Shown here: positions 1 through 64,000 of the stretch, one piece after another
Numbering within the stretch: the first letter of the stretch is position 1
Layout: every line of letters starts with the position of its first letter
Assembly (NCBI GenBank): GCA_004123355.1
Contig: SCHM01000007.1
Location: 1,178,001-1,242,000, forward strand
Source: Amphirosellinia nigrospora
Lineage: Eukaryota; Ascomycota; Sordariomycetes; Xylariales; Xylariaceae
Length of the DNA stretch: 64,000 nucleotides
Reading direction: 5' to 3'
Notes under the pieces: model-generated
What the model saw: only the letters and a program-made list of their open reading frames with translations
Database searches by the model: none
What the model was told of the DNA's origin: nothing
Program-made: the position numbers and the translations under genes

Positions 1-1450
1 GGCATCAGCACAGCAACCTCGCCAGCATTACTAAACCTACCATGACACCTGAGGCTAAACCTAGAAAGGGAGAGTGCTGTCAATAACTGGGCTGTTCACA
101 TCGACGCCGATCCTCGGCTTCGTGATGCCCTAATCATGTGAGGGTACTCTTGTTTCAGTTTGACTTCAAGAGTTTTCTGAGCTCTTCAACACAGCATATT
201 TGCAATGAGTGGCTGGTCCGCAATCCCTTATAGATAATTCTAGTGAAATGGAAGGTATACGAGCGTACTATTCAGCTACTTGACTATGGTGGAGTAGGTG
301 GGATGACCTGTTTATATACATGGTGGATGCCTTATGCCCTTGTACAGTACCTGTGGTGACTCCTTAACCTAGTACCACTTCAGCAAATTCAAGTGGACAG
401 CGGGCGGGCGCCCGCATTTACAATCCTATATTGCTTTACGGCAATTCTTAACAGATTATGTGGAAAGAGGAAGCTAACTACTCTTAGCATACAACGTCTT
501 ACCTCGAGGAGGGTTGGCATGGTATTAACGATATACTTGAGGGCCAGTATCGCAATGTTGCGGATATAATGCTAGATGGACAGCGTTGAGGTCGAGATAA
601 CCCTGGTGAGTATGATAACTTTCTCTTTGCAGACTTCCAACACGATGGCGACAGAGGTGATAGCTGGATTAGAGGTTATAATTGAATATAAAATACTCTG
701 TAGCGTCATCCTGTTACTGAAATAGAAAGCTTTGCTGGTAAAGCATTAGCACTTCAAGTGATTTTCCCAGGGGTTCCCCCTGGCCTCTACGGCGGTAGGG
801 CAAAGACCACTCCTTAGGTAAAAGCTTTAGTAAAGTTTATCATCGAATCAATGGAGGCTCACGCTTAGATGAAGAGACCAACCTACGATACCTACAGTAT
901 ATATTACAAGGTCAAATGGTAGACTATGATAAATGTACCCAGGAACTGGCAACCCAACTGTAACACGATGTTCTTGGGCTACTGTAGGATTATCATACTC
1001 GTACACGCACCGAGGCACATTACCTCACGGCTGTTCCCTACACTCTTTTCTCTATCCTCTCAGGCATGGGACTTTTGATTAATGAATAATGTCTCCTCGG
1101 ACAATTGCGGTCTGATTCACCGCCTGGTATGTCGGTTTAGGCAGAAGGTTTATCGCCCAATGAAATCACCTTGTATTTAAAGAATCCATTTTACTTTCAT
1201 GGTTATTAAGTGAGTTTAAATATAACAAATCCTTCACACTTGTATTTCGAGCAACCAGGCTGTTCGGTTACCTTAGGTGTAGAAAGAGATAAGGGAGTGC
1301 GGCACCTAGGCGGACAACTACTTATCGCGCCAGCACTTAGGCCAACTTCAACCTGCTGAGATTATAAGTACTAACGATTAAGTCATATATTAGTTAAAGT
1401 AAAGAATTAAGTAAGTCTCAGCATAGTACAGTGAGGTAGTACCTCATATA
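1..1450. other. No recognisable gene
   Basis: No frame here stays open for a useful length on either strand and no family motif was recognised. The only link to the rest of the window is a short run near 715-735, reading AAATAGAAAGCTTTGC, which matches the terminal palindrome of the hairpin repeats at 32309-32878 and 51550-52101. It may be a scrap of that family. The stretch looks like old mutated repeat DNA. Confidence 0.5.
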
Positions 1451-1667
1451 TAATAGATGTGTACAAGGCGAAATACCCAGCCATCGGCTTTATCAGTCCC
1501 CCTAATTTTAACCCAGCCAAACTCTACTTCATACTCTGTCTCTTACACCTCACGCCCTCAGCATCAATACCTCTCTGCCCCTTCGTTGAGCAACGCAGTC
1601 TCATTCACTGCCTGGCTCGTCAGAATAGATGCAAGGTGAATGTCTATTGTAATTACTTATCACGATT

Positions 1668-2177
1668 TTGATCTCCTTGATAACAGGGATTTCGACTACT
1701 TGGCTCGTAACCAAACGCAGCGATAAGTTTCTAGGTAATTTCACTATGCCTTTCAGGTCTACAATTCCCATAGCTATCCATTTATGGCCCGGCAACAGAC
1801 TTAAAATCGAATTCCAAGATGTTGAGTTCGTTTCTCACAAGATGCGTGTCAACCAGCAGTCTCGGGAGGAGACCGCTAACATTGTCCACAAACACTTCAA
1901 GGCTGCCGAACCTCGAGCCCAGGACTTCAAGAGGTCTATAACTCATAAACTAGCTATCATAGATTAAGCATTGAACTACGTTGGCAGACAAGATAAACCA
2001 CTCGACATAATTAACGTAGAGGCAAGCGTCCATCACATATCAGTCAAAGGCACTTCTTCGATAGATAATCGACGACGAGATAGGAGGGCTATTGGATGTA
2101 ACGAGCGTATCCGCCAATTCGTTAACAAGGGCCTGAAAGATGGCCTGCTTCGTTTCACACCCAATTTCCAACGTTAG
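1668..2177 (+). other. Eroded coding traces, unrecognised
   Basis: Two consecutive plus-strand readings (1668-1967 and 1971-2177) have fairly hydrophilic, protein-like composition but neither is recognised. The first contains EFQDVEFVSHKMRVNQQ and the second GCNERIRQFVNKGLKDGL. They lie in adjacent frames just upstream of the eroded region at 2787-4260, so both may be scraps of one long dead gene, perhaps transposon-derived. Family unknown. Confidence 0.25.
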
Positions 2178-2786
2178 CTACCCCCGTGCAAAGCCATATA
2201 TTTCTCGTTATGTCAGGGAATTGGTCACAGTGACCCCGCGGGGTAGATCTAGTAGACCTTCGTATATATATGACTGCAACCCCCTTATATTGGGAGGTTC
2301 AGGAATTAATTGATCACTCTATTAAGCCCTAACTACGTCTCTGGTTGCAAGCAGGTCTCTCTATTCACTCTGGAGCAAAATCACCTGACACGTTACCACG
2401 AGAGTGAGGGGACACCGGTTCTATCGGTTTCTACGTTACTGCTCCTCGTAATCTAGGATAACTGCCGATCTAGGGCGAATCACCTCTTGTCGAGATCAAA
2501 ATACTAGCCATCACTATACTTGGGAATTTAACAATAAATAATATCCAGCTCAACTTAAAACAGCCTCAGATAAAAAGACACGTCATGATTTCACTCAATC
2601 AAGCCACTCACTCCGACACAGCGAACGTTTAGATCAATACATTGAGCACGGCAACAGTTAATATAGACAAGAAAACTGAATTCGCCAAGTTCATAAGATA
2701 CCCGCCAACTTTAAGCTACGCGACCAGTTGTATTTTAATTCTATAGCTTACCCTATTCTATTGCACATGATTAACGATTTAACAAC
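2178..2786. other. No recognisable gene
   Basis: Short broken frames only. No repeat matching the rest of the window and no promoter or RNA gene could be supported. Confidence 0.45.
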
Positions 2787-4260
2787 GTGCCCTTCAAGGA
2801 ATGTGCGGCGTCAACCACCGGGCTGCCCAACAGCTCGCAGCATAACAAACAGCAAAAAAAAACAAAAAAACGTTCAGCTCCACCAGGCAGTATCAAACGA
2901 GAGGAATTAGACAATATTGTAGCTTTCATTACCAGACTAGACGATAAATCTAGTGGCCTGGGCAGCGACAAGACGTAAATTTACTCAGTGCTTCTAGCTA
3001 TCTGCCACTGGTGCAGCGCGAAGATGCGAACTAACATCACGTTCTCCGAGAAGCTGATAATGCCATACCGAAGGTTACCGAGCGGATTGACCGTACCCGA
3101 AGACATCGTGAAGCCCGAATCGGATTAGAACCGCTGGCATGGATTTAGCACGTGCTAAATGGACAGAAGCACGCATTTCGAACATTCCCATACTGCCTCA
3201 GTATCAATAAACAACCAACCGCACAGATCAGCCAGCAATACCGGACTCTACCGACGAAAATGAATGTTCCACGACGCCAGAGCCAAATGCTAGTGACGGA
3301 GTGGCCGACAACAACTCCCCGGCCGACAGCGGACGACAGCGCACAGCAACATCAAAAAGTGGCAATGACACATGGATGACGGAACCAGCAGTAGCACCGG
3401 CAGCTAATAATAATACATGGGCAGCAACAACAGGTGACGACGGTTGGGGAACCTCAACACCAGCAGCTGAGGACAATCCGTAGGCAACACAAGCAACAGG
3501 CGACGACCCATGGCCAACCTCAGAACCGACAACTGGAAACGACAATTGAACCAACCCAAACCGTCACAGCCCAAAAACACTGAAGTCACGCCAGCTCCTA
3601 AAGCCACACAAGCGCCTGGAGCCACACCGGCAAACAATAAGCGATCCGCCCGCATCAGAGACGCCAACGAAAATATAATCTAATGATAATCGAACAACGC
3701 CGATCCTCGAATCTAAAGCTGACCGTCGATAATGCGCACAAGACGCAGACCAAACCGAGACCCTGCCGAAGAGTACTTGTGCAGAATCAACACCGCGCTC
3801 ATTATTGCAGAGAACAATGAACAGCTCAACGACGTTACCTAAGTCAAGTTCGAAACTTCAGGTCTTCGACCCGAACAGGGATTACCTCGTTGTCCGGCAG
3901 CATCGATCTCACACACGGCAAACTTCTTTACCAACAATATAGCTTATCTAACTACCGAACAAGAAGTCGTCAATCTTCTCGATCCCGAGAAGATGATCAA
4001 TGGGCTTTACTGAAATGGCAAACAGTACTATACGCTAATGGTCTTCCGCTCCACATGATTATTGGCAAAGATTATCATTAGCATGCTTCAGGACAACACA
4101 CTGATTCAGACGTCATGTCAGTCAAACGTAACCTTGCGTTCAGGAAGTCAAATATTACGGGCTGGTTTAACCACATATCGCAAAAGCAGGGCTTCTTTGA
4201 TCAAAACGGGTTTTACGCAGCGCGTCCGTGGCGGTTTGCACCCACTTCACAGCTCACACC
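2787..4260 (+). pseudogene. Decayed hydrophilic ORF with spaced acidic-Trp motifs
   Basis: Plus-strand readings continue through several frames with strongly hydrophilic, proline/threonine-rich composition. Around 3370-3550 one frame carries a series of Asp/Asn-x-Trp motifs (NDTW, NNNTW, DDGW, DDPW) spaced roughly 10-15 residues apart, followed by a Pro/Ala-rich tract and basic clusters (for example ANNKRSARIRDANENI near 3630). It is broken many times. The Trp series superficially resembles GW/Argonaute-hook or SPT5 C-terminal repeats, but nothing else supports either, and a transposon-encoded origin is equally possible. Function unknown. Confidence 0.3.
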
Positions 4261-4269
4261 TTGCAGAAG

Positions 4270-5301
4270 CTAATAAAACCCCGTTTCTTGTGGATTTTGT
4301 GAGTCTTCTGCCTGTGACTGCTGATGAGGGGATTTGTAGCCTTTGTGGAGCCTAAGCAGAACCTTATCGCCAACGTTGGAGTACTTGGGTTGGTGCCGCT
4401 TGTCATAGTAGTACTTCATAGTCATGGGGACGAGGGCTATTGCATCAGCCGCTTCGATCCGTGCGCGCGGTGGTAGTGTCAACCTGAGCTCATCCGGTCC
4501 CTGGGATGGCGTTTTCTGTGCAATGATGTTGCCACATTTGCTGGGGTGAATCCAAAGGCCAGCCCGTTAAGGATCTTCCCGTAGTCAAATTGGAGTCTAG
4601 GTAGGCATCTTCCCTCTCCGCTGGATCACCCATGCTGTGTATGTAGTATCTGAGGGCAGATTGGGCCATTTGGACCCGCTATCTCGGACTGACTATTTGG
4701 GTAGGTTGTAGTGTAGAGCAATTTAGTTCGGAGAATCATCCAGACAGCCTTCTAGAATGCCGAAAGGAACTTAGCATCCCTGTCTAAGATCATCACTCGA
4801 GGGATTCCCCAGCTGGCTATCAAAAGTCGTGCTATAAAAGCTTGTGCCCACTGTGGTGCTGTCTAGTCTTTCCGTTCCGGAATAACCTGCAATTGCTTCA
4901 GAAGCCTGCACACGGCGATCATGGCGCATCATAGCCACTCTTTGAGATCGGCAAGCCTAAAATGAGTCGATAGCGATTTGGTAGTATGGGCAGGGAGGCG
5001 ATAAAATAGGCCGGAGACTCCCGTAGGGTTTATGGTGACGTGGTTGGAGAATACGACAATTTGGGCAGCTATCTGTATATTCTTTAAGTCTCTTGAGACC
5101 TCGATGGATGGAAAATAACTGAAGTAAGTGTACTGGCTTTGCCATAGCTGATGTGACTAGGCCCGTGAAATGCCTCCCGTAGGATGGGAAGGCAGGATCT
5201 AGGAATGCATAGGCGGTCGGCCAATGTATCTGACCTGTTCCATGTAGGACCTCTCTCTGATGTAAAAGGGTAAAGTTGCTTGGTTTTCTGCCGTTAGTCA
5301 T
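4270..5301 (-). pseudogene. Gypsy fossil: integrase region
   Basis: The reading at 4957-5301 carries the zinc-binding end and start of the catalytic domain of a Gypsy integrase (SCPNCRILQPRHHKPYG then PYYQIAIDSF). The reading at 4270-4482 has the typical C-terminal stretch YYYDKRHQPKYSNVGDKVLL. Integrase inserts element cDNA into host DNA; this copy is a remnant in pieces. Confidence 0.8.
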
Positions 5302-5394
5302 GCTTCAATTTGAGCGTAGTTAGAATTTTATGGAAATATGGATCTTCTACGTAGCCATGTTGAAGTTGAGCCTTAAAGTCCGGGTCCATCTGTA

Positions 5395-6065
5395 TCAGGG
5401 AAAGACAGCCTGAGAATGTCCTCCCAAGGGAATGTTGACATTGAAGATATATATCTTAGGACTCGTTCTCATGGGCGGCAGTCTGAGCTGTGTCGGAACT
5501 TCCTGAGCTTGTTGAACCCAGTGCATGGCCCAATGTTCTTCCCTATCGTCAGGTAACTCGTCGAGGTCACCAGGGTCTTGTGGGTTCGGATCCGATGGGG
5601 AATCCTCGCGGGGAAGTCGACTCAGCGCATCGGGAATAATGTGACTTTTACCGGACTTATGGATGACCTTGAGGTCGAATTGGCTGATGTATTCGAGGGC
5701 ATGCATGATCTTCCTGTTCGAGGTACCAGATGCTGATGAATTAGCTATGTCTGTGGTTCGTCCATATGGCCCAAGGATGGCTCTGCAATCGGTAAACATT
5801 ATCGGTGTCATATTTGCGGTGTTCAGCCATTGCTTGCATTTCCTCAGAAGCTAGACAAATCCACAGAGCTCCACCTCTGTAGGCCGGTATCTCTTTTTTC
5901 TGCCTCTGTAAGTGGTCGGGAAAGGAAGGTTATCGTCTGTATTGCGTGCCGTGGCGGATATTTCGTGATAATCCCGTTTTCCATCATGTTGGGAATAATA
6001 ACGTCTTCCCTGACGTGATATGCCTCAATACCTATTCCTTCAGCCCGACGCGTCGAAGTCAGCAA
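5395..6065 (-). pseudogene. Gypsy fossil: RNase H region
   Basis: The readings at 5395-5811 and 5844-6065 match the RNase H domain that follows Gypsy reverse transcriptase: TFLSRPLTEAEKRDTG at the start, then a TDCRAILG-like stretch, and the characteristic HKSGKSHIIPDALSRLP end. The domain normally degrades RNA in the RNA-DNA hybrid. It lies between the integrase and RT remnants in canonical order and is broken. Confidence 0.8.
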
Positions 6066-6138
6066 ACAGCTGTCTGACTGGCGAGCAGAAAGCTAATGAA
6101 ATGTTGTCGAGGAGTTACTTAATCTGAGTGAATGCATC

Positions 6139-7400
6139 TCATTCTACTTTGGTCGGGTAAGAGAATCCGACTTTTGTAGCCCAGTTCTTCCTTGCAGCCT
6201 TGCTTCGTGCTGAGCTTGAGCGTGCGTGTTTGAGCAGGGCTGTCTTTCTGTCCTGCAGGGCTTTGACCAAAATCCCGCAACGAGGGACGGAATTCCTGAG
6301 CCATGTGGTGAGGCCGATAAAAACCTCCAAGTCCCTCAGGGTCTGGGAAAACTTGAGTCGTCGCACTACTTCAAGATTTTCCGTCGTATTCATTCTCAGC
6401 GAATTGACCAGTCGACCTAGTACGACTGTATTAGGGAAAGCGATATAGCTTTTAGATGGGCCCATGCTGATATTGTGGTCTCGAAATATTTGAATACTTT
6501 CCTGAGGTCTTGCACATGGTTCTGCAACATCAGAGATGCGATTACAACGTCATCACAGTATGCCCGGGCGGTAGTATCTTGGAGGAGGAAGTCTGTTTTA
6601 TCTCTGGACATAGGCGTTGCTGTTTTTTGTCCCATAACTGCACACGCAAACGAGAATTGTCCTTCGTGTGTGGTTATCGTAAAAGTTCAGTGAGACTGTC
6701 GATGTAGGCGCCACTGGTAATAAAAGGCCATAGCATCAAGTATTGTTTTGAAGGGCTTCCCTTTTGTATGATTGAGGATCTCGTCCTGCGTTCTGACAGG
6801 GTAGAAGTCCTGGAGAAAGATCCTATTACCGGGTCGGATGTCTACGACCATGTGGCCCTTGCGTGTGGATGATCCATCAGGTTGTGTGATCGTCTTCCAG
6901 ATAACGAAAACAGGAAAGGAAAAGGAGACCTGTTTCGTAGTCCTATATATCTTGTTTCCTTGGCGAAGCTTCCGAAGGGTCTCACTGACCACCTGCTGAG
7001 ACTCATGGTTGAGCGGATAGACGCGACAGTGTTTGGGGATATTCTTCTGCCAGTCGTCTTCAAGCATCACCTTCATCCATTCGTCCTCAGGGATTTCGGC
7101 AAAGCTCGTATCTTTGAAGACCGACACAAACTCATCGAGTAGTGGGCTCATTGCGGCGACAACTGCCGGGTCATTGTAGATGTTGACGCCTGTATGGCGT
7201 TTGACTGTTTGTGTAGGGTCATGTGCTGACAGGTTACGAGTCTCTCGGGAACGTGGTGGTCGCCGCACCGCAAACTCCGCCGCAGTTGCTGCTCGACTGT
7301 CCTCGACTTTATATACCACGCAGTCCGAGTCTATAGTCATGAGGTAGCCCACGATCTGACCTTTTAGGAGCTCCACGTTTTCCGGGGATTCGTCCCACAC
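6139..7400 (-). pseudogene. Gypsy fossil: reverse transcriptase region
   Basis: Readings at 6687-7400, 6417-6635 and 6139-6465 together cover palm and connection segments. The polymerase motif ARAYCDDVVIAS (the Y-x-D-D box) lies near 6540. Upstream are VVDIRPGNR and an FKTILDAMAFYYQWRL stretch, the usual fungal Gypsy RT motifs; downstream are GRLVNSLRM and FIGLTTWLR of the connection region. Broken remnant. Confidence 0.85.
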
Positions 7401-7419
7401 GATGATTTCCTTGAGTTTG

Positions 7420-7548
7420 TGTCACGGGATACTACGGAATAACCTCGGATATAGTGGATATCGGGCACGGGCCTATAACCACAACTATATATAGCCGAAA
7501 CTAGATTTATTAGGTAGATAGGATTCTTTCCTCCTTTGTGCAATAACA
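7420..7548 (-). repeat. Insertion-like segment, shared with 50633-50692
   Basis: About 55 bp from the TGTCACGGGATACTACGG end at 7420 match the reverse complement of 50633-50692, including CCTCGGATATAGTGGA and the GGGCAC/GGGCAT end, after which the two copies diverge. The segment lies between the RT and protease remnants of the Gypsy fossil, where extra sequence would have to be an insertion. The TG start and ACA near 7548 would suit a short LTR, but flanking 5-bp duplications were not found. The type of element is uncertain. Confidence 0.45.
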
Positions 7549-7725
7549 ATAAGTCAATACTGGAAGTACCAGCAGTGCGAACTGTGACAGTTTGGCATCC
7601 GTGAGCGCAGCGAAGGTGCTGAGACGTGACTCTGTTGGTTCAAAGAGTAAATCGTCTGCCTGGTCTTCTGCCGTATGATAAACCGGAACTGTGGTATAGC
7701 TATAGGGCTTGATTGGTATCGTGTC

Positions 7726-8043
7726 TTAGCTTCGGACTCGTTTTCTCTTAGCTTTTTCTCTCGGGGAGGTGTCCATAGGAATTGATACATTGCAGGCATT
7801 GACTATGGCTGACTGTTGACACATCAAGATGTCAAGTCCTTCAAATTGCAGGATATCCGTACCAATCAGCATGTTGGCTCTCAAGTCGTCTACCAGAGCT
7901 ATCTCCCTCACAAAGTGAGCTGTGGCTGGTTTCCCTGACAAGTCTTTGACTTGGAAGTACATTGGCAACATGACATAGTCATCTGTAGTGTGTAGGGAAG
8001 CGCCAATGTCTCTGAGGGTAACTGGCGTGGCTCGTTTGCGCAC
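7726..8043 (-). pseudogene. Gypsy fossil: retropepsin-like region
   Basis: A 105-codon reading contains TLRDIGASLHTTDDYV, then an FQVKDLSGKP stretch and DLRANMLIGTDILQFEGLDI, the order of an aspartic protease domain of Gypsy elements with its conserved hydrophobic-IGTDIL C-terminal motif. The protease would process Gag-Pol. It lies between the gag-side readings and the RT, as expected. Remnant only. Confidence 0.65.
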
Positions 8044-8243
8044 TTCTACCTCCGGGAAGCTCTGCTTGACCCACTGCTTGTCACCCAGTGATTTGGAGCA
8101 TCCGGTGTCACCACATACGTCCTTTTATGTCCAGGGGTCTCGTGGATCTGGTGTGATGTAGAACTTGAGGTAGCTGTAAGAACGAAAGCCGTAACCCACT
8201 CCCAATCTTGGAATTGGCTGAGCTAATGATTCCACAACTTTGG

Positions 8244-9078
8244 TGTCACGGTAAAGTGGATACTGCCCCCCTAGATGAAGCTATTCCCAAGGGGTATATA
8301 GACATGTGGGGGATCTTCGGAGGTTATGTCACGTGATCATGTACACAGGTCTATATAGGTGCCCTGCGCCCACACACAACAATTTATGGCTTTTTGACCC
8401 CTGCAGATCTCCGTGACATTTGGGAAGTTAAGAGTGCGGGGAATTCCCTTGAGAGTTGAGGATGCCGGCCACATCCATGGTGTGATGTACCAGAACGTGG
8501 AGCTGCCTCGTCTTCCTGACCTTGCCTTGTATCTCCTGTAAGTGTTCGTGGAGTTTGTTTTTGTCACGGAGATCTGCAGGGATCAAAAAGCCATATATTG
8601 TTGTGTGTGGGCGCAGGGCAGTCTGACTGCCCTGTGCCCCCATGTAGACCTGTGTACGCGATTACGTGACCTAACTTCGAAGATCCCCTTGGGAATAGCT
8701 TCATCCAGGGGGTGTCACACGTACCCTGGTCAGTGCGCAGTACAGTGCCACACAGGGTCTCATACGGAGCTCGCGAGATACTACCCTACGAGGCTGAGGT
8801 AGTCGTACGAAGTTATCGTGAGTCTTAGAAGCAGATACCGAGTTGAACTCGAACACCGAGACACTCGCTTCTCCGGCTACACAGGCTCGCGGAGGTCCGC
8901 GAAGGAGAGGAGAGTTCTGAGCATAAAAAGGGCTCGAATCCTCCCTTTGAAGGGAAAGGGAACTTAGATCTATGTGGCTCCTTTGGCACCATAGTCATTT
9001 ATTACTCAAATTGAACCTATTCCAAGCCCTCAATCAGAGCCCTTGTGGCAGGGGGGCAGTATCCACTTTACCGTGACA
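8244..9078. mobile_element. Long-inverted-repeat element inside the Gypsy fossil
   Basis: The left end starts TGTCACGGTAAAGTGGATAC and the right end closes with its exact inverse near 9059-9078. When the solo LTR at 8713-9050 is mentally set aside, the arms pair along about 170 bp: 8244-8420 against 8560-8712 plus 9051-9078, including GATGAAGCTATTCCCAAGGGG on the left and its inverse on the right. The middle has a near-palindrome around CAGGGCAGTC/GACTGCCCTG at 8617-8637. No ORF is evident and no clear target duplication was found, so family is open (foldback/MITE, or a palindromic LTR). A related partial copy lies at 42829-42972. Confidence 0.7.
8713..9050 (-). mobile_element. Solo LTR with 5-bp target duplication (GGGGG)
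   Basis: The 338-bp segment runs from TGTCACACGTACCC to CCCTTGTGGCA, bracketed by GGGGG on both sides. It is an inverted copy of 15878-16234 and more distantly of 49787-50090. TG...CA-type ends, a 5-bp duplication and absence of internal coding sequence are the marks of a solo LTR left by recombination between two LTRs. It sits inside the right arm of the inverted-repeat element at 8244-9078, so it is the younger insertion. Confidence 0.85.
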
Positions 9079-9293
9079 GTTTTTGCTAGGGATGTCTGCC
9101 TGGCAGTCCCTGAAGCCGACACAACCCATGGTACACTGTGGCAAAACCACAGTCATCCTCGACCGCAGAAGGCTTGTAGTCTGGGTCTTGAGCTTCTCCT
9201 TCCGGCTGTGGATGATCCCCCCCTCAAACTGAGCGAAGTCGTCATAGTCGAATGGCTGTGGGGCCCATCATAATCTTGTCCTTGTTGTTTCTC

Positions 9294-10224
9294 CTAATCT
9301 TCTCCATGATGGATCTTTGGCTGAGTCTTGTCTTGCTGTTGCTGCCAGGCTAGTCCACGGAGTGGTTGTGCCGGTAACCGACGCTCAGGGGGAATTAAGT
9401 TATTGTTTCGTGGCTGGTTCTGGGGAGCGTTATGTGCCGAGGTTTGAGCGGAAATCTGTACTGGTGGGTATGCGTTGTACGGAGTGTATTCCCAGGGATT
9501 TCTGTATACTGTGCCTTGGTATTCCCTTGCTGCCATGGATTGTATTGATTGCGTTGCCAGGCCGCTAAAATCGTTGATTTGGCATATATCGATTACCCAG
9601 CGCCCATGCAGGTTCTGTTGTGTGTATGGATTGTCAGCTCTATTTGGGGGAAACGTGGACGTGCGTTGTAAGGTGAGGGGCAAAAGGAGAGGCTGTGTTA
9701 CTTGGTGGGGGGTATCGGGGAAATGATGTGACTCTCTCTGAAGCCATCTTTCTGAATACCCCTTTTGTGTTCACGAACTTACGTAAGGAACGCGTCGATC
9801 GTCGTTCTCTCTAGTAGGGACTGTGAGCTGACTTTAGATATCCCCGTCAAATGCCTCAAATGCTGCCTTGAGTTAGCTCGTCTCGCTCTGATCACAGCCT
9901 TTGGCATCCCGAATGACGCGTTGAACGAAGCCGAGTATGTCATGACCTTGTTGACATCTTCAAGGGAGAATCGATGAGCTTGCAATCTTCCCATGGCCGC
10001 AGACCATGCTGGTTAAATCGATCGATCAATTTGTTACAGATAGCTTGAACAGTAGCAGTCTGGAGAAGTTCACGGTCATGTCTGACAGAACCTGAGAGTG
10101 CCAGATGAGGGCTGTTCCCAGAAGGCATTGGTCCATACCTTCTGTCAAGGTAGTGGAGACCTATACATGTGGTATAGCAGTAGATAGATTGTATTGGATC
10201 AGGATAACCAGAAGGTAGATCCAA
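9294..10224 (-). pseudogene. Gypsy fossil: Gag-like region
   Basis: Readings at 9294-9683, 9779-9994 and 9940-10224 are hydrophilic, Gln/Pro/Asn-rich and lie between the LTR-like segment and the protease remnant, where gag belongs. No zinc knuckle could be placed with certainty. The assignment rests mainly on position. Broken remnant. Confidence 0.5.
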
Positions 10225-10303
10225 GTCCAGAGGACTCGGGGATATACATGATATATATACATACAGGTGGGGTGGAGTGTATCACTCTCCACTTAATTTA
10301 ACA
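10168..10303 (-). repeat. LTR-like segment next to Gypsy gag
   Basis: The segment runs (minus strand) from TGTTAAATTAAGTGGAGAG to GCTATACCACA and closely resembles 33411-33531. Its place immediately upstream of the Gag-like reading suggests the 5' LTR of the Gypsy fossil. The second copy at 33411-33531 has no internal region attached and would be a solo LTR of the same family. Confidence 0.6.
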
Positions 10304-11247
10304 CCTTCCGTACTTCCTCTTCGGACTGTTGCGTGCTCATGTGATTAAGTTGATCTATAAAGGCGTATAGTACGATAGTTAGCAAGTTCTCGGAGAGTAA
10401 ACCATAGGTTTCTTGCCGTCTAAGCCATTACGTTTGCAGTGCTTGCAAACTTCGGGTGTCCTCGCGATTGTACGCATCCCAGCAAGGTTTGGCTCAGGAT
10501 GTTTAGTGAGTACTCGGCCAGTAGACATCGTAAATCATATAATTTTCTTGCCACTTTTATATCCTGGGGGATAAACCCCAAGGTAGTTCTTGCAAGTCAG
10601 GCTTAGCAGGCTTTACCGTGCGACGAGGGATCTTTGGAGCATCATGGTTCTCGGGGTCCTTCATATGAGCATTAAGCGCACGCTATATTCTAAGACGTGG
10701 TAAGTGCTCATCGAGTATAAAGCGAGTACACAACCTAGATTACTACTTACTGCATGCGCTAAGCCGGGCCACTGCATCGGCGTGACCGGGTGCTTGTTTA
10801 ATCTTTGTCGTCTCTGTTAAGTGGTCTTGTAGAGGAAGATCTCGACTTCGCTAATCGAGGACTCCCGACGCTACAACGCCTAGAACGCCTCCGCGGTCGG
10901 AATAGTTACTTTGATCAACTGTGGCCTTTTGATCAGGTGGCTAACATCCTCTCTGACCCGAGATAGAGGGAATTCAGCTTCTCAGGGACAGAGGCAAAGC
11001 CGCAAGTGACTGACTGCTTGCTCCAGATAGTGATTCGAAAAAGGAGCCACGCTCCACAAGACCGGGGAAACGACAGGGAATATCTCAACTAAGGAAAAGC
11101 AAACGGAAAAGAAAATGGTGCGATCTTTGTCGCTAGTTATCAGATTGTGGGCAAATGGTGTATGTGTATTGATCCTGTGTGTATGTTGTAGAAGTGATGG
11201 AGGATCCTACACTATAGCTACCTAGGTAGGTACTTATGTGTACAATA
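10304..11247. other. No recognisable gene
   Basis: Intergenic sequence with short frames only. Nothing matches other parts of the window. Confidence 0.5.
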
Positions 11248-11439
11248 CATAACGTATAATTTCGATAATTCTGTCACTTGGCAGGCCCGCTCTAACTCGC
11301 TCTAAACCTCTTTAGTAGGGTTAGTCATAAGGTTGCTCAGTCACGTGATACAGTTTTATATGTAATGGCCTACAGTCTCTATCGATAAGTCACTTACCCA
11401 AATTCGACGACTACAGAATTATCGAAATTATACGGTATG
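11248..11439. mobile_element. 192-bp TA-flanked MITE (mariner-like)
   Basis: The ends are inverted repeats of about 28 bp: left CATAACGTATAATTTCG... and right the inverse of CATACCGTATAATTTCG..., differing by one base, both continuing into GATAATTCTGT. A TA dinucleotide lies directly outside each end (11246-11247 and 11440-11441), the target duplication typical of Tc1/mariner-type transposons. With 192 bp and no ORF it is a non-autonomous miniature element. It sits about 200 bp upstream of the gene at 11639 and may contribute promoter sequence. Confidence 0.8.
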
Positions 11440-11638
11440 TAATCTCTCTCCTCACCCCTCATCTTTACCTTCAACGTCATAATAAACGTTCATCACAAAC
11501 AAGCATCGAGACATCCGGTCAATCAAAATTTATAAGCAAGTTGGAGCAATATTCAATAAATCCATCTTAGCCGAGGCACACATAAAAAGGAGCAAAAAAC
11601 CCCCTCGAAAAAGAATACAGTAAGTAGTCAAAGGCACG

Positions 11639-12325
11639 ATGGGGGAGCCACACGCAGGCAGTCCCAAGCCCGGAAGCTCGAACCACACCACAATATCGTA
11701 TTCTACCTTCACACCCGAAATGCGCGATCGTCAGGCGCGTGGGAAGAATCCATATGACATGGACTCAGACGACAGCGACTGGGACTTAGGACAGGGCGGC
11801 GGCGACAATCTTGAAGGCGGCAGTGGTTCGTCGTCATCGGCGGCGAGGCCCAAACGGACTGGCCGGTGAGTTTCCCTTCTCCTTATCCCACTACGAACGA
11901 CTACATGGGGGTTTATGGGCTGGATGAACGAACAAATAGAGAAATGAATGAATAATAATTCAAGCAGCGAAGTCAAAGCTGATGTGTGATAGTCCCAAGA
12001 ACGAAGAGCGTTTCGCTATATGCGACCGTCGGCGCATGGCGGCTCAGATCTTAAATAGTACGGAACTTCTCATGATGGCAGCGGTGCGCGATGACGAGGT
12101 GAGCTTCATTTTTCTCTTTTTCTTCATGTGTTAAATAGTCTGGTTCCTGGTTGAAGAAATCTACCTGCCAGTTTATTTAAGAGCTCATTGCTTTTCTGGC
12201 TCACCGAGCTACTCTCTCACTGAATTACTATTCTAGAGCATCCAGCTACACGCCTTAAATACACACGCATCCTCTGCGGCCTTGAAGTCGGGAATGAAGT
12301 AGCCGCACGTACAGGCGCAGCGTAA
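11639..12325 (+). CDS. Small three-exon gene, acidic/Ser-rich N-terminus, unknown function
   Basis: I model exons 11639-11865, 11993-12098 and 12239-12325. Intron 1 has donor GTGAGT and a GCTGAT branch site ahead of TAG. Intron 2 has donor GTGAGC and ends TTCTAGAG; using the second AG keeps the frame, while the first AG at 12236 gives a shorter C-terminus. The product would be 139 aa: a Ser/Asp-rich first exon (DMDSDDSDWDLGQGGG), then FAICDRRRMAAQILNSTELL, then PATRLKYTRILCGLEVG. The last two blocks resemble from memory a widespread uncharacterised fungal family (helical, MAA-x-VL...PELL...TR-x-x-LCG), but no function is known. GTAAGC overlaps the stop region, so another 3' exon is possible. 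Confidence 0.6.
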
Positions 12326-13487
12326 GCAGCAGTTTGGGAGATGATCAATTGGATGATTAAAAGAAAGTTCATCGTAATTACCTTAGGTAGAGAGAACACT
12401 GCATATCAGTCGACTGGCAGCAGCTGTAACTAAACCTTAACTAGAGCCGCTCTTGACTGGAACCGGTCCCGCATCTGGAATCGCAAATCCCAATTACGTT
12501 TTATTTCAGTAGGTATGTAGGGTACGTTGGTTGATTGAAGGTCTAGGTCTAGCTTCTGTGGTGTGGCTATTTACTTAAGTAGTTGTGTATTGTGGGGCGG
12601 GGACAACTGCCAGTGCCTGTCAGTGCCACAACACACAGTGGTAGTATTCGAGAGTAAGGCTCTCACATTTGTTTGAGGGGATATATACGACCTATTAAAA
12701 ACTGAGCTACCCAAATATAATAATAGCCAGTACGCTAATAATAAAAGACGTGATATAAATGATAGAGTGGGTTATGATATTGGATTTTGGCCCGGTGTGA
12801 CAGAGCTATGGGAGTACTGGTACGGAGTGTACGCGCAATGCAGACATAATCAACACAATACAACATACCTCGCAATGCTACACGACCTGCATACTCCTGA
12901 CGAGTTGGCTCGCAGCCACTAATCTGTCACATTCCGTAGATGCCAGAGCAAATAAAATATTGGAATATATTTTACACTGGATTGCGTCCGCTACAACGAC
13001 GTTTTACTCTACTATGCTGCGCCACGCATCACGGTTGACACACTGGTAGGGTTGCTGTATTTAGGTATTGCTCCTAGAGCGTGCTGGCTCCGGCAACCCT
13101 ATAGCGACTGATCAACGTTGCTAGAAATACCCGCCCTGTTACATGATTTCGATAGGCCCGCATCAGGCGAGTGACGGGTACTGGTGTGCATACATTATTC
13201 CTCATGGGGAGTTGGTATGCATGTGCTCATGCGTAGATCGGACTCAAGTGGACATGTAGCTTGGCCTGGAATCGGCATGTTGGCAAGCCATGTCATAAAC
13301 GCTTGCGAGATCAAGATCCTGAACCCCTTTATCATTTGCATTTTTCTCGTCCAGATTGTGCGAGGTCCATCTTTTTTTCATTCCTGACAGGCCTTCTTTC
13401 CTCTCCATAGTTTGGCAGCGAAGACAATAAAATGCATAGCAACAGCTACAACATATTAACAGGGTTTTTTCTTCCTCGGTAGTAATT
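12326..13487. other. No recognisable gene
   Basis: About 1.2 kb with short frames only. No strong repeat match elsewhere in the window and no RNA gene recognised. Confidence 0.45.
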
Positions 13488-13889
13488 ATGTCACCTTCTC
13501 ACCGCCGGTCGCCTCGGCCACAGAAGTCCCGAAAACGTAGACCTCGTGATATTGCAAACCAGCCTACAGAGCCCCCCCCCCTCCCACCACGTCTCTCATC
13601 ACGAAACACTCGTCCTCGCCGAGTAATGGCTAGATACCAGGTGCACCAGTACTTGGACTCCTCGTCTAATGGTGACTCTGACTCCGAGTACGTCGGCAAC
13701 CTAGAAACAGAAGATGAGAGTAATCGAGAGAGTGGCTACGAGGAGTTGGATGACCGGAGCTCCATGCATGCTGACAAGGATAACGGAGAGTTCCTAAAGC
13801 ACAGTCAGGAGTATGATTATGTCAGGGCCTCTACTGCCGCGATCCAGGTTGAGAATGAAGACTTCGATAAGGCAGTTGTGACGGAGTAG
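13488..13889 (+). CDS. Hypothetical basic-then-acidic protein, 133 aa
   Basis: An open frame with a good ATG encodes a very basic, proline-rich start (RRSPRPQKSRKRRPRD, then a PPPLPPR run) that could act as a nuclear localisation signal, followed by a Ser/Asp/Glu-rich tail (SSSNGDSDSEYVGNLETEDE). It is low complexity and probably disordered. It lies about 300 bp upstream of, and on the same strand as, the decayed DUF3435 recombinase. It could be that gene's N-terminal part or a separate cargo ORF; I do not recognise a family. Confidence 0.5.
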   Translation: MSPSHRRSPRPQKSRKRRPRDIANQPTEPPPLPPRLSSRNTRPRRVMARYQVHQYLDSSSNGDSDSEYVGNLETEDESNRESGYEELDDRSSMHADKDNGEFLKHSQEYDYVRASTAAIQVENEDFDKAVVTE

Positions 13890-13938
13890 CCCCACTTTAA
13901 CTAGAGCACGCCAGCCTCGCTGGCCTGCTCAGGTAGAA

Positions 13939-14044
13939 ACAGAGCATACGGAACGTATTGGTAAGCTCGGGTACAGCCAAGCCCGTCAACGGGCTTGGTG
14001 TGCTCTGTTAGCCCTGAGCGGGTCAACCATATTCCGTGTGCTCG
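13939..14044. repeat. Nested palindrome with perfect 9-bp hairpin
   Basis: The core is a perfect stem-loop, CCAAGCCCG-TCAA-CGGGCTTGG (13977-13998). Outside it, GAGCATACGGAA near 13943 faces TTCCGTGTGCTC near 14033, an imperfect inverted repeat. The unit separates the small ORF at 13488-13889 from the recognisable part of the DUF3435 pseudogene. It could be a tiny foldback insertion or a cis-acting site; a terminator is not implied. Confidence 0.5.
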
Positions 14045-14189
14045 CACATGTAAAAAACACAAAACTGCAGACTAGATTCATAGTTTAACTTAATCTATCA
14101 GATCCTCTGAAACTACTCTGGTACGCTCACTTGTATACGCACTGGTTCAATCCCTCTGTTAGAATAAGCTGTAAAAGTACGCTAGTACT

Positions 14190-17010
14190 TCACAGCAGTC
14201 TACGACAATCTGGAAGATAATCTCTATCTTGATCATTTAGACCTTGCCTGTGCTCTCAATGGCGTTGATCTTGGTAGAAATGCTGCCAGCGACGCACGGC
14301 TATCTGACAAGACCCTCTTGGACGATGACGAGGTCCTATATGATGGCAATACCCGGCCTGCTCGGGAATGGCGCCATAAAATGATAAGCCTGGATAAGGA
14401 ACTCTTCACCCGCAAGGATTACTCTCCTGGGACAGAGAGGCTAATCCAAAATGCCGATAAGGGAATGGCAGTTGTACGTGGCATCACTGTTTCGCGTCCG
14501 TGTTCACTGCTAATACCGAGGGATTCTGCTGCAAGATAAAATGCAAGGACGACCCAAGCTGCTGTACCGATACGTCTCGTTCAAAGTGATCTATTGCTTC
14601 CTCGACTGGAAGCTTTGCCAGAGAAAGACGTCAATGGAAGAGCTAAGCGAGGCTTTAAAACCTGGAGCTCTCTAGTAACCTTTTGGTGTGCATTTCGACT
14701 CGCATTTGAGCACGGGGCAAAGAAAAGATTGACAAATTCGTAGACTGTCGCAAGATGAACAATGTACGTTGAAGCCGGATCTACATCTTATTGTTCCCCT
14801 CCATGACGATATTACACCACCTCACACCCACTCCCCTTTGCACTCCTCCTTCGTCACGTTCTATCACCCGATTGATCTAACCATATTATTACAATCTAAA
14901 GACGATTGCGAGCCTTTCCAAGGCTCACCATTTTACGTCGGCAAAGCGACAGAACCGCCCGATGACTTTGGATGACCTTAAGCTACAGCTTGAGACTACC
15001 TTGGGCACAACAGGAAAAACTTTTAAGCTTGGAGAGCAACGTATTCTAGCTATTTTATTCCTCCTCCTCTTAGCACCGGCGGGCGCCCGTCCGCCGTCTA
15101 TTCTACAGCTTCGGTTTGGAGACATTCAGATTGCCTTACGCCGAGATCCTAGCAACCCTATCCAAGGTCCGAAAAGGCTCCTGATCCGCTTCACGCTTAA
15201 ATTTACCAAAAGGTACTTCGGCGCTAAAGCATCAAAGACGTTCTATCTTCCGAAAATGATCTACGAGCCGACCTTTCTGTTGAACCCTCACGTTTTTCTT
15301 CTGGGCATACTGTTTCGCCACTAAGCCTTCCTGGCAGAGGCTCTCAACGACAATCCCTACGTGCTAGAAGAGATGGTAATCCACGATGATGAGTCAGAGC
15401 TAGGATCCCACTCAAGAACTGTCGCGTAGAAGTGGATACATATACCGTTAATACTCGCGGAGTATGAACGGCGTTGTTTTTATTCCGTGAGAAGAACAGC
15501 CTACGGGGCATACCAGTGTTTCGCAAAGCCGCACAAGGGCTATATGGATACTGCATGACCGAGTCCCTGTCGGGTTAAGCATAATGCCGGGCTGGGTGAA
15601 GAAAATTGGCGGATTTATTGGCTTCGAAAACAACACTATCTACTACAGCCTCCGTTATATGGCGGGCAATAATCTCGACCACAGTGGTGCGTGTCCATCC
15701 CAGCTATTTACATTGCTCCCCATGGTGACTAACATTCCATTATCGCAGTCGATGTAAGCGAGGCCCTCCGCAACCTCATCCTTGATCACGCTTCCGGCTC
15801 GGACACGTTACAAAAACATGACTTGAGCTGCAACGTGTGTGTGACCTCTGGGCTATACATATGAACAGATGCCTCAGTGTCACAAGGGCTCAGATAGAGT
15901 GCTTGGAATGGGTTCAATTGAGTAATAAGCAACTATGGTACCAAAGGGGCCATATAGATCTAAGTTCCCTCTCCCCTTGAAGGAGGTTTCGAGCCCTTTT
16001 ATGCTCAGAACTCTCCTTCTTTCCTACAGTCGCGGACCTCTACGGGACCGAAACTAGAGACCTGTGTAGTCGGAGAAGCGATTGTCTCGGTGTTCGAGTT
16101 CAGCTCGGTATCTGCTTCTGAGACTCACGATAACTTCGTACGACTGCCTCAGCCTCATAGGGTAGTATCTAGCGAACTCCGTATATGACCCTGTGTGGCA
16201 CTGTATTGCGCACTTAGCCAGGGTCCGTGTGACACTCAGCGGGCGCTCCTTCGGGAGGCCATTACCCACGGATCGTCCCGCAGTAGCCAACGCCCGGTAC
16301 AGCTAACTCCAGAGGAGTACAGTCCATCAATAAACACCCTAAGATTCTGCGAATGACGGAGAATCTACGGAAAATTCGCCCGTGGACGCGGAATACTCTA
16401 CCGCCCGCCTTGAACTACACGCAATGAAGAAAAAGCTGGCGAGGGACCTCATAGTCACCATTCGTCGTGAATGGACAGAGAAGCAGGCAGTAGAAGATAT
16501 TGAGCGCTGGATCTAAGGAGTAGGATTCGCCCCTATCGAAAGCAGCCGCCTCGCACGTCCCATGGGATCGCACCAGGAAAGTCTAGGGAGTATTGACGGC
16601 ATCCCTGATTTGTGACTTACCCACGCAGCGGCAGCCATCAATGCAATTGTATCTTATTGTAACATTGAGGGGCCTGTTAAGACCGGTATTGTCGCAGCGA
16701 AACAGCCACCGGTACCAATCGAAATTCAGGAGGAAATCCGACAAGGAGCCTTAGGGGTCTGTCCTAGTCAAGGCTGAAGACGAAAGGCTGCTCAGATGCT
16801 TTATCTACGTTGGGAAGGCCCTAGCTCTTGCTCTGTCACCGAAGGACCCGAAGTTGAGTGGTTATTGCAGGACTTTCCACAGCTCCCATGACCTGGCTAG
16901 GCACTTCCGGAGACAACACCTATCCAGGATGAGGCCTAATGACAATACTTCTTACCCTGTCTGCCTGAATTTGTTATGATCAATAAGAAGCATCTTCGGC
17001 GCCATGCACT
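14190..17010 (+). pseudogene. DUF3435 tyrosine recombinase (Starship captain family), decayed
   Basis: Plus-strand readings line up with a fungal DUF3435 protein from end to end. The N-terminal part near 14180-14480 reads DNLEDNLYLD, NTRPAREWRHKM and DKELFTRKDYSPGTERLI. The core at 14962-15324 reads LLLAPAGARPPSILQLRF and ends NPHVFLLGILFRH. Further traces (NTIYYSLRYMAG near 15640, NLILDHASGSDTL near 15775) follow. The C-terminal zinc-finger-like end near 16890-17010 reads RHFRRQHLSRMRPND and KKHLRRHALDV. DUF3435 proteins are tyrosine recombinases that mobilise Starship giant transposons. This copy has several frameshifts and stops and a solo LTR at 15878-16234, so it is inactive. Catalytic Arg/His/Tyr residues could not be assigned by eye. 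Confidence 0.85.
15878..16234 (+). mobile_element. Solo LTR with 5-bp target duplication (CTCAG)
   Basis: The 357-bp segment begins TGTCACAAGGGCTC, ends GGGTCCGTGTGACA and is flanked on both sides by a perfect CTCAG duplication (15873-15877 and 16235-16239). It is the inverted relative of 8713-9050. It interrupts the DUF3435 pseudogene, so it inserted and lost its internal part after that gene was in place. Confidence 0.9.
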
Positions 17011-17397
17011 GGACGTCCTCGGTATATGGACCAAGGTAGATCGCGGTTCAAGGTAAAAGGCTTTTTGCCTACGCCGCTAATTCGTGATATAACTTATCAC
17101 GTCTGGATTGTTGTACTGTGCTTCAATAAAAGGCATGTAAGCACTAGATTGACTTGTGTGGGTGGGTAAGAGACCTCTCTCTACATACACGGACGGCACA
17201 GTCATGCTATATGTCCTTAACATATGCTTTCTGCATTCTTTACTAGATAGTTAGTGTTTTAGTACAAAATAAACAATGAAACTTTCAAGGAGGGTTAAGT
17301 GTGACATAACTACGCGATATCAAAGTCAGGCATCTTATAATAGTCTTACATCTCATAATAATTAAGAATCTTAGGTAGGAAAGCGCAACGGTAAAGT
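17011..17397. other. Tail-to-tail spacer
   Basis: Intergenic sequence between the end of the DUF3435 pseudogene (plus) and the end of the Myb/SANT gene (minus). AT-rich, without an ORF. It should hold both 3' ends, but no single polyadenylation site could be chosen. Confidence 0.5.
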
Positions 17398-18441
17398 CTA
17401 ACGTGTAACTATATACTGCCTCATTATCTGTTTCCTCCACTGATGTTGTACCGCACCGACAGTCCGGTTCATCCTAGCCGCAATATGCGTATCTAGTAAA
17501 CCCTCCTTCTTGAAAATTTTAAGTTGTCGTTGATCTTGAGTTGACCAACGACGTGCAGTTGCCGTTGTCGCTCTTACACGAGGCGCCGGGGGCTCCGGTG
17601 ACGAAAAGTCAAGGATATCTCGGTGATGCACTGGCTTTCTAGCTCTAGTTCCAGTGTATCGCTCTTCGTCGTTATGTACGCTGTCGCCATCGTCCTCGCT
17701 CCCACTATCAGCCTCCTCATCGTCTTCACTCTTATCCTTCTCATAAGCACGATGATCTCGGTGATCAAGTCTGCTTTCATTATCCACATGGTGACTAGCT
17801 CTGTCGCAAATAGTCCTGTCATGATCGTGCTTTCGGCTGAGTGTTGGCAGCCTATCGGAAGTAATACCCTCCTCTAACATGTTCGACTGGATGCCTAGCA
17901 AGTCCTCCATCATCCCAAGCATTGGCCTGGTATATTGCACAAACTGGATGGCTTGTTTCCTGGAGACAGTAATCGAGCCCGAGCGTTGTTTTGATATTTT
18001 GTGTGGTGAAGTTAAGGAAGTATGACGGGGAATAGGGAGGTTCTTTCTCCTACTGTTGTCATGCTCACGTCGGGTCGTGTTCTGGGTTTGGACGCGTTGT
18101 GGGGAGGCATAGCTACCGTCGCTATCGAAGTCATCGCCGTAATCAGGCTCACGGTTGTCTTCGATGCCATCAGTGCCATTGTGGGGATCATCAGTATGAC
18201 TGCCGTTATCAAGTTCATTTGTTGTGTTCTGGCAAGAGATTTCCTGAACTGGGTGTTGGTTAGGGTGAAAGTGAAGGCAGCCTTTGCATAAGTTGATAGC
18301 ACACCCACAAAAGTATCGTATATCCAGGTGTTCAGAGCAGAACTTGCAGTAGTATGTAGTAGTGGCCGGAGAATCAGCACAGACTGGTTCCGTCTGCACA
18401 GAGCTGTCTTCTTTTGGTCCCAGTGGACAGAAGGGTGTCAT
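17398..18441 (-). CDS. Cys-rich zinc-finger plus Myb/SANT-like protein, 347 aa
   Basis: This is one of the few long intact frames. I start at the ATG at 18441; the frame opens slightly further upstream without another ATG. Residues 32-59 form a compact Cys/His cluster (C-x2-C, C-x-C, C-x2-C, H-x-H; YYCKFCSEH through CKGCLHFH) that could bind zinc. The middle is acidic and Asp/Arg-rich, with SEDDEEADSGSEDDGD. The last about 55 residues, RRWSTQDQRQLKIFKKEG to NRTVGAVQHQWRKQI, look like a Myb/SANT helix-turn-helix with spaced Trp residues. A nuclear DNA-binding role is inferred. Myb/SANT genes are reported among recurrent Starship cargo, and this one lies tail-to-tail beside a DUF3435 gene. The 5' end may be spliced. 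Confidence 0.7.
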   Translation of the reverse strand: MTPFCPLGPKEDSSVQTEPVCADSPATTTYYCKFCSEHLDIRYFCGCAINLCKGCLHFHPNQHPVQEISCQNTTNELDNGSHTDDPHNGTDGIEDNREPDYGDDFDSDGSYASPQRVQTQNTTRREHDNSRRKNLPIPRHTSLTSPHKISKQRSGSITVSRKQAIQFVQYTRPMLGMMEDLLGIQSNMLEEGITSDRLPTLSRKHDHDRTICDRASHHVDNESRLDHRDHRAYEKDKSEDDEEADSGSEDDGDSVHNDEERYTGTRARKPVHHRDILDFSSPEPPAPRVRATTATARRWSTQDQRQLKIFKKEGLLDTHIAARMNRTVGAVQHQWRKQIMRQYIVTR

Positions 18442-18514
18442 GTCGATCGTCAATAATCTTGGGCATCAGACAATGAGACCATGTATCAATAAGGGACTGT
18501 GAACACAGATAACA

Positions 18515-18850
18515 TTAGTTGTTGTTATCGACGTCAACATCAACATCAATGTCAATGTTATCGCTGTTATGGCTCTGGCTGCTAGTAATATCGGCTCCTC
18601 TGTGGCGGGCTGCTGGATCGCTCCTAATAGCCCTGGATAGTTGTAGCATCGCTTCGGTTGTTCTGAGTGTGATATCACGAAACGCCGCGCTATCAAGCTC
18701 AATCGAGTTTGACATGGGTTCCTCTTGAGGGCTATCTGGTTCGATCGAGTCTAGCAGTCCTGTTGACGTGGAAGGGTCGGCAAACGGATGTGGACGTGTC
18801 GTTCTCGTTCGTTCGACCGGGCTTGCCTCGCACGTTAGCGCCTGGCTTAG
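18515..18850 (-). CDS. Small acidic ORF, possible 5' exon of the Myb/SANT gene
   Basis: The frame runs from a stop near 18850 to a stop at 18515; the first ATG is at 18715 and gives 66 aa (MSNSIELDSAAFRDITLRTT...) ending in an Asp repeat, DIDVDVDVDNNN. The upstream open part (ADPSTSTGLLDSIEPDSPQE) is also protein-like. Just downstream, the minus strand reads AACTAATG...TGTTCACAG, a good branch-and-acceptor pair, so this ORF could be an upstream exon spliced towards the gene at 17398-18441. I could not find a splice that keeps the frame. It may instead be a separate small gene. Confidence 0.4.
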   Translation of the reverse strand, partial: LSQALTCEASPVERTRTTRPHPFADPSTSTGLLDSIEPDSPQEEPMSNSIELDSAAFRDITLRTTEAMLQLSRAIRSDPAARHRGADITSSQSHNSDNIDIDVDVDVDNNN

Positions 18851-20024
18851 GGCACGTCGATGGAACTACGGATGCATGTGCGTTGACAGGCGTGTGGTTC
18901 TTGTTGATTCTGTTGAGACTGTTGATTTCGGGCAGTCTCTACTGTAACCTCTCTTTCCGTGATTCCAGCGTTCGTCCTCAAGACGACTGGTTTAGGTTCG
19001 AAACATAGCGATTGTTATGATATGTATTAAGAAAGAGACGATAATGAAATGTGGCACTGTGGTTGTAAGCCTGGTGGGAGCGAGGCAAGGGCAGGCGAGA
19101 GACTCTTGGTCATATGGATTGCTGGGACGCGCCGTTGCCCAAACCAGCGAGACAGTCTCAATCAGACGGCATATGACAAGAGACATGGACGGCCTCACTC
19201 GGACGGCACAGAACGACTTGGAAGAGACACCTCGGACCGGGACAGTACCTGGAAGGCCACGGCCAGTACCCAAGGGAGTACATGGCGTGTCTCAACAGAG
19301 TACATCACGGCGATGAGACATCTCCCGGGTCCGGGAAGCAGATGGGACTTGGCGAATGGCCATTTCTGGCCGGTCCTGAGCGTGAATATAGCTATATTCC
19401 GACTTCAGGCAGCCCTTTTTATGTACCAGGTGTCTTAACATGTTTGACTTATTATGTTAGGAGCAACATAATGAAGCCTATATTTCCCACTTTAGAGAAC
19501 ACTCAGGTATCTCAGCACAGAGAGCTGGCAAGCTTTTTTACAGTAATCTGACAATTTATTTGGGAAATCTGCGAGTAAGACCTAGCTAGGGATCTCTGTG
19601 GCCATCAGAGAAAAGTAACCGCATTCCTTGAGGATAAGCTACGTATGAGAACGCAACGCAACGCATAACTGTGGAAACGCAAACGCATCGCATATTCGTA
19701 AAGTCAAAAGTCAACGCATAACTGTGAATATCGTCCAGCCTATCCCGTCAGATAGACAATAGCCCAGTACCTGCGTAGGATTCCATAAAATCGGTAAGAG
19801 ATAACTGGGAAACTATAAATACGTTAGGGATATGTATGCCTTACTTAGAACAACCGTAGATATAGAAACATACCTTAAGAGCAACGTGAAGAGAAAAATG
19901 AAAAAAAAGTATGGAGTCCTAGGCTAGACATTTGTTACCTTAGATCCATAGTCCGTAGATCCTATAAATATTAGCTTGTGTGAAATTATTATAATAAAGT
20001 GAAACCTACTATTGTAGCCAGAAC
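18851..20024. other. No firm gene
   Basis: Overlapping readings occur on both strands between 18992 and 19551 (longest 129 codons, plus, 19049-19438), but none has recognisable motifs and composition does not favour one strand. Around 19658-19735 a short repeat AACGCATAACTGTG appears twice. The rest is AT-rich. Confidence 0.35.
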
Positions 20025-21305
20025 TTAAAATTCTGGATCATCGCCTTGACCAACAAGATCGCCACTCCAATTAGGATACGAAACTATAGGAGCGATTTCA
20101 AGTTCTACATAGAATATTAGTAATATACTAGGGAAAAGACAATAGAATATTTACCCTCTTTAGCCTCTTTTGAGGTCAGAATCTGATTGTTAAGCATCCG
20201 CAGTATTATCTCGAAGACTTCCCAGATCAGTTACTGAGACTTCTACATACAAGATTAGTTATGTACTAGGAAAAGGACAATGGAATTCTTACCCTTGTTG
20301 CTCTCATTCTCATTCATGAGCATCGGTAGTTTTATTAACTTGAGGAGCTCCCGAACCAGTTACTAAGATTTCTACACCCAATATTAGTTATATACTGGGA
20401 AAAGGACTATGGAATCCTTACCTGGATCGTCTACAGGTGGATTCGTGCCGAAGTTTCGCTCAACTGGGTAAAGTTAGTACATTACTGGGAACTACCCATC
20501 AACAACCCTCAGGAAAAATGTGATGAAACTTACTTCTGGCTACGGCTACTCGAGATCAGGCCCTAGCAACGCTTCCTCCCTTTCCTCCTGGTGGAGGCGC
20601 GGTAGCTATTAATCGTTAGTATCGGCTGTGAAAAAGAAATCATATTACGGACCTTTGCGCTTTGTTCCTTTTGTCTGTTCCTCCTCGACAACTTTGAGAA
20701 CTTCTACTTCGGAACTCTCGTCTTCCTCATCTTCATGAATAGCCTTTCCTTTTGTATTCTGATCTTGAGAGATGCTCTTGCTACCAACGTCATTCACATA
20801 TTGAACCTTGACTTCATAGTCGAGGGTTTCTAGCCCTCCGATACGTTCTGCCAGCCTAATTCGATTTTTAACTTTCTTTAGGTTCGCAGTGGGAACCTGT
20901 AGCTTCTTGCCGTCGGGCATATCTAGGCTGTGAGCGAACTGTCGGTATTGATTCACAATGACGCAATATATCAGGTTTCCCCTGTAATGTGAATGGTAAT
21001 CCGCATACGAGTTCCAAGATGCAAGGACTTGCGCCGGGAATTCTGATTCTGAATGGTTCCGCATTATCATTAATGCACCGATGTATGAGACAAGAGTTGG
21101 TGGATGCATGGGATTATGTTTCCAAGCATTGACGCCATCCTGGAATGAGCGGTAGAAGGTGTCCGCCTTGGTAATGTACTTGTCGGTGCCGCTAGTATAA
21201 TTATTCAGCTACAATCCAAGAATACTTAGTGGGAAATAAAACCAAAAAAACTTACGGGATCTTTTTATCATCCTCCTCTTTCTTGCTTTCGGAGGAAGGC
21301 GCCAT
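20025..21305 (-). CDS. Multi-exon gene with repeated 3' exons, unknown function
   Basis: Exon 1 (21256-21305) encodes MAPSSESKKEEDDKKI. It is joined across an intron (GTAAGT...CTGAAT...TAG, 21192-21255) to exon 2 (20649-21191), keeping frame into GTDKYITKADTFYRSF. Exon 2 holds the main body and a Glu-rich tail (EDEEDESSEVEVLKVVEEE) with a basic end. A third block follows an intron with a perfect TACTAAC branch (20606-20648). Candidate exons continue at 20534-20605, 20422-20463, 20293-20371, about 20142-20229 and 20025-20090, the last reading IAPIVSYPNWSGDLVGQG then a stop. Exon 2 itself reaches a stop at 20645 if unspliced (198 aa). Some 3' exons contain in-frame stops, so the downstream part may be decayed. 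Not a family I recognise. Confidence 0.6.
20090..20430 (-). repeat. Tandem exon-intron repeat units
   Basis: Three successive units of about 125-140 bp each contain, on the minus strand, a donor GTAAR(A/G)ATTC..., a conserved intron body (CCTTTTCCTAGTA then AACTAAT), an acceptor TGTAG and an exon starting AAGTCTCAGTAACTG or a close variant. Candidate exons of 79 and 88 bp differ by 9 bp, a multiple of three. This is internal duplication of an exon together with its intron. C-to-T type differences create stops in some copies. Confidence 0.65.
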
Positions 21306-23042
21306 GGGAACTTGCTACGAATGATGCAACTACCTCCTTAATTGGATCAACTGACCTCGAAAGTAATTCTACTTAATATTTCACTGTTAGTAGTCTGTAT
21401 AGTGATAAAGGACGCCGGAGGTTAATTGCTCAATGTCGTCGCGTGGCCTTGGGATGCTGTGGTTGTTGAGGATGGGAAGTTGTTGTGGACAGAAAGAGAT
21501 ACGTTTCGCGATGAAGGGTTGTTGCCCCGAAGTAACCGCACTTACCGATTGCGTAGGGATCTAGTTGTCGAGGTAGGATATAAGGTAGGGTACTATTTAG
21601 TGTTAGGTCAGCCCAAATAAATAGATTCTTTCTCTCTAGGGATGCGGTAACGGGATAAGATCATGGGGAGAGCATAGGGTCAAGACGGAAGAGAAGCTTA
21701 CTTGTTACAAGAGAGAGAAGTCCTTTGGGCTGGGTGGTGATGCTGTCGTGGCTAGAGCTACTGGTGAGAAACCGCCGAGGTTATGAGAGCGGCGACGAAA
21801 AAATGTTGTAGTGGTGTGCGCGGAAGCTGAAGCTGCGAATGGCCGTGCACTGGTAAGTAAGGAATTTACGGAAACAAGCGTGCAGTGCGCGTGTGAAGGC
21901 GGCTCCCTGGGAAAGAAGAGAGAGAGGTGGGCGATATTGAGGATTGGATGAAGTAAGTAGCTAAAGTAGTTCCAGATAAAAAAGGTTACCTAGGCTATGT
22001 GTGCAGCAGAGGAATGATATTGATATATGTTGACTTGGGTGAAGAGGTATGTGGTGGAGAGCTTCAAGAAACACCGGGCTAGGAATAACATGGCATTTTT
22101 GATGAGCTCCTCTTCAGCTTCCGTCAGGGGATCATTCCCGGGCTCTGCGAAATACTTATCAGTATGAGAGCACTGTATATAGCAACACGGGAAATATTAC
22201 CGCCGGGTTAAGTCTCCAGCGACGGCTGCATCCCTGATGTGGATGAACCATCTAAGGTCGTGCTTGCAGAGCCTTCTTCCATTGCGGCTACACCTTGGAA
22301 ACGCACGCTTCTTCGAGAACGGAGCAAAATTAGAAGTAGACGACTCGTCTAGAATTATAAATTTACGCCCACGCCAAATCATAAAAGGGGAAACGAACAC
22401 AAGCAAAAAAGCGCGGCGAAGTTGAATGGGATGGAGTGATGTTGTGGGAGTAGCGACCCACATCTACTATAGTGGGCGTAGGAACCACTTAAAATACATA
22501 ATGCTTTAGCTACCGCCGCTACCTACCTGCACTGCAATCAATTAACAGTTCTTAACCTAGTGTAAACGCTTTTGTAAGTAAATCTGGATATAACGTGTCA
22601 TTTAAGAGATCTAAGCACACAGAATTAGCTACCCTTAGTGCTGCTTGAAATGCAATTGACTGTTTTTTTACAAATTGGAGGTTAGCACCCGCACGGTCCC
22701 CTTCGGCCCCTTATAAGCTATTTGAGCCCTACCTATAGGTACCTAGGTAGTTAGGTGGTCTGTGCTACGACTGCCCGCGCTGGCGAAGAAAGCGCACCTA
22801 ACTAGACTCGACTAGATGCTCATACCCTCCCAATATACGCGTTCAAACCAACCTGTGTGCCAACCTGTGTGTGGGTGTAGATGTGCGAATAACTGACCTG
22901 GCGGACAACAAGGGTACCCTGAATCCTCCCAACATTAATTCCTTACTTGTCCATTCTCGACCTCTCAGATCAGGCATTCGTTCTCTGTCACCACGCCTCT
23001 TGCCGCATCTTGAATCCGCCATAGCACGAAACGCTGCCTATT
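21306..23042. other. No firm gene
   Basis: Divergent spacer between the gene at 20025-21305 (minus) and the ORF at 23043 (plus), so it should contain both promoters. Short readings at 21426-21620 and 22197-22463 have no recognisable motif. A 21-bp motif near 22449 (TAGCGACCCACATCTACT) recurs with changes near 52333, suggesting a scrap of a shared repeat. The last 120 bp before 23043 are C/T-rich, as in fungal promoters. Confidence 0.4.
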
Positions 23043-23870
23043 ATGGATGATTTGTTCGGAGATGAGGCGGAAAACGCATTTCACAACCTACCACCCCCTA
23101 GATCTTCTCGGGTTTCTAGATCTCATTCCCTCCCGAACGTGATCGCCAAACCCACAACCGCAAAAGCGACGACACCGACCGTCTACACAACCACCCAAGA
23201 GATTGACAGGATTAGGGATCAAGCTAATCAATGGTTAGGCAGCGATGAGTTCAGTGCCTCCAGGGCCCCAGAACCCGAACCCGACCTTGCCGACGTGACT
23301 GGGAACATAGTAGACACCGACATACCTACCGACGCCTACGAAGATACCCACGACCTCGTCGAGAACTTCCTAGCTACACATATTGAAGAAACTGAACTGC
23401 CTCCGGTCGTGGAACTTCTGCCCCCTGATCTCATCGCCGAATCCATACTTCACAGTTCAAACACGGATATAAATGAAGATGTAACAAATATTAATGACCA
23501 AGATGAGAACGCGACATTTGAAACGTCATCTACGTTATTAGGTGGTACGGAGGGAATATTTCATATCCCTAAAGATCTGGGTAAACTCAGATGGTCTACT
23601 GTGAACCTCGACATATCTCGTTTACCTACTAGGTCCAAATCAGCCGTGAAAATCCTAAGTATTGACTTGGAAGATACATTAAGTAGATGTTTGTGGCTTT
23701 CCCCCCCAAAGTTCCCCACTTCGTTACAATTTATCTTGATGAGCGTGAACGCGACAAAGACAAGAACTTCGAATGGTCTTGCTAAGCCCCATCTCATCAC
23801 CGAAACAACCCCAGGCACGCCGCGCACCGGAAATTGGATGATCTGCCATCATATCGCGTGTAGTTACTAG
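23043..23870 (+). CDS. Hypothetical protein, 275 codons, likely frame-disrupted
   Basis: Starts at an ATG in good context (CTATTATGGATG). The N-terminal 110 residues are Ser/Pro/Thr-rich and probably disordered, followed by an acidic segment (DIPTDAYEDTHDLVENFL). The most structured part reads FHIPKDLGKLRWSTVNLDIS and VKILSIDLEDTLSRCLW near the end. Immediately after comes a run of seven C (23701-23707); past it the protein-like signal moves to another frame (VPHFVTIYLDERERDKDKNF), so the present C-terminus is probably out of frame. No family recognised. Confidence 0.45.
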   Translation: MDDLFGDEAENAFHNLPPPRSSRVSRSHSLPNVIAKPTTAKATTPTVYTTTQEIDRIRDQANQWLGSDEFSASRAPEPEPDLADVTGNIVDTDIPTDAYEDTHDLVENFLATHIEETELPPVVELLPPDLIAESILHSSNTDINEDVTNINDQDENATFETSSTLLGGTEGIFHIPKDLGKLRWSTVNLDISRLPTRSKSAVKILSIDLEDTLSRCLWLSPPKFPTSLQFILMSVNATKTRTSNGLAKPHLITETTPGTPRTGNWMICHHIACSY

Positions 23871-24163
23871 CCTGATATGGTTAATTTAAACAACGCTTGT
23901 GCTCCATTATATCGTTCTGACACTAGAACATGCGGCACACACTCTTCCAGTCTCACGCGGAGATCTTCGATTAGCAAACTGCCTGCCTATATCTTCGACC
24001 TGCCCCCGATGGCCCTCTGTACTGGCCTCCTCTTTAAGAAGGGTGGCTTCAAGCTCGGAGGAAGTTGAGGGTAAATTGGCCGCTTCAGACTCATCGCCGC
24101 TAATGAAAATGGCTTTACGACCGGGTGGCTCTACTTGATTGTTGTTGTTGCACTAATACCTCG

Positions 24164-25065
24164 CTAGGAAGTAAGCAAGGATGAATAACGCTTATGTGAT
24201 ATAGTTAGGTCATCGTTGGAATGGTTATCGAGTCCTTCTCCTGTCTCAGTGTCATCGTCCTTATGTACACCACGTGTTTTGATCTTGAGCTGTCGAGTTG
24301 GGGTTATAGCCTCCTCGGGCTTGGATTTCGGATCTACAAGGTTAAGCAACCATCTTATCTTCAGGCGGCCCCGAATGGAGGGGTGGATATTCGTTGCGGC
24401 GCGAGAAAGCTCGTGTTTTGTGTACCATGGGCCTGCCTTTATAGTGCTTTGTCGCACCACTGTAATTCGTTCGTCTATTTTACGCATGTGTCAAGAACTT
24501 CGTAGAGGTAGGATGTAGACGTCTGTTGTTGCACAGAGAGCCGGTGAAGCCATCTCCGTAGGCTCTATGTGACTACATGACTACCTAAGTTTCTTTGTCT
24601 GGCCTGATCCGCGTGTCTAGATTCCTGTTCCTGGCAGCTACATTGTTTGGGCAAGCATCGTTGTACATCTGACCAACTATTGGGGTTGTTTTTAGCAACC
24701 CATATACTGTTACACGTATCTCGCCTACGTCTACAGCCCTCGGTTATTTCTACCATTTTGAGCTATTCCGGCTACACAGGCGGATGACTTCAAACATTGG
24801 GTAGTGCTGGACAAAAACCCGGGAGTTAGCACACCACGAAGAGTGAGTGTGCTATGAATATAGCCAGGGGGGAGGTATAGTGCTTTGCCCTCTGTTTGGA
24901 TACAGAACTGTCCACCCTCGAGCATGCCTTGCAGTTCAATAAACATTGCGTTTGATAGATATGCATTGTCTAACTTCTCGCAATTATTATGGTCCAAAGG
25001 ATGAAGAGCCCATAGCCAAACGCACCCACCATATGGAAGCATTATATAGTGTGAACCATAGTCTA
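24164..25065 (-). pseudogene. JmjC/cupin-like protein gene, interrupted
   Basis: The reading 24731-25042, with a few residues upstream (LDYGSHYIMLPYGG), has a JmjC/cupin-like layout: WALHPLDHNN, a helix, then GGQFCIQTEGKALYLPPGY, IHSTLTLRG and LTPGF. Fungal JmjC-like proteins commonly show this ALYLPPG-x-HSTLTL-x-GG-x-TPG block; the family uses Fe(II) and 2-oxoglutarate as hydroxylase or demethylase. A Cys-rich piece (24565-24756) and a C-terminal piece (24164-24487) follow in other frames. The LTR-like segment at 24489-24636 lies exactly between them. No full N-terminal half was found upstream. The gene is dead. Confidence 0.55.
24489..24636 (-). repeat. Solo-LTR-like segment within the JmjC-like pseudogene
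   Basis: The 148-bp segment (minus strand TGCCAGGAACAGG... to ...AGTTCTTGACA) matches 37896-38050 along its whole length, including TAGTCACATAGAGCC and GTGCAACAACAGA. The 37896 copy has a perfect target duplication, so this is another insertion of the same short LTR family; its own flanks (GCATG, GCTAC) are not an exact duplicate. Confidence 0.7.
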
Positions 25066-26092
25066 GGTAAACTATTAGAATGGCTATTCAAGTTGGGCAG
25101 TCAACGTACCAACGTGAAGGTCAACCGTAGAGAACTGAGTGGTAATATTCGTAGTAACCTTGCAAAAGCTTTCATAAATGCCACCATGGAACCGTTCAGG
25201 TATCCTCATTCGGGGTCATTCAGAAGTTAAATTAGAGTAAGAGGTGGAAAACATTTATCCCTGTTCGAGTACAAGGACTTCGGATCAAGTAAAGGGGAAG
25301 AGAGTGTTTGTCCCTGTTTCAGTGAACAATTGGGTACAGTCAATATTGATTAACACCGACAATGCTCTAATTCCCACCCAAAAAACCGCCCCATACATTA
25401 TTCAAGTACAACTAGGACGCCCCCTTTTCTTATTGCAATACCCTCGTTCCCAACAACACTCCTATCCCCAGTGCTTCACAATACACCTCGGGCTTCTGGG
25501 CCCACGATGGCATCTAGAACCAGGCTACCGATTCGAAACATTCTTTGACCAGAAGAATAAACATCGACAAGAGAGTTGAGGCGACGGGTTCCAGAACACA
25601 AAAAGTTTGTCGACAACCTTAAGTTTAGGATGATATTGGAGGCCAGACTGCCGAAACAATCTTGGATCAGGAGAAACGAGAACATTGATAATGGAGCTGA
25701 AGGCAGAGTATTTCGAGCGTAAGGTGATGCCATAAAGGCATTGTCACAACATATTGAGCGAAAAAAGGTTGTGGGTGTCGGCAACAGCATACTACTTGCG
25801 CTCGGATGTTCCTATCTACGGCCTATTCTCGCGCCGCAGCCGTTTTTGGACGCTCTTGGGGATTCGATCTCTTTTAATCTCTGCTGCGATGGGGGACTTG
25901 TCCTTACTAGACTCGTCTTCGGATACCCGTCGGCGTTTTGCGCCGTTGTTTCTTTCAATAACTCCCGACAGACTTTGTCTGCCTCCATTGCGGTCTCGCG
26001 TGAGGCCTTCATCTTCGTCTCGAAAGGCGGTATAGGCGCAGCTGTCTTTGGCATAGGCGCGGATGACTTTAGCATAGCTATGAATGGCTTCG
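25066..26092. other. No firm gene; possible 3' part of the downstream-reading gene
   Basis: Between the JmjC-like remnant and the coiled-coil ORF. Minus-strand readings at about 25800-26096 are protein-like in two overlapping frames; one ends with a basic cluster (GAKRRRVSEDESS) suggestive of a nuclear signal. They may be the displaced C-terminus of the ORF at 26093. Nothing is recognised in 25066-25790. Confidence 0.35.
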
Positions 26093-27749
26093 TCACAGCA
26101 AATGGGTTTGCATCGACGGGGTCGGCACGGACGGCCTCGACACGTCGGTCACATGGTCATTGTATGGGTCAAAGCCAAATCCATATTGTTGTCCTTGCGG
26201 TGGTTTCGGCGTCATCGCTGCCGTTGCCGAGACCGGAGGCTTCGTCATAACAAACTCATCCCGCTGCGTCATAACTGCCTCCAACACTTTCTTGTCCAAA
26301 ATGCCAGCCCCAATTCCCTCACTCACTGCTGTGCAGACTAAGGTCTTGATGTTTTTTCTGAAATCATCTATCTCATTTGCCAAGGCTCGGGTTTGGTGCT
26401 GTAAATCTTGGATTGTTTTCTCCAGGCTGGAGTTGCGCATTTCCGACGCCCAGAGCTTGTGTCTCGCTTGCTCCAAGTCGTTCCGCCAAGTCTTCAAGAA
26501 AGTCGTGTCCATAAGGATAAATTTGCGTTGATAGTTAGGCCCCATCATTTCCCAAGCAACATCCTGATCCTCCATAGTATTGGCTTGAACCGATTCGGTC
26601 CCATCCTCGTCGTCCTGGGAGACATTGCCGTGAGAAATGTCGTTTCGGCGGCCATTGTTCTCCGGGTTGTGATAAATTGTTCTTACGCTGGAGCTTTCGT
26701 CACAGCTCAAGGTGACGATGCCTTCTTTATCCGTCGTGAGCGGCTGCTCGGTTGCCGTCAACAACGCTGTCTCTGGTTTCCGGCCTGTGTTCTGCGCCTT
26801 ACAGCACTGAAACCAGTACTCTGGGACCTTGGCGTTTTCCTCCGGCACGACCAGCCACGTCAGCCCGGTTTTAGTCAATAAATACTCGATCTGGTTAGGC
26901 AGTGTACCAAAACCGTAGGTTGCACTGCCAAAGATTCGCAGCGCCTCCAGTTCCTCGGATAGTGGAATGTTTAGACGTTGTCCAGTTACCTTATATTGGT
27001 GCTCCGTGCGGTGACTTGCGATTCTTTCGAGCTTCTTTTTGACTTCTAGGTACACTTTCGATTCTGATGGCTGTCTGTCTGGGGCGATTTTCCCCAAATT
27101 GTGGATCACATCTTTGATCTTATTTCCTGGCTGGATTGGATGCCGTCTGAACACAAGTTTCCAATACTCAGCCGGGGTCTTACATTTGCGGATGATGTCC
27201 GCATCTTCATGCGATGATAGCCGATTCTTTCGATAAATGCGTCCCTTGGTCTTCGAGTTTTCGGCGAAATCTTTGAAGATAGTTGTGTCGTCATCAATTA
27301 CCTCAACGTACTTCTCGTACACACCCTCTTTGCTCGCCACTTTCACCTGCAGCTTGTATTCGGTTGCCGTCAACCGGATACCACCTCCATAATCGAATGT
27401 GAGCTCGGGACATGTAATCGGATCAGATTATCGATCGCGTCATCTTTCAAGTGCGTATTCATTCGCGCGACTTGGTCGCGCTCCATGAAGGTCATTTTGG
27501 AGATGTCTACATTGGTTGGGAAATGAAATTGCTTTATTGTTGCAAACATGCGAAAAGATTGGGGAGGTATCGGGTAGCCGCTTGCAGGTTGGCCCGCAAG
27601 TCTGCAGTCCGCGTCACTGTTTCGTTTGGCATGCCACTATCACCACTCTCATCTCCGCTCGAAGGCTCGAGGTGTTTTAACCGCGCGATCTCGGCCAAGG
27701 GACCCATTCCATCTGTTTGCAACAATGTTCCGCCATCTAAATCAGTCAT
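26093..27749 (-). CDS. Large coiled-coil protein of unknown function, 5' end uncertain
   Basis: The main frame is open from about 27435 to a stop at 26093. It lacks an early ATG (the frame enters through DPITCPELTFDYGGGIRL), so this is probably a later exon, or the gene is shifted upstream. Protein-like readings further 5' sit in two other frames: one from an ATG at 27749 (MTDLDGGTLLQTDGMG) and one around FPTNVDISKMTFMERDQ. The body is mixed charged sequence with PAEYWKLVFRRHPIQPG, GSATYGFGTLPNQIEYLL and WLVVPEENAKVPEYWF. A coiled coil follows (FLKTWRNDLEQARHKLW and on), then a Pro/Gln-rich tail. No known domain identified. Codon use is not RIP-like, unlike much of the window. Confidence 0.5.
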
Positions 27750-28330
27750 CTCTAGGAAAAGTACTGCATTCGCGAAAAGAGAGAGGTTACTTCACGACTC
27801 AAGGCTACCCAAGCAGAAAGAAGAATAAAGGAGATTGCGCCGATATACCACCTGCGAGGCATCCCAAGTCTATCGCAGATCCGTTCCAAAGCGAATCCGT
27901 CATGCCTCCAATCACGCGTCGACGATCTAGAACGTCCCAGCCCTCACTTGTTCTCTTTCCATGACAGGGATGATTCAGAAGCGAAGGCCTCAATCAAGGA
28001 GGGTCATTTCCCATCCTAACATACCCATTCCTTCCATTGAACTCAGTTAATCCAGAGATGGAAAACACTGCTCTCGTTCTCTATAGTCCTCAGGACTTTG
28101 AGGTCGTAATGCGCGATGCTGCCGATCTGGCTACATCCGGGCAGGATCCGGGGTCATTGTGGATAACCCTAGTGTACACTAGTTCCGAATCGAAACTTTC
28201 TGTTGTGTGTGTTTTTGGGAAACACACTGACAATAACATTTTTTATCTGTAAATCAACACAAAAAGCCTTGTGCCTCCTTACAAGTACTACAAATACTGC
28301 GGTTCTGTTGTAGATATTTTGTTAGCCAGA
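27750..28330. other. Spacer between two minus-strand genes
   Basis: A 71-codon plus reading (28037-28252) is not convincing. The stretch should hold the promoter of the gene at 26093-27749 and the 3' end of the F-box gene. Confidence 0.45.
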
Positions 28331-29708
28331 CTAGTTGCACTTGATACGGCTCGTATCTCCCTTGCTCCAGGATCCTGAGCCGCCCTTCTGCCAAATTTTA
28401 GACCGTTCGTCGAATGACTCTCGCATTTCCTCGTACTCCTGGTCGGTGTAAGTAGAGTCTGGCGATTCCGAGATAATCCCGAATACAGATAGAAGACCGT
28501 TGCTTTGCATACGATCCCAGTCCCAAAACACGTACGCGCGACGTCGGAGCCAGGCATTCTCGTCCGCCATAACCCACGCGCCCGCAGGCATATCTGCATA
28601 CGCGGCGTACCATCCTTCGAACGGCCCATTGTCCATGTCGTCATTGTCACGGAAAGACAACAAAGATCGCAGCTGGTCTTTAGAGCATCCTTCTGCAGCG
28701 TCGATGATGTCTTCTGGATAGTCATGAAGCGTTCTCTCCAGGCTGTGGGGAAGGTTGGCGGGGCGGCTACCGAAGGCCGAGTCCAACAAGGACTTCTTAG
28801 CCTCGTAGGTGTTCGCAGTTATTAGCTGATAAATGAAGTCTACACCTTGCGACAGCTGTCATTTAGTTGTCAGTAATCAACTATTGTGTTCCATATTCGT
28901 CGACACAAACGAGGCACTAACCCAACGTTTCGTCCAAAGGTTTTGTCTGGCGGGACTAAGATATAGTCAATTCGAATTTCTCCGAAATCGACGTCGTCGG
29001 CGATAACGTCATAAGCGGCCAGAAGATGAGCGTTGGAAATATGAGATACGGTGTGGGTAGCCAGTGATCGCTGCTTCCGGTTGAAATTACTCACCTGGCA
29101 AAACCTTTGCCGCGAGGTAATCGTGCACACTACCGAGCTGCTCCATCTCCCAAGGCGAGTACTGCGAGAAGAAGCAGGTATAGTTGAGGTTAGAGGGAGC
29201 ATCACCACAGCCATTGCGAGCCAGCCGGTAGAATATCTCAAAGCCGGTAAAAGGCACGGACGAAGCGAAGATGCTCAGAAGGTGATAGAGAGACGATTGC
29301 GTTGGGGGAAGCTGAGCAATCATTGGTCGGGTTCTGAGCCAGCTTGGCCCAGGCACTTTCGGCAAAGTCAGTTACCAGATTGTTAATCGCGTCGTGCGTG
29401 CATATCATTCTTCGCACCAAACTCGTTGGCATAGTAGGAAGCTGGGCGGCAAGCTGAGAACGTTGGTCTTCGAGGTGCGTATACGGCGGAGACGATGCCT
29501 TCTCTGCCTTCTCGACGGCGATTGAGTAGGGGATCAGGGCAGGTTTGACCTGGCGACGGAGGATAGCCGCCTTAATGCCATGATACTGCTTGAAGGACAT
29601 GTAGAAGTAGCGGCAGGCGAGGAGAGCCGGCGTACGGAAACGGGGGTGGTCTAGGTTGCGTATAATCGAGGCAATCAGTTCGCCTGGGAGCTCCGTAATT
29701 GCTGGCAT
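28331..29708 (-). pseudogene. F-box protein gene, probably broken
   Basis: The ATG at 29708 opens a typical fungal F-box (ITELPGELIASIIRNLDHPR, then LLACRYFYMSF), about residues 4-45, which would bind Skp1 in an SCF ubiquitin ligase. Continuation is clear but frame-shifted: FEIFYRLARNGCGDAPSNL near 29230, FGEIRIDYILVPPDKTFGRN near 28960, and, after an intron-like CTAAATGACAG acceptor at about 28856, DFIYQLITANTYEAKK through the final reading to 28331 (FWDWDRMQSNGLLSVFG). At least two single-base shifts, near 29240 and 29095, are needed to follow the family, so the gene is likely dead unless these are base-calling errors. The C-terminal half normally recognises substrate and is family-specific; the substrate is unknown. 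Confidence 0.7.
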
Positions 29709-30370
29709 CTAAGTCGTGCCCCTGTTGATAGCGGAAGATCTTAGTCTAGTGATATTCGCAATTCAGGGCACTACAAATGAGGAAGTCGAAACCGAGTTAT
29801 CACGATATCGGAGCTGTGAAGCTAATCTGCTATTCTTATAACACTGGTAGAAACGAATTTATCCCGTTTATTCCGGCGAATGATCATTATATGATGTGCA
29901 TAGGTAATACCATCCTTTTCGTATCCAAGTATCAAAAGTTCGCGGTCATAAGTATAGTATATTTAGTGAAAAGAAACATATTTAGTTAACCAATATGTAA
30001 AGCGTGAACGTCATTAATAAATTGTGTTCCTAAGCCTAGTGAATGGTTTGGTTGTCGGGCTGGTAGGGATCGTCTCTAAAAAGCGAGCGCAGATCGGTGA
30101 GGACGTTTCCAAAACCATCTGTCTATTACGGGGTCGACAGACGATGTATCTCATGAGTCAAACCCATCCTCCGTCACGCTAATCCGGTTTTGATAACTAC
30201 CCGAGTCGAGAGAGCCCAATCGTCGCTCAGGTTTCGAGGTATGTGAGAGCAGCCTGGTCTTAGATCCCATGGGACGTACCACGCTCGAAAAAGAACCAGA
30301 AAACGAGCTGATAGTTTCAACCGCCGAACGCCCACCAGAGGTTCCTGGGCCACTTTTTGCTACTTTTTAT
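29709..30370. other. No recognisable gene
   Basis: Upstream region of the F-box gene (promoter side) followed by sequence with short frames only. Confidence 0.45.
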
Positions 30371-30546
30371 CTATGCATTTTCCTCACTCGAACTTAAACT
30401 TTGAAGATCATCATCGCCGTCGTTGGCATCTGTTAGGATAATCTGCGCAAAGCTTGGATCTTCTAGGAGTTGATCCATAGTTGCCTTTGGGATTGTGGAT
30501 GGTGAATTGGCCCAGGGTGACTGGGACCAACTAGAATGGAGGTAAT
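30371..30546 (-). CDS. Isolated 3' exon, acidic C-terminus
   Basis: After an acceptor (GACTGATAC branch, TTCGTAG) at 30547 the minus strand reads protein-like sequence, SSWSQSPWANSPSTIPKA, then LLEDPSFAQIILTDAND and an acidic end before a stop at 30371. No matching upstream exon was found within about 400 bp. It may be the last exon of a lost gene or a transposase C-terminus. Function unknown. Confidence 0.3.
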
Positions 30547-30985
30547 CTACGAATTACCCATCCAATTCGAGTATCAGTCACATAGAATTAAAGGGAATCC
30601 TTTGATCGAAGGGAACGCAATATATTGATAAAAATTACCAAAAAATAAAAACTTCGCGCTGAGTGTGTTAAGTACAAAGTGAGACCTCCGAGGGATATTT
30701 GGTGTTTTTACAAGTCCCATCCCTTAGTCATTTTGCCCACTTATTTGCCCCCTAGACCTAATTTGCCCAAATATATCACTCGCCCTACTTCAATGGTAGA
30801 TCGAGATCCATAATACTACTCCAGACGTGCTGATGTCGATACCAGGACACATGTACAGTCTATAGACCGTTTAGTCTCACTAAGATAGCGAAGGACTTGC
30901 TGGCATTGAGGACTGCGTCTTTCATCTCTCGGGCTGTCTTCGGTTTATGACTGTAAACCATGCCAAGAGGTCCGTTCTTGAGCTT

Positions 30986-31204
30986 CTAGCTTAATGCGCG
31001 ACGGTCCCAACGCCATCCTCCTTCGATAATGTCCGTAGTGCTCTGTGCAGTAGATGCTACAGCATTCGTAGCGTTTTCTGCAGTAGATGTTTTAGACTGA
31101 GATGTGTCGAGAAATTTTTCAAATATTTCCTCGATCGTCACATGGCAGCCGGCATAGTTCCATTGCTTTATGGCCTGCGCTTCCCCCGAAATCTGCTTGG
31201 CCAT
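30986..31204 (-). CDS. Small 72-aa ORF with 5'-UTR intron
   Basis: The ATG (CATCATGGCC context) opens MAKQISGEAQAIKQWNYAG; the rest is Ser/Thr/Ala-rich and ends GGWRWDRRALS. Just upstream the minus strand has a textbook intron: donor GTAAGC at 31275, branch TGCTAAC, acceptor AATAG at 31216. This supports a transcribed gene with an intron in its leader, or an upstream non-coding or lost exon. No signal peptide, no known domain. Confidence 0.45.
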   Translation of the reverse strand: MAKQISGEAQAIKQWNYAGCHVTIEEIFEKFLDTSQSKTSTAENATNAVASTAQSTTDIIEGGWRWDRRALS

Positions 31205-32207
31205 GATGATGAGGCCTATTGAAAGTTAGCACAATGTAAGAAAAGTTCCGAAACTAGTAGATATGGCCAGCTTACAATAAGTGGAAATCGGGCGGTAATA
31301 TTAGCAAAGTCTCATCTATAAGTACAATGCTACTGGACTGATAGATGTTCCTGCTTTATAATGTTAGTTGCAACACGAGAGTGTATTGCTTACGGGTTGC
31401 ATACTAGTAATGTAGACAAGGTTACGAGTAGCTAAGTTGCTGAGCTTTTGCTCGCGATGATGAACTGCTGTGAAGATATATGTAAGCAAGAGATAAGCAG
31501 GAGCAACAATATCATAAGACAAGACATATCATGTGTTAAGAATATAGGCACATTTGCTGGATTCTAAGATCCAATAGATAGGGGAATCCAATGTCGTGAT
31601 AACTATTGAATTATGCGTTGCGAGGTGATAGGATAAGACGAGATACGACGAAATGGTGTAGAGTAGGTAAAATGGTGGCTTGGTATGTAGGTGTTGAGAA
31701 GCTACCTAGGTATAGTTGTTCGGAGCAAGGCACACTAACTGTATGTATGCGTATTGACCAATCAGCTCTAGGCAAACATTTACGTACCTGCCTTGCGAAA
31801 ACACCTCCTAACAAGCAAGAGGGGATTGAATTGAAAGGAAATAGCAACAGTTATCCTCAAATCTCAGTCTCTGTGAATTCGATGCCCAGAAATTGTCCAT
31901 GATGTTCCAAGGAATAGCTACATTGAACCTTACAAACATAAGGACCTGGAACACCTCAGCAGCTGAACAAGGTGCCCCTTTATTACCGATAAACGATGCG
32001 TGACCTAAACATCGCATGAGCTCGTCTAATCTTGCAAGGACCTTACGGCGTTTCAGTGAAACGCATTCCACGCTATTTGCCGATGGCCTCCGAACTAGCC
32101 ATGCCATACGAACCGAGTTGCCGCGACCAAGGCGTCGTACATTGCATGCCTCCGCTAGCATCCATGAAGCCGTGAAACGCGAAACTCCAAATAAGTCCGC
32201 ACCTCAA
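31205..32207. other. No firm gene
   Basis: A 117-codon minus reading (31808-32161; includes RLDELMRCLGHASFIGNKGA) is protein-like but unrecognised and has no clear gene structure. The remainder has short frames. Confidence 0.35.
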
Positions 32208-32308
32208 TGTCACACGGACCAGCCACAGGACCTAGCCACAGGCCCCGGAGACTCCTGGAAGGTCCTGGAAGGCCGATATCACTCCAGCTGTTTTCGTGGG
32301 CTGAGACA
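32208..32308 (+). repeat. LTR-like repeat, copy A (truncated)
   Basis: Starts TGTCACACGGACCAGCC, contains GGACCTAGCCACAGG and GGAGACTCCTGGAAGG, and ends GGGCTGAGACATAAT. The same order is found at 34210 onward (plus) and, inverted, at 39100-39376. Here it is cut off by the hairpin repeat that starts at 32309. TG start and repeat dispersal suggest an LTR. Confidence 0.65.
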
Positions 32309-32878
32309 TAATTGGAAAGCTTTACCTTTCCGAACACGTATTGGCAACGACAATCAAGTGTGAGGGAAGGTAAAGATTGAGAAGTTCTAACGGTGACCCC
32401 TAAAAGTATAAATTTCTCTGCAACGCGCTGATTGGCCCATACGGACTCTGCAAAGCTGCCATTGGTCAGAGTCTAAATCGAGGCATCAACCACAACGTAT
32501 TCACACTTATATGGACTGTGTGGCTTACGCACTGCAATAGTGAAGATGGTCACTAACGGGCACTATATTTAAATCGAGACCACCACTTAACACGGTTAAA
32601 GAAACGCGTTGCAAAAGGGCCGGACCGCGAGGGACGGCCGCCGAGTTCCCAGAGGTCCAACCCTCCCGGCCGGAGCCCCTCTGGAAGTGTGAATTTACGT
32701 AGGGGGTCTGAGGAGTAGGAAGTCTGAGGAGTAGGAGGTCTAGGAGTAGGAGGTCTAGGAGCTAGGAGTATTCCCGTCACTTAAATCGAAGTGCTTTTGG
32801 CACTTCGATTTACAACGTATTTAAAATAGAGAGCTTTGCCGGCAAAGCTTTCTATTTTAGTGACGACTTGCTCGGCGC
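32309..32878 (-). repeat. Hairpin-bearing dispersed repeat, copy 1
   Basis: The 570-bp unit is an inverted copy of 51550-52101. Shared parts include a GC-rich block around TCCGGCCGGGAGGGTTGG, a stem-loop near 32796-32825 (AAATCGAAGTGC/GCACTTCGATTT) and a palindrome near 32825-32860 (AGAAAGCTTTGCCGGCAAAG). The two ends share GGAAAGCTTT/AGAAAGCTTT, like short inverted repeats. There is no coding capacity of its own. It lies immediately after truncated LTR-like copy A. Confidence 0.75.
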
Positions 32879-33410
32879 TGCACGGTATTTTACCATCACT
32901 GGCTTCTATATAGCCAGCATCTAGCTGCACAACCTGTGAATGCAGAACGAGGCTACAACTATTTACCAAAAGCCAACAGGCAGTAATTGCTATCAATTCG
33001 TAGACCCCTGACTGACACTGGTGGTGCATTGGCTTTTTCTTTCGTACCGTTCCCGTCACGACGTGCCAAGTACGAGGGTCAGCATCGTCAACACCACGAT
33101 CCAGACTTCTTGGTGGGTTCTCGTTCTGCCCGGAATTGTCGAACCAGATCAACGCTGTGCTGAAAAATGATTGTCGCCGAATGGGTCATTAAATACATGA
33201 TAGTTGGCTGCGAGCGGGGTTGGACACTGCGTACAGTGACTAAGTTGGCTGGTGATGAAAACAAAAGTTCAGCTCTACCATTCAATTCGGTAAAGCAGTA
33301 TTTCAACATTTTTGTGAAGTAGTTCTTGTCCGTGATACTTGTCGTACTATACGGTACATCAAAATCAATCGTCTAGTCGGTATTTGTCAAAGACAGTGGA
33401 TACGTATACG
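32879..33410 (-). other. Unrecognised protein-like readings
   Basis: Two overlapping minus readings (33088-33309 and 32781-33152) are protein-like (QPTIMYLMTHSATIIFQHS; DDADPRTWHVVTGTVRKKK) and appear to be pieces of one gene displaced in frame; the second runs into the hairpin repeat. I do not recognise the family; a transposase remnant is possible. Confidence 0.3.
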
Positions 33411-33531
33411 TGTAGTATAGCAGTAGATGTTGTATTGAATCAGAATAATCAGGAAGGATCTCCGAGTCCAGAGCGGATATAGATGATATATATACAGGTG
33501 GGTGCAGTGCATCACCCCACTTAATTCAACA
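33411..33531 (-). mobile_element. Solo LTR of the Gypsy-linked family
   Basis: The 121-bp segment runs on the minus strand from TGTTGAATTAAGTGGGG to GCTATACTACA and matches 10168-10303. No internal sequence adjoins it. Flanks ATACG and ATATT share only the first three bases, so the target duplication is weak or mutated. Confidence 0.6.
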
Positions 33532-34209
33532 ATATTTTATCTTCACCAAAAGCCGTTACACCCATGAACAGACATACTCGTTATCAGAGACCCTAAGTGA
33601 TTCCCGAACGGTCTATTTGTGGTTCTACAACTCGCTTACGATATTGTTCAGCTTGTGTTAGAAATCCTGGTGAATTAGTATTGGCAGCTTGCAAAGCTCC
33701 GCCGTCGTTTCTTTACGCGTTCGAATCGATATCACTGGACTACAATGTGTTCAGCTCGTGAGTGGGTGGAATGGAATCTGAGAGATTTTTTGCGAAGATA
33801 AGCTACAAGGATAGCACCCCGAAAGAGAAATCATTCATTTTCATAGCCCGTTGAGGAGTGAAGCGGGAATATTCGTAGTATTCCGGCGCATACCCGGGCC
33901 ATGAGCGGGGGAGCTCCAAAGGATCCGAGTCACTCGTGCGCCATTTGGAGAATTCGAAGTGAGCCACCCTAGCAAGCTAAAAATCGTGTTCATCCTTGAA
34001 TATAAAAGTTGAGGATATTCTGAGGCTTCAAATTGCCTTGTATAGCGCCTTGAAGAACATAGTTCTTAGTCGCGTTGCTGGAATGGGCTACCCATCCAAG
34101 GCTGTTCATCCATCCATCTATTCACTGGGTGTCGTTGGTAATGGATAAGTCTATATAGGTGGAGGAGTGGGTGTCAGGGACCGCAGGGGTAGGGGTGTAT
34201 GTATCTAGA
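33532..34209. other. No recognisable gene
   Basis: Short frames only; no repeat match found. Confidence 0.45.
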
Positions 34210-34572
34210 TGTCACACGGACCACCCTTAGGGCCCAGCCACAGGACCTAGCCACAGGAGGCACACAGGCGCCTGGAGACTCCTTCCAGGACCTTCCGGAA
34301 GACCGGCATCGCTCCGAGGCATTATCGTGGCTGAGACATAATATATTAGAATGATTGCATTGGTTAAAATAGCCTCAACCCCTCTCGAGGAGTCAGGCTT
34401 TCGGAGGCCTACGAGGAGGCAGAAGTCTTAGGAACTCGTTTATAAATTGAAGGCTTGGGCGAGGTTACATTGAAGTCAGAAATAGGAAATCAGAGCCCCT
34501 AGAGACCCCAAAGAGATTATTAGCTGAATTGAACTCCAAATTCCAAGCACCTGAGCACAGGCCCTTGTCACA
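34210..34572 (+). repeat. LTR-like repeat, copy B
   Basis: Begins TGTCACACGGACCACCC with the blocks shared by copies A and C, continues through CATTGGTTAAAATAGCC and GAGGAGTCAG (also shared with C), and can be closed at TTGTCACA (34572). The flanks are then CTAGA and CCAGA, a near-perfect 5-bp duplication differing by a C/T. It is likely a solo LTR; the right boundary is uncertain because another LTR fragment adjoins. Confidence 0.55.
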
Positions 34573-34607
34573 CCAGATCCCTGTGTCTAAGGTCCCTGTT
34601 CCTGGCA
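34567..34607 (-). repeat. Fragment of the TGCCAGG short-LTR family
   Basis: The end reading (minus) TGCCAGGAACAGGGACC with ACACAGGGATC matches the starts of 37896-38050 and 24489-24636. Only about 40 bp remain, overlapping the right end assigned to copy B. Confidence 0.5.
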
Positions 34608-35140
34608 CCGAGAGATATAGAACAGATAGAATTTACCTGGTACCTTCGTCTTCTTAGATGATTATTAGCTGCATTGAATCTAGTTCAAGTCTTCTCACGA
34701 GCCCAGGTCACAATAGTCATGGCATGCCTAAGCCTAAAGAAGGGTGTCGACAGACGGATCCCACGATTTTACAGTCAGCCTGCAATACCTTTTCATCAAT
34801 ATCCATTCCTTATACATTTACGACTAAATGCATGGTTGGTGCTTACTTACTGTAATATAGCTATAGGCAACCACAATATCTAACAATGATGGCCGACAAT
34901 GAAATATCTGTATAGCTAGGCTGCAACAAGGCTGAGCAGTCATGCTCAGCTTTTAGTTCGATGAAAAGGGCTCACCAGCCTTGCAATTTTCGAAGAGAAC
35001 CTTCCTCCTTGTCTACTCCTTTTCCATCGCATTATTCATCGCCCACGACTCCCACTCATCCTCAAGATCTACCAAATTCACAACTACAATAATAGCGCAA
35101 AATTTCGGAACTCGTCCAGGCGGCTATATAAGCAGCTAAT
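34608..35140. other. Upstream region of the 35141 ORF
   Basis: Short frames only. The last 150 bp are C/T-rich and contain CGGCTATATAAGCAGC about 20 bp before the ATG at 35141, a TATA-like element close to the start, so the real transcript start or start codon may differ. Confidence 0.4.
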
Positions 35141-35401
35141 ATGGCTAACCCCCACTGCAAACAACGTAAGATAGCTCGAGCTCGATCACCAGCGACCGAG
35201 AGGGAGGCTGAAGCTGAAGCACCGGAGAGGAAGAGACGCAAGACAAGCGCGGACGGCCGCGGCAAGTGGGCGAAGGTCGATAAAATCAGCTATATCCGCC
35301 GCACCGCTACCAGCACCAGGATAATCAAGGGTTCGAATATCTGGTTCACTGGTCTTTACCATGTTACAGACCCTCCTGGACACCGGCGTGCGAGATTATG
35401 A
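35141..35401 (+). CDS. Small basic protein, 86 aa
   Basis: Strongly basic, Lys/Arg/Ala/Glu-rich start (KQRKIARARSPATEREAEAE, then PERKRRKTS), a good nuclear-localisation candidate, followed by KISYIRRTATSTRIIKGSN. No domain recognised. Its stop overlaps the ATG of the next ORF in the sequence ATGA. Confidence 0.4.
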   Translation: MANPHCKQRKIARARSPATEREAEAEAPERKRRKTSADGRGKWAKVDKISYIRRTATSTRIIKGSNIWFTGLYHVTDPPGHRRARL

Positions 35402-35685
35402 CCAGCGCGGTTCATGAATTTTGGATCAACAATTACCAGAACCTGACCATCAAGACGGCTGGCTACGAACCGTCAACACCAACGACCCCTATCCTAGCTA
35501 GCTCTCCAGCAGCAGATACTGCAGAACTCTCCATATCGCTGAATGCTGCTATCCGCGATAACGAGAGTCATGACTTCAATATCGGGGGTAATGACAATAG
35601 AAATACCAGTGACGATGATGTACCGGCCGCTACGCAGTATGGTGAAAAAGAGGAGAGAACGAGAGCAAGAGGAATGATGACGTAG
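35398..35685 (+). CDS. Small Ser/Asn/Asp-rich ORF, 95 aa
   Basis: Opens with the ATG inside the stop of the preceding ORF (ATGA). The start HEFWINNYQNLTIKTAGYEP looks structured; the rest is low complexity (IGGNDNRNTSDDDVP) and ends basic. Because eukaryotic translation rarely re-initiates this way, the pair may be one gene joined by splicing or separated by a recent frameshift. Confidence 0.35.
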   Translation: MTSAVHEFWINNYQNLTIKTAGYEPSTPTTPILASSPAADTAELSISLNAAIRDNESHDFNIGGNDNRNTSDDDVPAATQYGEKEERTRARGMMT

Positions 35686-37031
35686 AAGAGAAGAAGAAGA
35701 AGAACTATGCTGGATATGGCCTTAACAAATGCACCGTATCTTGAAGTATTAATTCAGACAAACCAAAAGGCGGCCCACGGTGCGACAGTCTAGTAATTAT
35801 GTCAGAAACGATACCCACACGAGACAATGACGGACTCAAAATCGCAAGGCGAAGAAAAGCTAGCTGAATAAATGCGACTTCTCTTCTACTTAACTACAAA
35901 TTATACTTGTGACGGAGTAAAAATGACGCCGTTAATACTCCGTGGGTTATTAACGGTATATATGGTTGGCTGTAGGACTATTTTTATGCTGACTAGGTAC
36001 TATTAATCGACGGCAAATAGCCGAATCAATAATACTGGGAGCTGAGAGTCTAGTTATTGGAGAACTAAATGTCAAAAGCTTTAGTCCAGTATGATTACGA
36101 CAAACGCCACGGAAGATGGTAAACTGCATGTATTGTATTTGCGGTAGGCGGTACTGGATATCTTTATTTGTGATTTTATGGTGCTTCGATTTTGATTTCA
36201 GTTTCGCCTTAGCATTAGTGAGCTGTACGGGTAGGTACTGCCAACGGCTTTTGTCCCACCTGACAGTTTTGAGCCAATCAAAAGCCGCCCTTTTTTTAAA
36301 ATGATAGTCTAGGTAGAACCATAAGTATCATTGTGCACTGTAGAAAGTAATTACACAATCATTATTTCCCCAATTTGACACGAGCAGGGCGGGTGTACCA
36401 AAAGACTGGGCCTGTCGGAGAGCCCAAGCCCATTGTCCGTATGGCCCCACCTGTCACTTACTTAAGCAGGAGCGGTGCTGGCCCTAATATGGCTCGATAA
36501 GAGGTCAGCAGGGTCCGGTTTATCCCTTGGGTGGTTATTGAGGTGTTACATGAGAACGCCCGCTATAAGTTGTATCCGTACATAGTAGCTATGAGACAGG
36601 GGAGTAATGAGTGACTACCTATACCTAATTGCTCGGCTAGCGAGAGCTTCGTAACCAGGCAGTTGACCATGACGAGGGGAAGGTAGAAGTCTAGATACAT
36701 AGGTATTCCTTTATCGTTTGTAGGCCACACACAGCCATGAGTTTTCCATTGACACCATCCGATCTACTGCTTCCAACTGCTAGACACGCCACGAATTGGC
36801 ACAGGGGTAATACAACAAATAAGTCGGGATCAGCTAAGGATTGATATTGAATAGGGTGCGTCTTGTAGCCAATTGGACATCGTCTCTTCCATCCGAGGGT
36901 TTCCATGGGCATGTACTAAACACTGAACTTCGATTGGTGATATAAATGGATTGCAGTAAAAAGTTTCCACTAGTTATAGTAAATGACCGTATGTAGTAAG
37001 TTGAACGTCCAATAATTCCCCATCCCGTTTA
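35686..37031. other. No firm gene
   Basis: Short frames only. The one notable piece is 35906-35964, which on the minus strand matches part of the DUF3435 pseudogene and is listed separately. Confidence 0.45.
35906..35964 (-). repeat. 59-bp match to the DUF3435 pseudogene
   Basis: Read on the minus strand this resembles 15438-15494: ATATACCGTTAATA, CGGAGTAT and AACGGCGT occur in the same order with about 80-85% identity by eye. CCGTTAATA and TATTAACGG make the piece partly palindromic. It is either a fragment of another DUF3435 gene or a tiny repeat present in both places. Confidence 0.5.
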
Positions 37032-37333
37032 CTAGACACCCTTGGTAACCATACAATTGACGTAGATTTCTACGGTCTCTTTTGAGCGTTTACACTGCAG
37101 CTCGTTTGCGTACGCAAGGACCAGTGCTGGCCCCTGTTAAAGTTAGTGGCAATGTACACAGATTTGAGGAGGTGATTACCACTTACTACAAGGACAGGAG
37201 AGCTGATGCTAAGCTCTTTGACCGACTTCTTGATCGCAGATTTGTATGTCTTCTTTATGTCCCGCTTGCACCTCGACGACAAAGACTTAAGCTCTCGACT
37301 TAACGACAACAGAGCCGATTTCAAGCCCGCCAT
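37032..37333 (-). CDS. Two-exon gene for an 82-aa basic/amphipathic protein
   Basis: Exon 1 (37187-37333) opens MAGLKSALLSLSRELKSLSS and continues CKRDIKKTYKSAIKKSVKEL. The 53-bp intron has donor GTAAGT, branch CACTAAC and acceptor TTTAACAG. Exon 2 (37032-37133) continues in frame (GPALVLAYANELQCKRSKET) to a stop after MVTKGV. Frame is kept across the intron and every splice signal is consensus, so I regard it as a real or recently real gene. The N-terminal 45 residues are Lys/Ser/Leu-rich and probably helical; there is no clear signal peptide. Function unknown. It stands alone among repeats. Confidence 0.65.
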
Positions 37334-37895
37334 AATCACTGCTTGTCGAGAACGGACGGGATAGTGGGATGGGCGGACTGAGTTTTCGGCTTCGGATTAT
37401 AGAACGTAAGAGATAAAGGGGTAGTGAGTTGTAGAGAGCAATAGTGATGATACATGGAATAGGGTTCGCGACATACCTGGCCTTTTATAATCATGCGCAA
37501 ACCGCACCCAACAAACTACGCCGAGAGGCTGCTAGTTCTACGTCGTTCCTGTGTATCTGGAGGTTGCGTAAGAGGAAGTAAATACAAACAAATCTAGTGA
37601 CACGTTCTTTACTAGAGCTCGTATTTGCTAGTTACATGGTGCCACGTTCGGTGTGCCTTGCGGTGAAACAATGGTCTAATGCCATGAGCAAACACCCCGC
37701 AGGTTCCGTGTCGCTTTAGCTCGGCCTATAGATTCTGTGATCTTGTCTAGAATTTCATGCTGCTTACGTATCTCCGACGCGACAAGGACGCAAGGTGCAA
37801 AAAACCCACCTATCGCTTACTGCGTGCTCCCTTGCGTGAGACTCGGGGCAGCGACAGGTAAGAATGGCCAATAGTTTACAATATAGGAAAGACGG
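37334..37895. other. Promoter side of the 82-aa gene; otherwise empty
   Basis: No convincing frame. Ends at the target duplication of the solo LTR. Confidence 0.45.
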
Positions 37896-38050
37896 TGCCA
37901 GGAAACAGGGATCTAGGCACACGGATCCAACCGGAACAAAGAGACTCTCTGTATATAGTCAAGTAGTCACATAGAGCCCACGGAGATGACTTCACTGATC
38001 CTCCGTGCAACAACAGATGTTTACACCCTACCCTTGCGAGGCTCGTGACA
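37896..38050 (+). mobile_element. 155-bp solo LTR with 5-bp target duplication (GACGG)
   Basis: Runs from TGCCAGGAAACAGGG to GGCTCGTGACA, flanked by GACGG on both sides (37891-37895 and 38051-38055). A relative lies inverted at 24489-24636 and a scrap at 34567-34607. Unusually short for an LTR, but the ends and exact duplication fit. Confidence 0.85.
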
Positions 38051-39099
38051 GACGGAGAATACCAAAGGAATGTTAAATTAACACGTCTTTGGCGGTTTTA
38101 TAACCAGGAGACGAAATTCTCACGAGGTTCGAAAAGTGTCGTCTAGTAATATCTATTGTGTCAAGGCGGTTCTGAGGACATTTGAGACATCAACTGTGTT
38201 TGCCTTCGGTAAAGCGACAACAAATAGAACCTTGGCGGTCCCCATTGAGCCATATAATACCCTGACGGTAAGCTCCAAATCCTGTATAGGATCAGTCGTA
38301 GGTTACTCGACAATGCAGGGTGGTTTAGTGATAGACCAAGGACTCGGAACCCAGCGAGTAAGGGGAACGAGCGCATAGCTTTGATAGCCGATTACGATCA
38401 TTAAGCCTTAAGTTTCAAAAGAGGGGATATTCTGAGTCACTCCTCGTAGATACCTTGCTTCAATTACAACATATTTACTGACAAAACCATTTGCGAGTGG
38501 CTGCCTCAGCTGTCTGATGACTAATCGCCCTTCGGCACGAATACGTAAAAAGTGGGAAAGCGGAACTAGGTCTAGCTTTTCTGTATATATATATTTGTGC
38601 GTACGCGGCGTTCCTTTGATTTTTCGACTTTTCGTTATTTACTGGTACTATTAGCTCCGTTGTCTTTAGATCTGTTGTATTGTGCCATGATCAATGCATT
38701 CCCCTTCTTATTTATGCTTATTTGGTTGATTTAGTAGTGTTGTGTTGTTTGAGTGGTCTTCACCACTAGAGCCTCCTTCCCTGTTTCAGTATTATAATTT
38801 ATGTAATTACGCCACCACTACAGATCAACACACACTGCAACACCCACTTCGACACCTACGAACGCGCCATTTTCTTTCTTACCAAAGGACGTAATTTACG
38901 TATATTTATGTTAGGAAATCACCACACTCCTATAGCGACAAGTTGATAACTTGAGGAAGAAAATCCACCCTCCGTAGCCCTTTCCTCTACAAGGCCTTAA
39001 ATATAGTGACGTACCCTATTGGCTGGTGTCCAGTCACCCAATACTAGGTTAGGGGCCTAGTCCAGCGTTGCAATTTAGCTATAAACGCGTTAAACAAGC
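38051..39099. other. No recognisable gene
   Basis: Short frames on both strands (38136-38378 longest). A (TA)n-rich run near 38584-38596. Nothing else supported. Confidence 0.45.
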
Positions 39100-39376
39100 T
39101 AGGGCTTGTACTGGCAGGGAGTTTTTGACAGCGATTTTGCTATGTTTAGTTATTGACAAAAGGGTTGTTGAGTGGCAAAAGGCTTCGAGATTGATCAACC
39201 GTGAAAAGTGCTTGTACTCTGACTCCTTCGAGGCTATCCTAACCAATGCTACGGCACCAATATATTATGTCTCAGCCCACGAAAATGATCGGAGTGATAT
39301 CGGCCATCCAGGCCTTCCAGGAGTCTCCGGGGCCTGTGTGGCTCCTGTGGCTAGGTCCTGTGGCTGGTCCGTGTCA
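39100..39376 (-). repeat. LTR-like repeat, copy C
   Basis: On the minus strand this reads GGACCAGCCACAGGACC, GGAGACTCCTGGAAGGCC, GTGGGCTGAGACATAATAT and on to AGCATTGGTTAGGATAGCC, matching copies A and B in order. The distal end near 39100 is not defined. Confidence 0.6.
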
Positions 39377-39441
39377 GTACTCTTGCTCTTCTAGTTTTAG
39401 TACGGTGCTATCCTGGAGACTGTAGGGGTGGATGGTACCCA

Positions 39442-39597
39442 TGTGGCACCTAGTGTGGCACCCAGGTAATGGGCGCCACAGTGAATGGTTGCCCGGCAAG
39501 CAGGTCTTTATACCATGACTTGCCCCACTGTAATTAGGTGTATAAATACATAGCCACAGGACACAGGGCACCGAAACCCTTTGTCCACAATACAACA
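39442..39597 (+). repeat. Copia-type LTR-like segment 1
   Basis: Has the look of a fungal Copia LTR: TGTGGCACC start, TATA-like GTATAAATACATAGCC in the right third, and an ACAATACAACA end. It is followed by a leader, AATTGACTAAGCCACGGATC and ACCACTAGGTGGGAACC, that recurs after segment 2. No pol region follows; it is a remnant. Confidence 0.5.
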
Positions 39598-39824
39598 CCA
39601 TACCTAGTACTAGATCTGCAGCTTACATCAGTAATTGACTAAGCCACGGATCACCACTAGGTGGGAACCAGCAGGCACACCCATAGGCCCAAATAGAATA
39701 CCTATATGCATCCCTGTCCTTGGGGACTACACACATTGCTATGACCAATTGGTACAAGACCTGTAGTACCAGATCTGCAGCTGATATCAATACGTCAAAT
39801 ATAAGGGATATGAGGTTAGCCGAT

Positions 39825-39939
39825 ATAGTGACCATATGGGGACACTATGTTGGCCCCATGTCAGGAAGACTGGGTCCCCCATATAAATCTGCAGAGAACA
39901 CGCGTCTTGGATACATAACAAGAAGATCAATACAACACA
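39825..39939 (+). repeat. Copia-type LTR-like segment 2
   Basis: Ends with ATATAAATCTGCAG... and ATCAATACAACA, then the leader AATTGACTAAGCTACCG and ACCACTAGGTAAGGAAC, paralleling segment 1. The left boundary is unclear. Two related LTR-plus-leader ends in tandem point to old nested or repeated insertion. Confidence 0.4.
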
Positions 39940-40415
39940 ATCTACACACCACTGCATGACATCGCTTATATCTGACACAATAATTGACTAAGCTACCGAT
40001 TACCACTAGGTAAGGAACAGACCAGCAGGTACAAGAGGGGTTGGGACTTGGCTGTGTAAATATTCCCGTCATAGACGAGTTATTTTCTAGGACCTCTTGC
40101 CAAGTAGATAGTACATATTTCACGAAAAGACCTTGATTAGAGCCCAGGCAACACCGTTACATTGCTTTTTGGAAGTTTCCCGTGCGACTACATAATATGC
40201 CAAAGATGCCCCAACCACCTCGCGTACCGAGATACGGCCGGTGGCACCCAGGTCCTCGGTACCGGCTAATAGGAAGCCAACACAATAACAGGTAATCACC
40301 TTGAATCTTCGACTTGTCGACACACACGCACACATGTACCACTCCCTCTCATTTATAATAGAATCTAAGTCTAGAGACTAGCCCCCCCCCCCTTCCATAA
40401 CTAGCGCAGCGAACC

Positions 40416-42260
40416 ATGGCTGATACAATGTATTCCGAGTCTTCCCGCGGCACAACCACAGACTCTGCTGCCCTCGTCGAGAGTATCCATGGGCAAGATA
40501 TCACAACCTCCAGCCTCCAGAACTTCTACGACGCCGAAGGTGTGTCCGAACCAATCAGTTCCTTCGGTGGAAAGCGTATCCCATACGCTCAAGCAAAGAC
40601 TCTGGACTTTATTACGAATCAATTAACACCCCCCGGCGTCACTGACCGGGAGTTTCATGACTCTCTCGGCCCTGGATTAATCAATACTTGCCTAGTGAGA
40701 CACACGTCGAGTGAGACTGGATTCGCAATCTTTAGCGCACTACGAGCCCTCTTCTTTCTCGACCCCTTCCCTGATGAATATGCTATCAAGATTCATGGCC
40801 GAACATTCGCAGCATTTTATAGTAGATGGACCAACCAGTTCCATGATCACCCGCCTCCCCCCTCCGGGGCTATTACCTTACCCGCTTTCGTCCAAGACGA
40901 CAGTTGGCGCTATGGTTACCTATGTGGTTGTAACATATTTGCTATCCTCCGACGACCAAATTTCTACTTTGAATCTCTTGGATCTACGCACGGTAACCCG
41001 ATCAAAATGACCAAGAAAATTTTCAACGCGGCCCTGATATTTTTCAAGAAATACATTAGAGTATACACCATGCAAGCACCACGGGCCGAACCGACGAAGG
41101 CGTCTTTGTCGCCGCCAGGGAGGAACTCGACCCTGTACGTACTCTTGGCAGATCCGATAACCTCTGTACTCTGATTAACGACATTCGCCACGAGTCTAAC
41201 TCGCTTTCACTCAATCTGACGCCTGGCCTAGACTGCCCGGATGAAAGCAAGGTCCTTATTTCCCCAGATATAGGCATTGAGGATTATAATCAACAAACTA
41301 GCAGAGACTATATCCAAGACCGCCCAATCCCGTCCCAATTGGACCGGCAGCTATGGGTTGATAAAAAACTCGGCGCATGAGTTATCGACACAATGATCAG
41401 AATAGCCCTCAAACAGTGGGCTGATAGCGCAGATATTAGTGCCTTCTTCGATATCTTCTTCCCGTCGTTTAACAGTACTCTGCTATACGAAACCACTTTC
41501 GCTGCCACCTTTCACCCTGATCTTGGCTTTGACAATGACATAGCTAACCAGTATTGCAGCACCTAGTGTTAAATGGATCCCACTGGGTGGAGATTGACCT
41601 GCGGACATGGGATTAAAACCCAATAATCACCTCTACCTTGTTGTAGTCGATAAGAACAAACGGATTGCGTACTTTTTCGACCCAATACCTGGCAAAGATA
41701 AAACACACCGCGATTTTGGTCTACAATGTCACACTGAAGGGCTTATACAAATCAAGCAATATTGGGGAGCACGGGTAGTGGGGACCGTTTCACCACCCTC
41801 CCGAGCCATCGAAATGAAGCCATTCATCCAGAAGGACGATTGGAGTTGCGGTTTTGCTTGCGTGACCCATGCAGTTCTATTATTTCGATACTCTACCGTC
41901 ATACAGGCAGGGCTTAAGGGAAGGGCACCTAACTCTATCAGCTACATCCCCATAGATATCATCGAAATACTTGAGAATTATACTGGTATCAAGATTGGAA
42001 TAAAGCCTGCTCCCCAGGTCAAACAAGCCACGAAGCCTATGTACGAAGTTTCATTCATTAATAAACACCTTGAAAGCTTCGACAGTTCTCTTGGGCCCAA
42101 TAGTCGGGGACAGCCACCCTCAGATACCCCTATGCCCGACGTTCCCGGCCATTCATCTCCACGCCATTCATCCACGAAGTCTGGTCGAGGCCCTGAGCCA
42201 CATTCAGGCTCTGGTTGTCGCAGGCATAAACATCCCGTTAATCACGGAACTATGAACTAA
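40416..42260 (+). pseudogene. Ulp1/C48-type cysteine protease gene with duplicated domain, broken
   Basis: Readings at 40416-41174 (252 codons), about 41130-41560 and 41607-42260 (217 codons) appear to be one long gene in different frames, with about three breaks. The downstream part has C48 features in order: SHWVEIDL then HLYLVVVD (His region), IAYFFDPIPG (Asp region) and MKPFIQKDDWSCGFACV (Gln and Cys), as in SUMO proteases. The upstream part ends LPAFVQDDSWRYGYLCGC, a look-alike of the QKDDWSCGFACV block, so it may be a degenerate duplicate lacking the catalytic set. The C-terminus is Ser/Pro/His-rich. Such domains occur in host desumoylating enzymes and in some fungal DNA transposons (KDZ type); no transposase or capsid gene was seen nearby. 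Confidence 0.6.
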
Positions 42261-42828
42261 AGGGCGGGGGTTACTTTTGAAGACGTAGGTAGCCGACCGA
42301 TGCATAAGTTCCCTGAAGGGCGGGTAAACTGGGATCATTATCCCATATGGTTGCCATCAATCAAGCCGACGCCACAGAGAGAAACCTGACAGAGAAGCCG
42401 CACAAGGATCATCGAGTGAACGCTGCGGGAAAGGCTCCGGATTGGTTGAATTAGACATAAAGACAGGCCAAGCACGAAAGCAAAGACGAGGACCGGGAAC
42501 GGAGTGATCTGCAGGGTGCCGGTAATATCGTTATCACAAAAATGCCAGAAATGCACACAAGGATAGAACACATCAATTGCCTAGTTAACATACTCAATCG
42601 GAATCGTTGAATTCTAACACATATTGCAAACAACATAGTTTAGTCCCTTAAGCTAGTATACAGAACAGACTTATGAAAAAAACGCGATCATCTTGCTTAT
42701 TGATATGAGTTAATAATTACATATATACGTAAGCACAGAGTAGCCGCCGGCCAGTTGGCTTTAAGTTAACTCTCTGGCAAGAAGCATTTCGGCTAGGTGT
42801 GTTACGGATATATGCAGTGGTTAAAAGG
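42261..42828. other. No recognisable gene
   Basis: Short frames only, becoming AT-rich towards 42700. Confidence 0.45.
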
Positions 42829-42972
42829 CTATATATTGTGTGTGTGTGTGCAGGGCAACTCTAGCTGCCCTGTGTATAGGATCAGGTGGCCTAACCTCCG
42901 AATATCCATATGAGTCCCATATACCCGTTAAGAATCACTTCATCTAGTAGCAGTACTAGCTTTATCGTGACA
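42829..42972 (+). repeat. Partial copy of the 8244-9078 inverted-repeat element
   Basis: Matches the right arm of that element without the solo LTR: AAAAGGCTATATATTGTG, a GT-repeat, CAGGGCAACT/TGCCCTG near-palindrome, GGTGGCCTAACCTCCGAA, CTTCATCTAG and the end TTTATCGTGACA. No left arm was found, so it is a truncated copy. Confidence 0.65.
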
Positions 42973-42999
42973 CATCCCAGATCTCTTCGGCGCGGAGGG

Positions 43000-44370
43000 C
43001 TAAAGATCACCTACATTATTACACCCTAAGCACACCCGCAGATGCCCTGGTGCGCCTACCACCTGCTGTCTCGTACGGCGTCCCGAGTCCATAGCTAGTA
43101 TGGCCAGGCGTGATCTCCGTATTACAAAACGACGTACCCTCCTTGACCGTCCTCGCGAACCAGCCGCGCGTACCCTACCTCTCCGTACCGCGCTCCCCGA
43201 TCTCGACACGTTATATTAGGGTCTGGCTGGCGCCCTTGCCTGTTGCCCGTTAGATAAGCTAGCCTAGTCCCACAATACCATACCTAGGCATTAGCTCTCG
43301 CTGAGGGTCCCCCATAGATCTCCTGTCCCGTAGCTCTTCTGTATTGCGACTCAGCGCCAGAGGGCTTATCCTTAGCCCTAAGCACCTTTCTAAACAAGAC
43401 GTGGCGGAGCTTGCGGCACGTGGCAGGGGGCCATGGGTGTGTGCCCCCTTCCCCTTCGCACGGGTAGTCATGGCGGCCTTGTGAGCCGCGTTGGCCCGAT
43501 CCGTGTGATCTACCCCTAGGGTCGCGCAGATCTGCTGGCCGAGGGCGCGGTGCGTGCTCTCCTGCCTCGGTCACGCGGCGAACCACCTGTAGTCCTCCAG
43601 TGTTAAAACGGTCACCCCGGAGGCCTTCCGAGTGCTTCGTACCGCATAGCTGGTCTAGGCGCGCGAGAGCTTTAATCTGGGGAGATCTTGACTGCATGGT
43701 CTACAGGAAGTCACGTACGCCCACGGAGTCTCGAGCTTTTGGGATATCGAGGGCACGCGCCCTCGTATATGCCTCGATCCACTGCCTATACCAGGTCTCC
43801 AGGATGACCTGGCGCGCGCGCGAGCACCGTATATCCCATAGGCGAGTGTCGTTAAACTAGCTCTCGTCTGTAGAGGATACCCGCTGCTTTATAGCATCCA
43901 CGATATTATATATGGAGGGCTCGATATTTGGGAACAGGGAGTTGGAGCTCCACGAGGGTGGACGACAGGAGCGGGGGGTAGCGGTTCGTACACTACGCCG
44001 AGAGCGCCGGGTAGTCCTCGCTGCGAATCTCGCTGCGAATCTAGCTGCGAAGCTGCTTCACGGCGCATGGCCATGGCTGGCACAAGCGGCTCCTCTGGGC
44101 GAGCCCCTACTCTGCGTGACGCGTCTCGTAGTCCCTCGTGTTCTCTCGCTCTATTAGGCGTCTCGTCGTAGGCGTAGGTGGAGGCCCGTTGTATGCGTGG
44201 AGGCATCGCGGGGGACCGGCTTGCCGAGGTCTACGTGGCTCCCGAGGCCACGAAATCTGGCTGTGACACACAGCTGGGTGTACTAATCGGTCCAGGTATT
44301 CGAGTCGTGCGTGGACCTGGCGGTCACGAGCTCGCGTGGGGGCGGATCTCAAAAGAAATATATTAAACAA
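43000..44370 (-). other. GC- and CpG-rich island with decayed coding, unrecognised
   Basis: The composition jumps to GC- and CpG-rich against an AT-leaning background. Minus readings at 44107-44370, 43889-44206, 43284-43697 and 43000-43209 are Arg/Pro/Ala-rich and partly overlapping, consistent with one old gene in several frames (for example LWDIRCSRARQVILETWYRQ near 43830). A triple tandem repeat CTGCGAATCT/C at about 44019-44056 encodes repeated SQRD. No domain identified; a transposon ORF or foreign DNA is possible. The survival of CpG means it escaped RIP-like mutation. Confidence 0.4.
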
Positions 44371-44673
44371 TAGATCATTGACCTACCTAGCAAGAATAAA
44401 TTCATGATCGTATATGAATTAGTATGAAGAATAATTGTAACGGTGGATAGGCGGCTTGATTTGATTATTTTTCGAGTAGAACGCGTACTTCTAACATGCA
44501 ATAATAATGGGAATTTTTACCCATCAACTGTAGTATTGTTCGCACCTATCTTTCTGCTCTTTTTGTTGGCATGGGTTTAATGAATCATAACAAACCTGTG
44601 ATATTGTTTCATTTCCTCCCTCGACCAGGTTGATCAACAATGGTGGGAATCCAATCCACTATAATTATCGAGC
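44371..44673. other. No recognisable gene
   Basis: AT-rich spacer where composition drops abruptly from the GC island. No frame or repeat. Confidence 0.5.
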
Positions 44674-45002
44674 TTAGCTCGCACCTTCGTCTTTAGTCTC
44701 GTTGTTCCAAACATAACCATCGTCATCATATTCCTGCTTTTTGATAGTCGCCACCTTCTTGTGCTTCTTGTCGATCATTGTAGCACGGTGACTCTGAAGG
44801 AGCTCCTCCTAATGTGCCTGGGCGGCAGCGGATGGAAAACCCGGCGCGGATAGCCACCTTGTCCCAATCGATATGAAAATATGACCTATTAGTCAATAGA
44901 TAGCGTCGATTGATGGAATTAGAAGGGAGAACATCCAACCGGCTTGCTCTGAACGATACCCAAAAGCTTCACAAGTACCAGCATGTCTTGGGCAGTGATC
45001 AT
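44674..45002 (-). pseudogene. Small Myb/HTH-like protein gene, decayed
   Basis: The ATG at 45002 opens MITAQDMLVLVKLLGIVQSK, which is like the short helical start of a common fungal Myb/HTH-like family. After an intron-like segment (GACTAATAG) comes HIDWDKVAIRAGF, then in another frame AAAQAH, an in-frame TAG, and EELLQSHRATMIDKKHKKVA with an acidic end to 44674. The order D-W-x-x-VA-x-x-AGF then SAAAAQxHxxxLL is that of the family. One frameshift and one stop (a plausible C-to-T change) mark it as dead. Assignment is from memory of the motif. Confidence 0.45.
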
Positions 45003-45775
45003 ATTTTTGTCTATTTTGCTGTTCCTATATGGAGTTAAGGATTAACAGTGTTCCAATGCAATAATAAATAAGTTCCAGGTGTGTAAAGTAGTCCGCAAAG
45101 GCTTAAGTATAACGAATTTGAGAGGAAAGCAAGTTTTATCTGCAAGGCCAGCTAGCGGATAGCTTCCGAGTGAGATACTGACAGTGTTGGGTAAATGAAT
45201 ATTGCGAAATGGAAGAATTGTGCTTGAAAGTACCGACGGGCTGATAGACTTAGGTAATAATGTAGATCATGAGATACATACTTAGGACTTCGATCTTTGA
45301 TTATTGGATAGCCGGCGCGATGTGCTTTTTATGCGTATTGAAGACAGTGCGAGTATGTAGTGTGCTGGTGATGAAGTCCTAATGAGGAAGAAGAAAGAAA
45401 GGAATGCTGGGCTGTAGATAAGTAGTAACCTTAGGTCTGTAGTTCGCGCAAGGTAGTGTGGCCTTATTACGCAACTACTTGGTCTGTTCAAAACGAGGGG
45501 GCGTCGACTGCCTAGTGTGATTGCCTAGTGTAAAGGAAGAGTGAAAAGCATAAGTTCCTTACGTGCTAGGATATATAGATTTAGAGAACCAAATTTTGCT
45601 GCGGGTAAAATGTGATGGCGCGACTGAGGCTTTTGGGGGATCGCAGAGGACTTGTTCATCACCAAATGCCAGAGGGAAAGGACCAGGGAAGACTAGGAAA
45701 AGGGCTATGGGGAAAACCTGGTTCGGGGAAATGTAGGCAGTATAGATGACAATGACAAAGTTGTTTTCTCGAGGC
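45003..45775. other. No recognisable gene
   Basis: Short frames only. Ends at the left terminal repeat of the Gag-like unit. Confidence 0.45.
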
Positions 45776-48124
45776 TGTTACGCTGTATGTTGGCTAGGGT
45801 GTTGCATTGAGTATGGAGCTATCTAGGTTTTGCCATTCTGGTAGAAAATCCCCCACCACAGGCACCGCCAGGGTGGAAGTATTCTAATTACACGATTTCC
45901 CGTCCTCACAATCTAGATATCAAGGAGCAATAGCACAGGGATTTCCTCTTTTTGTCCCTTTTTCCCTTTCAACGAATTCGTCTACTTCAGAACGTAATCG
46001 AGCAACCGATCGTTTAATTTTTCCTTCTGCTCTCGGACAGTTTTACACTCGTCCTTGAGTTCTTGAATTTCCCTATTTTGCCGTTCAATTGTATTCCTTT
46101 CTCCCTGAGTAACTCGGTTAGGTGACGTTCATTGACTTCAAGGATAGCAATCTTCATTTCACGGGGATGATTGATAGACTCCAATTTGGAAATTTGTTGT
46201 CGAAGGTTTCGGACTTCGTCGCCATGGTGTAAATGAATTGAGTCATGCGACTGTCGATTGGTTGTGATCTCCCGTTCTAGAACTTGAATTCTTTCTAAAT
46301 TCTCGTTTCTCAACCGAGTAAGGGTGGTGATTTCTTCCTCCCTTGTCTTAGAGGTTTCTTGTAGTTGACTATTGCTTTCTTCGGTAGTGGTCAGTTTCTC
46401 CCAGAATGGTGATCTCCCCTTCCAAGGTTTGAACTTGATTCTCCGATTCTCCCAGTTCCTCCGCAAGACTCGGATTTCTTCTGCAGATTCTTCCAACTTT
46501 CCCAGAAGGGTTTGCATTTCCCCATCAAAATTTCCCAGTCTTTGTCTGAATTCTTCGACGCCTCTGTCGAATTCTTCCTGTGGACTACGGGTCTTCCCTA
46601 ACAGAAGATGATTGGTATCAGTCAAAGGACTTCCCTCTTTCGGTTCGTCGGCCGGAAAACTTGTAACCGGTTTTCCCCATGTAGGCCCCTTCCAGGAATC
46701 AAACGGAGGACCCATGGTAGAGTCTGCCAATACGTCCAATCCATCTTCCGATTCGCCTAAACTTGTAACAGAGCTTCCTAATGTATATGACCTCTCCTTA
46801 GGTTTATCGGAGTTCTCAACCGGAAAACTCAGGATAGGTTTTTTCGAGGCAGGTAACCCCTCCTCTGGTTTGTCAGAACCAATCTCAAGTTTGCGTTTTC
46901 TCTTCCCCAGTCCCTCCTGAAGTTTCTTCCAATCCTTTCTCTTCTCACTGTCCAGGTGATGATACCAGTCTCGAGCATCCCCTTTCAGACCTCGTCTAAA
47001 CACCGACCGAGTCTTGGTATCAAGATCCTCCGGGGAGTAATCCTTGGACAACGAGTCCTTGGCGTACAGGACCACATCATCAATGTATTCTTGGGGATCC
47101 TCCCCCTGGGTTCCCTCAAAGATGGGAGAATCGTAAGAAGGCATTTTGAAGGGGAAATGAGTTGGCCTGGGATCAACCTCCGGCTCCTCAGGGCAATCTT
47201 GACAATTGGAGACCGAGATGGAGCACCTGGACTCTCGGCCAAGGCCTTGGGAAGATAATGTGTTCCGTTTGACGGGCTAGTTAACTGAAGGAAGCTCCAA
47301 TCGGAGCCAGGAGATTCCTCACAACTCCCCTCGTGTCTATAAGGAGATGGGCTTGGGATCTGGTCTAGCTCTGTTCGGATTTTGGACTTAGCTTGGGTAA
47401 AAGCGTCTTGAGCTACTGTCCTCCAATCCTTCTTGGGAGTAGATTGACTTGATGACGCCACTTTCCCGAATTGATTTAGGAATAGATGATGATCGAAAGG
47501 GTATATATGATGACTTGTCTTTCTCTGGAGACACAGGAACCGAATAGGACAAGGGGAAAATGAGTAGAGGTTAAACCGGGATTGATGGTCCGTGCTCAAT
47601 GACGTCACTGTCGAAGTATGTTCACGTCTCGACAGCAGGTGCTCCAGGCCACCCGCAAAAGTAGAGTAAGTGCGTCTCAATGGAAACACAGGAAGGGGCC
47701 TCCCACTTCTTGGTGGGCTCGAATTCCCAGAAATGTCTCTCTCTCTCACCGAGTTGAAGATCCAGAGATTCGCAAGGATTGAGGATGTTGAAGATTCAAC
47801 TGTGATGTCTCTAGGGCAGGGGAAACTCTCACCACATAAAACTCTCCGCCAACGATTTCTAGGTCAGTATCGTCGTCTCGTACTCACAGACTTGTACCAT
47901 AATCTCCCTCCTCCTCAGCACCTCATCCGTCGAGTCAACCACTGGACCTCCGAACTGGGGTGAGCCTCGGAAAAAGGGCAGATATGCACAATTCCTTTTA
48001 TTTGGGGAAAACGAATTGAACCAATGAAACCGCAGCGGGAGAAAACCGTACAGGGGGAACGGAGGCTGACGGCTCTCACCAGATACCTAGGTATGCTACG
48101 CTGTATGTTGGCTAGGGTGTTGCA
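45776..48124 (-). mobile_element. Gag-only unit bracketed by 31-bp TG...CA direct repeats
   Basis: A 31-bp sequence, on the minus strand TGCAACACCCTAGCC... to ...AGCGTARCA, occurs at 48094-48124 and 45776-45806 with a single G/A difference, in the same orientation and with TG/CA ends. Between them lies a Gag-like ORF (46014-47749) and no protease, RT or integrase. Flanks GAGGC and GACCC agree at three of five positions. It resembles a very small-LTR, non-autonomous retroelement, or a captured Gag gene. It looks nearly whole, with about one break, and shows little RIP-like change. Age: probably younger than the Gypsy fossil. Confidence 0.55.
46014..47749 (-). CDS. Gag-like protein of an LTR-type element
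   Basis: Two overlapping frames. The upstream reading from 47749 has a Ser/Pro-rich start and DWRTVAQDAFTQAKSKIRTE. The downstream reading (46014-47144, 376 codons) opens SPIFEGTQGEDPQEYIDDV, then FRRGLKGDARDWYHHL, the hallmark of a Ty3/Gypsy-type Gag capsid domain (about residues 5-75). A Lys/Glu/Ser-rich middle follows, then a long coiled coil (NLERIQVLEREITTNRQSH and on) that would mediate self-assembly. No zinc knuckle is seen. The family may use frame overlap, but whether the two readings are joined here is unknown. A domesticated Gag is the alternative. Confidence 0.6.
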
Positions 48125-48689
48125 GACCCACATGACCCACAAGGCTCGAGCGAACCCGTATGCTTAAGTGGACCAACAAAAATAAGTAAGTACTTAGTTG
48201 TTGTTGCTGCGCTGCGGCGCTAACGTAGATACCTTAATCCCCTGCTCAGCTCAGCCTAGCATCCTCGAAAGCATCCTCGAACTACGTCATAATTACTTGG
48301 GAACCAAACAACGTCGAGAGAAGGTAGGTAATTATGTATTATTTTAAATGTTTTATAATCACAGCTGATTAATCTCCTGGTGCATTAGAATAATAAAGGC
48401 TAGGTACCTATCGTTCGACCGAGGCCGCGCCGGTGCTGCCGTCAGCACCGTATCTCCCACCCAGCGGAACAGAAGCTGTAGCCCGTGCTATTGCCCCAGT
48501 CCTCGTCGACAGTAACGTTATCCTCTGCACAGCTGGCTTAAGTATTCTACCTGCTCTCTCCTTCGGCCTCAGACCGCTCTCCGTGACTTTAGCACAGACC
48601 TCTCCGTACATACCATCAACATCTCCACGTCAACTACACAATCCATATGCACATCATCTAGTCATGGCACGTATTGCGAGCCGACACGA
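48125..48689. other. No recognisable gene
   Basis: Short frames; an 87-codon plus reading (48433-48696) has no motif. Likely spacer before the SPT5-derived fragment. Confidence 0.4.
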
Positions 48690-49595
48690 TGAGTGACCCG
48701 CGCCACTAGAATGAAGCCGAGTCCGGAGAAGAGGATGACTTTGACTCGCTCCCGCCGAAATAAGCGATGCTGAAGAGGATGAAGATGACCACAGACCCGC
48801 CGCAAAGAGCTCGTCGCCCGCCCGCAATGCCCAGCCTGCGCGCCACAATGACCACGACGACAACGATGATGACGAAAACGCCAACGAAGACGAGGAGGAG
48901 GGAGATGATGGGGACGATGACGAAGATGAGATATAGGTAAGTCAATACTTCCCTCTCTACCGCTCTATACGGTCGAGGTACGGTCTAATCTCTGTGAAAT
49001 AGACGACGAAGACGAGCCTAAGGGCGATAAGGAGGCAGAAGCGGAGAGCGAGAGCTTCATCGACAAGAAGACCCCGGCGATTTCGGTGACGCCGGCCGCT
49101 TAGAGTCAAACAAAAGACGCAGAGAGCTCGATCTACAGCGCGACCGCATGAACCACGAAGACCTTTACAAGGAAGCCGATTCTTTCGTACGCAAATATGG
49201 ACACAGGTGCCACGCCAGGGCATGGGTGACACCAGCGTTGTGCCCCAGAGACTGCTTGTTCCCAGTGTCGAAAACCCCAGCATCTGGGGAGCGCGATGCA
49301 AGGAAAGCAAGGAGCGCGATGCCGTGTATTCCATCACCAAGCGTATCCAGGAGAAGACGGGCACCAAGGACGAATTAGGTATCACGGCGGTCCCAACTCC
49401 ATCATGAAGGGCCTGATCTACGTTGAAGCCTACCGGCAGACCGACATCCTCCAGGCTCTCGATGGGATGTTTAACGTGTATCCCCAGACGAAGCTTCTTC
49501 TCGTGGATATCAAGGAGATACCCGACCTCCTAGGTGTCCAGAAGACCCCTACACTAAAGCCAGGTGCATAAGTACGACTCAGGCAACCCGTGTCC
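48690..49595 (+). pseudogene. N-terminal SPT5 (transcription elongation factor) pseudogene
   Basis: Plus-strand readings follow fungal SPT5: a Ser/Glu/Asp-rich start (EAESGEEDDFDSLPP, AEEDEDDHRPAAKSSSP, long Asp/Glu run to 48935), an intron-like GTAAGTC...AAATAG (about 48936-49002), then SESFID, DPGDFGDAGRLESNKRRREL, and the NGN domain: [70 protein letters not shown] and TLKPGA followed by VRLRQP. SPT5 with SPT4 keeps RNA polymerase II processive. Several frameshifts and a stop are present and everything after the first KOW start is missing (SPT5 is normally about 1000 aa). It is a dead partial copy; the working gene must lie elsewhere. Confidence 0.85.
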
Positions 49596-49786
49596 CCTTT
49601 TCTCAATGGGTTCCGACCTAATATCCTAGATATCTGATTGATTATAATCACGCTATTGTATATCCTGGACACCAGGTTAAGTGCTGGTCCAACCGAAGCT
49701 TAATGCGGCTTTTATTAGACCTAGGGCTTGGACTTCTATTCAAGTACAACCTGCCCTAGACCGTGAACAACAGCGGAGACAAGGAA

Positions 49787-50090
49787 TGTCACAAGGTTTT
49801 GTGTTAGTAACTTGGAATAGCTTCAAATTGAATAACAGTCTCTCGTGGTTCTAAAGGTGCCATGAAGAACTAACTTCTCCATTCTCCAAAAGCGAGGATT
49901 CCGTGCATTTTTATGCTTAAATATCCTTCTTGATCATCTTACAGCCCGTAGACCTGTGTAAACCTATGTATCCGGAGTTTGTGTGCCTCAGTAGTCTATC
50001 TCGGCCGTAGATGAGGTCCAAGACTTCCTCGGTCTTGTAGGGTAGTATTGAGCAAACCCCATGAGAGATTCATGTTGCAGGAAATGGGGT
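49787..50090 (+). repeat. Diverged LTR, third copy of the 15878 family
   Basis: Starts TGTCACAAGG as 15878 does and keeps the order CTTGGAATAGCTTCAAATTG, AAAGGTGCCATG, TTTTTATGCTTAAATATCC, TAGACCTGTGTA and TGTAGGGTAGTATTGAGC. Heavily diverged, right end indistinct, no target duplication found. An older solo LTR. Confidence 0.6.
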
Positions 50091-50632
50091 ACTATAGCAT
50101 CAAGTCACGACTAAGGACCTATATGTTAACTAAGTACTTACTATACTAGTATATGCAATGCACTCAGGTGTTGAAGAAACGTATATTAATTAATAGTGCC
50201 ACCTTGCTGATATGGGTGATCTTGTGATAATCTACGCTTGTATACCATATTTTCTTACCCTTCCCTGTACGTAACCCTCCCTACACCTCCTGCTTCCCAT
50301 TTCCGACCAAATAATTACCAGCAGAAAGTAAAAACAAGTAAAAAAGGCTGGAGCAAAGACCCGAGCAGCACCAGCGATTCGCGTAACGCAGGCAAGCAAT
50401 ATACAAGACCAATGCTGGCACAAGAGATACCGCAATATCTAAGAACCTCTTGTTCAACGTTAGGCATGGCTAAATGATCGGGCCTTGAATTGACTGGAAA
50501 CCGTAGATGATGCTGGCTTCGCTTTCTTTTCTCCGTTCCGAGCTCTTTATTTTGCCATTCCTCGGTTATGAGCTGGGTAAAAGAAAACGGTCAGCACCAA
50601 CAAGAGATTGTTAGGGAATGTGAAGTACTTAC
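50091..50632. other. No recognisable gene
   Basis: Short frames only. Confidence 0.45.
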
Positions 50633-50692
50633 CCATGCCCGATGTCCACTATATCCGAGGTTGTCCTGTAGTAACCGTGACACCCGACGAAC
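50633..50692 (-). repeat. 60-bp repeat end shared with 7420-7475
   Basis: Minus strand TGTCACGGTTACTACAGG through GATATAGTGGACATCGGGC. It directly abuts the 3' end of the decayed coiled-coil gene that follows, so it probably marks the insertion that truncated that gene. Confidence 0.55.
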
Positions 50693-50694
50693 AG

Positions 50695-51018
50695 CCTATT
50701 TATGTCCTGTGGTTGTTTGTAGTAAGGCTTGTTCAATGCCTCCGACTCTTACGCCCAGGCTGGATACCGAGATATCCGTGGCGACGGATCTGGACTTTAG
50801 ATTGTTTACCTCCGTCTATGAAGCGGAATTCAAGCCATCGAAGTTCTTAGATAATACGCTCAGGCGACTGTGTATGATTCTCAGGGCCTCGTCGCGATCG
50901 CGTACGACTCCACCGCGTGTTGGATCTGGAGTAACGCTTCTTCTATCGCACCGACATGTCTCAGATAGGCCGCTTCTAACTCTTTGAATCGGGGTTCTAG
51001 GGTAGTGGTGTCGACCAT
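50695..51018 (-). pseudogene. Truncated coiled-coil protein gene
   Basis: The ATG at 51018 gives MVDTTTLEPRFKELEAAYLR, then VGAIEEALLQIQHAVES; the protein-like signal shifts frame to RDRDEALRIIHSRLSVLSKN and on to SVATDISVSSLGVRVGGIEQ, where it meets the repeat at 50692. Heptad-like Leu/Ile/Ala spacing predicts a coiled coil. One frameshift and a stop are evident and the 3' end is missing. It resembles uncharacterised fungal coiled-coil proteins; function unknown. Confidence 0.5.
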
Positions 51019-51549
51019 AGTGCAGAGATCGATAACAGCAACCAGCAGTTGTACTATACGTTGTGCTAAGACTTTATTTTAGCTTACTCCGCTTGATCGT
51101 AGTCAGCGCTTGGTTATTTAGTAACTTACGTGAAATAAAGAAGACGTCGTGTGGCGTTGATAATTCGTGGCTGAGTATTTATCGTTGCTGCAATGGGCGA
51201 TAGTTGGAGTATGGCAATATGGAGTAGGCAGTATGAGTGGACGAGAGCTTTGAAAAGACAAAAAATAATGCAAAGACGATCGGGGGAAGACTGATACCTA
51301 CCTACTTATAGGCACAGCCTCTCTACAGCGAGCAAAGATAGCCTGGCAATATACTTAGGCAGCTGGGGCCAGGGGTTGAGAACTTAAGTTATCCAAGTAC
51401 TTCCTTCTCCAGGTCGTCTTTCTTAAGGTAGGTAGATACCTAGTAACAAAATATTGTTTCAGTCTAAACCTAGTAGCTACCATACATCATGCTCCAGATC
51501 GCCTAAGCATCGGCGGAAACCACCATTAAACTTAGAAAAATACCCGGTA
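51019..51549. other. No recognisable gene
   Basis: Promoter side of the truncated coiled-coil gene, then short frames up to the hairpin repeat. Confidence 0.45.
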
Positions 51550-52101
51550 GCGCCGAGCAAGTCGTCACTAAAATAGAAAGCTTTGCCGGCGAAGCTCTAT
51601 TTTAATACGTTGTAAATCAAAGTGCTTTGGCACTTTGATTTAAGTCAGGAAGACCTCCTTAGACCCCCTATTCCTAGACCTTTACCCCTTACGTAAATTC
51701 ACATATCCAGAGGGGCTCCGGCCGGGAGGGTTGGACCTCTGGGAACTCGGCCGCCGTCCCTTACGGTCCGACCCTCGCCCCAGCCGGCCCTTTTGCAACG
51801 CGTATCTTTGATCGTGTTGGCGGCGTCACGATACTTCATTGCAATATAGCTTATGTAAGCGTCGTATTCGTATTCGAGATATAGTGCCCGTGTTCACTAT
51901 TGCGATACGTAAGCCACACAGTCAATTTTAGGTACGAATACGTTGTGGTTAATTACTCAACTAAGGTTTGACCAATCAGAAGGCTGCAGAATCTATTTAG
52001 AGTTTTAGGGGTCACGGCTTACCTTCTCAAGCTTCGCTTTCCCTCTCACACTTAATTTACGTCGTAAATACCTGTTCGAGGGAAGCAAAGCTTTCCAATT
52101 A
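51550..52101 (+). repeat. Hairpin-bearing dispersed repeat, copy 2
   Basis: Begins GCGCCGAGCAAGTCGTCACT, followed by the palindrome AGAAAGCTTTGCCGGCGAAG, the stem-loop AAATCAAAGTGC/GCACTTTGATTT, the GC-rich block around TCCGGCCGGGAGGGTTGG, TAAGCCACACAGTC, TAGGGGTCAC and the end AAAGCTTTCCAATTA. Inverted relative of 32309-32878. No ORF, no clear target duplication. Confidence 0.75.
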
Positions 52102-53149
52102 ATCAAAGGTACCAACATACTAGGTAGCAAGGCAAACAATATCTTAGGTATAGAAATCATATGCGACCTTACGATAGCGATAAATTTACACTAGCATAAT
52201 TAAGGTTAGAACATACCTACCTAGGTACCTTAAGTTCACACACAGACTCAGTTGCTATACTGTATTAGATTGACTACTTATGTAGAAAGGGACTACACAC
52301 GGCATTTACCTTTAGGTAATCTATAGAGGGAGGTAGCGACCCACGTCCACTCACTATATGCACTGTTTATCACAAGAGGGAAGCGCACCCAGGTCAGGTA
52401 CAACAACAGTACTCTTGATTGATATTAGGTAGCATACAAGACTAAAGCTTGAAGGAGGGCGGGTGTAGTATGTATGTATATGTTGGTACTGCAGCCCAGT
52501 ACAACCCAATATTCCTGACAAAGAACTATAATTAGAAGCTATAGGCATACTCAGTGAGTACACATGGAGTACTAATAAAGTACTAGTTTAAGATACTTGA
52601 GATCTGTTTGACAAAATTTCTCTCCTGGAATGTCATATAACTTGGTAAATTTTGTCCTTGAACCTGGAAGAGTACATAGTCATCAGGATGTCATTATTTA
52701 CATATGTTTCACTAGATACGCTTTTAATACGACGATTTTAATGTAAAGGGCTTGAAGTAAAGCAATACGCCTTATAGCTATGGCAAAAACAAGCGTGGCA
52801 TTCGCTTCAATATCCATTCATACAACAGAACATTCTTATAGATGTTAATTCAATGTAGGACTTAGATTTTTCCACTTATGGCTATTCTATGCGCCTCTTA
52901 AGTCCTGCCCAGGTCATGGTGTTGTACATGTCGGCCTAGTCAGCGTATCGTCTAGTGCCTTTATCTCATTGGTCTGATCGGCGCGACAAGGCGACACGCA
53001 AAGACAAGGAAAATAGAGAGAAGTCTCTAAAGGGAGTAGGTGGGTGAATTTCCCAGACCACTACGTCGTATTTGTCATATCGTGGTCTCGCACTTTGGTG
53101 GGCACTCATGAAGGCGATATACGAAGCTCTAATGGACTCTCTTCTAGCT
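52102..53149. other. No recognisable gene
   Basis: AT-leaning sequence with short frames. Near 52333 the motif TAGCGACCCACGTCCACT recalls 22449. Confidence 0.4.
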
Positions 53150-55200
53150 ATCTGATCTGGCCACCTGGGTAGCTATACGGTTGGACAGCTTATTATGCAT
53201 TGCTTGGTGTAGATGCTTGAGCGATTCGACCAAGTGACCCTCAGGCACCTCGGGATACTCCCGTGTTGTTGCCCGGTAAGCTTCCTCATCAGCCACTACA
53301 TGACCCTGTGGAAATCCTAGAGCGTTGATGTAGTAAATCGTTGCACGGGATAAATAGCGGGTGAGGTAGTCTGTCTCGCCAGTAGCGGCGGTTTTATCTG
53401 CGCTTTCTTTAATTCTGCCAAATCCGCGATGAGCTATTTTATGCTAGTCTCGAGTATCTCCCAATTGGCATTCAAATGGGTTGTAATTGCGTCTGTTAGT
53501 TGGTGAAACATAGTCTCTGGAATGCCCGATGGACCGTCTCCCTACTCTCGTATTGCCCCTTGATTATTAGCGTCGGCGTCAGCTATCTTAGTAGCTAGAA
53601 TATTGTTTATCCGTCGGGCGTTGCCCTGGAGGTCTGCCATTAGCTCCTTTAAATCTGATGCGAGTTGACTGTTATGAGCCTAGCTATCGGCGATAAGATC
53701 AATAAACTGGACTTTATTTTGTTTATCGGACTGTATGCCGTGCTGTTGAAGAAGACTAAGTCTCCCGTCTTCAGGTTAGCCGTCTTCTCATGCGGTCTAG
53801 GAGCAATCATTCGCGGTGTCGGTGTTAGTGATGAAGAACTCGGAGTAGTAGCCCGTAGAGCCGGAATAGTTGGACACTCTCCCGTTAAGCTACGGAGAAA
53901 TCTCCGGGGGGCAGTGCCGGCGCCGGTAAAAGGTAGCTTGGTTTGGGGTGGTTTGGAGTGATGGCAGTGATGTCAGTGATTCGCCAAGTGCAGGGTTAAA
54001 GTGGAATATTCTCGCAGGGTATATCCTTCATCATCACCACCAGTCGCCGTATACTCAGGGGAAATAGGGGCATTTACGGAGAAGCGAGCAGTGCTGGAAG
54101 ATAGCGTCAATGTATTTAGCTAGGTATCTGCAAGAATATCCGTTGAGTTGGTTGACCCATGGACGAATAAAAGTAGCTGCTGCTATGCTGTTAGTGCGTC
54201 GATAATCCATGAGTCCGGTACGTAGTTGTTCCACTGAAGATCATGAGCGGGATCACGCTCGCGGGCCTTTTCCAGTACATGTTGAATGCGAAGCTTGTCG
54301 AGCGAAATCATGCCCAGGGCATCTTGGAAATTGAGGTCTTTATCTTGCAAAGTTTCTCTAAATCTATCGGCCTTGCGTGCCGTATACGCCTCAGTGAACT
54401 TGCTCGCTAACTCGTGCCTCTTTACTGAAAGACCAAGCTCATTGGCAGTATTCGTAGAAGTCTTGACGACGATAATTTTCTCAAATCGTCCCACGGAAGT
54501 AGTATTCTACTAGCATCATAACACATTGAGCTAGTGTCCTCCATGTCAAGAAGCGTGTATGCTTCTGGCTTGGCAACCTCTGCCATTTTATCTGTGTCGT
54601 AGAAGCTCCGAAGTCGACAAATTATAGATAAAAGCAGAGACCGGAAAATAAGCTGTTCCTGAAGGCTTATGGCTCCTGTATGCCTATTATCCCAGTGTCG
54701 ACACCATCTCCAGAGGACTCCTTGCTTAGTTCCAGTGGTTAACTGGGATTGTAGTCATGTCTTCAACTGCTGTGGTGGTATCTGGTTGATTGGCATGACA
54801 TCGCGCGACACTCACCTATGGTCATTGTCCTGGCCAGCTCCGGCCACTTGATCCGAGCCGTCAACTTTGTCACCCTGATGGGCGCTAACAATTGTCGCGG
54901 GGATGTGGAGTCTATATATATCATGCAGCCAAATGGTGACAACGGCGTCGTTTTGTCCGTCAGAACAATATCATCATGTTCTTGTACGTCGCGCAACGCT
55001 CGCATATGATCGTTGTTCTGACGAATCTCGGCGACACTATCTTGGCCCGGGTGGGCGTTGACGATACCATCATGCTCTTCACCGACCACCTCGCTTCGGC
55101 TATCATCAGTAGTCGTTTCCCTGCTAGCGTAGCGGCCCCCTCCAATATTGGTAGCCCTTTAGAGTTAGGTTTTCTGCCCATTGAGTCTTTTCGGCACTAC
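53150..55200 (-). pseudogene. Decayed multi-exon gene, unknown family
   Basis: A chain of protein-like minus readings runs the length of the region: GEEHDGIVNAHPGQDSVAEI and PLSPFGCMIYIDSTSPRQLL (about 54830-55110) ending at a GTGAGT donor near 54812; MAEVAKPEAYTLLDMED near 54590; KRHELASKFTEAYTARKADR and DALGMISLDKLRIQHVLEKA (54183-54494); a Ser/Thr/Pro-rich linker near 53780-53900; INNILATKIADADANN and MFHQLTDAITTHLNANWEIL near 53450-53640; and a clean C-terminus LTRYLSRATIYYINALGFPQ to a stop near 53150. Several stops and shifts break it. The product would have exceeded 500 aa. I do not recognise it. Confidence 0.45.
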
Positions 55201-55289
55201 AGGAAGCTCCTACCAAACAACAAGATATAGTCAGCCAGCTTAAATACTTCTGCTTTGCGATCTTCCTCTTGCAATAAACACGAGCCTAC

Positions 55290-58200
55290 ATTTTTAAAGC
55301 TTTTATTTTGCTATATTAAATACATATTTTTTTAAATAATAGTTTTAATTTAAATATAATATTTTAATAAAAATAATATTTAATTTATTTTAATTGTTTT
55401 TTTATTATTTTATATAAACTAAATATATTATTAATATATTTATAGTATAAAAAAAATATTTAAAGTTTTTAAAACTATAAAAATAGTTTAAATTAAAAGT
55501 TAACTATAAATTTAAATATAATTTTTATTATTTTAATATAAAATATATAGCTAACTAAATATTTTATAATATTTTTATAAACTATAATTAAAAAAACTTA
55601 AATATTTCGAATATTAATATAATAATAATTTAAATATATTATAATTAATTAATATTTATATTTTAAATTAAACTTATAATATAAACTAATTATAAAAATA
55701 TTTAGTTTTTTATATATATTTATAAATAAAAAAAGCTAATACCCGGAAAGTTTTTATTTTATTTTATTATAGTTTAATATAAATTAGGGCTTTTTTTATA
55801 GTTTTTATATTATAATGTTTTTATTTTTATTAATTAATATTAATATAGCTATTTGGTTTAAAAAACTTTTATTAACTACTATAATAAACTTAAATATATT
55901 AATATTAATATATTATTTAATTAAAATATTTAGTTAATATAAATCTAAATATAATTAAAATTATTTAGTTAATTTATTTGATAGTTTTATTTTTTTTTTT
56001 AGTTTTATTTTATATATAAAAAATTAATTAGTTTTATTATATTTTTAATATTTATTATATTATAGTTTTTATATATATATTAAATATACATATAATATTT
56101 TATTATTTATTTTAGTATTAACGGACCGAATTATAGTTTTATAGTTAATTATTATTTATATATATTATTTTGTTAGATATTTTTTTTAATATAATTAGTT
56201 AACGTATTATTTTTCGATTTATAAAAAATTTAACTTTTAGTTTTTTTTTTACGCGTTATATAAAATTTTTTTTTAATATAACGAACTAATCTAAATATAA
56301 TATATTAAAAGCTAATATAATTAATAAACTATAAAACTATTTATATATTTATTTTTCTAGATATATTATATTTAAATATAATATATATATTTTAATTAAA
56401 TATAATCTAAAAAAATAAATAATATTTTTATATTAGCCGATTTAATAACCCGGCTAAATTAAAATTAATAATTTAGTTTAATAATTTATATTTAAAATAT
56501 TTTATATTTATATAATTTTTATTATTATTATTATTTTTTACATTAAATTTTAATATATTTTTATATATTTTTTTATAATATTAATATTTTTTTAATATAA
56601 AAAAGTTAGTTTATAAGTATTTTTAATAATATTATTAGCTTTTTTAATATTATTAGTTTTTTTTTAACGTTAAAATCTTTTATAATAAAAATAAACTTTA
56701 AATATTAAATAACGCTATAATGTTTTAAAGCTATAATAATTTTAATAATAAAAAATATTTTTTTTATTTTTTAGTAGTTATATTATTATTTATATAAAGC
56801 AAATAATATTTATAACTATTATATTAAATATTACGAATTTATTAATTTTTATAGTTTTTTTGTTTAAATTTAATAAAATAGTAGATTTTATTTTTATAAT
56901 AAATGATTAGCGGATTAAAATATTTAAATTTTTAATAATATTAAATAAAATTAATATTATTTTTTTTAATTTATTTAACTAAAGTTTTTTTTTACAATAT
57001 TTATATAATTTTTTTAATAGTAAATTTAATAACTAAAGTTATTTTATATATATTTAATAATATAATAATTAATATTTTTATTATTAAAATTATAATTTTT
57101 ATTTTTATATATTTTTTAGTTATATTTTTAGCTTTTTTTTTATTTATATTAATAAATATTTAAAATTATAATTAAAGTCCGGATTTAATTAAAAGAAAAT
57201 CTATAAAAAATATAAATATTTTAGTTTATTATAAAAACGTTTTATAATTTATTATATTTTTTTTTTTTAGCTTTTAATTCTTTTTAATAATTAAATAATA
57301 TATTTAAATTATATATTTTATACAGTTTAAATATATATTTAGTTATTTTATTATTTGCTAAATTTATAACTAAAACGTTATTTAAAGCTTTATATTTTTA
57401 ATAGCTAGTTTTATTATAATATTAAATATAGTTTAAAATATAGCTATAAAATTTTATAAATTTTATTGTAAAGTTATATTATTATTTATTATTTTTATAT
57501 AATAAATAGCTTAATATTTTAAAAAAATTTTATTATAATTAAATTATTATAAATATTAAATATTTTATATAAATTAAATATTCTACTTATAAAATAAATA
57601 TTTTTTTTTAATAATATATTATAATATAATTAAGTTAATTTAAATTAAACTTTTTAAAAATAAAGCTTTATAAATATAAATTTATTTATTAATAATATTT
57701 TTATTTTTAAATAAGCTTATTTTTATTATTATAACTATTTATTTTATTTTAATATATATTATAGCTATATATAGCTTTTTTTATTATAATAAAAATAAAC
57801 TTTTTTATTTTTTTTTAAATTTTTAAAATTATTAATTAATAAATAATTTAATAATTTTATAAAGATTATTTTAAAATAGTTTATTATATTTTTAATAACT
57901 TTTTTATTTATATAACTATAATTTTTTTATTTTTTTATTTATATAATTATTATTATAGTTATTATTATTATTATAATATAAAATATTCGTTAATTTTTAT
58001 TTAATTTTAATTAACATATATAAAAATAATCTTTTAATATATACTTTATTTAATAATAATTATAATATTTAATAACTAATTAGTTTGTTCGATTTTTTTA
58101 ATATATTTGCTTTTATATAAAGTATATTATATTATAATAAATCGACTAAAAAATAATTTTATATATAATAAATTAAAAATAGTTAAAATTAGAAATAAAA

Positions 58201-61200
58201 TTTAAAAATTAATAAAAATAATTAACTTATTTATTTTAATAAAATAAAATTATTAATATTTTTAATAGTTTTTTAATAAAAATATTTAAAATTTTATATA
58301 AAATTTTATAAATTATTTTTATTTTTTATTATTTTATATATTTAGCTTTTTTTTAGCTTTCTTAGTAATTATTTCGAAACGTTTTAAATAATTTTAAAAT
58401 ATTTTTTTAGCGTTTTAATTTTAATAGTTTTTTATAATAAAGCTTTTTAACGTAAATTATAGTTTTTAAAACTATTAATAAATCTCAAAATAATTGTTTA
58501 TAAAAAATATTTTTTATTAAAAATCTAGCTATAGTTTTATTATTAATATAATATTAGTTTAATAAAATAAAATAAGAAATTTTTAAAAAAATTAAAACTA
58601 TAAAGCTAAATAATATTAAATTAAAAATTAATATAAAATATTAAACGTTAAAATTTACTATACTTTAATAAAAGGGGATTTTTATAAAGGGTCCTTACTA
58701 TAAAGTGGAGCTTATTTTATTAATAAGTAAAGTTTAGTTTTATAGATTAAATAAAAAAACTAAAACTAAGTAAGTTTTTTACTTTTAATAAAAGCTTTAT
58801 TTAATATTTGTTTTTTTTTATTAATAATATAAACTTAATATTATACTATTTTTAATAAAGCTTACTAAATAATATAATAAGTTTTATAATTTTTGTTTTT
58901 AAATTATTTTAGTTTTTATTTTTTTTTCGGCCGGTAGTTTATTTATATAGCCACTTTTAATCGTTTTAATAATATTTTATACCGTTTTATAACTTTTATA
59001 GTATTTTAAAAGTATTTAAACTTTATATTAGTTTATTTTATATCGATTTATATTTTAGTAAAATAAAAAAAGCTTAAAAAGGTTTATATTAATATTATTT
59101 TATATCGATTTATATTTTAGTAAAATAATAAAAATATAAAATATTTTAATATTTGTTTATTTAAAAAAAACTACGTTATTGTTTTATAATTTTATATAGT
59201 TTAAATAAGATATAACGGTATTAGTTTTTAATAATTTATATCGAGTTAATTAGTTTTTAGTTTAATATTAATTTATAATTTTAATATTGCGCCGATTTAG
59301 TTATAGCTAAATATTTATGTTTTAGTATTATTTTTAAAATAGTTTTACTATTGTTATACTAATTATATCCGGTTAAAGCTAACGTTTATAATAATATACT
59401 ATTGTTTATAACTTTAGCTATATTATATTTTAGGTTTTTTATACGTTATTTTATAATTTTTATAAAAAGATTAGTTATTTATTTTATTATAATTTATGAT
59501 TGTTTTATAATTTTAGTAAATCCGGCAAAACTATTTATTTGTATTATATTTTAAGTTATTATATAGTTTATTATTTTTTAATATAAAAGTATAAATTATA
59601 ATAATTAATTAATTTATATATTATAGGATAGCTAACTATAAATGTTATATATTTATATAATTACTTTATTTTAAATTTTATTTGGATTTTTATATTAATT
59701 ATAGTATATTTAATTATATTATTTTTAGTAGGTTTTTTTTAATTAGTTGTTTTATAAGTTATAATTAAAGTTTATTTAGAATTTAAAGCAAATATTATTA
59801 TTAAAACTAAGTTAAAAAAAGTTAATAGTTTATTTTAAAAGCTTAAAAGTTTTATAGTTAAATATAAAGTTTTAGCTTTAATTAAAAATTTAATACTAAG
59901 GTTAATTAAGGTTGGTTTTATTTTAGTACTATTATTTAAGCTTAATATATTGTTATAATAGCTTAAGCAATTTATAATAGTTTTAGCAAAAAATTTAATA
60001 AAAAATTTATATTGTTTTTTGCTATACTTTGTTAAACTATAATATTTAGGCTAGTATTGTTGCTAAATTTTAATTTGCTGCTAAAATTACTAGCGGTTAT
60101 TAAATTTTTGTTTATATTTTTAAAATAAAGGATTTAAATTTTAATATATTTGGAAAAATATAAAATATAGCTATTTATATTAAATTTTAGTATATTTTTT
60201 TATTTTAAGTTTGCTTACGATTTTAAAATAATAAATTAAAAATTTATTTAAACAAATAATTAAAAAAATAAAAGTTATCCGTTTATTTTTAATAAATTTA
60301 ATAATAATAACTAAATATAAAATTATATTAAAAAAAAGTTTAAATAATAAAATAATTAGTTTAATATTATTATATATTAAATAACGGTTTAAAAAAACTT
60401 GTTTATTTTATTAATAAATATTATTAATATAAACTAAAAAGTTAAAAATATTAATTAATATTAGTTAAGCTAGCTATAAATTAAAATAGGTTAATAAAAA
60501 AGTTTTAAAATTAAAAGCTAAAAATCGATCTTTAAATTAACCTTTAAGCTAATAAACTTTAGTTTATTTATACGTCAAACTAGTTTTATAAGTATAAATA
60601 TAAATATTATTAATAAATATGACGCGTTTATTATATAAATAATTTAACTAAATATATAGATTGCCGCTAATAAGTACGCTAGCTATAATTATTATATAAT
60701 TAAAATTAGTATATTTTTTTAATAAAAATATTAGCAATTAATATTAAAATATATTATTACTAGCTAAATAGTTATAATAAATAAGCTGTTGGCCTAATAA
60801 TAGCTATTAATAGTTAGCGGAGCTAGCTATAGCTAAGTATATTTAGATAAAATCAATAGGTATTATATATTTTTAGTATAATTTTATTTATTTTTGTTTT
60901 TTTTTTTTAGTAATAAAAATAAGACTTTAAAAAAAAAGTTTTTTACGAGCAATAAATACGCTTAAAAATTAAAGCTTAATAGTTTTTTATAAAAAATATT
61001 TTATATAATAATTAATATTATTATATTTATTTTATTTATTAATTATTTATTTAATTAAAATAAATAAAGTTTAAAGTAGTTATTTATAAGCGTTTTATTT
61101 AAAAACGTTTTTTAAGATTTAACTTTTAAAAATATTATTTAAACTTAAATAGTTTATTAATAAAGCTTTTAATTTTTATTTAAAAACGATTATTTTAATA

Positions 61201-64000
61201 ACTAATTAATTATTTTTAGCTTTTATAAATATAATAAAATTAATATAAATAATATTTAATTTTAGTTTATATAAATATTTTAATAATATTAAATTATTAT
61301 TTAAATAGTTTTAATAATTTATTTAATAGTTTAAAAAGTTAAATATATTTAAAAAATATTGTTTTTATTTAAGATTATTTATATTATTAATATTTTTGTA
61401 TTAAAAAGCTGCTATTTTTATAAATTTAAATATTAAATTATAAAAAATTATAAAAAAAATATTGATAATATTATTATAATAAAAAACTTATTAAAACTAT
61501 AATAACTTTTTAAAAATTAATATTTAAACTATTTAATAAATAATAAAATTTATAAAACTAAAAACTTAATATATATTAATTAAAAAAAAATAAGTTTTTT
61601 ATTTAATATTATAATTATATTTAAAAAGTTATAAAATAAATAAAAATCTAAAATGTATTTAAAACTTTTATTATTTTTATATTTATTAAAAATATTTTTT
61701 ATTATTAAAAAACTTTATATATAATATTATTTTAATTTTAATAATTTATTTATATTATTTAAACTTAATAAATATTATTTTTATTATTATTAAATAAAAA
61801 ATTAATTAAAATTTAAAATAAAATATGTTTTTTAATATCATTATTAAATAGTTCGATAAATTTATAATCGTTTATAATTAATAGTTAATTTATTTTTATA
61901 ATTAATTTTATAATTAGTTTATTATTATAATTATTATTTTTAAATATTAAAATTAAAATTTTAAAATTTTTATATATAGCTTTAAAATAATAAATTATAT
62001 TAAACTAGTTTTAATTAAAAAGTATTTTATTATATTTAATAAAATATTAAATTTATAAATTATACTATTAAATATATAAAAAACTATTAGTATATAAGTT
62101 TAATATTTAATTAACCTAGTAATAAATTAATAATTATTAGTGCTTAAGGTAGCTATATAATATAATAGCACGTGGTTTTATATGCGCGCTTAAATACTAT
62201 GCATATAAAAAAGCTTTTTTTACGTAGGATAAAAAAAATATTAAGCATTATAGCTGCTTAAGCAAATTTTTTAGTATATTAGTAAAAAATAGCTTATTTA
62301 GTTTATAACTAAAAAATAAAGTATAATAATAGTATAAAAATATTAATTAAGCTAACTAATTAATATTGTTTTTTAGTATTAAAATTATTTTATAAAAACT
62401 TTAATTTTTATATATTAATACGTTTAGTTTAATATTAATTATTTTAAAATATATATTTAAATAATAAACTATAATTTTTTAATTTTTCTTAACTTTTAAA
62501 TAAACTTTAAATTTTAGTAGCTATTAGTTAAAATAATTCGAGCTAAATTATTAATTATTTTTTAATATATTATTATTAATTAAATATATTTAAAAATATT
62601 AATTTTTAATAATTTATAATATTATATTTAGTAATAATATTTATATTTTATATATAATAGTTTATTTATTAATAAATTTAGTTTTTTATTTTAAAGTTTT
62701 TACGAAATTTTTAAAGTTTTAATTTTATTAATAATAGCTATATAATTATTATACGCTTTTTTTTAGTTTGTTTTTTTTTATTTATTGTTATATTTTATAT
62801 ATATTAAACGGATTTTTTATTATAATTAAAATTAGTTCTAAAATTTTTATTTTATTAAAAATTATTATATATTATAATTAAATATAAATTTATTTATATA
62901 ATTTAATTTTAATCAATAAAAATTATTTTAAAATTATAATTATAATATTTAATTATTTTATGCCCGTTTATAAAATATATTATTTATTTATACTTATAAT
63001 ATTTAAATATATAATATTATTATTATTATAATTATATATTTATAATAATGATACTATTATATCTATAGTACGTAATATTATATAAATATAAAATATATAT
63101 AATACTATTAATATAAATATATAATATTATAAATATAAAAATAATATTTTAATAAAGTTTAACGATAATACTGATATAAATATTATTTTTTAATAAAAAG
63201 TAATTTATATTTATTTAAATATATATTTATTTTTTACGCTAATAATATTTAATAAATTTATTAGTTATTGTTAATATTATATTTATAGTTTTTTTATTTT
63301 TTTTATTTTTTATAGCTATATTATTATTTTTAGCTTTATTTTTATTAGATTAATTTTTAATTTAAGCTTTTTAAGCTTATTAAATATTTTCATTATTTTT
63401 TTATTAAATCGGCAAGTTTTTTATTAATGATATATTTTAAATACTATTTATTATATTACGCTTAAAGCTTTTTATTTAATTAATAATATAGTGAAATATA
63501 AGTAAAATTTATATATTATAAAGAAATAAAAACGAAGTCTTTAAATTTATAAGAATTTATAGGTTTAAATAATATATATGTGTATAAGTATATGTGATAT
63601 TTTTTAGTATTAATCAAGTTTTTTATTTAATTTATATTATTATTAATAAAATATTAAAAATATTTAAATATTTATTAAAACGATTTAATAAATAATATTT
63701 TTAATAGTTTTATAATAAAATTTATTATAACTATATAAAATAATATAAATAGTTTTATAATTAGTTTTAATTTATTAAATATTTTCTATTAATTTATTAT
63801 ATTATTAAATTTAATAAATATATTATATTTGTTTATTTATTTAGCTATATTATATATTATAAAAAAAAAAGCGAAAAAAAATAGTTATTATATTAAAACT
63901 ACGTAATACTTGTTTATTTTATTTAAATATACTTAGCTATAATTAGCTTTGCTAGTTATTAATAGCTATTAATAAGCCGGCGGCCTATTTAGTCCGGGGT
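55290..64000. other. Extreme AT-rich block, RIP-like, transposon graveyard
   Basis: Composition changes abruptly at about 55290 to a sequence dominated by TA, AA and TT, in which CA and TG dinucleotides are scarce and TA is everywhere. This is the expected end point of repeat-induced point mutation (CA to TA on either strand). No ORF of useful length exists. A few less AT-rich islands remain (58670-58720, about 59870-60100, 62130-62290). Small internal repeats include TTTATATCGATTTATATTTT at about 59039 and again at 59101. The original elements are beyond recognition except for the inverted-repeat unit at 60778-63991. Confidence 0.8.
60778..63991. mobile_element. 3.2-kb unit with about 70-bp inverted repeats, RIP-mutated
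   Basis: The left end (about 60779-60848) and the inverse of the right end (about 63920-63991) align over about 72 bp around TAATAGCTATTAATA and TATAGCTAAGTATATTTA. About a dozen positions differ and all but one are transitions, as RIP produces. The inverted arrangement suggests a DNA transposon with terminal inverted repeats, though two oppositely oriented LTRs would look similar. The interior holds no readable gene. Confidence 0.6.

Follow-up and report, generated by a model that had tools for sequence, protein, structure and literature searches.

Introduction

Starship elements span 15 kb to ~700 kb and carry cargo, and their captains do not form a single clade (excerpts of PMC12134995). 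Among small tyrosine-recombinase DNA elements, the CryptonF elements of fungi carry GCR1_C, and some CryptonS elements encode a C48 peptidase as a second protein (excerpts of PMC3212892). In the PIF/Harbinger elements of rice and zebrafish, a catalytic protein and a Myb/SANT protein are both needed for transposition, and the Myb-like protein of the zebrafish Harbinger element binds to a subterminal motif, and the transposase depends on it to enter the nucleus (excerpts of PMC9710019).

The locus described here lies on contig C9 of the fungus Amphirosellinia nigrospora, an accessory chromosome of 1,326,445 bases on which duplicated segments of core chromosomes are present. The analysis covered one genome, a 48.1-Mb assembly in 11 contigs (C1 to C11), and started from C9:1178001-1242000, a stretch of 64,000 nucleotides that is referred to as the window. 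A sequence-only reading of the window had proposed that a broken DUF3435 recombinase gene and an intact zinc-finger and Myb/SANT gene form the rump of a degraded Starship. We regard the locus as probably a dead, compact two-gene DUF3435 transposon of ~6-7 kb that has a PIF/Harbinger-like SANT partner and no cargo.

Results

A six-frame search of the genome with PF11917 (DUF3435) returned 36 matches, 33 of them above the curated cut-off, which are distributed over C9 (14), C6 (nine), C10 (eight), C1 (two), C11 (two) and C4 (one). These matches were grouped by us into 20 loci, 17 of which are above the cut-off. The recombinase matches and the SANT matches described below lie mostly on C9, on C10 and within the initial 0.6 Mb of C6. 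In non-fungal collections, no relatives were found among bacterial and archaeal contigs or among viral contigs, each searched with one query. The window locus (W) was compared with three other C9 loci, denoted A (41-47 kb), B (467-473 kb) and C (116-126 kb), with a recombinase copy, D (C9:692-695 kb), and with a copy of the right end, E (C9:898561).

A DUF3435 profile search of window positions 14190-17010, set beforehand, was borne out by a match at 14971-15366 in the six-frame genome search (108.9 bits, cut-off 25.8) and by a DUF3435 match at 1.1e-28 when 14962-15321 was searched alone against Pfam. Homology to the sister recombinases, as measured by tblastn, spans 13488 to ~17053 on the plus strand, with the frame changing from piece to piece. 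Because homologous pieces span this entire interval in changing frames, the window recombinase is full length and broken, as the sequence-only reading had stated. Its N-terminal coding part (13488..13876, plus strand) is represented by ORF 13488-13889, which matches C9:472496-472819, C9:694438-694698 and C9:41812-42021; in B, one open frame of 241 residues from stop to stop runs from the N-terminus into sequence equivalent to the window after 14200. The rest of the gene (14200..17053, plus strand) was assigned from tblastn, Pfam and motif comparisons and includes two C-terminal C2H2-like motifs, which are also seen in the sister recombinases, with Pfam support that is weak and below cut-off. 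DUF3435 scored above its cut-off in five of six recombinase pieces from B, A and the window and in one piece from C10, for which the PDB gave no match. No match to GCR1_C was obtained at E <= 1 in these six pieces or in the C10 piece; among N-terminal pieces, the Pfam scans covered that of the window.

Two MITE-like repeats, neither assigned a strand, interrupt the window recombinase. Insert 1 (318 bp, 13877..14194) is bordered by duplicated GCAGT at 13872-13876 and 14195-14199 and cuts off the N-terminus from the remainder of the gene; copies 88-96% identical to it are present on C11, C9 and C7 among the 42 matches listed. Insert 2 (357 bp, 15878..16234, TGTCAC...GTGACA) lies inside the recombinase coding region between duplicated CTCAG, and its copies are found on seven contigs at 84-92% identity, with one partial match at 69%. 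The ends of both inserts were placed by alignment. The composite RIP index is negative for every kilobase of 13001-20000, and RIP is therefore not seen as the cause of decay at the window locus.

Segments that we take to be those of the catalytic Arg, the Lys, the second Arg box and the His/Tyr were read from tblastn rows at nine loci, the window included, using B as the query. Both the first Arg segment and the Lys segment are present at 9/9 recombinase loci, the second Arg box at eight of the nine, being degenerate in D, and the His/Tyr segment could be aligned at seven. The presumed catalytic Tyr is found in all six of the other loci that align at this position (out of eight others; the query B is itself one of the six), and the window has an Asp codon, GAC, where this Tyr is expected (15820..15822, plus strand; codon read directly). 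In D, the later part of the recombinase is absent from the stretch examined, and no SANT partner was found.

The partner gene is encoded by the minus strand and stands tail to tail with the recombinase gene. Its open part (17398..18453), assigned from the ORF, the sister loci and domain comparisons, contains the second, ZZ-like zinc finger, ZZ2 (18393-18223), a conserved helical motif that is present in W, A, B and C (18000-17881), and a C-terminal region of Myb/SANT type (17568-17428). Three-frame reading extended the gene through a decayed N-terminal part in which the first zinc finger is truncated (18454..19006, minus strand); ORF 18515-18850 is an N-terminal portion of the same gene, and 18636-18708 within the decayed part matches B at the DNA level. 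The small ORFs at 13488 and 18515, which had been suggested as further pieces of a Starship rump, do belong to the locus, although as the N-terminal pieces of the recombinase and of the SANT gene, and the locus continues past 18850 to 19390. Sister copies carry two zinc fingers, whereas in the window the first is mostly lost and the second reads CxC in place of the sister CxxC. The window gene is therefore not intact, and the earlier description of the pair holds for its zinc-finger and SANT content and its tail-to-tail arrangement.

The zinc-finger and SANT labels of the window gene are carried over from the sister copies, and ORF 17398-18453 itself gave no Pfam match even at E = 1. The sister zinc fingers are of the ZZ/FYVE/B-box type according to the domain rows, and the Pfam zinc-finger and Myb/HTH matches of the sister SANT proteins are weak and all below cut-off. 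A search of the PDB with the C6 SANT protein gave weak ZZ-domain matches, at E 0.12 and worse. SANT-like rows are conserved at eight of nine ZZ-SANT loci, the exception being C, with Pfam Myb/HTH scores below cut-off. A predicted structure of the window SANT ORF had a mean pLDDT of 45.9, with 18/347 residues at 70 or above, and was discarded.

With the window SANT protein and its C6 counterpart as queries, nine ZZ-SANT loci were located in total, and at five of these (W, A, B, C and C10:490-496 kb) the SANT gene and a DUF3435 gene stand tail to tail. The recombinase and SANT genes of C are ~5.6 kb apart and are separated by ~5 kb of other DNA with a mariner-like ORF; those of the C10:490-496 kb pair are ~2 kb apart, and the interval holds additional ORFs and a ZZ-like fragment. 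In W, A and B, the SANT gene is the sole gene recognised between the recombinase and the right end described below, with nothing further recognised there other than inserted repeats. At C6:203-209 kb (203/206 kb) and C10:1012-1024 kb (1012/1022 kb, ~9 kb apart) the SANT gene is upstream on the same strand, and at C9:58 kb and C1:13428 kb no DUF3435 match lies within 10 kb. On C9, 4/5 SANT loci have a DUF3435 gene placed tail to tail within 7 kb, a number that random placement reached in 3 of 1,000,000 trials; the 7-kb limit of this test was picked after the loci had been seen, and the locus positions were entered by hand. Viewed from the recombinase, 12 of the 17 above-cut-off DUF3435 loci are without a tail-to-tail partner as detected by the two SANT queries. 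The C9 copies examined look damaged when read without intron models.

Sequence similarity among W, A, B and C continues past the SANT gene in 6/6 pairs, and in each pair the score was reached by 0/100 shuffles. Alignment and a profile model delimit a terminal block of ~95 bp, closed by GAATATA, that is common to the four loci. In the window, this conserved block occupies 19297..19390 (plus strand), and its GAATATA is the right end of the element. A pattern derived from the block occurs at six places with one mismatch or fewer: W, A, B, C, E and a site on C5. The C5 site, which has one mismatch, scores nothing with the terminal-block model and was rejected as a further copy. Locus E scores 68.1 bits with a model built without it, and it aligns with A at 93.96% identity over 1,126 columns; the alignment goes 10 A/T-rich bases beyond GAATATA, after which homology is lost. 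No terminal block was detected by the model in the stretches searched at the C10:494k pair and at C6.

The right flank of the window locus (19387..22089, plus strand) is duplicated core DNA, homologous to C4 from position 1344352 onward at 80-86% identity in the main pieces, and is outside the element. The C4 homology opens at 19387, within the last four bases of GAATATA, so that the letters in common are TATA, and TATA within GAATATA is probably the core site. Since four copies share the right end and the window flank is core-derived, the far end of the element is present. Where the sequence-only reading had found no element boundary, the right boundary can now be placed at GAATATA.

Copies with a common end might also have been generated if an immobile passenger pair had been copied by segmental duplication of accessory DNA. 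The duplicated core segments of C9 are consistent with such a process, and A and E could belong to one duplication because the right 1.1 kb alone is common to both. However, the homology between A and E ends at the conserved end, which is the same point at which the similarity among W, A, B and C ends, and we consider a passenger pair very unlikely.

The right end also bears on the proposal that the locus is a Starship rump, that is, a giant element that has lost its cargo and has kept its captain together with one Myb/SANT cargo gene. Several features are compatible with this proposal: the DUF3435 gene is at one end and reads inward, C9 holds many DUF3435 pieces (14 of the 36 matches), the left end is unfixed, and Fusarium xylarioides is known to have a Starship (excerpts of PMC11620798). 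Nevertheless, four diverged copies keep one second gene and one right end, with only inserted repeats or transposon DNA recognised otherwise in between, and one would not expect rumps that arose independently to end up with a single second gene and a single end in common. Moreover, the window unit is confined to 12321-19390, whereas the Starship sizes cited in the excerpts of PMC12134995 begin at 15 kb. A Starship rump is thus an unlikely account of the locus. The sequence-only reading was right in seeing a mobile element, now degraded, that has a DUF3435 recombinase; the pairing at five of nine SANT loci and the common right end speak against the SANT gene as Starship cargo.

The left end of the window element is bracketed, not fixed. 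It is contained in the part upstream of the recombinase (12321..13487, plus strand), and core C4 homology covers 11551-12320 and stops before this part. Between A and D, blastn homology reaches back to 909 bp before the ATG in A and to 566 bp before it in D, and a local alignment of the two extends ~60 gappy bases past the blastn limit. Upstream similarity is significant between A and B and between D and B (0/100 shuffles), and it is not significant between the window and A, D or B, where 4, 63 and 8 of 100 shuffles, respectively, reach the score. Genome searches with the left part of A found A and D alone, and the left flank of A matched only itself. In the sequence upstream of the recombinase, no inverted repeat pairs were detected in the window, A or D, and three were detected in B; the left limit of A has at most seven bases in common with its right region read in inverse orientation. 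No empty site was found: C4 sequence on the upstream side of the junction occurs only once in the genome, apart from a 41-bp match, and the left flank of the window has no match to the C4 site.

A copy of GAATATA is present at 12963-12969, 525 bp before the ATG of the window recombinase. Its position is suggestive of the left end, and the heptamer occurs six times in the first 54 kb of the window, so the copy at 12963 could be there by chance. Locus C has a GAATATA at C9:126045; none was found at the homology limit of A and D or on the left side of B. The window unit lies within 12321-19390 and therefore measures 7.07 kb at most, or 6.4 kb if the candidate at 12963 is correct. With 40903 taken as its left end, locus A would measure ~6.3 kb.

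Substitution patterns were estimated from pairs among W, A, B and C with stop codons omitted. For the recombinase, pS is 0.76-0.81 (0.63 for W-B) and dN is 0.20-0.33; for the SANT gene, pS is 0.72-0.87 and dN is 0.37-0.57. Saturation of dS prevented the calculation of most ratios. For the recombinase, W-B is a less saturated pair (dS 1.38) and gives a ratio of 0.17 (0.12-0.22), and the W-C SANT pair gives 0.24 (0.19-0.43; 75/100 resamplings). The ratio for the recombinases of B and C6:547k is 0.10 (55/100 resamplings), and that for A-D is 0.35 (0.22-0.52), indicating weaker constraint than in W-B. Synonymous change is near saturation and amino-acid change is far lower; we therefore read both genes as having undergone prolonged purifying selection prior to the decay of the copies.

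Amino-acid change far below synonymous change would also be compatible with a host gene pair that was co-domesticated from an old element, was later duplicated and is decaying on the accessory chromosome. Such co-domestication is documented for a PIF transposase and a Myb-like protein (excerpts of PMC9710019). A domesticated pair does not, however, account for a terminal block of non-coding DNA that ends sharply and is common to five copies with different flanks, and it fits poorly with the concentration of matches on C9, C10 and the beginning of C6 and with the broken appearance of the C9 copies examined. This explanation appears highly improbable. Taken together, the pair and its fixed far end have been kept through deep divergence, and the locus accordingly looks like an element, not a remnant.

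Discussion

The compact two-gene transposon that we favor would work through a division of labor between its proteins. Gene 1 encodes the DUF3435 recombinase, whose C-terminal part bears C2H2-like fingers, and gene 2, tail to tail with it, would encode a protein with two ZZ-like zinc fingers, the helical motif and a C-terminal SANT/Myb domain. The SANT protein may bind sequences close to the element ends and hold or guide the recombinase there, and its zinc fingers perhaps touch chromatin. The recombinase would excise and insert the element through strand exchange, acting on a short terminal core that is probably TATA in GAATATA, along a circular or a cut-and-paste path; the order of these steps is likewise a proposal. 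Because the examined C9 copies look damaged, we infer movement from locus E and from the sharp right end.

A two-gene DUF3435/ZZ-SANT element was not found in searches of open-licence papers, and in the portions of DUF3435 and Starship papers that were available, the matches to SANT are author names. A cargo-less two-gene element offers a searchable signature, consisting of a recombinase gene tail to tail with a ZZ-SANT gene and an end at GAATATA, and it would supply a candidate partner protein for DUF3435 recombinases. More speculatively, compact DUF3435 elements with an obligate ZZ-SANT partner could constitute a lineage of their own, perhaps ancestral to Starships, and many 'solo' DUF3435 genes of fungi could be their remains; this extension is possible but doubtful.

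The element resembles Starships in that a DUF3435 (PF11917) gene comes first and reads inward, ~0.6-0.9 kb from the left homology limit as measured in A and D. The presumed catalytic Tyr is also kept in the sister copies that align there, whereas the window copy has Asp. It differs from Starships in the size of the unit, ~6-7 kb and at most 7.07 kb in the window, and in having no recognised cargo but a recurrent second gene, with the right end just past the SANT gene. Cryptons have terminal direct repeats of 4-6 bp and lack inverted repeats. Like them, the present element is a small DNA element with a tyrosine recombinase, and its core may be a short direct repeat; unlike them, it combines DUF3435 with a second, SANT gene and has no GCR1_C in the pieces scanned. 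The likeness to PIF/Harbinger lies in the two genes, one for a catalytic protein and one for a protein of Myb/SANT type, the Pfam Myb/HTH matches being below cut-off here. The catalytic protein is a DDE transposase in PIF/Harbinger and a tyrosine recombinase in the present element, for which no DDE family is among the Pfam matches. The resemblance to PIF/Harbinger, drawn by analogy, is one of working plan and not of descent.

The ZZ-SANT/DUF3435 pair in other arrangements

At C6:202826-209138, close to the end of this large contig, an uninterrupted ZZ-SANT frame of 420 residues (encoding ZZ-like zinc fingers and a C-terminal SANT/Myb domain) is followed, 2.3 kb downstream, by a DUF3435 gene in the same orientation. 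This is the same pair of genes as the decayed unit in the window, arranged on one strand and not tail to tail. The tail-to-tail pair on C10 (490-496 kb) is adjoined by an island of 16% GC at C10:487001-489685.

A further protein family gave 11 matches over C6, C9, and C10. Two members, C10:1013157-1013810 and C9:57042-57554 (there are nine further places), were scanned against Pfam and returned no match above the cut-off; each of the two has a ZZ-SANT gene as its tail-to-tail neighbor.

A mosaic chromosome with RIP-like substitutions

Window segments 19387-22089 and 11551-12320 each have a diverged duplicate at a different place on the core contig C4, with 74-86% identity in the main pieces, and the chromosome is therefore a mosaic. 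The stretch 20103-20422 is a tandem repeat whose diverged units are offset by ∼138 bp; further matching places lie in its C4 counterpart.

Within the window, GC falls to 5.5-20% per kb across 55001-64000, where the TA/AT index is high, and this part of the small chromosome C9 looks like an AT block that is either heavily RIPped or centromere-like. GC peaks locally (58.6%) at 43001-44000, where the RIP product index is also high, at 1.40.

The sister pair at C9:41-47 kb (copy A) shares its right 1.1 kb with a fifth right-end copy (copy E), and comparison of the two (C9:46107-47216 versus C9:897512-898618) revealed 50 differences. In copy A, 40 of them read as G-to-A and 2 as C-to-T changes, and 28 of these 42 convert TpG to TpA. 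The substitution pattern on this accessory-type contig is thus RIP-like and one-stranded, in contrast to the supernumerary DNA of F. poae, for which PMC4994206 reports no RIP.
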